Positions 1-64,000 of a stretch of 64,000 bases of DNA are shown one piece after another; position 1 is the stretch's first letter; each line of letters opens with the position of its first letter. Below the pieces are notes generated by a model that saw only the letters and a program-made list of their open reading frames with translations, did no database searches and was not told where the DNA came from. The position numbers and the translations under genes were made by a program. This DNA comes from Margaritifera margaritifera (lineage: Eukaryota; Mollusca; Bivalvia; Unionida; Margaritiferidae), in NCBI GenBank assembly GCA_029931535.1, contig JAQPZY010001670.1, forward strand, positions 7,502,501-7,566,500. Reading direction: 5' to 3'.

Positions 1-290
1 TGAAACATAAGACCAGAAACTATTGTCAGCAAATAGTCTTGTTATACTAGACAAACCTTCTGCAATATCATTAATATAAATAAGACAAAGTACTGGACCA
101 AGTACAGATCCTTGGGGGATGCCTGCTCTAATGTATTTCATGCATGGTGCATCAGAATTTAATAATCTGTAATACTGTTGTGGATATTGTGTTTGCATGA
201 TGATTCTTTTATTAACTGTAGGTATTGGTTTTAAATAAGATCTTTTTGAAAGACATGCTTTTTATGCCTATCATGAATGTGGCAGGGGCT
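1..290 (-). pseudogene. LINE reverse transcriptase fragment
   Basis: Read on the minus strand, this piece encodes the core of a non-LTR retrotransposon reverse transcriptase. The motif GIPQGSVLGPVLCLIYINDI is visible, followed by LFADN, where functional enzymes have FADD. The second catalytic aspartate is therefore replaced by asparagine, so this copy should be inactive. An upstream stretch with SYLKP matches the usual segment before the GxPQGS motif. The fragment runs off the left edge of the window, so the rest of the domain and the 3' end lie outside it. It probably belongs to the Jockey/CR1-like group, but the family cannot be fixed from this piece. Confidence 0.85.
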
Positions 291-599
291 TGTAATGTTA
301 CCCTGTGCAGCCATCGAGTTAAGTTTAATTTTGTGCTTAGGTCAGTTCTCGGGCATTGTGTTGGAGCATTATTTTTTCATGAACATCTCATTTTTATTTT
401 TTTCCTGAAGAACTGGTTTATGAATACTAGTATTTGTTGATGAAGGTTTTGCATTTAGATCATGCCAAGTAAATGTTATATCAGTATAGGAGATTGGGAT
501 TGTTTCATAATCTTTATTCCACAGTATTATTGAAACATACATGTATGTACAAAGACAAACATTGGGAAGCTCATATGGATATCAGATGCATGTTAAAAA
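291..599. other. No recognisable feature
   Basis: AT-rich sequence. I see no coding, structural or repeat signal I can name. Confidence 0.5.
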
Positions 600-871
600 A
601 GGATATGATCACATTTGCTGTTACTAAATAAACAAACCTTTAAACAACTTTAAAACTGCTGAATAGAACTTGACAAAACTTGGCTTGAAGACCATTCAAG
701 TTTATACAAATTATGCTGATCTGTCATCAAATATGGCCACCATTATTAAAACATACCAAATTCGTCTCCAAAACCACTGTAGAATTTGACCAAATTATAC
801 AGGAAGAATTGTGGCTATAAGTTCTCTTAATTTTATACAAAAGATGCCAATCTGCCATCAAATATGGCTGC
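600..871. repeat. Left half of a tandem repeat split by the large transposon
   Basis: Degenerate units of roughly 120-145 bp contain landmarks such as 'acaaattatgctgatctg' and 'ccatcaaatatggc'. One unit ends near 755 and another at 871. The same landmarks continue at 15604-16060. The unit junction near 755 reads 'gccaccattattaaaa', which matches the joined flanks of the big element ('gctgc' plus 'tattactaaaa'). This shows the element inserted inside one repeat copy. Confidence 0.75.
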
Positions 872-884
872 TACCCGTACGAAA
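872..884 (+). repeat. Left terminal inverted repeat with TA flank
   Basis: TA at 872-873 followed by CCCGTACGAAA. The identical 11-mer occurs in reverse complement at the other end, followed by TA. Confidence 0.85.
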
Positions 885-890
885 TAATTA

Positions 891-1240
891 GGCGGATTCC
901 GCCTGGAACTTAAGCAGACTCCAGGCGGAATCAGCCTAAAATGTTAAAAATCTGGTTAATTCAAAGGCGGACATGGAAACTTGGAGAAGTCAAAGATGAA
1001 TCCATCCAGAGTCCGTCTAACTCTAAGATGGACTTTTGTCAAAATTCCTGCTAATAATACCTCTTTGGGCATAATTTTGGACTTGGTTGATTTTCCAACC
1101 AACATCTAGGTGGAATTAGGAACTTAGTCACTGGCATCTATTAAATGAAAGGCGGAATCTGGACTTAGTTTATTTTCTAACCAATATCTAGGCGGAATGA
1201 AGAACTTAGTCATTTACATCAGTTAAATAATAGGCAGAAT
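891..1240. repeat. Left subterminal repeat array (AGGCGGAAT motif)
   Basis: It starts with the 13-bp palindrome GGCGGATTCCGCC at 891-903. Further AGGCGGAAT-like copies lie near 923, 963, 1107, 1149, 1189 and 1232, some with one mismatch. These are probably binding sites for an element-encoded protein, by analogy with TNPA sites of maize En/Spm; that is inference. Confidence 0.75.
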
Positions 1241-2864
1241 TTGGACTTGGCTTTTGTGTGTGACTGTAAAGTTAAATGTAAATTTTGACTTTTTTCATTT
1301 GTGCAAGAGCGATGAACTGAACCTTTGTATCATATTCATTTTACAAAGATAATGCTACTAAATTATAAATGACTGAAAATTTTTTTAAAAATAATACATG
1401 TAGAAAAAAATAATTCTGCAGGTTTTATTTTGTTTCATATATTCAAGCTTGGATGATTGGACTCGACAAATTTAAAAACAACATAAAGGTTCAGAATTTC
1501 TGAGGTGATGTATTCATTTCACAATGAATATGTTGGTATAGAGAAGTAAACTGTGCAACATCTCAGAGTCAATAACTGTAATTGACTCCAATTATAAATA
1601 AAGTCCATAGTTACCGATAAAGCAATCCCTTACTTTTACTAAAGCTTTGGTAACTTGGATTTGCACACTGCTTCATAATTTCCGATTTAAGTTTTAAAAA
1701 AATCATGTCTTGAAACTATCTAAAATCTTTTGCAAGATGTAGTTGGGGTATATCACTAAATGTATTTGAACTCGGATGCACACTTGTGGGATTCACACTA
1801 ATTTCTTCAAGATCACACAGCAAAACCAGTGGAAAACATGAAAATTGCATATCATATTCCAAACAATACCACCACCCGATTTTAAACTAGGGTATCCAAT
1901 TCTAAGCTGCTGACTCTTTAAAAAACACAGTTTATAAGTCACCTTATCCCCAGAGTTATATGATAACAGTACATTATTATTCTACCATGGCAAAAAAACT
2001 CAATAAAAAGGTCTGAAAACTTTAAAATGAATACTAGCAACTTGACTTTCTTTTATTTGTTTATTATTTCATGTGAGAATTAAATTTGCTTATAAAAGCT
2101 TATATGCAGTGATAAGCACACACTGAGACAAACTACACCTGTTCTGGAAAATGTACAAGTTGGTTTTGCTGGGCTTAATATACAAAAAAGATGTATATGA
2201 AATTCAACATTTATAAATCAGTATAATGAAGTAATCTACCATTTTCACTTTCATATATCTTGCAATTCAGATTAGTCAGACATGTGCCAGCAATCAATAA
2301 GCAGATAATTAATCAACCTCACAGTGATGAAAGAACCCTGGTCATTCCTGCATGGTTCATCTACATGGACCTATTCAGTCTTTATTGCCAGTAAGAAAAT
2401 TAACTCTAAAGTCTTCACATTATTCTAGCAGTCATTTCTCTTGTAAATAAATTGGGATGAATATAATTGTACAGATCCATATAACAGTAATATTATTTTC
2501 TAAATTCCGTCGGAATTAAGTAAACAAATAATTATATTAAAGTGATACACAGTTAATATTCTGCATGTGCAGGAACTATCTTTAGTTTTACTGTCTCTAG
2601 CACTCCTTTGATGCAGATAAGTTCTTCAGTATGTACAGTAGTCAAGGCTCAAAAACCATAAACTTTACACAATTTTCATATTTCTGAGGTTTTCTTTCAC
2701 TTTTATCAAATGAGATTATTTAATGCAAATAATTTGCCTTAGAATTGTCTGTTTTGTCATTTCTTGTACAAATATACAGCAATTTCCTCCTGGACACATG
2801 TAACAGGACAAATGACCATTTGTAATAAAAATACACAGTGACCATATGTTCCAGAAAATGCACT
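1241..2864. other. Non-coding left part of the transposon
   Basis: AT-rich sequence between the subterminal repeats and the transposase stop codon. It should include the transposase 3' UTR. A possible minus-strand AATAAA (plus-strand TTTATT) lies near 2382-2387. No coding signal seen. Confidence 0.5.
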
Positions 2865-4043
2865 TTAATCTGATTCCAACTTGTTGGGAAATCTGCAAAC
2901 ATAGAGTTTCTTTGCTCCTGGATACTCAATGAGCATACAGCTTGAAATAAGGTTCTGAATAGGTACTACCTGAAGATCCTTTGCTTTCATTACAGCTAAG
3001 AGGCTCAGTTGTTCTCCATAATTCAAACACTTCAGCTTTTCAATGAATGCTAGTGTCTGTTGTTCTCCATTTTCTGTAATTATAATAAAAAATCTTACTT
3101 GTCCAAGAGATCCTCCCTGTCTACTGTTATACTCAACAGTAGAGTTGTCCCGTTTCACCATTCGTGAATAAGCAAGTCCATAAATCACATTATCATTGAT
3201 TTCTACTCTGCTAAAGCTCCTAAATTTAGGTGAAACTGGTTCAAAACCAAGAAATGAATATAGTGCTTTGTTTTCTTCCTCTGTGAGAGCTCTTTCTTTC
3301 ACTCCACCTAAGATATAAATACCATTATCAACTCTGTCACCTCTTTTTAGCTGGCCTGGTGATTCAATTGAATTATACAGTTTTTCACAAAAAGATCCTT
3401 TTTTGATGCATTTTTGCTTCAATTCAGGTAACTTCTGCACGAATGACACTCCCGTCACAATCTGATTGTCTATATTCTGCGTGCCCCTTATCATTCTGAG
3501 AAGAACACCATTTTTGTCTTCAAATGAAAAGCAACTGTGCGTATAAAGCGGTCCAAGGTTGCGCACACTGTCTGGAAGATGTAAGAGTTGGTGAACATTC
3601 AGTCGCATAAAACATGTGTCATACATGGTCTCAAAATGTTTGCAAAAGTCAAGTAGCATATGTTCAGCTCGTTTAATGTCATTTTCATTTGAACCAAATT
3701 TCAGAAGAATGTGCATAGCATTTACAAGTAACAGATAATGAGAAAATCTCTCATGATCTAAGACACCATGTAGCACTGGCGCACCGAAGAATAATAGAAA
3801 GGACCGATATTCGGATGCCTTCCAATATTTCAGATCTTGAATAGATCTTGGTAACCTAGTGATATCAAGTGTTGGATGAATATTTAACAATCTTTTATCT
3901 ACTTCACATAATTTGTGGTAAATATTAAATGGTTTCTTATTGAGCTTGGGCAGAAACCACAATTCTAGTAAGAGCTTCTGCACACCAAGGAGGACGCCAT
4001 GCATGTAGTCTATTGCAATCCCAGTAACAATATTAAATCCAGG

Positions 4044-4050
4044 AAAAAAA
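4044..4050 (-). other. Frameshift in an A7 run of the transposase
   Basis: Upstream codons end …VKGIKGPS and the conserved continuation FFPGFNIVTG lies in the next frame. Removing one base from the seven-A run rejoins the frames. It may be a real mutation or a homopolymer error. Confidence 0.75.
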
Positions 4051-5070
4051 CAGTAACCATGATGGTCCTTTGATACCCTTAACAGCATAATTACTTGTAT
4101 TTCCAGCATTCTGATTTTGAACAGCAGTTCTGGCATTTTCAGTCACACTGTTAACAGTTCTTTCAGGACCCTTTGGAGTCCTTATATCAAAAGGAAACAC
4201 TCTGGCCTGGCCTTTTCCAACTGATGCAGAAATACCCTGCTGCTCACATTTCCAGCATGAATATGCACCATTGTACTGCATGTGATTGCACAGCAGACTT
4301 CCGGCAGGAAGATCTGCAGTACCACAAAGTAAAATACCCTTACATATGAAAGAACCTTTTTCTGGAGATTGACATTCAATGCCCTGATACAATTCCTTCA
4401 TAGTTTTTTGAAGAGGTTTCAAAAATGTTCCTATAGATGGTTTCTGACTCCCAAACCACAAGCTTGCTAGGATCATATTCTCTTTTTTCATCCGTTGTTT
4501 GTAAGGTAGCTCATTGATAACAAGAAAAATTGGCCAAACTGACACTTTACTGCTTTTGAAAACTGGTGCTCCATCTGTGTTAAATGTAAATGAAATGTTA
4601 TTTGGGTCACTTAGCAATCCATGACTGTCAAAATTAGATTTATAAAGCATACCATCATAAATATCTTCATAATGGCCACTTGGCGTGTTGCGTTTGAAGC
4701 GATGTTGAAGATTTTCATAAAAATCTTCATGGGCAAACAAGTTTTGAATTTGCTTTTTCAATGGTATTTCCAGAAAATAGTTTTCCTTACTTCTATCAAA
4801 GGGCTTCGCACAAAACTCAAATGGACATGTCTTACGTGAGCTGTCTTCAATCGGTCCTAAACAGTATGAACAGTAGTAGTGATACACTAAAGGATTACGC
4901 AGGTTTGTAAAAAAAATTTTAAACTGATAAAGGTTAGTACACAGATTGTGTCCACTTGGAAGAGTGAATGCAATTACATTAAGCAACTGTTGTATTGCAT
5001 CACCAACTAGATTGTACTTTGTTGTGAAGACCGCCAACAGTAGCATGAGAGCTCCAACTGTAACACAAGC

Positions 5071-5073
5071 TCA
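5071..5073 (-). other. Premature TGA in the transposase
   Basis: Reading frame is open on both sides in the same phase (…IFLYP before, ACVTVGAL… after), so this is a nonsense change in an otherwise continuous exon. A one-base change from GGA would explain it. Confidence 0.75.
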
Positions 5074-5313
5074 TGGATATAAAAAAATTGAATCTGCATC
5101 ATGTATTTGTTCCTCTTCTGAATCTGCATGTAAACCAAGTGTATCTTCTTCATCAGAATCTACAAAAAGTATGTCATCATGTTCCAGAATCTCATTATCC
5201 TCTAGAATTTCATTCAGAATTTGGTCTAATTCTGGGTCTGTGGTTTTGAGATCATTCTCTATAACTTTGTTAATATCAAAGCCTGCAGGACCATCATCTC
5301 CTCTATCCTCCTC

Positions 5314-6495
5314 CTGGAACAAATACAAAAATAAATCACTAGAATTATAACACTTTTTTATGAGTATTTTTTTTATCTAATACCATAGTTGTCATAACAT
5401 GCTAGAAGCCTTTTTTTTGGTGGGGAGTAAGGCAATCAGCATGAGCGAATGATATCATACCTGCTTTAGTATATTCTGGACATGTACTAATTTAATATAA
5501 TGCAGATGACATACTCCATGAAAGTTTCTGAGTGAATTATATACAGTGACAAAAGAAAAGATCTAATTATACACAATAATCGAAATTCTGGCATTTTAAA
5601 TTCCCCCACCCCAAACAACTCTCCAGCTTTATTGTTTGTCTTTAGACAAACAATTAGGCAATAAATATGACATATGTCAAAAGTTTCACATAGCATTACT
5701 GATACAGATTGCAATCTTCGTAAAACTATCTATAGTTATTATCTTTATTACTAATATCGGATTTAGCTTACATACGTTAAATACTGCAAATTCTCATACC
5801 CAAGATTACACTGTACCTAGACAATATAATACCATAACACACTACATAATTTCGGTCTGACATTCAATAATGTTTTTCCTTCGCATTCTGTATAAATATC
5901 TACAGGGTACATTCAAGAGAAGGAACCCAAAAAAATGTCAAGACTATCTGACATCAAGTTTCTGTGATTACTGAGGGGTTAAATTCTTGTGAGACAGTAG
6001 TTCCTTCAGAATACTCATCAATGCAAACTGTTACGTCATTCTGATTGTTTGTGATTCAATAGTATGGGTTGAAAGCAGACGAAAAGCGAAAATTCGAAGC
6101 TTATCTCCCCCCCCCCGTCCAAAAAAGAATTTTGTGAAAGTCACACAATAATCAAAGCAATCTCCGGCCTCCTCTGAAATGAGCCAGTGTACCGGGGCAC
6201 CGAACATAATTTATTTTCCAGGGGCAAGTTGCCTTAATAAACAAATTGTTTCCTATTTTGCCGGGAAATCGTAAATACAAATACAAATGTTTAAACTATA
6301 CAACGCTATAACATATTTGTTTAAAAATGAATACATTTTTACTTGGAAATAAATCTACGTGAGAGCAATACCCCTCATCCCCGAATTCGACTCCTCCCCC
6401 CCCCCCAAAAAAAGTTTTTTTCCTAACGCTTGATTGGGGGGTTGGGATGGAGCTGTCCTTGAATCACCGAAATAAAAAAAATAACAAATATTTAC
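5314..6495 (-). other. Transposase intron
   Basis: An 1182-bp intron with donor GTAAAT at 6495 and acceptor TTGTTCCAG at 5314. It holds short poly-C/G runs (near 6107 and 6394) and no coding signal of its own. Confidence 0.7.
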
Positions 6496-6747
6496 CGTTT
6501 CCGCTGCTGATAACTCCATATATTCATTAGATTCATCTTCAGACGCTACATCTCTCCTGGTTTCAGTGGCACAGTTTCTTCTTGCTGTACAAGTCGGTTG
6601 TGTTTCGAAATTAAAAAGCTTTGTCCCCACAAACGTATTGTCCATTTCACTTTTTGAAATAGACAGTCTCGGAAGTTTCATTTCAGCATCATAATTCCTA
6701 CTTCCATACGGTCCTCTGCGACGTTTTTTCGACTGAGAATCGGCCAT

Positions 6748-7192
6748 TTTATAAAATAAAAGATCTACCGAGAAAGGCTGCTTGAAATATGTGCTGCGAA
6801 ACAAAGATATACGGGCAATCCATAATTGGGGAACTAAGGGAACTTTCCCTTTTTATTAATGTTCAAAAACCATACTCTACTGCCATGTTTCGATTTTGGA
6901 AATAGGCTTTTGTTCACATAGAAATAAAATAAGTAATAACTTTAATGTCTTGATCGGAAAAATGTGTTCAAACTTTTTTATTTTTTTTTTTGTGTGTGTG
7001 TCGATAGCCGATATTTCATATTCCAATCCCAATGTGCGCCCCACACCAGTCTCAGCTGCTAGCATCATTGTTCATTTGCGCGCCAAGTGTTCAACGGTCG
7101 TAGAAAGCGGTCACTATCTTTGAAGATTGTTAACACTGAGAAGTTCATTTTTCGATCAGCATTCGAAAGGGTTGTAGAGTTCAACTTATATA
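6748..7192. promoter_or_regulatory. Divergent promoter region between transposase and BEN gene
   Basis: These 445 bp separate the two start codons, which face away from each other, so both promoters must overlap it. It contains a T-run plus GT repeat (6976-7000) and a more GC-rich stretch near 7020-7110 (including GCGCGCC at 7079). No clear TATA box could be assigned. The call rests on gene arrangement. Confidence 0.55.
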
Positions 7193-7979
7193 ATGTTTGC
7201 GTGCATTTATTTCGTGGAAGACAATTCTTTAAGTGTTGTTGGACAGAAAAGCAAGCGTCTGCAACTTCTTGGACAATTTAAAGAGAGGGAGAATGTGAAA
7301 ATGACCTGGGGAAAGGACTTGTTTCTAGGAACCATTGTGAAGATCCATGGTGAGTGTGTTTTGATTTATTGTAATACCTAAAAAATAAAAAGTAAGAGAT
7401 CCGAAGATGTTCTACAGACATTCAAACTGGTCTGTTATTAGTTTCATTTGTTTTTCTCTCTTTTTTTAAATTCCGTATCAGTGTATTGTATCCTCGCGGT
7501 ATCAGTTTCGGAGCCCTTAAGAAGAAATCGCGGAATAATTCGTAAACAATGTAAGTTTTATTAAAAGTTCATTTACACTTTGAATGATCGTTATAGCGGC
7601 ACTGAAAGTCAAAGCTTCAAACTATTTATGGCTACTGACCTTGGTTCCGTGAGAGTTTATTTATGTGTACTCCGTTTCGCTTACCTTGTTTATAACGTCA
7701 TCTGTTTCGGAGCGGTTGATCACAGCGCCACTCGCGGCCATCGTAGATATGATAAAAGACATGTATGGTTGCACAAACTGGCTACAATGGCGAACATAAC
7801 AATTGTCATCTTAGTATGAATCAATAATTTTATTTCATATTGTATTTCTATCTCTTCTGCTTAGTTTAATTAACAGAAAAGAATTAACAAATGTTGAGGG
7901 ATAATTTTTTAAGCTGGTTCAAACATAAAATTTAACTGTTAACTGCAAAATTATATATGTACACATGTGAACACTTTCT

Positions 7980-8282
7980 TTAAACATCTGTACAGTCTGC
8001 CATAGTTTTCCTTGGCATTTCGGGATGACAGGGACAGTTGAAGACCTCATTCCGCCTCAAGACTCTTACTTCGGTACAATACTTCAAATGAACCCAGTGA
8101 CTGCATCCTTGAACACAACACTGTGCCCAACTGACGAATTCGATGTAATCATTGTGTTTCATGGCCTCTGGCTGTTCTTGTTTGCATACACAGCATGGTT
8201 CACCATCATCTACAAACTCAGAGTCTTCCGTTTCTTCCGATTCCCGTACTGATGTTACATGCTTGCCCGATGGACCAGTCAT
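7980..8282 (-). CDS. PHD-type zinc-finger protein nested antisense in BEN-gene intron 1
   Basis: A 100-codon intact frame. After an acidic leader it has a cysteine/histidine pattern typical of PHD fingers: C-x2-C at about residues 30-33, WAQCCVQGC at 53-60, HWVHLKYC at 62-69 and FNCPC at 81-85. It belongs with small metazoan zinc-finger proteins of the type 'CCVC…HWVHL…C'. The frame stays open upstream of the ATG to about 8337, with acceptor-like AGs near 8300-8310, so this may be the last exon of a longer gene. PHD fingers usually read histone tails. Here the protein could target the element or its transposase to chromatin, which is inference. It carries no lesions, unlike the two large genes. 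Confidence 0.65.
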   Translation of the reverse strand: MTGPSGKHVTSVRESEETEDSEFVDDGEPCCVCKQEQPEAMKHNDYIEFVSWAQCCVQGCSHWVHLKYCTEVRVLRRNEVFNCPCHPEMPRKTMADCTDV

Positions 8283-8659
8283 ATTAACACCATCTGACTG
8301 GATCTTAATAGGGTGTGTAAAGGTATCAGAAAAAATTTACAATGATTGAACTTGTAAGAAATATGTTATATAGCTTTTGTGGATTGCTTTATCCGGCCAG
8401 GAGGGTTGGGTAGACCAACACGTTGTCCGCCGGGGGGGGGGGGGGGGGCAAGAACAACTTATAAATAGGTCTAGAGGGATTTTACTTACCATATACATAC
8501 CAAGGTCAGTCTAAATAAATTAAGTACTAGCAAGCTGCCAGTTGACATAGTAAATCAGGGGGTGAAAGCTTCATTATGAAATTGTGTCCCATAAGGTTGG
8601 TCCCCTCTACTGGTAATGTAAAAAATGAAAGCGGGGATTTACTCTTTGGTCTACATCAG

Positions 8660-8910
8660 GAAATCATGGCAGTCATCTGGAAAATCTTGCTTTCGATATG
8701 ACTCCTACAAAAATGATCATATTATGAGGTTTCCATTAAGGTTCCAAATAAAAATTGTGCCGATTTCAAGTTCAATATGGCAGCCATAAGGAGATGGTCA
8801 TATCAACATGGGATTTTTGCTAAAAGATTTCTTTTTCATATCTAGTTGATCCTTAATGCTAATCTGGCCTCAAATATGGCCATCATGGCAGCAAAGCACA
8901 TGTACTCATA
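8660..8910. repeat. Interspersed repeat inside intron 1
   Basis: Motifs such as 'caatatggcagccat' and 'ctcaaatatggccatcatggc' resemble the tandem units at 30850-34280, in the opposite orientation. It is probably a diverged fragment of the same repeat class. Confidence 0.45.
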
Positions 8911-9556
8911 GCAGTTCTACATTTAGTTCTCAGACTTCTGATTGGTGCAACTCTCTACAGCCATTGTTCCATGGAACTCAGGCTCCAAGCTGGCATTTGC
9001 ACTAAATTTCTTTAAAATTAAGAGTAATTTTTATAAAGGCATGTATAATTTTCTACTAAAGAATAATCATAATATTTTCTATTGAAATGTTACACATTCT
9101 GCTGATGTCACTGAGTGTAGTTTTGAATTTAAATTGAGAAGAAAAAGATAAAGCTGATCCTATTTGTGCACATATAATTTTGTGTCTTTACTTTATAACC
9201 ATAATATGAAATAATATAAAAGAATGAAATGAACTTTAAGTTTCTGGTTCAAGTTTTATGAATTTGACTTTTAGGCTTTCCTTCTTTGCAAAACTGAAGC
9301 AGTTGCATTGTGTTGACTGTTTTTGAATGTAGCTTTAAATTAATTCTTCACTGCCTTATATTTCAGAAAGTGAAGATTATCTCACAGATTTTGCTACAAA
9401 GGCAAATGCACAGATTTTAAAGAAAGTAAAGGAAAGACCTTCAGAGGTACCTAGAGAACTGTTTACCTTCGATCATTTAACCAAAACTGATGGTAAGCGA
9501 CAACACAAGGAAACAAAAAAAATAAAAGAAAGCCGGCAACAGGAGAAGGACTTTAG

Positions 9557-9784
9557 CCCAAGAAAAAGAGCAAAGTAACTGTGCAGCCTAAAGGTAACAC
9601 TACAGAAAAACAAAATAGTGTAGACTCAACCAACCCCACGATTGTAAACAGCCAGAAAAGAAAAGTACTGGAAAAGTCAAATTTGTCCATATGTAACCTT
9701 CTAATGAGTGATATTGCCAACCAGTTTGAGAATGATTCCTCAGTACACCATAACGAACCATCTTCAAAGTTGACAGTGTCATAG
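9557..9784 (+). other. Frameshift and nonsense codon in BEN-gene exon 2
   Basis: The frame reading KDFSPRKRAK ends at TAA 9576-9578. Clear coding resumes one frame over from 9557 (…KSKVTVQPKGN). That frame meets TAG at 9782-9784 and then continues (IHGQCAES…) to the donor at 10065. One lost base plus one point change explains the pattern. Confidence 0.6.
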
Positions 9785-10064
9785 ATACATGGCCAGTGTG
9801 CAGAATCAACAGTGAGGCAGAACTACCCATTACCGAAGTCCCCAATACAGCAAAATGACTGTTCTCTGCAAGTATTGGAACCAGTCCAAATTGCAAATGT
9901 TGAAAAGCCAGTAGGTGATCAAGTACCACTATCTTCAAGAGCATGTGCATCCACAGCAAGAGAGAATGAGCCACCAATGTACACCCCACTGACGGCTACT
10001 TGGTCTTTATGTACCAGTACTTATAGACCAGATGATAACCCAGGAAATCTCTTCAATCATCCAG

Positions 10065-10887
10065 GTAAAAAATCTTTTAGGATTGTAAAGCAACCAGTAG
10101 CAGACAGAGTGCATAATAGTTTCCTTCTGGGTCAGTAACCCACTATATAATAAAGACCAAAGGGTACAATCCAGTGAAAATGATAAACACTATCTAGCAT
10201 CAAGTTCCTGTGAGTACATAAGTCCTGTTTATAATTATAGTCACAATAGCACATTACAAATGAGAAATTGGCCTCAGATTAGACTATTTTAAATTGAAAT
10301 TCAAGGGGATGCAATAAATGGTCCACTTCTGCAGATAACCAGTTTTGGATGACAATTATCCATCATTAATCATCAATAATCCTAACTAATTACAGATTTC
10401 CAAGTAGAATTAGTATGCCAAATGAAGCTAAGTAATAATTTACCAAATGCTGGACATGTGTGCATAGCACTGGATTTGGATTCATGCTCCACCACCACAA
10501 TAAAGGAAAACAGTTACAGTTTACAAACTGCATATTTATCTGGAATAAGGTTGATGAAGATGTTGGAAGCTTTTATTTTCACCTGTTTAATTTTTGTGCT
10601 TCAGTTAATAATTCTGACCAGTTATTAAACTTCATCATAATCAAAGTGTGTCTCCACCAGTACAGTGTAAGGATGCAAATATGCTGGTGAGGCAGTATTT
10701 CTTATGGTGAATTGCTAACAAGTTGCACATGTCCACTGCATGGTCATTTTTCATATATTGGTAACAGTAATATTATATATTTTAAAATAGTTAACATGTG
10801 AACACAAGTTCACATGTGCAGGCGAGTATGGCTTTGTCCATTGTTTATAAAATAATCATTACACTTCTTGTTTTGTTGCAATTTCAG
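10065..10887 (+). other. BEN-gene intron 2
   Basis: Intron between CCAG|GTAAAA and AATTTCAG. It contains a perfect 10-bp inverted repeat with a 4-base loop at 10794-10817 (ACATGTGAAC arms). No other signal seen. Confidence 0.6.
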
Positions 10888-12163
10888 CACCTCCACCAGC
10901 CATTTTGGACTTGTTTGAAGCTCTCTGTCAACCCAATGTACAAAATTATCTACAGCTGTTTGTTCATCACTATAGAAATCAAAGACAGAATGCCAGCAGC
11001 TTCTTCCCAAACGAGACAAACTACTCGGAGGTTGGTAGAATTTATAATTAAATAAAGATCTAAAAATGTCCTGCAGTGTTTGTCATCCTCTTTGGAGGAA
11101 GCTGCCAGTGCTTACTTTGGCATCCATGTGTGTCCAAACGTCTTTCCCAGTCACTCCACACCTTAGATTAACTTCAGTGTTTTAGTATTTGTAAGTTTCA
11201 TTTTATTTCAGTACCATCAGATTCATCCTTCTTTGGTTTTGGAATATAGCTTCAGTATACACCTAGTCAATATTTAACTGAGCTGTTATAATAATCCAAA
11301 TTTGGGGCAAGACATGGCATACTTCTTATTTTAGCAAAATGCAAGTTTTGGGATGGATGTGGCTACAAACTCAATCCATTTATTTTTCTGTCCACACTAA
11401 TTGTAAGTAAAACTTTCCGAACACACAACAGCATCCACCATGATATGAACATTGGAAGTCACTTAGCTCTTTCCCCCCTGTCTGCAGCCCCAGATAGCTG
11501 TGAGGTCAAATGTAAAAATAGTAACATAATTGGATATTTCTGCATATGATTAATGGTATGTGCACTCATCTTTTTGACATGATGTACAGATAGGTTTTAG
11601 ATTTGGTTTTCCAGACTTACTCCTGGAAGGGTATGGATGGGATGAAGTTAGTAAAGTTGGGACTTTGCAGGGAATATTAAAAATGACTTTGTCACAAACA
11701 GTGCACCAAATTAAACTATTTGAAGGAAATGATAACAAACCAAAGACAGTTTCATTTTTGTTTAATGGATACAATCTCAAGGGCCAGCTGTAGGTTAGGG
11801 CATTATAAATGACAGCAGCATAAAATGTAATTATCAACTCTCTTTCAGAATGGCACAGAATGGACTACACAGGCATCACTGCAGTCAGTGCAGGAAAGTG
11901 AAAACGGGTTTCAGCAGCCTTTACAAAGCAGTTTGTATGGAGCCAACAACTGCACAAGTTCACAGGATTTATTTTTACCTTCAGTACAGCAGGATTGTAA
12001 TCCTAATCCTGTGAAAAGACAAGAACATGGGCCCCACTCATTCCCACATTCTCCATGTGTGAGTCCAATATTACCAAAAGCAGCATCTACCCCAAGGCGA
12101 TCGCCAAGAAAGCTTAAATACCAGGTTGATGATTTTGGTGTTGAGCAAGAGAGAGATGATGAT

Positions 12164-13126
12164 GTAAGTGTTGTATTGTTGAGTATATATGAGAAGTACT
12201 GTAGTAATAATTAACCTATCCACCATGATTTGTAAAGATATAGAATTAGGTTATGTCTGTGCATTTGTTACCTTGTCACTTTTAGGTTATAATTTAACCA
12301 CTGTTCAGGATGTGTTATATATAGCAGACAAATTAGCTGCTTTCATTTTAGGGCAGTCACTCCAATATCATGAGATATGTTTATGAAGCTTGGTGGTTGT
12401 ATCTAACAGTGGTAAGAACATATAGTGTTTCCTTTGTATGCCCATGCTTCAGTAAGCCACAACTTAATGGAAATTTGCTTTTAGGTCATTTAGGAACTGT
12501 GGTTTGTTAAACTATTCATACCATCAACACATGTCTAGCCTTGTTGTCTCTAATTTATCAATACGTTTAAAATTCTAAAGAAATGTTGTCAGTTTGGCCA
12601 CATTTGTAGCCTATAGGCCTCCTGTGCTTTAACAAGTGGATTTATACATCCTCTTTACACCATAATTATTCTCATTTTTAATATTATTTTCAGTAAATTT
12701 TCAGTAAATTATTTTGAATTCATTTGTCACCAAACATATATTAAGTTAGAAATACAAATCTCTGCATTCTTGTCCTTCTAAATCATTCTTATCCATATTT
12801 TTGCTCCTACCTTTTATCAATAACTGATATAATCTTTCATCCCTTGTCTTATCCCTGTATCTATCTCTTCACTATTGGCAACTTTATGAAATGTTAGTGG
12901 CACAAATTTCTTTATTTATTCTAGATTTAGCTTAACAAAGTCAAAAGCTTTTGTTAGTAGTTTACAAAAATGATGTACATATATATTAATTATTTCATTA
13001 TTAATTAATATCTGCTTTTAACCTGCTCCTGTCAGATATAAATGAATTTAAAAGATCTTACGAGTACTTGTATTTTGTATTGTATAAATATATTCATTAA
13101 AATATTAGTTTTTTTAATTTTTGCAG
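12164..13126 (+). other. BEN-gene intron 4
   Basis: AT-rich intron from GTAAGT to TTTTTGCAG. No recognisable content. Confidence 0.6.
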
Positions 13127-13364
13127 ACTGTCAGACTACTGGCTTCTTCAGATATTGTTGTAAAACGATCTGAATTGCGAAAAGCAACTTCTGCAGCAAC
13201 TAAAGCAGCACCCAAAAAAGCAGCATTCACATTGGCCAGCAAACTCTTGCCACGACTGTTTTCATGGCAAGAGTTGGCCATGTCTCGTGGACAAGGACTA
13301 CGCACAAAAAAAGCTGGGGACATAAGACCACCCTTGCATTATGCTAGAATAGAAGTTCTCAAAG

Positions 13365-14088
13365 GTAATTACTATACAGGGAGAGAATCTGATGCTTCTT
13401 AAGATAAAATACCATAAAATTAATTGTTAAAGTAGAGCTGAACTAGGGGCAAATTATGATGATGCTCGAACTGTGAAATGCATTAAGCAAGTATTACATG
13501 AAATATCAGCTTATATTACATATTTACATCATGGCATAACTCTATTTATACAGTACTATTGTCCTAGCATTTGAACTGAATCCAGCTTATATGACTTAAA
13601 ATATAATACACAGAATCTTAACATTTTTGATACAGTAATGACATCATAGCTGGAAAAGTTATACCTATATCTTGCCATTGACAGGCTTCACAGTGAGTAC
13701 AGGGAAATGGTCTGAGAATCCCCAAAATTCAGTAAATTGCTTATGTTGATTGGGAAAGGATAGTGTGTGTGTGTGTGTGTGATAGAGATCAAAACTTGAC
13801 CAGATTCAAAAGAAGATTGCAATTATCTTCATTTACATACTGTAATGTCATTAGACCTGTGTTTGCAATATGACATTATAAATCCCGATTGAAAAAGGTT
13901 TTCGTACATTTTTATGAGCACTTTTGATTTAATATTACTTTATCAAATACTCCTAACAATACTTAAAATTTGTGTATTATGTTGAATTGCTAAATTCACA
14001 AACTTGATTGAGACCAGAAGTATGATTTACAGTACACTTTGTTGAGCCAGTTGGATGTTATTTGTTGTATACTTTACTTTTTTGCCAG
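13365..14088 (+). other. BEN-gene intron 5
   Basis: Intron from GTAATT to TTTTTTGCCAG. It includes a short (GT)n run near 13764-13780. Confidence 0.6.
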
Positions 14089-14270
14089 ATTATGTGATAG
14101 CATTGTGCACTAAAAATGGAAAAGAGGTAAAAGAGCAAGACATCAATGATGCTGTAACTGAGCAAGTCAGTTATGCAAGAAAGAAACTGAAGTTACAGTG
14201 AAAACTTTTGGAACTGCTGTGTAACAGATGAATATCATTGGAACAGTTTTAAAATATTTTGTTTGGAGTG

Positions 14271-14276
14271 AATAAA
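14271..14276 (+). terminator. Polyadenylation signal of the BEN gene
   Basis: AATAAA lies 70 bp after the stop codon at 14199-14201. A second AATAAA occurs near 14514. Confidence 0.6.
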
Positions 14277-14289
14277 TGATGCTGTTAAT

Positions 14290-15110
14290 TTGATTTTCAT
14301 TTGAAAACGTTCAGTGTTTGCACATACATAGTTTTAGGTTTTGGAGAGTTTAGGAAAAGTGGCTAATGTTTATAAGATAAAAAAATGATTAGCTAAAAAT
14401 ATTGTATAAATGTGACACACAACCCAGTCTTTATAAAGCTTGTAATTTGCACAATGTCTTTCTTTTCAGAATGTACTAATTGGTCTATTTGTCTTCTGTT
14501 ATAAGGTTGATTAAATAAACTTTAGTTACTGTGTGTCAGTATGTGTTATTCATACAAGCACAATATGCTAATTATTTAGCTTTGCAGATACATATGATTG
14601 TGTGTAAACTTGTTGAGATAAATATTAATTATATTTGTCATTGACTGTCAGTTCACTCATACAAGATAGTTCACAGTTGGTAACATACATGTAATTGTAA
14701 ATTTCTGGTTTATCATTCGACTGTCCCATGTATTTACATTTAGAAGTCGGGTCCAGTTCATAATTGTTCTATCCTTTTTAATCATTTTTTTCCAGTTAAA
14801 AGATGTACATGTATTCTGTTCTTGGCCAAAATGAAAATAAAAATGGAATAAGTAAAATGTTGAAATCAATTTTTATTTGCTGTAAATTACCCACTAGTCT
14901 GCGATCCAATGCATTTAATAATTATCTAATGAACGGATTAAATTGTGTTTGGTTCTGGTCTTAATTTCACTAGATGGAATCTTTTTCCACGCTGAAGGCA
15001 TTTTGCTTGCAGCTCTGGGTGGAGATTATTTCTGGGCAAAATTTCTGCAAGGTGGACCAACATTTTGACATTTTCATTACTGGATGGGTTTCTGCAGGTA
15101 TTTCCATCTA
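14290..15110. other. Non-coding right part of the transposon
   Basis: AT-rich sequence between the BEN-gene poly(A) signal and the right subterminal array. No coding signal. Confidence 0.5.
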
Positions 15111-15120
15111 ATTAGAAGAA

Positions 15121-15587
15121 AAGATTCCACCTAGTAACAGTAATTTGCATATTTTGAGCTATATTCCATCCTGAATCTGCCTAAAAGTGATAATAAGGGG
15201 AATCTAGGCTAAATAAGCGGAATAAACAAATTCCGCATAGTAGTAGTAGGCGGAATAAACAGATTCCTCCTAGAGTAATTTGCATATTTCGAGCTATATT
15301 CCACCCTGAATCCGCCCTGAATCTGCCTTAAAAGTGATAAGCGGAATCTAGGCTAAATAAGCAGAATAAACAGATTCCGCCTAGTAAGTGGAATAAACAG
15401 ATTCCGCCTAGTAGGCGGAATAAACAGATTCCTGCTAATAATAGACGGAGTAATTTGCATATTTCGGGCCATATTCCGCCCTGAATCCGCCCTGAATCCA
15501 CCTAAAATTTATAATAAGTGGAATCTTAGGCTTTAGGTGAAATCCGCTTTAAAATTCCACCTGGAATCTGGTTAAAGTCAGGGCGGA
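15121..15587. repeat. Right subterminal repeat array
   Basis: At least a dozen copies of AGGCGGAAT or its complement, some with one mismatch (for example near 15216, 15230, 15248, 15340, 15374, 15401, 15413 and 15473). Several form inverted pairs about 26 bp across, spaced by AAACAG. A longer unit beginning TAATTTGCATATT recurs at about 15139, 15275 and 15451. This array is denser than the left one. Confidence 0.8.
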
Positions 15588-15590
15588 AGT

Positions 15591-15603
15591 TTTCGTACGG
15601 GTA
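15591..15603 (-). repeat. Right terminal inverted repeat with TA flank
   Basis: TTTCGTACGGG followed by TA, the exact inverse of the left end. Confidence 0.85.
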
Positions 15604-16065
15604 TTACTAAAATAAAAAAACCTTAAATAACTTCCAAATAACCACTTAACAGAAATTGACCAAATTTGACAAAAAGTGTCCTAGATTGAATACCTTTCAG
15701 ATTGTTACAGATGATTCTGTTCCACTACCAAATATCACAGCCATTACTAAAAGTAAAGAAACATTTACACAACTTTATCTTGAAAAACACTGAACTGAAT
15801 TTTATCAACTTTGACACAAAGTATCCTGGTATAGGGGCCTTTCAATGTTGGACAAATTATGCTGATGTGCCATCAAATATGGATGAAGATACAAAAACTT
15901 GAGAAACCTTGAAACGATTGTTTTCATAACATCTGCAATCAAAAGCATTGAAAGAAATTTCAACAGAAAGCATCCTACTGCTATCATATTTAGTTATAAT
16001 AAGCAGATGTTAGCCAGGTAAGCAAATTCAGACCCACTTGGGCCTTGGACCTCTTGTTTATGCAT
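15604..16065. repeat. Right half of the interrupted tandem repeat
   Basis: It begins 'ttactaaaataaa', continuing the unit cut at 871. One full unit reaches about 15745 ('cacagccattactaaaa'). Another ends with 'ccatcaaatatgg' near 15880. The array closes with 'gggccttggacctcttgttta', a common ending of such repeats. Confidence 0.7.
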
Positions 16066-17369
16066 TGCATTGAAACTTAGTACATACTGTGGTCATAATC
16101 TAAAGCTGCACATATTCACATATCTTAGTGTTCCATTGATTTTTGTAAGAGTGTTTGCTCTTTTTGACTTGCTGCAGGATGCAATATATACATGTAACAG
16201 AATTTTGTTAATGCAACTACTCTTGCATTTTTTAGTCAATTACTGTGAAACTTGGTAGATATTATGGTCATATTAGACAATATGAATGTTGACTAATTAT
16301 GTTTACAATATTTTCAGAAGAATTTATACACCATTGCTGACTATACACTCATCTTCATCATGGGGTAAGGGTGGGATGCAGAAGCAAAACCTGTGAGAGG
16401 TATATTTACATGAGCAAATTGCTCATCAGTCCTCAAGCTTTTACTTGTATATTTGTTAAAATTAGAAATTTGTCTGTGAATGTAAATGGCTTGGTATGAA
16501 TATTTTGAGTTACATTTATGTGTACACCTGAAGTTTATGGAGTATAATATTCTTGGATCATGGTAGTTCAGCCATATTTACAAAATCATCATGACTATTT
16601 TGTCCAAGAGAAAAGCTTTTTTTTATCCATTGAGCTTGGAAATTTTCTTTATCTGCAGGACTCTACATTGAAGTTTATACTGTAAAAATGTAGTCAGCTA
16701 TGAAACCCTGATGCACTTGTGTAGAAAAGGGATGGATTATTGACATTATATATAATTGGCAAAATTATTTGTCTGTAGACTAGTAAGAATTTACTTTCTA
16801 ACACTTGAACCTTTAGTTATGTTATAGTTATGAAAACAGAAGACATTTGTTGTCATTATTATTATTACTGAAGCAAATTGAGAATGCAGCTTGTAATTAG
16901 ATTTTATTTCCCCAGTAAGTGCCTCGGGATCACATGGAATCAACCTCATGATGAGTCAATGAGTTGGTCCAGCATCAGCAAGTCAGTACTAATTGGACTT
17001 TGTCAAGTATTTTATTTTTTCATGATTATAGTAATTTTATGACAGAACTTTGATGAAAATTTGTTGTAACCCTAGGTGTGAACTTCCTCTATTGTTTTGA
17101 GAACTTTCCCGCCTTTGCTGTACATAAACTTTATTGATTTATCAATTTATCAGTGACTGCTGTGTCCCCTTAGACAGTTTGCACCTATACATATGAAACT
17201 CTGAGAGCAAGCTAATATTAAAATAAAAAGTTTTTTTCTAAGTTTTCTTGTTATATGGTATATACTACACTTGATAATAAATAAATTATGGTTCTGTTGT
17301 GCATGAATTAACTTGTAAATCTTACCTGCAGATGCTTGATCTGATACACAATCAGGGACTTACACCTGT
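16066..17369. other. No recognisable gene
   Basis: AT-rich intergenic or intronic DNA. No convincing coding stretch or structured repeat seen on either strand. Confidence 0.5.
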
Positions 17370-18070
17370 CTGGGTGCATTTAGAACATCCCCTTCAGAAA
17401 TCTTTGTGTTGAGGCAAATAAACTCAGTTTATCTCAGACAAACAAAATTGGCTCTTAAGTAAACCAAATTTCATCCCACCTTTTGGCATACAAATTCATT
17501 TTTATTTAGAAACATCAAAAATCAATGCTGGAATACTGAACAATTCTATATTCCAAAATCTCCACCTTGGTTATCAAGCCCCATCTCCCCCAATAATATT
17601 TGATTTGTGACAATTCATAAAGTCCTTAACAAATTCTCTCCTTTTTTGGAGCAAATTCATTGAAATCAGGACCACTTGTCCTGGTCATACACCCCTTTAT
17701 ACAGATGGTTCAAAAGAGGGAGACAATGTTGCATCTGCCATTGCAACACTCTATGGCACCATCTTGAGCTGGTTACGGGATAAAGCCTCCATTTTTACCT
17801 CAGAAATTTCAGTAATTCTCAGATCTTTGAACTATATTGAAACCTATCAAAAAACTAAATTTTCATAATCTTTTCAGATTCCCTTTCCACAATGAAAGCC
17901 TTGCAAATAAACCTTAAATATGACAACCCATTATTATCCCAGATCTTACAGAGACATGCCATACAATCTGGAAAAAGTATTCTGTACAGTTGGCTGCCTA
18001 GTCACATTGGTATTAAGGTTAATGAAAGGGCAGATAAAGCAGCAAAAGCTGCCCTGCAGTCACCCATTTC
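17370..18070 (+). pseudogene. LINE RNase H domain fragment
   Basis: The plus strand encodes the RNase H end of a non-LTR retrotransposon ORF2. Near 17375 it reads RTSPSEIFVLRQ…RQTKLALK, matching the segment before the domain. Near 17697 it reads LYTDGSKEGDNVASAIA, with the first catalytic Asp in YTDGS. Near 17990 it reads SWLPSHIGIKVNERADKAAK, with the usual H…N…D block. Several stops and frame changes separate the blocks, so it is dead. Jockey/I-like elements carry this domain. No reverse transcriptase is visible next to it, so the copy is truncated. Confidence 0.85.
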
Positions 18071-18275
18071 TGAATGGAAGATTCCATATACTGACTTCAG
18101 ATATTATATAAATCAGTTTTTATGTATACTTGGCAAACTATGTGGAATGAAGACTCCACCAATATGCTTCATAAGATCACAAATATTATATCTTGGTGTT
18201 ACATTTATTCTCTTTGTATTCATTTTACATGCCAGTAACACCCACCCCCTCCACCTTTCAGAAAATTGTTCTTTA

Positions 18276-18449
18276 ACCCTTTGCTGTGCAATGACGCATT
18301 TTGATAGCAACCCCTTTACTGTACAATGACGCATTTTGACACCTTTATTGACAAATCCGATTAAGGTGCCCAGTGCAACTAAAAGAAAGTCTTTACACCG
18401 ATAAATCTAGAAACTAAATATGAAGCAAATCATTAGTTTAATCGCAGGG
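18276..18449. mobile_element. TTAA-flanked MITE, possibly piggyBac-like
   Basis: TTAA at 18272-18275 and 18450-18453 bounds a 174-bp sequence beginning CCCTTTGC and ending GCAGGG. A motif around CTGTxCAATGACGCATTTTGA occurs twice, about 35 bp apart. TTAA duplication with CCC/GGG ends is typical of piggyBac-type elements, but the inverted repeats are short. Confidence 0.5.
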
Positions 18450-18453
18450 TTAA

Positions 18454-21120
18454 AGCAACTGTGCAGTTCAGTCTACGCATCTGTTCGATGCAACAGCATG
18501 TCCGCCATTTGTAAACATGCTCTGTATCCCGTGGTTGCAATGTGAAATCATTTGAAAATTTGAATACTGCAGTTGAAAGATTTTTTATAATATAGATGGG
18601 AATATGCCATTCATTGAACTAGTTCAGTTCACTGTCATCAATATTTCACCAAAACAGAGGAAACGTAGAGCAAACTTCGAACTTTGGAGCAAGGCTGTGT
18701 GCTAAAAATAACCTTACTGACATGTGTTCACTGCTTAAGTTTATATCCATCATTTCAGCAAAAAGATATGACCGAGAATCACTGATTTCTCAAAAATATA
18801 GATCTTTGATATTTCAAAAACATTTACTCGCTAATTTTAATACCAAGCAGCACAAAAAATCTACAAATGAAGTCCTCAAATATTCTTCTATTTTTATAAA
18901 TGAGGAAAAACCATTAGTCACATGGCACGGCAAATTCTGCTTAACTCCACAATCATTAGTGCGTTTATCACCGTAAAATTGAGTTGTCTTTAGAGAAATG
19001 TTTTTCAATACTTATAAATCTTTATTCAATGTCACATCAATTTTAAATCATTATAATTTATTATTTGTTGATTTTTACAAGAAAGTTGAGACACGACAGT
19101 GAGTCCCTAAATGAGTGAATGAAGCACGCCACATTTTGAAAACCATTTAAATTGTGAAATATACTGTTATTAGAGATTGCAAGTCAATACTGATTTCATG
19201 CTCACTTGGATTTTTATTATCTCATGTTTTCAAAGATCTGCTAAAACTCTTGTTTTTAATAAACAGCAATATCTAATTACTGCTCCCAAGAACACGTTTC
19301 AAGTTGGAGTCAGCACTGATAATGAGAGGATAGGATGGTTGTGAGGTTATCAGATTTCGCAAATGCGACAACCTTTGAAGGCATAGAAAATTCACAAAAG
19401 GATGAAACTAAGCTAAAACTGTAATTTTTTATTGTTAATTGATACAGAAGAAGAGATAAATTAATTTGATATTTGTCTTTGAATAAATTAACAATGAAAA
19501 TGATCATCCTTCATGGATATTAAAAAACATATAGTATGGTATATATGACTCTTTATCTCTAAAGTTTCAGTTTCATGATTTTACTGAACAGAAAATGTGT
19601 GTGGTTTTAGATTTACAGAATATGATACATAAAATATATAGTACATACAAGTAATTTTAAACAAACCAATTTGGAAAGCTAGAGAATTAAAAAGACTATT
19701 CTTGTCTGTGCAATCAAGAGATATCATTTCTGCAGTAGGCATAACATAATACGGTCGGTGAATCTAAATTGTTGGGAAAAGGGAAGGATTAAAGCAATGT
19801 TTTTCTCTTTATCACAGATGCTAAAGTCCACATAATAACAAGGTAATCATTTAAAAAGTTTGAAGCAAATATAATAGTGTATCCACTCATTATTTGGCTT
19901 TGTCCTATAAAGTTTTTGATGGTAATTATTTCAAGACATTATTATTAAGTCCTATTTATTCTAGTCTTACTTAACAGATTTTCCAATAATTGTTTACCTA
20001 TTTAAGCCTGTTGACTGTGAAATATAATTTATTTATTTATTTATCATTTATATTTATTTAATTTATTTATTTACAATATTTTTGGTTTAATTCAATGTTT
20101 TTTTTTAAAAAAAAAGACATATCCAATTATGTGCATTTCTGTAAATTCTTTTCCTTGATGTGATAAGTTAACAAAAATGGTGATACAATTACAAATGAAA
20201 TGCATTTAATATGGTTATTACCACACAAATGTTTGGGCTGTCATGACTTCAGAGACATACATTCCCAGTACCACATTAAGATATTCTTCCTCTTAATACT
20301 CATCTTGATTGAAAATTGTTTACTGAGGTTTATTCCATGTATCAGAAATGAAGATATTCATCCTCTTTATTATTTTCTCATAATAAAATGATGTTTAATA
20401 AGCAAAACATCTAATATGACAGATTAATCATAATTGCATGTTTTAATTTTCTCCTTAATCCACAAAATGACAAGGTGAAATGAAAGAGAAATGTACCTTC
20501 TTTGTTCTTTGCAGTGCTTCTGAGTAGTGAGTGATTCAGACATCGACCTTTGTGATTATTTCATATCTTTTGAAGACATTTTCAAAAATATTAAATCTTT
20601 ACACAGCAGTTCATGATATTTTTTAATAATCTCTTCAAGATTTTACATATTTGGCACTCAGTATTCCAGTTAGATGGAAATAACTGTGCTCTATTGCCTT
20701 CCCTCTGCCCTTTCTAGCATCACTCCTCAATTGTTCAGATCACTAAAATACTTATTTAAAACTGCTCTGTTCTATTAATTTTATATTTTAATATGTTTTA
20801 TTTAATATCAAATGCTTGTATGAATGCAAGCTTGATTGTTCTTTATTTCTAAAATGGATGACATCCTAAATTTTGTGACTAAAAGTATGTTCTTCAGTAG
20901 AAAAATATTAGTGCATGTACCAATATGCTCTTTTAGTTATGTTTGAAAAATTACCCATTTGTTCCAAACCATGCCACTTTTTGTAAACAGTGCCGATATT
21001 GCACATCCTTCTGAAATTTATTTTTGTATATAATTTTATTTTTATATAATTTGAGTGTTCAATTTTTAATAAGACAGCTTGTTTCTTCAATCAGACTTTA
21101 AAAGAGATGCTTTTTATAGC
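18454..21120. other. No recognisable gene
   Basis: AT-rich DNA with an ATTT-rich stretch at about 20025-20075 and a T/A homopolymer near 20100. No coding signal. Confidence 0.5.
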
Positions 21121-21127
21121 CCAAGTC

Positions 21128-21151
21128 ATATATATATATATATGAAAGTAC

Positions 21152-21229
<78 letters not shown>
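21128..21229. repeat. TA/TG microsatellite
   Basis: (TA)n at 21128-21143, (TG)n at 21151-21163 and a long (TA)n at 21164-21229. Confidence 0.95.
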
Positions 21230-21233
<4 letters not shown>

Positions 21234-21370
21234 GAGCAAGAGAGAGATTAAAACTACTATCAGATCCTGAATTGCAAATATTTATTTAAGCAACTGGTGC
21301 AAGTCAAGTTCTTTCTTTCTTTTGACTGATGTTTGTTCTTTATAAAATCCAAAAGTCTAAAGAATACATA

Positions 21371-24300
21371 CCGTATATACTCGCTTATAAGTCAACGTTT
21401 TTCACTTAGAATTCGATTCATACAGAGTAGGTGTCGTCTTATAAGCGCGACATTAAAAAAAATAAAAAAATCTTGGGGTAATGTTGGAAACTCTAGATGT
21501 TTGCAGTACATAAAAATACTGTCAGTTCATATACTTTTACGTTTTCATGCCACTATTCCTATGCAGTAATGCATATATGACATGCACTGTGTTTATCCGT
21601 TTCATGACGGTATTCATTACACAATACATGTATCTACAGTTATTTGGGTTTTATTAATTTGAAAATATTACCGGTAAATTAAATACTACCTTCCGCAAAA
21701 TGAAGTGTCCGTCAATGTTTACCGTGGGTGTTTACTAGTAAGTATATTGCCTCCATTTTCGTGCAAGTCCAAACAACCTGTATTTGTATAAATATTTGTG
21801 TTTTGCTGTGTAAAGACTGTGCTTGATGCAATAAAAGTTTTGATTTAATTTGTATTTTCCTTTTCCACAAGTCAGATTTAATTCCCAATTGATATTTCCC
21901 AAGTTATCTGCCAGTGCACGTGGGCTGATAAGCCTTTGGCTTGTAAAGGGACTCACTTTGTTTTAAAGTTGACAATCCTTTTGATCGAGCCGCCAATCTA
22001 TACTTGTTCAGTGTCAAGTAGAGTTCTACAACTTCCTGTGCATATACTTTGACCTTAGTCCCTTTGCTTGTAAAGGCACCACACTCTTTGTTTTCCCACA
22101 TGACAACCCTTTGATCAAGCCACGAGTTTGATACTTGTTCAGTGCCAAGTAACAAAGGGTGGCTATTTGAACTCCCTGTGATCTTGCCGCACAATTATTA
22201 TGTGTTCAGTTGCAGCCTTTAATAGATTTCTGACTTTTTGATCAAAGTGTTACTCACAGAGCCCATGCTCAGTCTCTGCATAAGCACCCGCATATGACAG
22301 TAAACCAGAGATCGGAGTCGGACGAGATTTATGATGACTAGATGACGATGATTTACAATGACTAGACAATGATGTAGGATTTCAGAACTTTAACAGACAA
22401 TGAGGATTAATTCTTGGACAATGTACCAGATGACATTAGATAGTGATATTTATAGGATACCGTGAATCACAAAAACGTGGACTTAACTTTCATTGTTTGT
22501 TTGTACGATGTGTGGAATTAACATATTACGGGTTATTGTGAATCGGATCATCCTGAACTTCTATTTTTATACCAGTATGTGACCTATACCATATTTGCCG
22601 GCCTATAAGTCGATACTTTTTGACCTGGAAGTTTGGGCTTCGTCTTATACTCCGAATCGACTTATATAAAAATTAAGTCATTGAAATTACTTTACCGTAA
22701 AAAAAAAAAAAATAAAAAAAAAAAATTCAAAGTACGAAAAGTATAGTGTAAAAAAATAATTATCATTTTTGGGAAGAGATCGTGTGCGAAAAAATATTGG
22801 ACCCGACATGGAGAAGGATTTCGAAATATTTACGTGATTGTCAGTGTTAAATTCGCGTGCATCAGACGTAATTGCGCTAAAGCAGCATGCACTAGTAATA
22901 TATGTTGTTTGAGTTTGCTTACATATGTGTGTAGTAGAATAGACAAGTTAGAAAACGGATAACCATGACATTGACATGGGTATTCCATTGCACATTTTCT
23001 TATTGCATCTTGTGATCGAAATAAAAGAGAGAGACAGAGATTTCAGCCCTTGTTCATGCTATTTTGCTTAATGTACCTTACTGACCCCTTTTAGCTGAAG
23101 CTTTTGTCAAAGAGAGAAAACAGTAATGAAATAGTCAATGGAAATTAAAACAATACATACCATACTCCTTCAGTTTCAAAGATATATAATTTATATTTAA
23201 ATATTCACAATATTTATATTCATATAGACTCCATTTAGTTTAAATCCCAAGATGACCATTTAGCATGCTTTTTTTTTTTTTTTTTTTTCTTCAAATACAA
23301 TGAACTCTATATTCCCACGAAATAAAATTACCCTTTATCAGTAAGTGCATGTACACTTCCTGTAGTTAGGCAGCATTTTAGTTTGATCTTTGCTCATGAA
23401 TTCAAAGCTCTGACGCTTCTGTCGGCGAGATCAAAAGATGTCACTGGTTGAGAAACTTACATGAGCAAGCACCTGGCATTACAGGTCATTACACAGTCCT
23501 GCATACATTAACATGCTTTACAGGATCGATTACAATACCCTATGGGTAGCCTCATTTCCCTATTGGTAGCCTCACTAATTTGATCACATCTACTGCAGGT
23601 GTCAACTGGAATGACCTGGCCAAAGCTGTAGGCATATTTAATTAAAATGTAAATAACACTGCAAAGCCAGTTGGTTTTTTTATGATAATGGATATAAAAA
23701 CAAGAATGAACTGTTTATTCAGAGATATTAATTGATAATGGAATACAGTAATGCTCCTGTACATGAGTAAGATCGCAATCATCAGGTAACTCAACAATAC
23801 ATATTACAATCATCCTGTAACCTCTCTCTCTCCAAAAGCTACAAGTAAAAAGTGCTCTGAATGCATATGTTCTTACACACTGACACAGCGTTGTTTCATC
23901 CTCTCTCTCTCACACACATTCACACAGACGCACATGCACGCATTCACTAAAAACAACAAGTCTTAATCGAGTTCTTTTAGTTTTTATTCTACATATAATT
24001 TGATAATGAGGTTACTGTTGCTGTAAGAATACAAGTTGTACTTATTTTTTGACAACAGGAGTTCATATAATTGCGTACAATGTACCAATAAATAATACCT
24101 ATAAATAATATGTGTACAGACCATCTTAATCATTTTCGCAATTAATCTGGAATAGCATAGTGATACCATTAATATTCATGAAACCCGAAGTTACTAGCGA
24201 AAGTGACGAAGCCAAGGTGTTGATCTGGCTTCGTTTTATACTCTGCATCAACTTATATATGGATGAAGGATTGAAATTTGACGAAATTAGCGAATTCGAC

Positions 24301-26017
24301 TTATACTCCGCATCGACTTATAGGCCGGCAAATACGGATTGAATTCATGGATTTATCATATAAATGGATTTAAAATGTCAAGCATTATGGATTTCAATGG
24401 ACTTTATTACACAAAGATGGACAAATTGTAAGTTGTCAATTTATTTGTGACATATTTCACTCAATAATATAATTGTATTTTACACTGGTTTTGTCTTTAT
24501 TTTTCTTATCCAGTTTGGCTTGTTTATATTTCCAAAGTGCAAAAAGTCAATTTCTCTTTGACCCTCCTATAAGTCGTGGTGTTATTTGCAAGTCAGATCT
24601 GTCTGAAGGGGTGACTTCTCAGTGAGACAGAAATGCACTTTGGAAATATAAACAAGCCAAACTGAATAGATAGATAAAAAAGAAAAATAAATTGACAACT
24701 TACAATCTGTACATCTTCGTGTAATAAAGTCCATTGAAATCCATAATGCTTGACATTTTAAATCCATTTATATGATAAATCCATGAATTCAATTATAGGT
24801 CACATACCGATATAAAAATAGTAGTTCAGAATGATTCGATTCACAATATCCCGTAATATGTTAATTCCACACATCGTACAAATAAACAATGAAAGTTAAG
24901 TCCACGTTTTTGTGATTCACGGTATCCAATAAATGTCACTATCTAATGTCATCTGGTACAAAGTCCAAGAATTAATCCTCATTGTCTGATAAAGTTCTGA
25001 AATCCTACATCGTTGTCTAGTCATTGTAAATCATCATCGTCTAGTCATCATAAATCTCATCCAACTCCGATTCCTCGGCGTTACTGTCATATGCGGGTGC
25101 TTATGCAGCGACTGATCATGGGTTCTGCAAGTAACACTTTGATCATGAAATCAGAAATCTATTAAGGATGGAACTGAACATGTATCAATTGTGCGGCAAG
25201 ATCACAGGAAGTTCAAATAACCACTCTGTGTTACTTGGCACTAAACAAGTATCAAACTCACGGCTTGATCAAAGGGTTGTCACGTTGGAAAACAAAGAGC
25301 GTGGTGCCTTTACAAGCTAAGGGATTAAGGTCAAAGTATATGCACAGGAAGTTGTAGAACTCTACTTGGCACTGAACATAGTATTAGATTTGCAGCTCAA
25401 TCAAAAGGATTGTCAACTTGAAAACAAAGTGAGTACCTTTACAAGCCAAAGGCTTATCGGCCCAAGTGCACTGGCAGATAACTTGGGAAATATCAATTGG
25501 GAATTAAATCTGACTTGTGGAAAAGGAAAATACAAATTAAATCAAAACTTTTATTGTATCAAGCACAGTCTTTACACAGCAAAACACAAATATTAATACA
25601 AATACAGGTTGTTCGGACTTGCACGAAAATGGAAGAAATATACTTACTAGTAAACACCCACTGTAAACAACATTGACGGACACTTCACTTTGCGGTAGGT
25701 AGTATTTAATTTACCAGTAATATTTTCAAATTATTAAAATCCAAATAACTGTTGATACAAGTATTGTGTAATGAATACCATCATGAAACGGATAAATACA
25801 GTGCATACCATATATGCATTACTGCATAGGAATAGTGGCATGAAAACGTAAAAATATATGAATTGACAGTATTTGTATGTACTGCAAACATCTAGAGTTT
25901 CCAACATTACTCCTAGATTTATATTGTTTTTTTAATGTCACGCTTATAAGGTGACCCCTACTCTGCATGAATAGAATTTTAAGTTAAATATGTCGACTTA
26001 TAAGCGAGTATATACGG
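21371..26017. mobile_element. Foldback DNA element with arms of about 1.4 kb
   Basis: The left end is CCGTATATACTCGC at 21371 and the right end its complement ending at 26017; both are flanked by TA (21369-21370 and 26018-26019). The two halves are long inverted copies. For example, the block 'cctgtatttgtat…' near 21780 is matched near 25605, and the inner ends 'ggcttgtttatatttcc' at 24515 and its complement at 24640 leave a loop of about 90 nt. The left arm is interrupted by another element (22589-24337). No transposase gene is visible, so it is non-autonomous. A related partial copy lies at 32790-33540. Confidence 0.75.
22589..24337. mobile_element. Element nested in the left arm of the foldback
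   Basis: The ends are complementary: CC(A/G)TATTTGCCGGCC at both sides, followed by TATAAGTCGAT. The uninterrupted sequence in the right arm ('ggtcacata' region at 24795) shows that the arm was continuous before insertion. No clear target duplication. The interior has A- and T-runs and no coding signal. Confidence 0.7.
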
Positions 26018-26019
26018 TA

Positions 26020-27020
26020 GTTACAAGATAGCAGCCTTGTCAAATGCTGCATACAGAAAGATCCAATGGAATGGCATACTTAAAATGTGTTGGGTTAAGT
26101 AGCACATTTCTTTTGCAGAATTGATGGCCTGATGTATATCATGTCATCATTTTTGAAGATGAACAATAGATCTGAAAGAGGAGCACACTTGCATTTTGAT
26201 GATTGCTGAATGAATTTAGATTTGTTTTTGTATGTAAACTTAAGGCATTTCCATAACATGTGCTTACTTCCATGATGTGACAAAAAATCCAAAAATCCAT
26301 GATTACATGCAATAATTTCCACTTATTACAATTTTGTATGAACAAGAAAATCTTTTAACTGTTATCATGGTAACCAAACCATTTGGTATACATTTTAAAA
26401 AATGTAATGTTAGACTAAAATATTTGTGTATATTTTAAATCTTTAAGACCATTTGAGTTTATTAATGAAAAATATAAATGCAGAATATACAGCCCAAACT
26501 TTATTGACTTTAAGCGCTCAATCTTGATACTTCACAGAAAACAAAACACCTTTTATGCCTATATTGGGTGGAACTTGGACAATCTAAGCTGAATAATAAG
26601 AAAATCTTGGTTTTCTGAATCATAAATTGAAAAAATTCAAAGCATGACTGATTTGGCAACAAACTGGAAAGCTCAATTTAAATTAATACTGAAAAATATA
26701 TAATTTTGCCATGATTTGTACACATTCTATGCAGGATTTGGTTGCCATGGCAACCAACCATTTTATCCCCTGCATGCTGAAATAAAGTATACTCAGTACC
26801 CATCCAGAGTCCACAACAGATTTCCTATAAAGAAAATTATTATTGCACAAGAAGTAAGCTCAAAACGGATGCCAAATTATTGAATTAATGGATAAATCCT
26901 ATGAAAATCAGGCTGTTCAGTAGGAACCATACTGGGGAAGTGCTTGCACCAAGCCTAGATATGTTTATTGTCTCCCCTGTGAAGCATAGGCAAAACATAG
27001 GATCACTTTTCTAATGGCTT
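26020..27020. other. No recognisable gene
   Basis: AT-rich DNA without coding signal. 'ggttgccatggcaacc' near 26739 is a short palindrome often seen in dispersed repeats. Confidence 0.45.
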
Positions 27021-27027
27021 TATTGGA

Positions 27028-27080
27028 GCCACAGTTGCTCAATTAGTAGAGCGTTGAACTCGTAATCCAAGGGTTGTGGG
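27028..27080 (+). repeat. tRNA-Thr-like SINE head fragment
   Basis: The sequence resembles the 5' half of a tRNA: an A-box-like 'gctcaattagtagagcg' and an anticodon-loop region 'gaactcgtaatcc' with CGT. The T arm and B box are missing. It is therefore a SINE-like remnant, not a functional tRNA. Confidence 0.5.
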
Positions 27081-27960
27081 CAAAAATATGCCACAGGGAC
27101 CTACTTTTCATGCTCCAGTGATTGTTCTAATTTTTTGCATTTAGCTCTGTTTCTCTGACACTGTTAAATGTACAGTCATGAAACTTGATGTGTGTGTTCA
27201 TCTTAAAGAGTCAATGTCTCACCATGAGCAAAAGTAGGCCACAATGACCTTCTTTTCTTGCACTAGTTATTTTACAAGGTTTTTTAATTATACCATGAAA
27301 TTCTTGTACTGAATGGGTATCACTCCATACCTGATCACTAACTTACTATGTTAAGTCATCTGCACCACTTTTGAACTAAACTACCCCCCCCCCCCCCCCC
27401 TTGATGTTATTTCATATGATTCTTATATGGACTCAAGGCCAAGATATGCAAAACAAAATAGTTATTCATGACATTACCTCACACTGACTAGATATTTTCC
27501 TCCTAACTGGGTATACCGGTAGTCTCATTCCTGGTCTCCATTTGACACACTTGATGAAAATGCAGGAAACTTATCAGAGGTGGGGTAACTATTCATTCCT
27601 GACTTGGATGCAATGGGCTGCTACAAACAGTGTTATTTCTCCGAACTTGAGACTTCATAAAGTCGAGATTGATTGATCTGTGTATAGAAATATAGGGATT
27701 ATGCTTTTCTGTTCTTCTCCATGAAACAAAATTAAATCATTAAATATCTTCAACCTAACTATATTCCACTATGAATGTTGAAGGTTCATATAATGTTACC
27801 CTTGTCTATTCATATATATGTCCATCCATGAGTCCACTCAAGTTTTTTGTTAAGGTCTCTGTAGAGAGGCATTTGTGTTCTATGATCACAATAAAAGGGT
27901 ACCATCTGCATATATCTATGAGACAAAATGCATACGCTTGACAATGGGTTACCTCCCTTG
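27081..27960. repeat. Interspersed repeat, copy A
   Basis: It shares a long ordered series of blocks with 50130-50975 plus 55306-55480: 'gtcatgaaacttgat', 'ttcttgtactgaatgggt', 'gacttggat…caatgggct', 'ggttcatataatgttaccc' and 'tgttctatgatcac'. In this copy the blocks are contiguous; copy B is split by a LINE. A C-run interrupts it at 27384-27401. Confidence 0.65.
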
Positions 27961-28572
27961 GTTTGGAAAACACCACTGCCACAATGATGTAAATTTGGTG
28001 GTAAAATGCCACCTGGAGAAAACTGCATGCTTTGATAGCTGCATCACACCTCAATTTAGACTGCATTTGCTGTGATCTTTTCTCTGCAGTGGTTTAGTGC
28101 AGAATATGAAGATTTTGCCCAATACTTAAAAAAAGGAACGAATTCTTTACTTGCAGTATTGTAGCATAAGGTTGATCATGTTACAAGGTAGTATGTGGCA
28201 GGCATCACAATATACAGATGATGTCACAATGAAGAGCCTTTGTGCCTCCAAACACCGTCTGATTCTTTTTGCATAGTTTTTGTTTGAATTTCAAACTCTG
28301 ATAGTATATACGAGGTAGGATCCAGTCAGAGTGTTTGTGTATTAATGCACAAAGTCAATGTGCTAAGGTTTAGATGACCCTAGGATCGAAACAGCTTTCT
28401 GGGAGCGATATATTCTGAAAGAGTATGATCTGTGAGGAATGTAATGAAAATGGTCACAAAAGTAAGCTTTACTTTGCAAGCGCATCATCATACAAATAAC
28501 CTAGCAAGAGCTCAATAAGTTTTCTTTCACAATCTGATTATCCAGCTCAGTAGGATCTCTTGCCTCTTTCAG

Positions 28573-28746
28573 GTAGCAATACAGGTTCATATCCAGGACT
28601 ACACTCATCAGCACCAGTAGGGTTGTATCCAGGGCAACCATCACCACCACCACCACCAGCAGGTTCATATCCAGGACAACAGCTATCAGCACCAGAAAAA
28701 ATCTATCCTCCACAACATTCACCACCACCAGCAGGGTTTCATCCAG
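28573..28746 (+). CDS. Pro/Gly/Tyr-rich exon, possible annexin A7/A11-like N-terminus
   Basis: An exon of 174 bp between acceptor GCCTCTTTCAG and donor CCAG|GTACAG, phase 1 on both sides, so it can be skipped or duplicated without a frame change. The 58 codons are four imperfect repeats of the type SYPGQ…APxGLYPGQPSPPPPPAG, rich in Pro, Gly, Tyr and Gln. Such disordered tails occur at the start of annexin A7/A11 and in other adaptor proteins. An annexin-core exon lies on the same strand at 60638-60747, 32 kb away with many transposons between. The link is inference. Confidence 0.55.
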
Positions 28747-28969
28747 GTACAGGGGCAAAGATTTTTACAGTTTTAACATCATCATACATTGGTTTTGAAT
28801 TATTCTATTGTGCTTATTGTATTTATGTTTCATCAGGTGCAAGTCTAGAATCTATAATAATAATAATTACTTTATTTAAAGAGGGTGACACAGTTAGTTG
28901 CATGGAACTAATCCTCATTGTGGCCCTCTATTAAATGCATATTAACATACATAGTACATACCCAACTAA

Positions 28970-30665
28970 CACACGTTTTACAATGTTGCTGTAAGGTTGT
29001 GATTTGGTTACATGGGGAAATAATGTTCTAGCAACATTGCTAAAACATTGCACATGAATATTGTTTTGTTTTTTTTTTTTCATTTTGTTTTTCAAAAGAA
29101 ATAACTGAATGAAGGTTACAACTTTTGTTGGAAAGATTTCATTCGTCAGCTCTAATGATTACAAACATGAAGTACAATTATTGCTTTATAATGTTTTTTA
29201 AAAATTTATGAACAAGGTTTGTAGCTCTTCCTGTACCAGCAGAATATTATTAGCAGCTGAGGTGTGGAATTATTTGCTGCTTTCAACTGGTTTTAAACCT
29301 TCAAGGTATGAACTTGAATTAATTAATCTATAATTCGCATTTTTAGTTGCAGAAGTAGTGTTTGTATTGTGATAGAGAGATTCTTTTTTGGCTGATTGTT
29401 CTATCATGTCTACAGACACTTTCTTGCACATGTAAACACTATGCTGCATGAGAGGCAGTGCCATTTTCAAACAAAGAAAATGAGGTCTATCAGCTAAAGT
29501 GTTCAATCTAGACATAAAATTATATAAATTTTTGGCGCATTTCTGTGGTCTTTATCTGAATTGTATTAAATAAATTATATTGATACACTGGGGCTATTTT
29601 GCAGAGAAAAATAGTGAGGATGGTGATGGATTTCTGTGGTAAAACTGCCCAGAGTTAATGTTATATAATTGCGCATGTGCTTAGATCAAGAGCACAAGAT
29701 TTATCATTCTTGACCAAAATGTTTAAAAAAAGTCAAGTATAATAAAATGAAATAAATTAAAAGTGAAATTGAAAGGAATTGTTTATGTTTAGACAGATGT
29801 ATACAAGTTGATATACATAAATTAAAAAGAAAAGAAAATGCACATTAAAAGGTAATACAATTTTGATAATTACAAACATGAATTAGCCATATTATAGTTG
29901 GTGGTAAATAATCTCATACTGGCATTTTGTCAGTGATAATTATGTACAAGAGCTGTTTGTGAGTAATAAACACAACATACATGAATAACATCTGTCATCA
30001 GCTATTCAGTCTATTTTCAAGGAAAAGCTAGGCCTGGAAGAACTGGGGGGTGGGGGAGGTAAGATCCATGACTGGGGGATTCACACAAATTTCTTGAAAA
30101 TCATGCAGAATATTCAACCAATTGTGCAAAATTTGCACTTCACATTTGCAAGCCCAACCTTTTTTCTTTGTTTAATTTCTTCTATATTTGAAATTTCTCC
30201 CTCTTCTTCAAATGCATAGGTTATTTCTCCCCAAAATGTTTCATTCTAGATTAGACCATGTTAAGGACTACACTCTATATCTTATAGTCCATGTGAAAAC
30301 AATGGTGGCAGATCGTTTCCATGTTGGACTGCACAGTGTGTTCAGGTTGTACTTCATGCGCTATGATGTGTTGACATTCTATCGACCTACTGACATTTTT
30401 GTAATGTTTAATGCAAGATTTGGACTTTCTTGCCAGCAGTGGGGTATGTGTTTCAGAAACATAAGTAGCTTTCATTCTTCCAAGTTTTCAATATAGTTTT
30501 TGAATGTTGTCAGGATGTTGTAGGAATGTTATATTTGACATTAAACAACAAGGCTGTAGCAACATTCCAGCAAGTTCGGCAAATCATGTTGCCACAGTGT
30601 TATATAACAATGTTGCCACAACTTTAGTGAAACATTGTTGCAATGTGGAATTGCTAACTTTGTAG
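28970..30665. repeat. CAACATTG-rich repeat blocks
   Basis: Two blocks, 28970-29060 and 30495-30665, are rich in CAACATTG or AATGTTGC in both orientations. They may be the ends of one element or separate copies. No coding sequence is recognisable between them. Confidence 0.4.
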
Positions 30666-30849
30666 TTGCACACACAATAAAGAAAGACACATACAACTCC
30701 TAATTCTTTCTATAAGGAAAAAAAACTATAAAAAAAAAACTTCAATAAACAACTTCATACTGGAGAAAACAAGAGTCCCTTGAAGGGACTAATGCTCTAC
30801 AGGGTGAAAAGAATTTCCAGGAATTCAAGATAAGACCATTTCTTCCTTT

Positions 30850-31997
30850 TAACTACTGAGTGTTGAAACCATCTCAGCAATAAGATTTTCAAATTAGCTT
30901 CTGAGGTACACACATTGGATGTCAGCTTCACATCATTTTCATTAGGACAAAGTAGACGTCATTAAAAGTCATTTGGTGAAAACCCCATGTCATAAAGATC
31001 ATCCATTCAGGGGGTATAGCAACAAAAAGATTTTTAAGACAGTCATCATGGCAGCCATATTGGTTGTATGACTGGCACCATTTTCATTTTGGACCAACTA
31101 GATATCATAAGAAGTATATTGCTGAAAACCCCATGTCGATATAGTCATCCATTTGGAGATGAGTAGAGATAACAATATTTTAAAAATATGACTTTCCATT
31201 TAGGAGTAACAACGATTTTCAAGATGGCTGCAATGACGGCCATACTAGACATCAGATATGTGCCATTTTCATTTAAGACCAACTGGATATCATAAGAAGC
31301 CTTCTGGTGAAAACCCCACATCAATATGACTTTCTCTTCAAGTTGTGATAACAAGATTTTTAAGATGGAAGATGGCTGCCATGATGGTCAGATTAGCATC
31401 ATTTTAATTTAAGACCAGCTGGACATCATAAGAAGCATTTGAATGAAAACCCTATGGTGATACAACCATCCATTCAGTAGGAGTAGCGATAGCAAGATTT
31501 TCAAGATAGCTGTCATATCAGCCATACTTTACATCAGATCAGCACCATTTTCATTTAGGACCAACTAGACATCAGAAGAAGTATTTTAGTGAAAACCTCA
31601 TGTTGATATGACCATCCATTCAGGAAGAGTAGCAATATCAAGATTTTCAAGATGACTGCTGTAGCAGCCATATTGGATGCGAGATGGGCACCATTTTCAT
31701 TTAGGACCAACTAGACATCATGAGAAGTCTTTTAGTGAAAACTCAATGTTGATATGACCATCCATGCAGGAGGAATAGCGATAATAAGATTTTCAAGATG
31801 GTCACTGTGGCAGCCATATTGGATGTCAGATCATCACTATTTTCATTTAGAACCAACTAGATATCATAAGAAGTCTTTGTGTGAAAACCACATGTTTATA
31901 TGACCATCCATTCAGGAGGAGTAGCAATAACAAGATTTTCAGGATGGCTGCCATGGTGGCCATATTTGACATCAGATCGGCACCATTTTCATTTAGG
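30850..31997. repeat. Tandem array of about 147-bp units, left part
   Basis: About eight degenerate units share landmarks 'accattttcattta', 'gaccaactagacatcat', 'gaaaacc', 'gaccatccattcaggag' and 'caagatggctgcc'. The array resumes at 34082 after a hAT insertion and ends near 34280 with a 'caagataatcctccaag…agtaacaaac' tail. Confidence 0.85.
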
Positions 31998-32789
31998 CAG
32001 GGATTGCGCTGGGCTTTGCCAATGTTGCAAATTGCGATTTTTTTTTCTGATTGGCGACAAAATATACCATCTGGCGGGGTTTTTTTGGCGACAACATTTT
32101 TGGCTGTTCAAACTTGTATATACAATCTTGGGTTTGGAGTGGAGGAATTCAAGGGCACCATGAAAGGAAGCCGCAAAGTTGGATATAAATGTACTGGAAT
32201 CTATCTATTGTTACATAAACAAATCCTTTGTTCATATTGACAAACCATCTTAACAGTGTATTGTTTTATCATAATCCGCTTATGCTGGCATCTGGCCTGA
32301 GTACTGTATGCTGTGACACGCTCAAATAGTCATGTTAACGGACTAGCTACAATCAACCAAATGACGGCTAATCCTTGTTTTTTTTTTTGTTTTTTTTGGG
32401 GGGGGGGGGGGGATGTACCAGAAAAAAAAGTTTTGCTGAAACTTCAAAGAAAACTGATTACATTTGAAGCACCATTCGTTCCATATAAATACTAAGCAAA
32501 TGAAAAAAAAAAATCAGTTTCAATCAGAACTATATACTGTAATGGGTAAACGTAAGTTAGACTTTTCGTGTTCATCATCTCATCCTAAGAGTAGCATATA
32601 TACTCACGTATAAGCCGAATAATTTAGGAAAAAAATAAAAGCCTGGAAGAGGGGGGGGGGAAAGGCCTTTTTTATTCACAGGACAAGGTCTAAACTTTAA
32701 AAAAAAAATAAAGTTTTCTTGTTGACTACCAGTGTATATTTGAGGAGACTGAATGTATATATAGATAGATAGCTAGCTAGGAATAATAA

Positions 32790-33540
32790 AGAAAAAACCA
32801 GTGTAAAATACAATTAGGTATATTATCTAGTGGAACATGTCACAAATAAATTGACAACTTACATTTTGTTCTTTATCGTGTCATAAAAATCCATAGAAAT
32901 CTATAATGATTGACATTTTAAATCCATTGATATGATAAATCCATGAATTCTATCATATGTCACATACCAGCATAAAAATATTAGCCCAGAATGATCCGAT
33001 TCACAATATCACATAAAATGTTAATTCTACACGTCTCACATATAAACAATGAAAATCAAGTCCACACTTTTGTGATTCACAGTATCCTATAAAGGTCACT
33101 GTCTAATGTCATCTGGTACAAAAGCCCAAGAATTCATCCGCATTGTCTGAGTGACCAATTATAGTGCTGAAATCCTCCATCGTCGTCTAGTCATCATAAA
33201 TATCGTCCGACTCGATTCCTTGTCTTTACTGTCATATGCGGGTGCTTACGTGGAGACTGAACTTGGGCTCTGTAAGTGACACTTCGATCATACAGTCTAT
33301 GAAATCTATTAAAGGATGCAACTGAACAGGTGTCAATTGTGCGGCAAGATCACAGGGAGTTCAAATAACCACTCACTGTTACTTGGCACTGAACAAGTGT
33401 CAAATACATGGCTCAATCAAAGGGTTGTAATGTGGAGAAAACAAAGAGGGTGCTAAGGGATTATGGTCAAACACGTATATGTAAGACGTGTAGGACTCTA
33501 CTTGGCACTGAACAAGAATCAAATTAACAAGGTATAAATC
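32790..33540. repeat. Partial copy of the foldback arm
   Basis: Ordered blocks 'aattgacaacttaca', 'aatccatgaattc', 'gattcacaatatc', 'tgtctaatgtcatctggtac' and 'atatgcgggtgctta' match 24690-25400 in the same orientation. Confidence 0.75.
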
Positions 33541-33601
33541 AAAAACCAGAAAACCGGAGAGAGTAGCTAAGATTGCTGCTGTTAGTAAAAGTAAAAATGA
33601 C

Positions 33602-33757
33602 ATTATCAGCGACTGTGAGCGTGGGTTCAGTAAGATGAATCTCATCAAAACTGACATCAGGAATAAACTCGGCATCTCTACTCTGGAGAATCTAATGAGA
33701 ATCGGCACTTACAAATGTGAAGGAGGCTTCGACTTTGAAACTGCATTCAGCAAGTAG
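33602..33757 (+). pseudogene. hAT transposase C-terminal dimerisation segment
   Basis: An open stretch of 51 codons ending in TAG reads CERGFSKMNLIKTDIRNKL and continues LENLMRIG…FETAFSK. This is the typical C-terminal hAT dimerisation block (CERGFS…N.IK…RN.L…L..LM.I). The catalytic core is absent. It is in the same element as hAT-type TIRs, which supports both calls. Confidence 0.85.
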
Positions 33758-34081
33758 TCAGCCCTAAAAGCACGACACATACTCATGTGACATTAGATTT
33801 TATTTTTTTATGAAACAACATTTTAATAGTGCAAAACATTATAAATAAGCAATCAAAACAGTCATGTCATGATTTATTCTGTAATATTGTGGTATTGTAT
33901 TGTTTGTTGTCAATAAAGTAATAAATACCCCATCTTTTTCAATTTTCATTGCCTGCTACATTAATAGACATGGACAAATACTGACTTCTTGCTTGGTGAC
34001 ATTTTTTGAAAATTGGGGACAAAATATTGAGGTTGGCATTTTTTTTTGGCAACAACTTTTTTAAAGCCAGCACCGTCCCTG

Positions 34082-34280
34082 TTTAGGACCAACTAGACAT
34101 CATAAGTCTTTTAGTGAAAATTCCATGTTGATATGACCATCCATTAGCGATAACAAAATTTTCAAAATGGCTGCTGTGGTGGCCACATTGGATGTCTGAG
34201 CAGCACCATTTCATTTAGGACCAACTAGACCATGGAATGAATGTGTGTATAAAGTTTCAAGATAATCCTCCAAGTAGTTT
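34082..34280. repeat. Tandem array, right part
   Basis: Continuation of the array at 30850-31997, starting with TTTAGGACCAACTAGACAT. Confidence 0.8.
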
Positions 34281-34339
34281 AGGAGTAACAAACTTGTGCT
34301 AACAGACAGATGGATGTTGGACAACAGACAACAGACCAT

Positions 34340-36760
34340 CCCAGTAGAGCTAAAAACAACAACAACAAAACATGAATAATAAGCTAAATTTATGTATGGA
34401 CATAATAAATGGAACATTTTATAAGAACATACTCCAACTAGGTACATTGTGTATATACAGTACAAAAATAGTGAGACTGTTAACATACATGCCATACCAC
34501 GACGTGTCATGCAAAAAACATGATTTTGGACTTTCAAACCCCCCCCGACACAGTTGTCTTTTGAAAAACACGAGTTTCAGCAATCTTGGTGGAAAAAAAA
34601 GATTCCCACAACAGCACACAAAAAAACAGAAAAAAAAGTAACTTTCTTGACCACATTGATATATGCTCGTAATCTGTGGTATATATAAACAGTAAACAGT
34701 CGTGCTCAGAGCTCATGTAAAACTATCCTCAGGGCAGCTTATACAGATGTTTTAAAGACAATTAAAAGGTAAGGTGGTCAGAGATAAACAGATACCTTTC
34801 AGACATTAACTGAATTGACTTACAGTAGCAACGGTGATGTGTTGTGTCAAATCCTTTGAGCACTGCTGAGGGAGAGCCACTAGGCTAATTTGCATAGGTA
34901 AAGTACGCTAAGTGGAACAACCCAATTTGTCTGAAGTTAAGTACATCAAACAGATGCGTGTTGAAAAACAAATGTTAATACACAGCACTGACTGCATTTA
35001 ATGAGAATGTTGAAGCCATCTTTATTAAAGTTTGTGACCAGTGGCAACGTTTCTTTGAAGTTGGATTTGTACTCCGTATATAAAATTCAAAACATGATTA
35101 TTTCAGTAGGTTGAACAACAGCACCATTCAATCTCTAATGCAGTGTTGCACCTAGAATCCAAAGGTCAGGGGACACTGTGTCCCTCACCATGCAGATTTC
35201 AGGACACACAACATTTTAAAGGGACAAAGGAAAACTGTAGTACATAATGCACTAGAAGTGCTAAAAAAATTGAGATAATTTTATTTGCTTCTACAGTTTT
35301 GCCACCTTAACTTTCTCATATTTTCCTTGGACATGTACATGAGTGCAATAAACATTTTATCATGTGATCAAGTAACTCATGAAAACATTAACATGTTGGA
35401 ATATCTGGTTAACCTAAAATGAACTGCACAATGGAATTTTAATAATTAAAGAGTGTTCAATTATTAATAAAATGAAAAATTGTGTATCTGTATAAATTAG
35501 TACCTTTTTTCATTAATTCAGCCAGAGAATAAACTAAATCTTCACTAACTGTAGGTGTGACTTTAACCTCGAAAATACGTTACAATATCGGCGGTCGAAG
35601 ACTTTAGCAACTCGGCCGACTACGACAAACCTTGAATGTTTTCATTGCCAATTAATTGTTTTGAAATGGATATTCATTGCCATCATACAGGTTTTATCAC
35701 TTTTAGTGACTTTGGCCATTGCTTGTGCCAACTTGGACGTGGATGCACATTTGTGATGGAAAAGTGTAGGCATATTTGTGAACACAAATTAGACTTGCAT
35801 TACTGTCAAACTAACTACTGAAACATTGAAACCAGCATAGAATGCATGTAATTAAAACTACATTTCACTGTCCAATGGATTTTAAAGACAGTAACTTGGT
35901 GTATTTTTGTATTTAATATCTGTGAAGTTGTGACCATGTTTGTGGTGATGTTATTTGACAATGCTAAGTATATCATTTTTTGTTTGTTTTTGTAAGTATA
36001 TTAAATGTTTCAGAGAAAACACATGGTATTTTCTTTTATTCAGATTTGAATTTCCAGTAATTTGCTAAAGGCTGATTTGAAAAGATAACTTATTCTCACT
36101 TAGATGACATAGGTTTTGGGGGGTCACGCGCACTGACACCCCTTGGGACATCAAAACACTTTTTTTGAGTCTCAAAACCCCCTCAACACTGTCTGGGAAT
36201 ATGGCAAGTATGGAGACAACAATGTCCAAGGTTTGAGAATTTATACTTTAAGTTGTAATGTATTTGTCAAATCAAATGGGTTCCACTTTTCATTCATTTA
36301 ATTAGATTATAATTAAATTCATTTATATTTGCACTTTCTCTAATTTCCTTTGGGTTTCTATTCTAAATTAGTAGCAATGAAGATTGAAAACTTTGTTTAA
36401 AGAGTTCTTTATTTGATTTTTGGAATGGAAAGATAGTTAGCTGAATTGATAAAATTGTGAGTGCTGCCTTGTTTTCTAGCACGAAATAGTTCCTTGTGGT
36501 ATAATGGGATTATATTGTTTGAATCTTTGTGTTTAGCCTTTCTCAAAAATATTCATTCACTTGCTGTTAACATTTTAATATCATTCATTGCATTCAGGAT
36601 ATTTTCAGCATGATCTAGGATGAGTCAGCAGTTTCTCCAAATAACATTACAGTAATCTTGGTATGGTTGTATATAGCTTTTATATTATATTAACCTTTGT
36701 TTAATTAATAAATATGACCTTATCTTACTTAATAACCACAGACATGAATTGACATTACCG
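34340..36760. other. No recognisable gene
   Basis: AT-rich DNA with no coding signal I trust. A short plus-strand Cys/His-containing frame (35636-35821) lacks splice or family support. Confidence 0.45.
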
Positions 36761-36769
36761 TATGATATA

Positions 36770-38180
36770 TGACTTGTTGTTAACATCATTTCCTCCAACA
36801 CTGTCGATGATATCAAATTGAGAAAGGTCTGTTTCTCTGATTATATCAAGCATATGACCAGTTCCTACCACTAGGTAGGTAATGACTTGACTTTGATCCA
36901 AGTTTTAAGAACTCTTCCACTGACATATTTCATGACTGAGTCTCCAATCTGCAGTGTTTGTTTTATGGAAATGTCCTGACGTTTTGGGTGGCTAGATTTT
37001 CTTTTATGAGAAGAATCACTGATATTGGAAGCTCAGCCAAGAGTTTCACAGCTAATATTAGAATAATGATGCTCACCATTCACAACATTTTAGTGACCAG
37101 AGCTTATCTTAGCAGAATCAGTTGTATGAGCTCCTTTCAAAGAATACTTTGTGAGCGAAGAGGAGTTTTCAGTTGCTGTAGTAGAGTTAACAGCTTTCAG
37201 TTTTGTTTCATTTTTGACAAATTTGTCCATATTACTTTAGATCTTTTGAGTCTCTACTATGAATGACTTAAGTATGTCACCAACAGCTATGAATTTATCG
37301 TTGGTTTTTATTACCTTAGTGATATTATTTCAGCACTTTTCGGATTCTTCTTTCACCACACTTACAATTTCAGTTTTCAAGTTTCTAATGTCTTCCATTA
37401 TTGACAAGAGAATTTCATGATCAATAGCAGGATAACCACATTTTATTTCAGTTATTTCTGATAAGAGATTGTCTTTATTAAAATGCTTCACTTTATCATT
37501 TAGCTCATTGTTTTCCTTGTCAAGGATTAGAAAGCAACTCAATGATTGGCTTAGGTCATATTTTATGGTTTTGTTTGTTTTTTCCAGGAGTTCAGATTTC
37601 ACCTAATATTTGAAAGTTGTTCAGCAAGTTTGTCATGTCTGTCTTTTACTGTCTGGTTATTTGTTTTCAGACATTCATGTTCTTTTGATAACTTTGTTTG
37701 TTGGGCCTTCAGTTTTGTTATTTCCTGATGCAGTCATTTATTCTCCCTCATTAGAGCTGTTATGTTCTGATCACTGTCCTCAGCTACCCTTGTCAGCATA
37801 GAAGCATTTTGTCATGGAGCTTCCAGCTGAGTGTTTTCCTCCTCAGCTGGAGCAAATTGTTATAATTATTCCTTATTAGGGCTGTCATCTCCTGGTAACT
37901 GCCCCAGAGCTCATATTTCAGCTGTTGAAGGGGCCCTGGACTGAAATGGACTGCCTGGCTGGGATTTCTGAATATTTTCTCCAGATTGATTTGGTGTAGC
38001 AACACTCATTTCCATATCTGAATTCCCAATGGGTAAAAGTTGTGTTTGATCTCCAGTTAATTGAAAATTTAAATCTTCACTTGATGCTATGGAAGACTGG
38101 TTTAGGGTGCTACAGACCATTTTGATTGCTGCCATGGTTACTAATACAGGTTTTGGAATAAATTTCTTAAGCAATGAGTT
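36770..38180 (-). pseudogene. Retrotransposon ORF1 remnant with SGNH-hydrolase-like domain
   Basis: Read on the minus strand, the N-terminal part near 38170-37800 is Ser/Gln-rich. Next comes a coiled-coil-like stretch (37800-37330: LHQEITKLKAQQTKLSKEHE and similar). Near 36910-36960 is QIGDSVMKYVSGRVLK, a GDS-type nucleophile block, and near 36800 is SVGGNDVNNKS, the GxND block. Coiled coil plus SGNH esterase is the layout of CR1-like LINE ORF1 proteins. Several stops and frameshifts break it. No matching ORF2 lies directly downstream. Confidence 0.65.
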
Positions 38181-38389
38181 TAAATTCAGTATCAGTCCAT
38201 TCTTTTTAATTAGGCCTCTGAATAAATAGTGTGTTTGTGGAATTTTAAAGGGTCACAGTAACTTTGTAGGACTGTTGATTGTCTGATGAATATGCAGTTT
38301 TAAAGATGATACCATTATGCTTAAGATCAATTCCTTGTCCATATCTAAAGCTTAGTTTGACATTCCATTCAGATATACATTTTTACATT

Positions 38390-38920
38390 TGAAATAGTTA
38401 CAGAGTTAACATTGTATTTCAAAGTAAAATAATCTCCATCAGCATTTGTGGCTTGTTTAATGAGAGTAGCAGAGGTGGTGTCTACATCACATTTTGAAAA
38501 CCTGAAAAACTGCTGCCCTAAAATGAATTGTTATGAATTAGGTACAAAGATTGATAGAATCTTCCAAATATAGGTATGAAGAGAGAAACTGTTCTCCTAA
38601 ATATGATCATGTATAAACAGAAGTAAAGTATCCAGCTGACTTGGTAGATTTAGTAAAGTTCCAGATTAGCATATTTTGAATATATACCATTAATCCTCCA
38701 TGATTCATTTAGGAATGATGGGAAGGAGACTGATATTTTAGATTCCACTGCAACTACAGTCCAGGATATAGTGTGAGCGTTTACACTGTTATTATATCCA
38801 GGGACCTGTAATGTTCTGTAATTATAACAAACCCTAAAGGGAAGAATGAATCTCACTTGAAGAGGTTTTATGTCTACATTTTTCCAGTTCAACTCTAGCT
38901 GAAACTCTATATCATGCATG
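38390..38920 (-). pseudogene. Unrecognised coding remnant
   Basis: Two minus-strand stretches look protein-like but I do not recognise them: 38650-38919 (…VRFILPFRVCYNYRTLQVPG… and AVESKISVSFPSFLNESWR) and 38390-38540 (FSKCDVDTTSATLIKQATN…). Regular aliphatic/aromatic alternation suggests beta structure. They lie upstream of the ORF1 remnant on the same strand, in different frames, separated by stops. They may be part of the same element or a decayed host gene. Confidence 0.3.
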
Positions 38921-38956
38921 CAAAGTCACTGGCAGGTGCCAGATGAAGACGGGGCT

Positions 38957-38985
38957 AAGTACGATTGGCATCACAAGTACTGACC
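38957..38985 (+). repeat. Short block shared with 43537-43565
   Basis: AGTACGATTGGCATCACAA followed by a near-match including TGACCACTA occurs here and at the end of the LINE at 43.5 kb. It is either a LINE tail fragment or a long target duplication. Confidence 0.5.
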
Positions 38986-38989
38986 ACTA

Positions 38990-40060
38990 CATCCCTCACC
39001 TTCATCAGACTTGAATTCTATACCCAATATTGCTTATACTGTATCAAAAACGATAATGCATATAAAATTGATTATTATTGATAATTAACTCAAAAGACAT
39101 AATTGCCATATTCAGTTTACAGAACGAGTCTTTCCTTACAAATAAATGAGATTATTATTCCTTTGTATGAATAAATGAGATTATTGTTCCTTTGTAATTC
39201 TTCTCCCATATCAACAAGACAAATAATTAACTTCAGTGTATCTTAAGGTTAAATCAAGTGGTATCAATATGGCAGTATTGAGATGTTGTCTATAAACATT
39301 TATAATCAGAACCAGGGAATGTTTAGTGTTCAATTCAACATTTGGCAGACATTAGTATAAAGCCACTATTGCAATTTTATTTATCCAGTTAATATTGTGG
39401 AGAAATTTATCTGACATTGCATGCTTTAGGGAATCACATGGTACCACCCAGAATAATGGTGTCATTGAAAGTTTACAAATGTTTACATTAGTCTGCACTG
39501 CTTGACTAATTGCAAATAAAACTGTTGGTCAGTTCATCAGTGTCTAGAGTTTTCCTAGTACAGAATTTATGATGTCATTAAGCTACACTTTTATTGCTCA
39601 CAATGTGGCTTGATTGAAAAGAGCTGAAAATGATGATTATTAGCACTGAGCTCAAGTTTTGATGTACAAACAGATGTTATTATGACATGTGATTTTAAGC
39701 ACTAAATTAAATCTGAGGTAATGAGACTTTTTACACAAATTAGGAGTGATAAAGTGTTTATATTAGCTTACACTTCTGTATGATAATTCCAGAATCGGAT
39801 GAAATATGGAGACACATAAATGATAAGTTTCAGTGCAGGTATTGTTATGACGTGCAGCGTAACACTACACAACACTATATTAATCAATCCATATATCGCG
39901 CTGAAATTCTCCATTTCTGCACTGGTCACTTTGTGTGGTCATCCGTGGACCTACCATGTGAGCATTCACTGCGGCTACTTGGGGTTTTTGAATCATGTCT
40001 TACATTTACAGCCTTGAAATGTGAAACATCCCATGTAACCATACGATTTTTATGCCTGAC
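38990..40060. other. No recognisable gene
   Basis: AT-rich DNA up to the gypsy remnant; its right part may be the decayed 3' region of that element. No long terminal repeat was recognised. Confidence 0.4.
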
Positions 40061-40069
40061 CATTATCAT

Positions 40070-43062
40070 TTACCCCTTGTGGGATGTGACTTTTGCTGGG
40101 TTTGGGTTAAATGGAGTGTCAAGTTTGTTTTTGCTGTGCTGTTTTATCAACACCTGCTGGCCTTGTTTTAGAGTGCGTGGCCTCAACTTTTGCTTCTGGT
40201 CAGCATAACCCTTGTTTTTCATTTTTGATTGATGATCCCGCTCCCTGATGTATTTGTTACTTGACTTCAGAGTGAACTGAGGATATCTGATTTTGATTTT
40301 CAAGAGAACATTGTGGTGTACTCCTATAATTCAGTAGAAATATATTTAGTTCATTTTTCACATTCTGTTTTGAGGTATCTGCTGTCTTTATCACCTTTTG
40401 TAATGAGCTCATAAATCTTTCTACGATTCTGTTCCCCTCTGGATGCACTGGACAGATTTTCCCGTGTTCAAACCTTTTGTTTGTGGCAAATTCTCTGAAC
40501 ATTTCATAATTGAATATCAGTCCGTTGTCTGTTCTGACAATGGATGGTATTCTGAAAACGGAAAATGTTGACTGAATTTTCGGAATAACCAACTTCACTG
40601 AAAATGTACTTAATTTCTTGACAATTGGGAATCTGCTGTAATCACCAATGATCACCATATAGTAATCTCCTAATAGGAATTGTTCACAAAAATCAATTGA
40701 GGTTTCGCTCCAGACATTTTGTGGTAGTTCACTGACTTTGATCATATCTGGTTCGATTCTGGTGATGCCGCTAAGCACAGGTCTGTTTTTGCACATGTTA
40801 TCAACACGTTTGTCCATGTAAGGAAACCAGCAGCTTTCCCTTAACAACATTTTCATCTTCAACTAGCCTTGGTGACCACTGTGAGCTATTTTTAATTGCT
40901 CGTAATATTGGAAATTGTCAGTTTTGCTACATTACTGCCCACTCCATTTGTTTGTTTGCAATGCATTGAAAACACAGTGGAGAACACAGCCCCCTTTATT
41001 ATCCTCCACAACATCCTTCATCGTAAGTGATTCTAGAATGGCATTATATCAGCAATAAAATTGACATAATCCTCTGCTATGTTTTCATGCACATATGAAT
41101 GTTAATTAATGATGTCTGCTCAGATAATCAGATATGTTAATTTTCTTTGGGCGATATTTCACCTTGAAATCATAAATGGACAATTTTAATCTCCCTCTTT
41201 CGAGCTGCACTAAGTGAATTTGCTTGGAATTGTTGAATATTGAATCAAGTGGACAGTGTTTGGTGATTAGCATAAATTTCTTCCCATAAAGGTACAAATG
41301 GTAGTAAAGTACTGCCGACGCACATGCCAGTGCCTTGCACTCGGTTTGGCTATGCTGCTGCTCGACTGTACTCAAGGAGCGACTTGCATATGAAACAACT
41401 TTGTTGTCTTGCAATAATATCCCAGAAAGTCCACCAGGACTATCATCTACCCAAAGCTCTGTCTTTTTGCGGATCAAAGTATGCCATAACTTTACTGCTC
41501 ACCAATCATACCTTCAATGATACAAATGCATTCTCTTGTTCCCCAGTCCATTTGAAAGGAGTATTCTGACTTGTCAGTTTTCTGAGGGATTCTGTTATTA
41601 TGGAGTAATTCTCAATGAACTGTGAAAGGTAATTTGTCATTCCCAAGATGCTCCTGACTTAGCTTGGTTTTTCGGACTCTTGACGTTTTGAATTGCCGTA
41701 ACTTTTTCAGGATCTGCAGATAATCCTGATTCAGATAACACATACCCATAGAAAAACACTTTGGTGACTTCAAGCTCACATTTGCATTTGTTTAGAATTA
41801 GGTTTTTCTCCTAGAGCCTTTGTCGAACTGCTTCGAGATTTGTGTCATGTTCATCGCAGGTATTCCCAAATATTATTATGTCATCACTAATGTTCATTGT
41901 GCCGCTTAGTCCACTCAGCACTTGTCGGATTTCATTCTGAAAAGTCTTGGGGGCTGCGGATACCCCGAAGTTAAAGCATTTGTACCTGTAATTTCTGGCA
42001 TGCATTAAAAAAAAGGTTAAGTTGCGAGATTCTTCAGCTAGTTCTAGTTGATGAAATCCCTTTTACAAATCAACCTTGGAAAATACCTTTGATCTGTTCA
42101 GATTTAGAATGATGTTATCGATTGTAGGGGTCAAATGGCACTCATGTTTAATTGCTTCATTAACTTTTCACACATCTACACATATTCTGATCTCGGTTGG
42201 TGCTTTTGGTTTGGGTGCAACAACTATTAGCAATACCTATGGGGTAGGTCCCTTGGCCTTCTTGATTACCGGAACATCCTCTTGTTCAAGCCTCTCAAGT
42301 TCCTTTTGGACTTTTTCACGAATATGGAAGGGTATCCATCAGTGCGGTTGGGCAGATGGAACCAGATTTTTATGAACATGAAGTTTAATTGTTCTGTCTG
42401 TAACTTTCCTAACCCTTAGACACATTAGGGTATTTGCTACGAAGGTCTGAATACCTGTCCATTTTCACAGACTTTATATTTGGTATTATTCCAAGGTTTT
42501 CAAAGACTTTATAACTGGTATTATTCTGAGTTGCACAGCCATATCATAACTCATGATTGAGTCAGTGTTTCCTTTTATCACATAAAAATCAGCTGTTATG
42601 TAATTTTTCCCAGTTTCTATGCCTCCAGTGAATTTATCCTGAAAGGGCAGTGGTTTTTCCTGTTTTTTATTTCTGCAGGATAGGGACAGGCTTCATTTTC
42701 CTGAGACACTTCCCATCAGCGACGTTAATCAAGCTTCCGGTGTTGACAAGAGCACTTGTTTTATAACCATTCATTTTGGCTGTCATTGTTTGAACTTTGT
42801 TGTTTATTTTGTTAATATTTGCTCTTATTGAAAATGAAGCTTCCTCAGATGAAAAATGGTCACTGTCATTTGGGTTCTCACTGACATTTTCATAAATATC
42901 ATGTAACTGTCCCAAGGGGCATGTGTTTTTTTGTACAGATGTCATGCCAAGAAGCTGAACTATTTTCACATGGGCTGCCTGGGGAAACTTTTGAGGATAA
43001 GATAGCAGGACAGGGTCCCAGACACTGAGGTTATCACACGGGAAGGCATTCCAAGCATCCAC
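40070..43062 (-). pseudogene. Ty3/gypsy retrotransposon pol remnant
   Basis: Minus-strand pieces appear in the normal pol order. Protease is at 42667-43062 (ALVNTGSLINV; the catalytic DTG is NTG). Reverse transcriptase is at about 41810-42380 (KVFSKVDL, FNFGVSAAPKTFQ, SDDIIIFG). RNase H is at 41106-41477 (LLQDNKVVSYASRSL, YRPKKINISDYLSRH). Integrase is at 40257-40862 (ETSIDF, IIGDYSRFPIV, VRTDNGLIF, NRIVERFM), with a C-terminal tail at 40070-40303 (TLKQGQQVLIKQ). The pieces are split by stops and frameshifts. No gag, envelope or long terminal repeat was recognised. The copy is defective and 5'-truncated at about 43062, next to a plus-strand LINE. Confidence 0.9.
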
Positions 43063-43082
43063 ACTCTGCCGATGAAATCACA

Positions 43083-43565
43083 GATGAGATGGCAGGCCAT
43101 GTCACCAGGATGTCAGAAGAGCAACTACCAAAAAATATCATATATGGTGAGCTGATGGAGGGAAAGTGATCTTAGGGTGGTCAGAAGAAATGCTTCAAAG
43201 ATTCCCTCAAGTCATTCTTGAAACATTTCAACACTGACCCGGAGTTTTGGGAAGATCTCGCACAGAATTGCTCTACCTGGCGCAGTCTCATCTATACTGG
43301 AGCTACAGACTTTGAACCGAGGAGAATTGCAGAGGCAATGCAGAAGCGCGAGCAGCATAAATCTCAGAACTGCAGCACATCCTCTATTGATCAAGCAACC
43401 CCAAGCGGCATCTCCTGTATAGTGTGCCACAGACAGTTCAGAGCACTAATTGGCCTGATCAGCCACTTATATACTCACAGAAACCAAACCAGTTAGTGAT
43501 GTCATGGTCATCATTGGACTCTAAGGAGGAACAAGAAGTACGATTGGCATCACAATTAATGACCA
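43083..43565 (+). pseudogene. LINE ORF2 C-terminus with zinc finger
   Basis: The plus strand reads EMAGHVTRMSEEQLPKNIIYGEL, then two close stops, then GGQKKCFKDSLKSFLKHFN, TDPEFWEDLAQNCSTWRSLI and a closing C2H2-type finger CIVCHRQFRALIGLISHLYTH. This order is the standard C-terminal end of L2/CR1-related LINE ORF2 proteins. Only the last 130 or so codons remain, so it is a 5'-truncated insertion. It abuts the minus-strand gypsy remnant. Confidence 0.85.
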
Positions 43566-44789
43566 CTAAAGGACCATTGGTGACAGCAGGGACCTGAACT
43601 ACATACAAAGAAAATGAATTCTTTCCTTAAAAAGCACATTAATAATCTATAATATTGAATTATAAATTGGATTTCTAGAAGGAAGAAGTTATTCTCTCCA
43701 AGTTGGTATAAAATTCCTGGAATGAAGACACATTTATCCCTTTAAACTTGGAATATTTAGGCAGATCAGATGTTGTGCTCTGCCATTTATGGGAGACATG
43801 AATTTCAACTCCTTATTATTTTGTTTGGTAAATTCTTTCCCATAATGTTGTCCATGTCTTCAAATATTTAATTTTAAGCAGCAGAATCTGGGACTTATAA
43901 TACTGCCTCAATCTAGAGAGAGAAATTCTTTATTATAGTGACAAAGGAATGGATCAAAAATGAATATTAGAATTAACAACAGCCAGCCTATTTTAGGCCT
44001 ATAAGTTACTTGAAATCCACAATATTGATATAAAGTGTACACAGAAAATAGTAATCTCTAGTTACATGTACACATATTAGGTGAGTATTAAAGCTTAAGT
44101 TCAATTTTTCTTTGAATATCTCGCCTTTCAATTATGCTTATATATGTTGGAGATTTGCCATGTAAGCAAAAGTATATGCTGAGACGCATATTGAAATTAA
44201 GAGAAGACAACATGGGTACATGTATGTATGTAAATAATTCATTTTAATGTAATTTATAATATGAACATAAACATATACATATCCATGCATAATTAGACAT
44301 GTACATTAAAACTTTGCTTATAATATCACTAATGGCACAGATGCAATGCATATGTGTACATTGTAACAAAAGGTATACATACACATATTGTGACACATAT
44401 GAACATAGAAGGACAATCATTCCATCATACCGGTAATAATAATAAAGTAAGGAAAACTGGAAAAGAAGAAAATTATTACACAAGTTATTATATTTCTAGT
44501 TCATATTATATGTAAAATATCTGAAGTTTGATAATGAGATAATGTAAACATTTAAAACTTCTATTAATGAATATTATGAAAATCTTCATTCAACTAAATC
44601 AAACCTTCAGCTATATATACCCATCTGCCAGTGTGACAAGCCTGAAGGAAACTACTTTGACATTTGCATGAATCAAATTTAAATTCTCTTTTCAGTGTTA
44701 CATGTAGTGATTTAATATTTACTTCAGACTAAAAAAGGAAAGAAGCTTTTATGAAAATTTCATGCAAAAACTGATTTTTTGTTTCATAA
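43566..44789. other. No recognisable gene
   Basis: AT-rich DNA without coding signal; the ATG- and ACATA-rich stretch at 44215-44420 is simple-sequence-like. Confidence 0.45.
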
Positions 44790-45090
44790 AGGTTCAAATG
44801 ATCAATTTTCCTGCATGACTGAAATTATGTTGCATCAAGTATTTGAGTTTCTTTATATCACATAGATTTTCCAAAGTCGCATTGTGTAATAAAAGGATGT
44901 TGTAAAGAAATATTTCTTTCATTGCATATAATGGACAGTGAACATCTAAACTGTTAATGTAATTCATCTTCTGCTTTATTGTTATTACAAAGTTTGCATA
45001 TCCTATCTTCAAGTTTCTGGGCTATATATCTTGCAGTTTCAACCCCTAATGATAATACATGACATCTTTGTTGTGCAAAGTAATTTGATT
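44790..45090 (-). pseudogene. LINE ORF2 C-terminal fragment (cysteine motif)
   Basis: The minus strand reads VETARYIAQKLEDRICKLCN, then EDELH, stop, QFRCS. This matches the C-x2-C…H-x4-C motif near the end of many LINE ORF2 proteins. The flanking 45090-45900 may contain more of the same element, heavily decayed. Confidence 0.65.
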
Positions 45091-46033
45091 GCTTCTGCTT
45101 TGGTATATTGGCATAGATTGTTTCTCAGTGGAACAGTTATTTTTTAACAGTACATAAATTAATGTTTTAGAAAGTTTTGTATTCTCTCATTCCAATTATT
45201 TTTTTATAATTAGAGAAGTTTTATGTCAGTATCTCTTATGTCGCGAGAAGAGTATGTTACTGTATGCAAGCTCCATATTGGCTTTTTTAAAAATAAATTT
45301 TATTTCTGAACGGCATACAATTATAATCAAAGTTGAAAATGTTCTTTGTCAACCTGCATTCATCCATTTCAGTGAGTATTTTCCATAGCAAAATCAAACT
45401 GACCCAATGTCTAGTTTGACAATTTATCCAACCCATATCGTCAGTCATAGCCACTGAAGGTGAGAACCAGTGGATACCTAGGAAATATCTAATAGCTCAG
45501 CTTTGTACCCTATTAGATCTGCTGAAATTTGTGTACCCGCCCCCCCCTAAACAGTTGAACTGTCACTGGAACAACACATGAATGATACAAGTTTTGTATA
45601 AGCTAACATTTTTACAATGATGTATTTTAGAAATTATATTTCCTAAAGTGCTGCCTCCAGCTCATGACACAGTTTCTTCCGTAAGATTGTAATCAAGATT
45701 TTCATTAATTTATATCCCTAAATACATATACAAAGTTGAGTAACTAATGAAATTGATATGAGTTATGAATCTTTCCATTGTTCCTGAAATGTACTATACT
45801 GGATTTGTTTTGATTTATACATAATCTCCATGGTTTGCACCACTTGTCAACATAATTTAGCAGACACTTCATTCCCATCTCATCCTCCTACAAAAGCATA
45901 ATATCATTGATTCAGTGTACAATGAACAACACAGATTGTACATTATACTAAACAAATTTAACCCCTTTCTTTTGTGTTTTTAAGCCATCCACAAGATCAT
46001 TAATGATACGTGCAGTTTAATGTCAGCAATAAC

Positions 46034-46180
46034 TTACTAGTCACTATTATTAAGCTTTACCTTTCTGCAGTGGACATACCTTGTCCATGCTAGATGCACC
46101 AACTCCCTGTTCTAGAGATTTCTTTGAACATGTGCATCGACCCAGTCTGATCCATATCATCAGCCCATGCACTATCATTC
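46034..46180. repeat. Partial inverse copy of the neighbouring MITE
   Basis: It matches the complement of 46420-46545 over 'gctagatg.accaactcc.tgttctagagatttct'. It shares the segment inside the right arm but lacks the outer end. Confidence 0.65.
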
Positions 46181-46281
46181 TTTTTTGGATGACCATTGAG
46201 TCAACACGTGGAAAGTTACACTATGAAATTGAAAAAATATCCAGTAGTGATGGTTTTGTTAATTACCTGGACATTAAAATG

Positions 46282-46600
46282 TAGTTTTTTGGGGTAGTAA
46301 AACTAATTTAATTATGTAATACTTATCTGTCACTATTGGATGCCCTCCTCCCACCACGCGCTGCTATCCTTCATTAGCCAAACGTTCTGAAAAAGAATGA
46401 GGACACTATAGTGCATCGGCTGATGACATAAATCAGACTTGGTCAATGCACATGTTCTAAGAAATCTCTAGAACAAGGAGTTGGTACATCTAGCATAGTT
46501 GAGGTGTTTCCATGGTGGAAAGGTAAAGCTTAATAATAGTGACAGATAAGTATTACATAATTAAAATTAGTTTTACTAGCCCAAAAAAAATACATTTTCC
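46282..46600. mobile_element. MITE with inverted repeats of about 58 bp
   Basis: The left arm (46282-46340, 'agtaaaactaatt…cttatctgtcactatt') is complementary to the right arm (46541-46600). The interior has no coding capacity. A partial copy in inverse orientation lies at 46034-46180 (shared 'ctgttctagagatttctt' and 'gaacatgtgcat'). Confidence 0.75.
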
Positions 46601-49580
46601 TGATGATTTGAAAATATGATTCAGGCACATTTAAGAATCACATCATAAGGATTTTATTTGACTTTTTAGTGCCATTCTACTGTCAGACTAATGCACAGTT
46701 CTGTGTTATCTATTTTGCAGACTATCAGCCATATTGAGGGACGGGTGTGTACTACACTAAACATGCAGTGTAATGGTCAGCAGTGTTGGAGACACGAGGG
46801 CAACTGTCAATACCTCTATGACTTGTCCTCATAATTGTGATGTCAGTAGGCAGTCTGCATTATGTAACATACAATGTGACTGAAGTTTATTAAGTTTACA
46901 TTTTAATGTATACATATATGTAATTAAACACTAACTTTATTTAATGAAGAAGCACCTTATAAAATATTATTTATGAATACTTATGCAAATGTAATAGATT
47001 TGGAATGTTACTAGTCTAGATTTCTATTTTTAAGACTCTTATTACCTCCCAAGCAAATGTAGTAAGAAAGTAATTTTGATTTTGTTATTCTCTTGATTAT
47101 TCTTGCTTGTTTATTTAGTTTATATATTTATTCAGAATTTAAACATTTCTATAATTTTCATTGATTTCTGGTCTTGAAAATGTAATTAGCATGATAATTC
47201 TGGTGGTTAAAATGCATCTTTTCCTATTTATCCATTATATGCAAGGGAATTGTGAAGTTCTAGACATAATTTCATATTGAGGTCATGTTAATCACAATAC
47301 TTCTTTTTCACTATTGGTAACACTATTTGGTTGGTTGTAAAATTGTGAATACATAATTTAATGAAACTGTTGTTTCTAAAGCTTTAGGATACAATAGCAG
47401 CTGACTAATCAGTCAGGTACTACCTACATGAAATATCTCAGCTATCTTTACATGTATTGCTATAATCATTCTATCAACACTCACCATCTTAGCAGTTTAA
47501 CTATATTTAAAACTTGTTGTCGGATAGGCCTGTCAGGTTAAGGTATTGCAGTACCAATTTTTCTTACATTGTGATTTCATACAGATTTCATGGAGGGACA
47601 AATGTTTGAGTGCACACTTGAGATATAAAAAATCTCAAACTATTATAAGAAAGTTCACTGCCAAGAAACTTTGCATTGATTGGTAGAGACCCTTGCCCCT
47701 TTAACTTGTCAGGGTACTCTGTGTATCTGGCCTCACTTTGTGGTAAACATGTCATTTGTAACTTATGCAGTTTCAACCTGTTGGTACTTTATTATGATAG
47801 TGTTAGTATTTTATCTTTGCATTCTGATTTCTTAATTGCTTATATTGATACATGAGAAGTCTAATTGATGTATCTACTTCATGCTCGTTACATGGATATG
47901 TACAATTATATGGTGTAACATGAATGATTCAACAAGTATTTTGTTCAAAAATTCATCCATTTATGATGAAAGAAAAAGGCTTTTCTTTATATCAATATTT
48001 GAAAGCTTGATCTGTAGAACACACTTGAATCCAACAACAAAACATACACACAAAAGTCCTTGATAAACACCTAGAAACTTCACATTTGACTAAATTCTTG
48101 TTTTGGACATGTAGAAAACACATGGAATGTCTGTTTGAGTAGCCAAGAATCAATCTCAATTTGTTCAGCACTTTTAAAAAATTAGGATATATATTATGAT
48201 GAACCATTGAAATTCCCCATTTGTGGCCTAACAGTAAGCCTGTACATAATGGTGCACTCATTCAGTACTATCAATGTCTGTCCTTTCGGTAAAAATGTAA
48301 TTATCAGAAAATTGAAATGAATGTGTTGATTGGTTAGTATGAATGGGTTATTTTTTCATTGAGTGTCAAGTTTTCAAAATTGTCATACTGTTAAAAAGAA
48401 GTTTCAGCGAAATATCATTGTCAATTTATAAGCAGTTACTACTGTCATATCTTTTGGTTCCCACAATGCTTTGAAATGCTAAGTTCTCTGCCACAGTCAG
48501 GTGACATCACAGGTCACCCAGTTCAGTGGGTCAGGTTGGTTTTAAATAGGCCGACTGTCGTATCGTTTGTCTGTTGCACCTGGTTCCAGTTTTAGCCTTC
48601 GCTCTGTGTTGTTTATGTAGATAAACAATAAACCTCAGTGTGTGTATGCAGCAATTCAGCAACTTTAAATATTAAATTTACATTTTTAATGCTAGTTTGG
48701 TGATTAAATGGAAATCGAGGTAAATGCTATTCTTTTCTGATATTCTTATTTCTGTTCGTAAATTTGTTCATCTATTCAAACATGTAGATCAACAATACTG
48801 ACAAATTTTCATAGTGCTATTTGTCATGGCTGAGCTAAGAGATATAAATAAAATTTGAAGAATGACAGTTTATTTACATATAGCATTTGCCATTACTAAA
48901 TTAACAAGCTGTATTTTATGATTTTTATATTTTTTGGCCAGTGCTTGTTTCACAGACAACATACCCACACTCCCCCGCCATTACTTTATACCATGTTTGC
49001 CTTCTAGAGAATGATTGATACAAAAGAGAAATGCAGGGTTTATTTTAAATGAAAGATCTGCTTGTTTTGTGGATTGAGAATATATCTATGGAACACCACT
49101 GATACAGTTGTATTGTTTTTTTTATGAATTCTGTGTACATTAATTAATACACATTTATTTTTACATGCTTCTGTGTTGATTAAAAATCCCTTTGTAGTGT
49201 AGGAATTCCTTGCTTAGTGACAAACCACTGAAAAAATGGTGTTGTGTCATCAGTCACCAAGTCATTTCTTTCCCTTATTCATTCATCTCTCTATTGTACT
49301 TTTCTCTTTTTATCTCCTTCTTGCTGTCATCCTTTTCCATGATTAAGGCTGAGTGGTTTACAGAGCAGAGCCCACTCTTATCATTTTTGGTCTTCTCCTC
49401 AAGTCTCTCTTATCTGTAATTTGTATACCTTTCTCCTCTAATCTCTCTAACTAAATTCCATGATTATGGAGTGAGCTTCATATTCAGACTAGCAGGTAAC
49501 AAACAGCAATATGCAGCAAACTCCATGTCATAGCTACTAGTTAATTAATTTTGTTTTCTTCTTTTAAATGCTTTAGCTGA
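46601..49580. other. No recognisable gene
   Basis: AT-rich DNA. I see no coding frame with family or splice support. Confidence 0.45.
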
Positions 49581-49589
49581 TCATTTTCT

Positions 49590-49985
49590 CAGGGTGCTGT
49601 GCAGTAGTTTCAGAGCATCAGTAGCAGAGTCCCTGTGGGAAGCAACCATTAAACCTGTTCCCAATATTCTGTTCATATATGTTCTCCTACCCCTTTAAGA
49701 GTGTGGGTATGTGGAATAGGCCAGATGCACCATCTTGCATGTCATGAGAGGTGACTAATGGAGGCAAGCATTTTGCCCTGGGATGTATCCTATGATGATG
49801 TTCTGGCTGAGAAGGTCTTTGACTTTTTAAAAGATTGCAGTTTATATTGAGAATTTAACTCTGTATTTTAAGGATTTTACCCTTTTTTGCCATTTGTTTT
49901 ATATGCCTTTTTGGGGATACCTAAACTTACTGTTGACTATATAGCCAAGATTATTTTGATGTGCCATTAAACCCTATACATACAT
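49590..49985. repeat. Dispersed repeat with 'gtgccattaaaccct' tail
   Basis: It ends 'gatgtgccattaaaccctatacatacata'. The same ending recurs at 50590-50615. This resembles SINE or LINE 3' tails, but no promoter head is visible. Confidence 0.4.
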
Positions 49986-50129
49986 AGTGTTTTCCTCCTC
50001 AGCTTCTTTCTTTCTATCTTTCCCTACTTTAGGGGTGGTTGCAGCCTATCACTCAGTTCACTGGTGACCACATATTTAGCATCATATGCAAACCATAAAT
50101 GCCTCTGCAAAGGTGTTTGTGGAGCATTA

Positions 50130-50975
50130 CATTGTTGTATGTACAGTCATGAAACTTGATTGGTGTGTTCATCTTCAAGGGTACTACTCACCACTGGAAA
50201 AATTAGGTCACTGACCTACTTTTCTTGCTCCAATGATTATGTTAAGGTTTTACATTTAGCTCTGTTTTTCTGACACTGTTGTATCTAGTCATACAGCTTG
50301 ATGGGTGTTTTCATCTTGGTGGGTACTACTCACCACAAGCAAAAGTAGGTTGCAAGTTATCTACTTTTCTTGCTCTAGTAACTTTGCAATTTGTAGAATT
50401 ATACCACAGCAGAGCAGGTGAGACATGGTATTGCATACAGTTCTTGTACTGAATGGGTTTTAACATCTTCATCATTATCTTGTGGGACTACATGTTGACA
50501 TTTATTTGGACAGGTTTATCTTCCTACTTTTTTTGCAATTTTTACCATTGCATTTTGTAAACTTAACTTTTAGGAATATGTTGTTGTGCCATTAAACCCT
50601 GCACATACATACACACATACATACCAGATCAATTAATACTATGTAACAGATTGAAACCACTTTTGATCTAAACTACCTCTACTGATGTTATTTCATATGA
50701 TTGTGTGTAGGTAAGGCCTGGAAACTCTTAGCAGCTTAATTACAAAATGGAGACATTTGTGACCACATCACACTGACCAGGTGTTTTTTCTGCTAACTGG
50801 GTATAGTCTCATTCCAGGTCACTATGTAATGCATTTTGACTGATGAAAACACATGAAATTTGTTGGAAGGTGGGGAAATTGTTCATTCATGACTTGGATC
50901 CAATGGGCTACTATGAAAGATGTTATATCTCAAACTTCATATGTCCAAATTGAAATATTTGTGTACAGAATTATG
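50130..50975. repeat. Interspersed repeat copy B, left part
   Basis: The same ordered blocks as 27081-27700. It breaks off at 'gtgtacagaattatgg' and resumes at 55306 after a LINE. Confidence 0.65.
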
Positions 50976-51077
50976 GAAAGATCAAAGATAGTCTCCAGGT
51001 GCTGTGTATTTTTTTTCTCAGAGGAATTTTTTTTTTCTTCAGTGTTCTCATTTCATCTTTTGGAATCTTATGGGCTA

Positions 51078-52063
51078 AAATGGAATGTGAAGGCTGTGGA
51101 ACTAATGTGAGGGTGAAATTTTGTCAAGGCGATCTGTTTCATTGTGCAAAATATAAAAAAAAAAGATTCATGTGTTCTCATACTTGGAGCAGTAATGGTG
51201 TCATGGCTGGCCCCAACAGTATGATGGCAGTGTCGGTGGGAGTGTAAACCCAATCAGTGAATCCTGCTCTAGGGAGGGTACTTTTGTTAACAATGTGATA
51301 GCGAATAAACTACTGTGCTTTGTTCTAAAAACAAAATGTATTGGCATATGATGTTGTAACTAAACTCTGTGTGGACACAATTGCTGATAATTATATTTTT
51401 GAAACCACAAAGGAGGTGGTATTTTCTACAGTGGAAATTGATGAGAGGATGATTAAATGAAAGGAATAGAAGTGTTTAAACAACTTGAGAGGTGTTATTT
51501 ATATCTGTAGACACTGACAATGTACTCGTCTTTGCAACTCTTGACCTGATAAATTTACCACCAGTGACAAGTAGTTATGTGAACATGATCATTATCTTGA
51601 AAGATCTGAAGAAGGTTAGGTCTGCAATAGAGATTATGAAGGTGACACAATCTGACACATTGAAGACAGTGCACAAATTGGATACAGCAGCTGTATGTCC
51701 TGTGGAGCCCCAATTTGAGTACACATCAAGATTATCATCAGGTGCTGACAAGTTTGAAGAGACTGATGGAAGAGCAAGGTTGGGCAGAGATGGCTGAAAG
51801 GGTTGAGTGTGAGGAAAGTGAGCTGGATTACAGACTTAGTCTCTCTAAGGAGTTGGAAAGCTCTTTGCAGTCTCAGTCATGCAGCTTCAAGCATGCATAA
51901 GGATACTGATTTAGAGAATGATATAGCTTTTGCAGAGGTGGTCAGGAAACTTCATCCATGTGTATTCCATCAAATCATTATGGCCCTTATAGTTCAAAGG
52001 GAATTTGTGAAAACCAGCAAACCATCAAAGATTCTACTTGACAAACAATACATAACAGACTGA
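51078..52063 (+). pseudogene. LINE ORF1 remnant
   Basis: It starts MECEGCGTNVRVKFCQGDLFH, a cysteine-rich finger of the kind found at the start of some LINE ORF1 proteins. Helical, charged segments follow (VNMIIILKDLKKVRSAIEIM; ESELDYRLSLSKELESS) and then a basic end. Three frames are needed to read it, so it is broken. ORF1 proteins bind element RNA. The call depends on position upstream of ORF2 and on the overall layout. Confidence 0.5.
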
Positions 52064-53286
52064 AAAAGAATGGTACTGTGTTGATTAGAAGTGTTTTTCT
52101 ACTAGACAACATGCGCTGGAGTCTGTAATTGTGTTAAGTCAGTCTTTGTGGCAAGACTAATGCTCTGGACAAAGTAGAGATTAATGTAGCAGCTCATGTT
52201 GAAATCAGACTGGTTCAAGAGCCACTAAAGTTGAGAAGCTCAAAGCTAAATTTTGTTCATATGCTTCAGTCAAGGTTACACGGGAATTAGTTTCTCCTGT
52301 GTCTTAAATGCTTTGTCCTAATGTTTGGCCAGCAAAAACTCTTGTTAGAATGTTTTATCAGCAAAACAAGTAGTAGACACATGATCATAAGTTTGTTTCG
52401 TCCTAGACATGTGCAATATTATTTGTATTCTCATCTTGTCTTTCATATACAGAAGTTGGAATATATAGTAGCATAAATTGACATACAATATTATCTTTCT
52501 CTGTGTAATAACCAAGACAAGCAGTCATCAAGTTTCAAATTATAACTGTCCATCTGTGTGGCACAATGTGAAACATGTAAAGAACTTATGGCATGTAATT
52601 TGTCAAATATTTGTTTTATTCAGGAAAAATGGCTGACTGCTCAGAATCTATTTTATCTTTCGTCTGTACATGAAGACTTTTTTGCCAGTGGTGTCATGCC
52701 TGTTCACTCCCGGCGTACAAGATTACTTGCTGGATAATCCTGTGGTGGTGTTGGTACTTTGTGAAGAAAGACCCTGGTGTCATATGAGAAGGTTTTTATG
52801 TTCCATGACCTATGGATAATATGTTTAGAGTATACATGTATATACAGTGATACACACTGCTTATTTTATTTGTGTATTTACCTACAGATGGAGATTCATT
52901 ATGAAGAATATGTATATTATCTTGGTAAAATTAATTCTATTGTAGAAGAGGCAAAATAGTAGCAATATATATACAATAGGTGATTGGAATGATGAATATC
53001 TTAGAGGTTGAGGATTTGGTAATGAATCAAAGAAATTTTGTGATGAATTTAGGATACGCACATGTATGTGAGTGATGCTTATCATACTGTATCGTGGTTA
53101 GATCCTTGTGTATTGACAAGCGCTTGTTACCAATGTACAAAGACTATGCTAATTTGATTTAAAATAGTAGGCTCAGTTCATAGGCTTACTTTATTTACTG
53201 TTACTCTACAAAATATACCATGAACTGAACCTGAGAGTTTGGACAGTGGTAAAGCAGCAAAACAATGGCATATTAACTGGTATTAC

Positions 53287-55075
53287 TTGACTAGATGAGA
53301 AGATGCATTACATGGACATGGCCAATATGCTACTTTGTAATGTTCATATACCATATGAAGCTGTTGACAAATTTAATCATGCCATTATAACAGTTCTTGC
53401 ACACACCAGTAATACTGTCACCTGCAGTGCTAATTGTAAAAATTATGTGGTACCAAGATGGAATGATTTTATGAAAGATTTGCATAAAGAAGATAGGGAT
53501 TATTATTTCTTATGGCATGATAAAGGAAAACCTCGACATGGTTTTCTAATTGATGTGATTAGGATATCCAGGGCCCAGTATAAGTAAGCCTTTCTTTGCA
53601 CAGTAAAGATGTTAATTCGTTTTGGAAAGATATTTGCCATGAGACTAAAAAAGATTCTCCCAATCCCAATTCTGTAGGTGACATAGCAGGCCAGCAAGAC
53701 ATTGCTGAAATGTCATTATTGTGAAATTCTTAATTCAGTTAAAAGCAAGAAACACAAAAGTAATGTATTGGCTGACTTGAGTAAATATACTGCATATGGT
53801 AATATTGAGCTTGTAAATTTGCACAAGATTAACAATACTGTTGCTAAATTAAACATCTGATGGTTCACCAGATGCTGATTCTCCTCAAGTGGAATAGCTT
53901 AAATAAAATAGTGAAAGGTTGCATGTGCTACTTATGCCTTGTTTTAATTTCAAGCTTGTGCATCACTTTTTTCCTTTTGATCCTACTAGAGCAATTCTGA
54001 CACCAATAATCAAGTAAAAAACCAGTGATGTATCGGATAAAAACAATTAACAATTATTGCCATTGCCACTGTGATATCCAAAGCTTTAGAAACGATTTTG
54101 CTTCAAAGATGTGAAATAGAGTTCACAGACAATCAGTTTGGTTTAATTAAGGCGACATCTCTCCACTTGTTTGCCTTCAATAAAGGAATTAATTACTATG
54201 TTGAAAATGCTAGTCCAGTTTATGTATGTTTCTTTGATGCTAATAAGGCTTTTGACAGAATAAATCTCAAGATCATATTCAGAAAGCTAATTGATGCACA
54301 CATTCCATTACACATTGTTCATCTGTTTTTTAATTGGTTCAACAAACAACAAATTTGTGTAGAGTGGGGTTAACTATCATCTAAGCCTTTCTGCATGACT
54401 AATGGTGTGTGGGAAGGAAGTGTTTTATCTCCATTTCTGTTTAATGTATATATTGATGACCTTAATCATGATTTGAATAGATCTTATATTGAATGCGACA
54501 TCAGTGGTTTATTGGTGAATACTTTCAGTTTTACTGATGATATGTCTATGCTTAGCCCATATATTGGAGGATTACAAAAGTTATTTATAATATGTGAGCA
54601 TTTCACGTTAGCAAATGATATTGAGTTCAACACTAAAAAGACTGCATTTCAAAACACAGACTCAGAACAAAATGTCCATACCCTAGGTTAGACTTTGTGG
54701 AGAAAAGCAGCTTTTTGCAAATGATCATATGTACCTGCCACATGTCATTTGTTCAAATGTTAGATGATAGTGATATACAAAGATGACAACATTCTCTTTG
54801 TTTACAATATGCTTTTAAGGTCTTTTAAAACATGTTATACAGATGTAACAATGTTGCTTTTTAAATCATATTGCATGAATTTGTATTGTGCTCCTCTCAG
54901 AACAAACTTTTCACATTCTACAATGATGCATTTAAATGCATGTTGCAACAATAGGTTTGGACTTTTAACGGGTTATAATAGGTGCTATAGTCTGTCAAGA
55001 AAGTTTGCTAATGACAGTGTTGTCAGCTTTTGCGTCTTACTTAGACAAAACGAGTTTATTCATTTAGAAACATAA
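53287..55075 (+). pseudogene. LINE ORF2 reverse transcriptase, stops in frame
   Basis: One reading frame runs through the region with several stops. It starts with the linker after the endonuclease (WNDFMKDLHKEDRDYYFLWH). Reverse transcriptase blocks follow: FTDNQFG, VYVCFFDANKAFDRI (catalytic Asp), NGVWEGSVLSPFLFNVYIDD and NTFSFTDDMSML (FTDD in place of YADD). A C-terminal region (NNRFGLLTGYNRCYSLSRKF) ends it. A stop lies at 54371-54373 and another at 54689-54691. The endonuclease domain is not recognisable, so it is missing or badly decayed. Confidence 0.85.
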
Positions 55076-55245
55076 TCACTAATGGTAATAACAGAATATT
55101 GAAAGAAATGTGTCACTTTGCATGTTGTTGTAATTCATCAATAATTGATCGCTGGAGAAAATTGTTGTATTGTGTTCATATCTTATGTGAAATTGTTTGT
55201 GCTGCCTATGGATGTATGCCTATGCCTATGGACCTAAGTCTGAAG

Positions 55246-55302
55246 TAAAGTTATTATTATTGTTATCATTAATATTAATATTATTATTATTATTATTATT
55301 AT
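55246..55302 (+). repeat. (TTA)n microsatellite tail of the LINE
   Basis: Trinucleotide repeat at the end of the LINE, typical of elements whose 3' ends use short tandem repeats instead of poly(A). Confidence 0.8.
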
Positions 55303-55305
55303 AGC

Positions 55306-55480
55306 ACTGATTTTCCATTTTCTGCATGAAAAAAACCCATTAAATATCTTCAATCTAATATTATCCCACTATGACTTTTGTAGGTTCATATAATGTTACC
55401 CTTGTCCATCCATCAATCCACTAAAATGTTGTGTTTAGGTCTCTGTGGAGAGGAATGTGTGTTCTATGATCACATAAAAA
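55306..55480. repeat. Interspersed repeat copy B, right part
   Basis: It matches 27735-27900 ('aaatatcttcaa', 'ggttcatataatgttaccc', 'tgttctatgatcaca'). Confidence 0.65.
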
Positions 55481-56740
55481 GAGTACCATTCACTGATAAA
55501 CCTTGTATATTTCATGTAGACAGCATCAAATTGGTTTTCTTTCCAAAAGAATTAAACACAGTAGTAGTTTTTCTATTCTCTTCTTTTAAAAAAAAAATAA
55601 CCCCAAAGATCAAGTGTCAGGAATCTCCAAAAACTGTTGTGATATGCTGACCAAACCAGGGCTATGTTCAAAAAAGCTAGCATTATGTGGCTTTAAGCTA
55701 GTGCAAGACCAACAATCCTATAGTAGGGACTGTCAGCAAGTGGTGATAGGTGGCAAAAATGGTCAATAGGTAGATCAGTGTGAACAATGCATGCAGTGTT
55801 TGTTCAACTTGTAAAAGAGCATGCCACTGAGACACATAAACTGAAGCCTGAACAACATATACAGTAAATTTACTTTGAATGTTTGTATGTCTTACACCTA
55901 TTTACTAGACAATATGGGTTGAAAATACATTTTTTCAAAGGGCATGTAATTTGAATTTTTTTATCTTTGAAGAGCATTGTTTAAATGTCAGAAAAGTTCA
56001 ATGCTATGCCCTGGTGTTTGAAAATTGCTCAGAGGACTGTCCATTCAGTAGAGGCAAGAGCCTTGCAGACTAACAGTGCATTATGGTATCTTTACTGAAT
56101 GCAGTCAAGTAGCACACAAAGAGACAACTGCAAATTAAAAGGAAACTTGGGCTGGTTTATCTGGATTTAACTGGAAATTAAGCAGCCAAAAAGAAGAAAA
56201 TAATTATATTGCATGATTTTCTTGTATCTTATAAGGAATATAAAAAAAATATCAACAAACAAACTAATCAATAATCTCAGAGTGATGATCTAACAAACCA
56301 GAAACCAAAAGCAAAATCTTGCAACGTAAGTTGTCTTAAAGGTACTCTTTTACATAAAAAACTAAATTTCTATTTATCTCACAATCTTGCTAATAACTAT
56401 TTAAGATCTTACTCTTAAAATGAAAAAGTCCCACTGACTATGATACAAATCCTTCTTAATTAAAAAAAAAAAACAGAAAATTTAATGAGACATGCTCCAG
56501 GGTTGTCTGATTTAAGATTTTGTTTATTTTAAATTGCCTGAACCCTCTGGTGAGGACCTCTAATAATGACAGAGAATGGCAGTCTTTACTTGACTAGGTT
56601 TACTGATAAGTGTGATAACTCGATGTAGAACCCCATCAGTGATAATCACCATGGGCATCCGCAGGGGAGTGGGGTAGTTGGCCTCCCAAGGATAATCTAA
56701 AAATCCATTGAACAGTATATAAATATATCCCTTTGATTTT
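55481..56740. other. No recognisable gene
   Basis: AT-rich DNA without coding or structured repeat signal. Confidence 0.45.
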
Positions 56741-56744
56741 GGCT

Positions 56745-56822
56745 TTTGCCCCCTCCCCTGGATTATGCCCCCCACCCCCCCACCCCGGAAAACTCCCCCC
56801 CCTCCCCCCCCCCGGAAAACTC
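56745..56822 (-). other. G-quadruplex-prone G-run cluster (minus strand)
   Basis: Several G-runs of three or more, some of seven to nine, on the minus strand, with a duplicated 'gttttccgggg' unit. Glycine-rich frames here are a by-product. Confidence 0.6.
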
Positions 56823-57127
56823 CTGCAGACACCCATGAAAATCACAGTTACCAACCCTCAATCATGAAAATCTGTAATTACCAGCCCAAAAAATCTGTAA
56901 TATGGGACCAAAATATGTAAATTTTCTTTTGTTTGCTGTGGTGGTATAGATCTTTTATTGTTTTGTAATTATAAAATGTCCTAACTGCCAGATTTAGATA
57001 TTCGAATGTTGTTTTGTTTTTTTAAACTTCTATAGTTTTTATGGCCTAAACTCAGAGCAGGTCAAACAAGCGAATATATTTGAAACCGCAAGTATTTTTG
57101 ACAATGGAAAATATATATTTGTAAAAA

Positions 57128-57940
57128 AAACTTGTTTGATGCTGGTATTTTATATTTACATGACCTTTTCACCAAAGAGAAAGAAACTACAACATTTACT
57201 TTTTTTGTTAAAATGGCTGTAAATAAGACACATTCTACAGTGTATTTGATATTCTGCTTTAGCTTAGTAATGTATTTCAAAGAAGATGGATACATGTATT
57301 TGGATAGAAGATGCACAAATTGTGGAAAATATGAATGTTTTACGAATATGCAAGGGTAATCTAGATTGCAATGTATTGCAAACAAGTATTGTGTATGAAA
57401 TTACAACAGAAATTGCAAGTGAATTCCAAGGTGAAAAGTAGAGTGAACTATATAGCATTCAACCAAAGGGTTGGCCAAATGTTTACCTTAATTATAGAAA
57501 ATCTAATGTAAATAATAATTTTAAGGATATTCAATATGAGTCATCCCATGGATATTTAGCATTGAATACTTTGTTGTAAAATGAATTTATGTTATGACAG
57601 TTTGTGTTCTTTTTGTAGGTTGTACAAGGAAACTATAACGTCTTGTACAATGTATATGCATTGCATCATTGGTTCGAGATCTTAGATTATGGATAGGTTT
57701 ACATAGTTGTGTTATTAAAGGGGGAAATTGATATTTGGAGTACAGAAAAATTGCTCACATGAGGTTGTAGTTAATCTGCTGATATTGTGCCTACAATATT
57801 TCATTTATAGGAGTAAGTTTGATGCACCTTTTCCTGATTTTCATAGTTTTAAGAGATATTTTTGTTCACTTGTCATAATTGAAAAGTCTCTATATGACAG
57901 TATGGGAAAAATATCTATTTGTGCTGGTATATAGAATGAA
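57128..57940 (+). pseudogene. Possible LINE C-terminal remnant
   Basis: The frame at 57728-57934 (VVNLLILCLQYFIYRSKF…FHSFKRYFCSLVIIEKSL) resembles the extreme C-terminus of some LINE ORF2 proteins, where an aromatic, helical segment of this kind precedes the stop. The preceding frame (57132-57359) has no family match. Weak support. Confidence 0.35.
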
Positions 57941-57949
57941 ATTTGTAAA

Positions 57950-58678
57950 AGAAAAATCTATATTTTACTTTTCTGCAATTTTTTTATATTTTATGGTATA
58001 TTAGAGAAGCTCTCTTTCATTCTCTCTCAGTGTCTCTTTCTCTATCTCCAGCTCTCTCTTAATTGATTTGCCAAGTTTTAATTTTTCCTGTATCAGTTTA
58101 TTAATACTTGAATAATTGATACTGTATTTTATTGTGAAATCATAAATTCTAAATTTTCAGGTCATATATTATCAACAGATAGAACTATTTGGATGGTTTA
58201 TTATATTCCTCTGCTTTCAGGTTTCCTTATTTAACTACCAGTATATTTAGATTGTATATGTTTTTTTTGTATATGTAATATACTGTTTGTCTCTTCTTTG
58301 CGTCTTTCTCAAATTTGAGACTTTTCTGAAGAGGCTCAATGTTGTAAGGATTCTAAATTATGGAAAAATAACTTGCTTTCCTTTAATTATTTACGTTTTT
58401 GTAATTCTTTTGACTTTCAGATAGATTTTGATAAGGATAGTAAGTTTGTTTTTGTTTACTTTACTTCAATCCCTAAACCAGCTAGGTGGGTCTGTGTGAA
58501 ATGATGTAAAAGCATGGCAATTGGAAAATAACTTTTGGGCGTTTTTAAAAAAAAAATATAGCAAAATTATAAGAATATGAAAATATAATAAGTATTCTTT
58601 ATTTTAAGTCTTTGTAATGAAAGTGAATAGTATATTTAGATATCCAGATTTCCTATGTAAAATGTTGAATGATACCTA
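57950..58678. other. No recognisable gene
   Basis: AT-rich DNA with a TC-rich stretch near 58010-58060. Confidence 0.45.
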
Positions 58679-58686
58679 GGCACTAT

Positions 58687-58938
58687 CAGTGGTGACACGA
58701 AGGTTTGAGGCGCCGGGGGGCAATGTTCTTTAGTGGCACCCAGGGGCAATGTTCTTTAGTGGCGCCCCTACTTTGCCACAGAAAACAGTTTTTATGTCAG
58801 TTGCCAACCTCAGACCCCACCCCCATCTACGCCCCAGTTACAGCTGCCAAAAAAAAGGGTCCCTACAGCACCACTCCTTGCCCGGTGCCAGGGGGCAACT
58901 GACCCAACTCTCCGAGCCCTCCCCTCAGGCCGCCACTG
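58687..58938. mobile_element. hAT-type MITE, 252 bp, 8-bp target duplication
   Basis: It starts CAGTGGTGACAC and ends GGCCGCCACTG, so the outer 6-8 bp are complementary. Flanks GGCACTAT (58679-58686) and GGCACTAC (58939-58946) match at 7 of 8 positions, the size typical of hAT insertions. It is more GC-rich than its surroundings. Inside, a segment of about 25 bp including GGGGCAATGTTCTTTAGTGG is duplicated in tandem. Confidence 0.75.
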
Positions 58939-59329
58939 GGCACTACTGTAGATACATAGAGAGATTGGTATATAGATATCAAGACAAAGAAAAAGACATA
59001 TTTTCATGTACTAATGGCTGATCACATAAATTGTTGATATATACATGTTATTGAGAAATCATAAATTTCTCAATAACATAAATATAGGAATTTTTCAGGT
59101 CATATATAATGAACAGATACAACTATTTGGATTGTATCTAGAGCTATATATAAAATTTTTCTGCTTCTAGTAATCTTTCTATCTCTCTTTGTCTCTCTCC
59201 CAATAGCTTTGGACACATTTATGAGGAGTTGATATACTAGCTTTACTTTTACTTTAGTTTTTATTCTATTATAAATATTTCATATTTTTATTGATAAATA
59301 TTTGTATATATTCTTCTATTTATTAAATA

Positions 59330-59860
59330 TGGCTCTTTATATAACTATGCTGATGATAATACTTTGTCCTTTTCATCACCAGACTTTGACACTCTGACAC
59401 ACTTGAAACAGAGTTCAACATTCTTATTGACTGGTTCACTGTGAACAAATTGCAAGGCAACCTTGAAAAGTTTTAAGCACTTATAGCTGTGGGTAAAAAG
59501 ACATTCAGAATGAAGCCTCTACTTAACATAAGCAGTGCTGTCATAAACTGTGAATAAATTGTCAAACTGCTAGGAATTGACATCGGCTATCAACTGCAAT
59601 TCAATTCACATGTAAAAAATCTTTGTATGAACGCTTCAAGGCAACTATCTGTCAAACTGACCACATACATTTATCCTTTCCAATTTCAAATTCTGTCCCT
59701 TTGCCTGGCATTTCTGCAGCGATATGAACACTAGTAAAGTTGGAAAAAATACAAGCGTGTGCTCTGAGATTTGTGTATAATGATTACACAAACAGTTATT
59801 ATAAACTGTTACTTAAGGCAAAAATGCCAACCCTGAAGGTGTGCATACATTCCTTAAAAG
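59330..59860 (+). pseudogene. LINE reverse transcriptase fragment with YADDNT motif
   Basis: It reads LYNYADDNTLSFSSPDFDTL, then NILIDWFTVNKLQGNLEKF, VKLLGIDIGYQLQFNSHV, and LEKIQACALRFVYNDYTNSY. These are the catalytic YADD block and the following thumb and C-terminal parts of a Jockey/CR1-like LINE. Stops and one or more frameshifts interrupt it. The upstream half of the domain is absent. Confidence 0.88.
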
Positions 59861-60099
59861 ATAGTCACATTGTAAAAGGTTTCTAGGTCACCCTTTGTTT
59901 TAAGGGAAAGTGACCAGTGTCTTGCAGCAGTCTCTGTTAGAGTGCAAGGGAAACTGACCAGTGGTGCTAACAACAGGCAAATTTTATAAACCACCACAGT
60001 CCACAACCACCAACCTTTATGAAGTAGTTCATTTTAATTTGTCAGTCACTCCCAAATGTCTACTAGTTGATGCTCAGCTTTGATGATATGGGGGATGGT

Positions 60100-60195
60100 G
60101 CATGTCTACTCTGCCCGGATCACAGGGATCTGGTCCAGGAATATCTACTACACCTGGGTCACATGGACCTAGGCCTTACAGATATGCTTAATTCA
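60100..60195 (+). other. Possible Gly/Pro-rich exon
   Basis: One plus-strand frame reads GSQGSGPGISTTPGSHGPRPY and could be a linker exon of the same gene as the annexin exon downstream. An AG acceptor lies near 60122, but no clear donor was found. Confidence 0.25.
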
Positions 60196-60637
60196 TCATG
60201 GCTGTCCTGGTCACTATCATATACCTCAAGGATAGGCACGCCTAGGTCATAGGTGGACTCGGGCTCACACTAGGTAAATACAATGTGCCCATTGTTTGTC
60301 TCACAAATTGCATTAACAGAAAGGTATCACTTTTCAAGTTGTGACATCGGCAGCAGTAACATCAACAGTTTTATATTTTGTTGTTAACATCCTTTAACAT
60401 TGGGGAACATACATTGTTGTACTATATGCATGTAAGACATATTTTGTGTAACCCTAATATTAAAAAATCAATCTTAAACAAATCCAGAAAGTATATGTGT
60501 ATGTTTGCTACAAATTGCAGACACTGAATATTAGGTCAGTGGTATGCTTACACAATTTAACCGCTGCCTCTGTGTCTTCCTGCCAGGCCCCTGGGGTGGT
60601 GGATGCTACTGATTAGCTGAGGAGAATAAACTTTCAG

Positions 60638-60747
60638 AGCCCATGGAAGTCATGCGGCAAATGGTCCAGCCTGCTCAGCCATTCTCTGCTGAGGAGAACA
60701 CCAAGGTCCTCCATGCAGCCATGAAGGACTTTGGTACTGAAGATAAT
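60638..60747 (+). CDS. Annexin-repeat exon (start of annexin core)
   Basis: The exon follows AAACTTTCAG and ends before GTAGAA. It reads MEVMRQMVQPAQPFSAEENT then KVLHAAMKDFGTEDN. The segment F-A-E-x3-VL..AMK.FGTE is the start of the first annexin repeat, and the break after GT(D/E)x is where many annexin genes have an intron. The rest of the core is not visible before the window ends, so the gene continues to the right or is broken. Upstream, 60579-60637 follows a good acceptor (CTTCCTGCCAG) and reads PWGGGCY in the same frame, but has a TGA at 60611-60613; it may be an alternative or decayed start of this exon. Annexins bind membranes in a calcium-dependent way. Confidence 0.6.
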
Positions 60748-60749
60748 GT

Positions 60750-63420
60750 AGAATCTCTGTCTGGGTTGGGGAGGTTGGGTTAATTGGAAGGTGGGTGATG
60801 ATTGTAGAGGAGAGGTTGGGGAGAAAACCTTTGTGAATTCTTTAAAATAATTGAAGGCTTGATATATCATCATGCAGCCACAAGACATCTTGCTATATAA
60901 TTTAAAGAATCTTTACTTAACTCTTTAGTATATGACATCAATGCCACACATCATAAACCATCTTATATTTTCTATATTGGACATGTAATATCAGGTCATT
61001 ACAATACATATGACACATCATAAACATCTTCTATGTGGATTCTTTTCTTTTGTTTTATACATGCATTTTTTGAGCATTTGGAGAGCTGGCAGTTTCTTGA
61101 ACCACCGAGTGGCTTTTTTCTGAGGGAATACAGTAATGTAAGGGACCGACCATTTACTTTTCTGAGGGCTGTATGTTTTTTGAGTAAACAAATTCTGACC
61201 CCCAAATAGCTTGAATCTTCCTTTTCCACACATTTTTGGTCTCTTCATCAGAGATATACTTATTATTAAAAAACTGAATACCCTCCGATCGTCTATATGT
61301 TTTTTTTGTTTTTTTTTCTGGACATGCTCCTATTGCACAAGATTGACACACTATTGTGTATACATGTATTGTAATGGATAAATGCAGCTTCTCTAGAAAG
61401 ACTGACCTGATTATACCTCCAGTGTTGACCCAGACGTAAACGTGTGATGCCATAGCCATCTTTTTCCTAAAGTTAATTAGTTATGTGTTTTGTTTTCAAC
61501 TTTTTTGCATGTTTATGCAGTGATAAACAAAGTAACATGGAGAAAGTTCAATGTTAAAGAAAAAAAGAAAAAAAAAAAAAGATATACCAAGTTTGTAAGG
61601 CATGTTTTATTTAGACCCATTATCAATCGATACAACATCAACCCATAGACATAACTGTGGCTTGCCTTCTGACCCTGGTTTTATCCTTTTAAATGGAATA
61701 GCCCTAATTCAAACTGCATAGCACAACATGACTTGCATCAGATTACAGCAAATGCCCTAGGCTCATTTCGTGTTCCAAAATACAGTGTTGTACTCTTTCT
61801 CAGTCAAAAAGTGTTATTTCAATTTTACAATCACACTGATATCAGGGTAGCCATACATGCAGATTGTTTCAGTAGAACATGGGGATTTTAATCAATGAGT
61901 AAGGGAACATGGTGGCTTTAAAAAAAAAAATTTAAAAAAAAAAGAGTGCTGTTTACTCAGGGATAAGGTGAATTTTGCACCAGAATTGAGGCTGGTAATC
62001 AATCTATTAATTTATAACTGGATTTGAAAAATTGGAGCACCTATGGTTGACTCTGTTGCCCAGTTCTGATGATTTTTCACACTCAGGCACATATGCAACA
62101 CACGTGTACATTTTAAGTTTGAAAAAAAGAGTATGTATAGGACATTCAAACTTCAGCAATTGAAGATTGGCAAACATGCTAAGGATAGACTCCAAAAGTG
62201 TCGCCGTCACCAAATTTTGTATTATGCCATTCGTAGAGTCTCTCTCTCTCTCTCTCTCACACACACATGAATATAGTCACGAGTTAAGAATCTGTACTAA
62301 TCAACTTCAGGAAACAGTGGAATGATAGATGAACTGAATAATGGCAAATAGACTATTAATTATGTAAACAACCAGTTTAAATCACAGTATTTCAACACAA
62401 AATGCATTCAGGCTTTTTTTTAAGCTCCTATTTCAATCCTTTGGATAGATAAGGGTTTCAGTTATTCATAACAAATCTGTAACATAAGAAAAAACAACAG
62501 GACTAAAGAAATAGTGCAACAGGAATAATCCTGAATGGCTGAAGGAAAAATGATAAAACACTGAATCTTTAACATGACCATCACAGACCCAGAACCTTGA
62601 TATTATTGAAATTAAATGGAATTCAATTAGGTCTAAGCTGGAATAAAGACTACCGGTACATGAAATGAGATCTAGGTCTGATCACATTCTTCTTGTTCTT
62701 GAAATCTGGGACTTTCTTAATCAATCTAACCAGATGACTTCATGACTATATACCTAACCGATTACAAGCTATGAAAAAAACCAATGGATCAGTTAACAAG
62801 CATTAGATCTGTATGTGCCATTTTAATATCTTTGTAAGGAGATTGTTTGGAAATAGCAGTGAGGTTATTTGTCCTCCTATGACATCAATGTAAGTGGCTA
62901 CTTGCTTTTGACCTGGTACTGTAGCTACATTAATCTCAATATTCTGATTGATTTTGATATGTGCAAAAGAATGCCCCAGAATATGTTAAAAAAATTTTTT
63001 TTTTTAAATATCTTGCATACAAATTATAAGCTTTGTTTAAAGAAATAAAATGGCATCTTTGTGATACTGTGAAGTAGACTTTCTAGGCCCATATTTTGAT
63101 GGACATTATAACGGGTGTGTTTGTGTTCATTGTTCTGTTCATTAGGGATGAGCACAAACGAGAACACGAATAAAAGTTGCATGTTCTAGATGGTTACAAA
63201 AAGTGTCTTCTGTCACAAAATCATGCATGTTCTTGATTGGACTTTGAAAGTGCAGAAATGCAACACAATTTCGAGGTTTTGGATGAATAAACGCAATTGA
63301 GGAATAAAATTAACTGTTCATTTCAAAATGTTTCATTATATCATGTGTATATATGTTGCAGTGGACATATAGTGATTATGGTAACCAAAACAAACGCTCT
63401 TACGAACACTTTAATTATAC
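60750..63420. other. No recognisable gene
   Basis: AT-rich DNA with a (TC)n/(AC)n microsatellite at 62239-62270 and A- or T-runs near 61562, 61920 and 63000. If the annexin gene is real, this is probably intron. Confidence 0.45.
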
Positions 63421-63910
63421 GTTAATATGGGGGCCAAAATGGGCCTTTGTCTAACCTTGTTCTTTCAGGTATTTTTTTTTTTTTTTTTTTGTTTTTTCAG
63501 ATGCTGTCTGGAATGTAAATTACATTTACATGATGATGATGCATTCAAATCAAATAACAATAGCGTAGATATAAAACAATTTAATTTAATCTGCCATAGT
63601 TTCAAAATTCTACCTCAACATGGCTGGAGATACCCCAAGGGAAAACAACATAGGATAATGGGCCAGGAGAACATAAGGCTGTACACTGAGCTTTTGGGGA
63701 GCCTACACTGGTTATGTTAGCTGCTTATAGACATAAAGATAACTATGTAGCAGGTGCTGTTGAATACTGGAGAACATTGTCAGCTGATGAAATGAATTAC
63801 AGCCAAACATTTAAATAGTAGCCACCCATGAGAAAAGTCAAAATTGGCCTTTATACACAGGTGACCTCTGAACGCAGGTTCATCTTTCAAACATGGTTCT
63901 TGTACAAATA
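63421..63910 (+). other. Unassigned region with long T-run
   Basis: A T-run at 63473-63490 is followed by TTTTTTCAG at 63502, which looks like a splice acceptor. The downstream frame has no family match. 'ggtgacctctgaacgcaggttcatc' near 63861 looks like a dispersed repeat. Confidence 0.3.
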
Positions 63911-63930
63911 CCTTTCACCAAATACTATTA

Positions 63931-63984
63931 TAATAGTAATAATAATAATAATAATAATAATTATTATTATTATTATTATTATTT
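63931..63984. repeat. (AAT)n(ATT)n microsatellite palindrome
   Basis: A run of AAT triplets is followed directly by a run of ATT triplets, so the two halves are complementary and can form a hairpin. Confidence 0.9.
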
Positions 63985-64000
63985 CAGGCAATTTGAATAA

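Follow-up and report, generated by a model that had tools for sequence, protein, structure and literature searches.

The CACTA superfamily includes animal members called TRC elements: SmTRC1 together with relatives from Aedes and from Tribolium, described by DeMarco et al. in 2006 (PMC1636069). In the parts of that report consulted, TRC regions outside the transposase domain are described as not detectably conserved. The Hydra element Spongebob is another CACTA relative with CCC ends and a 2-bp duplication (PMC4298943). The CACTA elements Tam1 (17 kb) and soybean Tgmt* (20.5 kb) each encode a transposase and a DNA-binding protein; TNPA binds subterminal repeats, and TNPA and TNP1 are little alike (PMC2613891). 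A further precedent comes from Tn3-family TnpA, in which the transposon's inverted repeat is read by a domain, DBD1, with a BEN-like fold (PMC9579193). Here, we describe a locus of Margaritifera margaritifera that shares features with several of these systems. We think it probable that it represents a single insertion of a TRC-type CACTA/EnSpm element encoding a TNP2 transposase and a BEN protein, the latter acting on the element's ends in the manner of TnpA.

The locus was studied in a window of 64 kb, i.e., the whole stretch of DNA that was analysed. In it, positions 874-15601 constitute one element of 14,728 bp with terminal inverted repeats (TIRs). Its borders and end regions are as follows.

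872..873, no strand: left copy of the TA target-site duplication, from the letters and the empty-site alignment
874..884, plus strand: left terminal inverted repeat, CCCGTACGAAA
888..1248, no strand: left subterminal repeats, comprising AGGCGGAATC motifs, an inverted pair and a tandem repeat
14976..15588, no strand: right subterminal repeats, comprising AGGCGGAATC-like motifs in both orientations and 27-bp and longer repeats
15591..15601, minus strand: right terminal inverted repeat, the exact reverse complement of the left one
15602..15603, no strand: right copy of the TA target-site duplication, from the letters and the empty-site alignment

The initial annotation had claimed perfect 11-bp inverted ends, a TA on either side, and flanks that together make up a single unit of a local repeat; all three were confirmed. 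Indeed, 874-884 and 15591-15601 match perfectly over 11 bp. How often would such ends arise by chance? In 60 Markov simulations of the window, with spacings of 1-30 kb allowed, TA-flanked perfect 11-bp inverted pairs numbered 7.4 on average and 14 at most. The real window holds 84, the majority of which stem from one fold-back repeat and from simple repeats. Not one of the simulated windows contained a pair beginning with CCC, and pairs with at least six G/C letters averaged 0.13. Taken alone, a TA-flanked perfect 11-bp inverted pair is weak evidence in AT-rich sequence.

The flanks are more telling. When they were joined with a single TA, the reconstructed empty site aligned across the junction with the repeat unit at 698-796 (73.4% over 109 columns) and with that at 15729-15827 (73.7% over 99 columns). 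A third, looser row (15604-15913; 65.1%, 312 columns, 37 gaps) also spanned the junction. The local alignment scores were 52.5 and 42.5, against maxima of 28.0 and 28.5 in 200 shuffles each.

The two ends also have a motif in common. Allowing at most one mismatch, AGGCGGAATC has 13 matches in the 64 kb where 0.8 would be expected; 12 of these are near the termini, no more than about 330 bp from the left end or 480 bp from the right, and the remaining one is at 8048. The left subterminal region further contains a 20-nt inverted pair (888-907/920-939) and an 82-bp tandem repeat (1078-1248). Such subterminal repetition of a short motif is characteristic of CACTA/EnSpm elements of the TRC type. 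Because the empty-site alignment spans the junction, the motif clusters sit at both ends and a transposase lies between them, we regard the insertion as solid; the earlier proposal that one large TIR element with two genes inserted here once is supported. The competing explanation, that two unrelated short TIR elements bracket host genes by chance, draws on the frequency of TA-flanked 11-bp inverted pairs as such. We consider it very improbable in view of the junction alignment, the subterminal motif common to both ends and the TNP2 transposase enclosed by them, and because no further copy of either end was found inside the 64-kb window.

Other repeats are present in the window. A fold-back-like repeat has arms of about 1.2 kb each (21369-22588 and 24794-26019) around a 2.2-kb middle; the arms align in four blocks that are 91-95% complementary, and a related stretch lies at 32955-33120. 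An RNase H-like fragment at 17892-18329 (plus strand; E = 0.0012) and an integrase-core-like fragment at 40257-40862 (minus strand; E = 0.00039), both below the Pfam cut-off, are probable retroelement remains.

The transposase gene lies on the minus strand.

6496..6747, minus strand: probable first coding exon, starting MADSQSKKRRRGPYG..., border by eye
4045..5313, minus strand: 5' part of the main exon, with the Transposase_21 domain
2865..4060, minus strand: 3' part of the main exon, with DYMH at about 4013-3999 and the catalytic Glu in ASEYRS at 3818-3801

Its exons thus run from about 6747 to 6496 and from 5313 to 2865 (minus strand), with borders placed by eye. The first contains a basic RRGPY stretch that resembles the starts of two relatives, P0002 and P0034. 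The window's transposase matches Transposase_21 (TNP2) with E = 9.9e-16 and 58 bits (cut-off 28.6), and the domain is also present in 11/11 aligned relatives. In the 5' part of the main exon, the first D occurs in NTDG and the second in TADLPA, together with a CxxC. The two D residues, the C(2)C, the DYMH and the E are invariant in all 11 aligned rows and are present in the window's pieces. These residues make up a DDE triad that has C(2)C and H motifs between the second D and the E, as defined for the superfamily in the consulted part of PMC12730594; the assignment of residues to these motifs is our own. A single in-frame stop near 5071 and a single frameshift near 4045-4060 break the gene in this copy.

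A search with the window's transposase pieces returned 287 matches, and the relatives considered here were drawn from the best 120. Closest among these is P0001, which is 96% identical over the searched part and has an open frame on a 3.5-kb contig. Rows from bivalves (Mytilus, Saccostrea, Pinctada, Ostrea, Mercenaria) show 55-74% identity and those from cnidarians 44-51%. P0001 gave a structure model of low overall quality (mean pLDDT 58); in Foldseek, each of the top seven rows for this model is a chain from a RAG complex (best E 1.2e-5, TM 0.26/0.32), as expected for the CMCT clade as presented in PMC12730594. Residues 671-814 of P0001, corresponding to about 3329-2898 of the window (minus strand), are predicted to adopt a BAH-like fold that is closest to BAH1 of DNMT1; sequence-level support for this BAH-like C-terminus was sought and none was found.

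These features place the element. CCC termini with a 2-bp target duplication, as in animal TRC elements, were found, and together with the Transposase_21 domain they establish membership in the known superfamily: within CACTA/EnSpm, the element belongs to the animal TRC type. CACTA termini with a 3-bp duplication, which define plant En/Spm, were absent. The ends read CCCGTACG and the duplication is TA, which rules out a plant-type CACTA element (En/Spm); the element is therefore filed under the animal TRC type.

The second gene is on the plus strand, divergent from that of the transposase, and includes a nested open reading frame (ORF).

7193..7349, plus strand: BEN gene exon 1, encoding the N-terminal region, Tudor-like by the fold of the relative P0123
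7980..8282, minus strand: nested cysteine-rich ORF of 100 aa, a candidate gene in intron 1 of the BEN gene
9367..10064, plus strand: BEN gene exon 2, with its 3' border placed after P0121
10888..11030, plus strand: BEN gene exon 3
11849..12163, plus strand: BEN gene exon 4, linker with an RRSPRK motif
13127..13364, plus strand: BEN gene exon 5, first part of the BEN domain
14089..14201, plus strand: BEN gene exon 6, end of the BEN domain and stop

The encoded protein is predicted to be weakly Tudor-like at its N-terminus and to carry a DNA-binding domain of the BEN type at its C-terminus; for a relative, the modelled fold agrees with the BEN domains of NACC1, Bsg25A and Insv. At the level of the protein family, both the BEN fold and a profile match were obtained, the window's own sequence scoring 21.5, under the Pfam cut-off of 23.2. 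The gene is broken here by one frameshift and one in-frame stop, both in exon 2; accordingly, the window copy is decayed in both genes. That there are two spliced genes, as was first annotated, is supported by homology and by GT-AG borders seen by eye. The third, nested gene of that annotation stands only in part: the 100-aa ORF is present, and as a gene it is a candidate. It had no protein family match in the profile search, and its cysteine spacing is one that we take to be PHD-finger-like. Also in an intron of the element, 8793-8858 resembles a dispersed repeat found at 31552-31616, 31698-31762 and 34082-34141.

Does the BEN gene belong to the element? A search with its protein gave 16 matches, which were compared with the best 120 of the 287 transposase matches. 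Three of the 16 are on contigs equal in printed size to one bearing a listed transposase match: Saccostrea cucullata (437,941; LOC134229281 and LOC134229283), Mytilus edulis (912,883) and Saccostrea echinata (7,031,926; LOC133199606 and LOC133199711). From these identical printed sizes, we infer that the two genes share one contig in each of the three species. In a fourth case, Ostrea edulis, the BEN and transposase matches have only a 94-Mb sequence in common. The other 12 had no same-contig transposase among the matches listed (best 120 of 287); seven of these are on sequences of 43-190 Mb, where a transposase match would say little about pairing, and five on sequences of 1.08 Mb and 56, 42, 21 and 5.5 kb. 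When additional BEN relatives were sought by profile, there were 10 matches and no new pair.

Gene trees were built from 9 transposase rows and from 12 BEN rows (the window and 11 of the 16 matches). In both, S. cucullata stands apart from its congener S. echinata, which groups with M. edulis and the O. edulis protein P0134. The transposase tree supports this group at 99/97; the BEN tree does so at 87/92, and this value, at the deciding branch, is below the tool's mark for strong support. The matching split of the Saccostrea pairs is what would be expected if the two genes travel together. Distance matrices for five pairs, with P0001 in place of the window's transposase and one pair at chromosome level only, correlated when the BEN C-terminus was compared with the transposase (r = 0.75; 3/120 permutations); with full proteins, the correlation was not significant (r = 0.44; 19/120 permutations).

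Judged from these comparisons, the transposase-BEN pairing seems to recur in oysters and mussels, and its presence in other bivalves argues against chance neighbours. It also bears on the idea of a one-time capture, in which CACTA ends came to enclose an ordinary BEN gene of a bivalve. In favour of this, hosts normally have BEN genes, 12 of the 16 BEN matches lack a same-contig transposase among the matches listed, and capture of host gene fragments by CACTA elements is described in PMC8978399. Against such a capture, the pair occurs on equal-sized contigs in three other species of two genera, and the relatives show identical N-terminal and C-terminal architecture. On balance, we find a single capture improbable.

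Returning to the two-component element, how might it work? Its borders, duplication, genes and motif clusters are read from the DNA itself. By analogy with its family, the transposase would cut the element at the CCC ends and join it to a TA target. The BEN domain, we infer, binds the clustered AGGCGGAATC subterminal motifs; this binding would make the ends ready for the transposase, a task that TnpA has in plant En/Spm. Cooperation of the two proteins and mobility of the element are likewise presumed. The BEN protein may also regulate the element. A rather less likely alternative gives it no end-binding role equivalent to that of TnpA and treats it instead as cargo or as a regulator, e.g., a chromatin or silencing modulator that aids escape from host repression. 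Several solved BEN domains are bound to DNA target sites, according to the titles of entries 8yzs, 4ix7 and 4x0g, and a motif clustered at both ends would suit a reader; both points speak for a TnpA-like role.

A recurrent BEN partner, if true, would tell us what the second component is in one lineage of animal CACTA elements, raise the direct question of whether BEN binds the end repeats, and provide a mobile-element setting for this domain. It is chiefly in chromatin factors and in viral proteins that the BEN domain is known, as the title of the 2008 BEN paper also indicates. RAG2 is the chromatin-reading partner of RAG1. A tentative wider reading, which we hold to be possible but doubtful, is of a widespread bivalve lineage of RAG1-like CACTA elements in which the Tudor-like/BEN protein would be a dedicated end-recognition partner and the transposase would carry a C-terminal BAH-like histone-reader fold, both coupling DNA cutting to chromatin state in parallel to RAG2 with RAG1; on this reading, animal BEN proteins could in some cases have their origin in elements of this kind.

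Compared with known systems, the element most resembles the TRC elements, which, as described in PMC1636069, likewise have CCC termini, 2-bp direct repeats, Transposase_21 and short TIRs (10 bp in Aedes). Spliced transcripts are described for them, whereas splicing of the window's genes is deduced from homology and GT-AG borders; the Aedes element is 9.2 kb long, versus 14.7 kb here. Unlike the TRC elements as presented there, this one has a second gene, in divergent orientation, for a BEN protein. With plant En/Spm, Tam1 and Tgmt*, it shares a DNA-binding partner, clustered subterminal repeats and large size (PMC2613891). The plant elements have CACTA ends and a 3-bp duplication, in contrast to CCC ends and TA, and plant TnpA and TnpD are described as products of one transcription unit by splicing, in contrast to two divergent genes. 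The BEN protein is likened to TnpA-type proteins by proposed role, not by sequence comparison. The CMCT clade has mostly CA..TG termini in the account of PMC12730594; those of the window element are CCC. No RAG2-like partner was seen in the window element. The ends and duplications of RAG1/Transib differ from its own, the Transib target duplication being 5 bp.

The initial annotation had called such an element unusual for this transposase class and a candidate for an undescribed system. The former is not supported, given the size and the transposase and DNA-binding protein of Tam1 and Tgmt* (PMC2613891) and the CCC/2-bp animal relatives (PMC1636069). As for the latter, the superfamily type was described in 2006 (PMC1636069); what stands is the BEN-domain second gene, which was not found for CACTA elements in the portions of the BEN and CACTA literature consulted. 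In Tn3-family TnpA, the BEN-like fold resides within a bacterial transposase, while here it belongs to a separate eukaryotic protein. Superfamily, size and two-gene layout are already known; the BEN-domain partner gene is, on the literature consulted, the new part.
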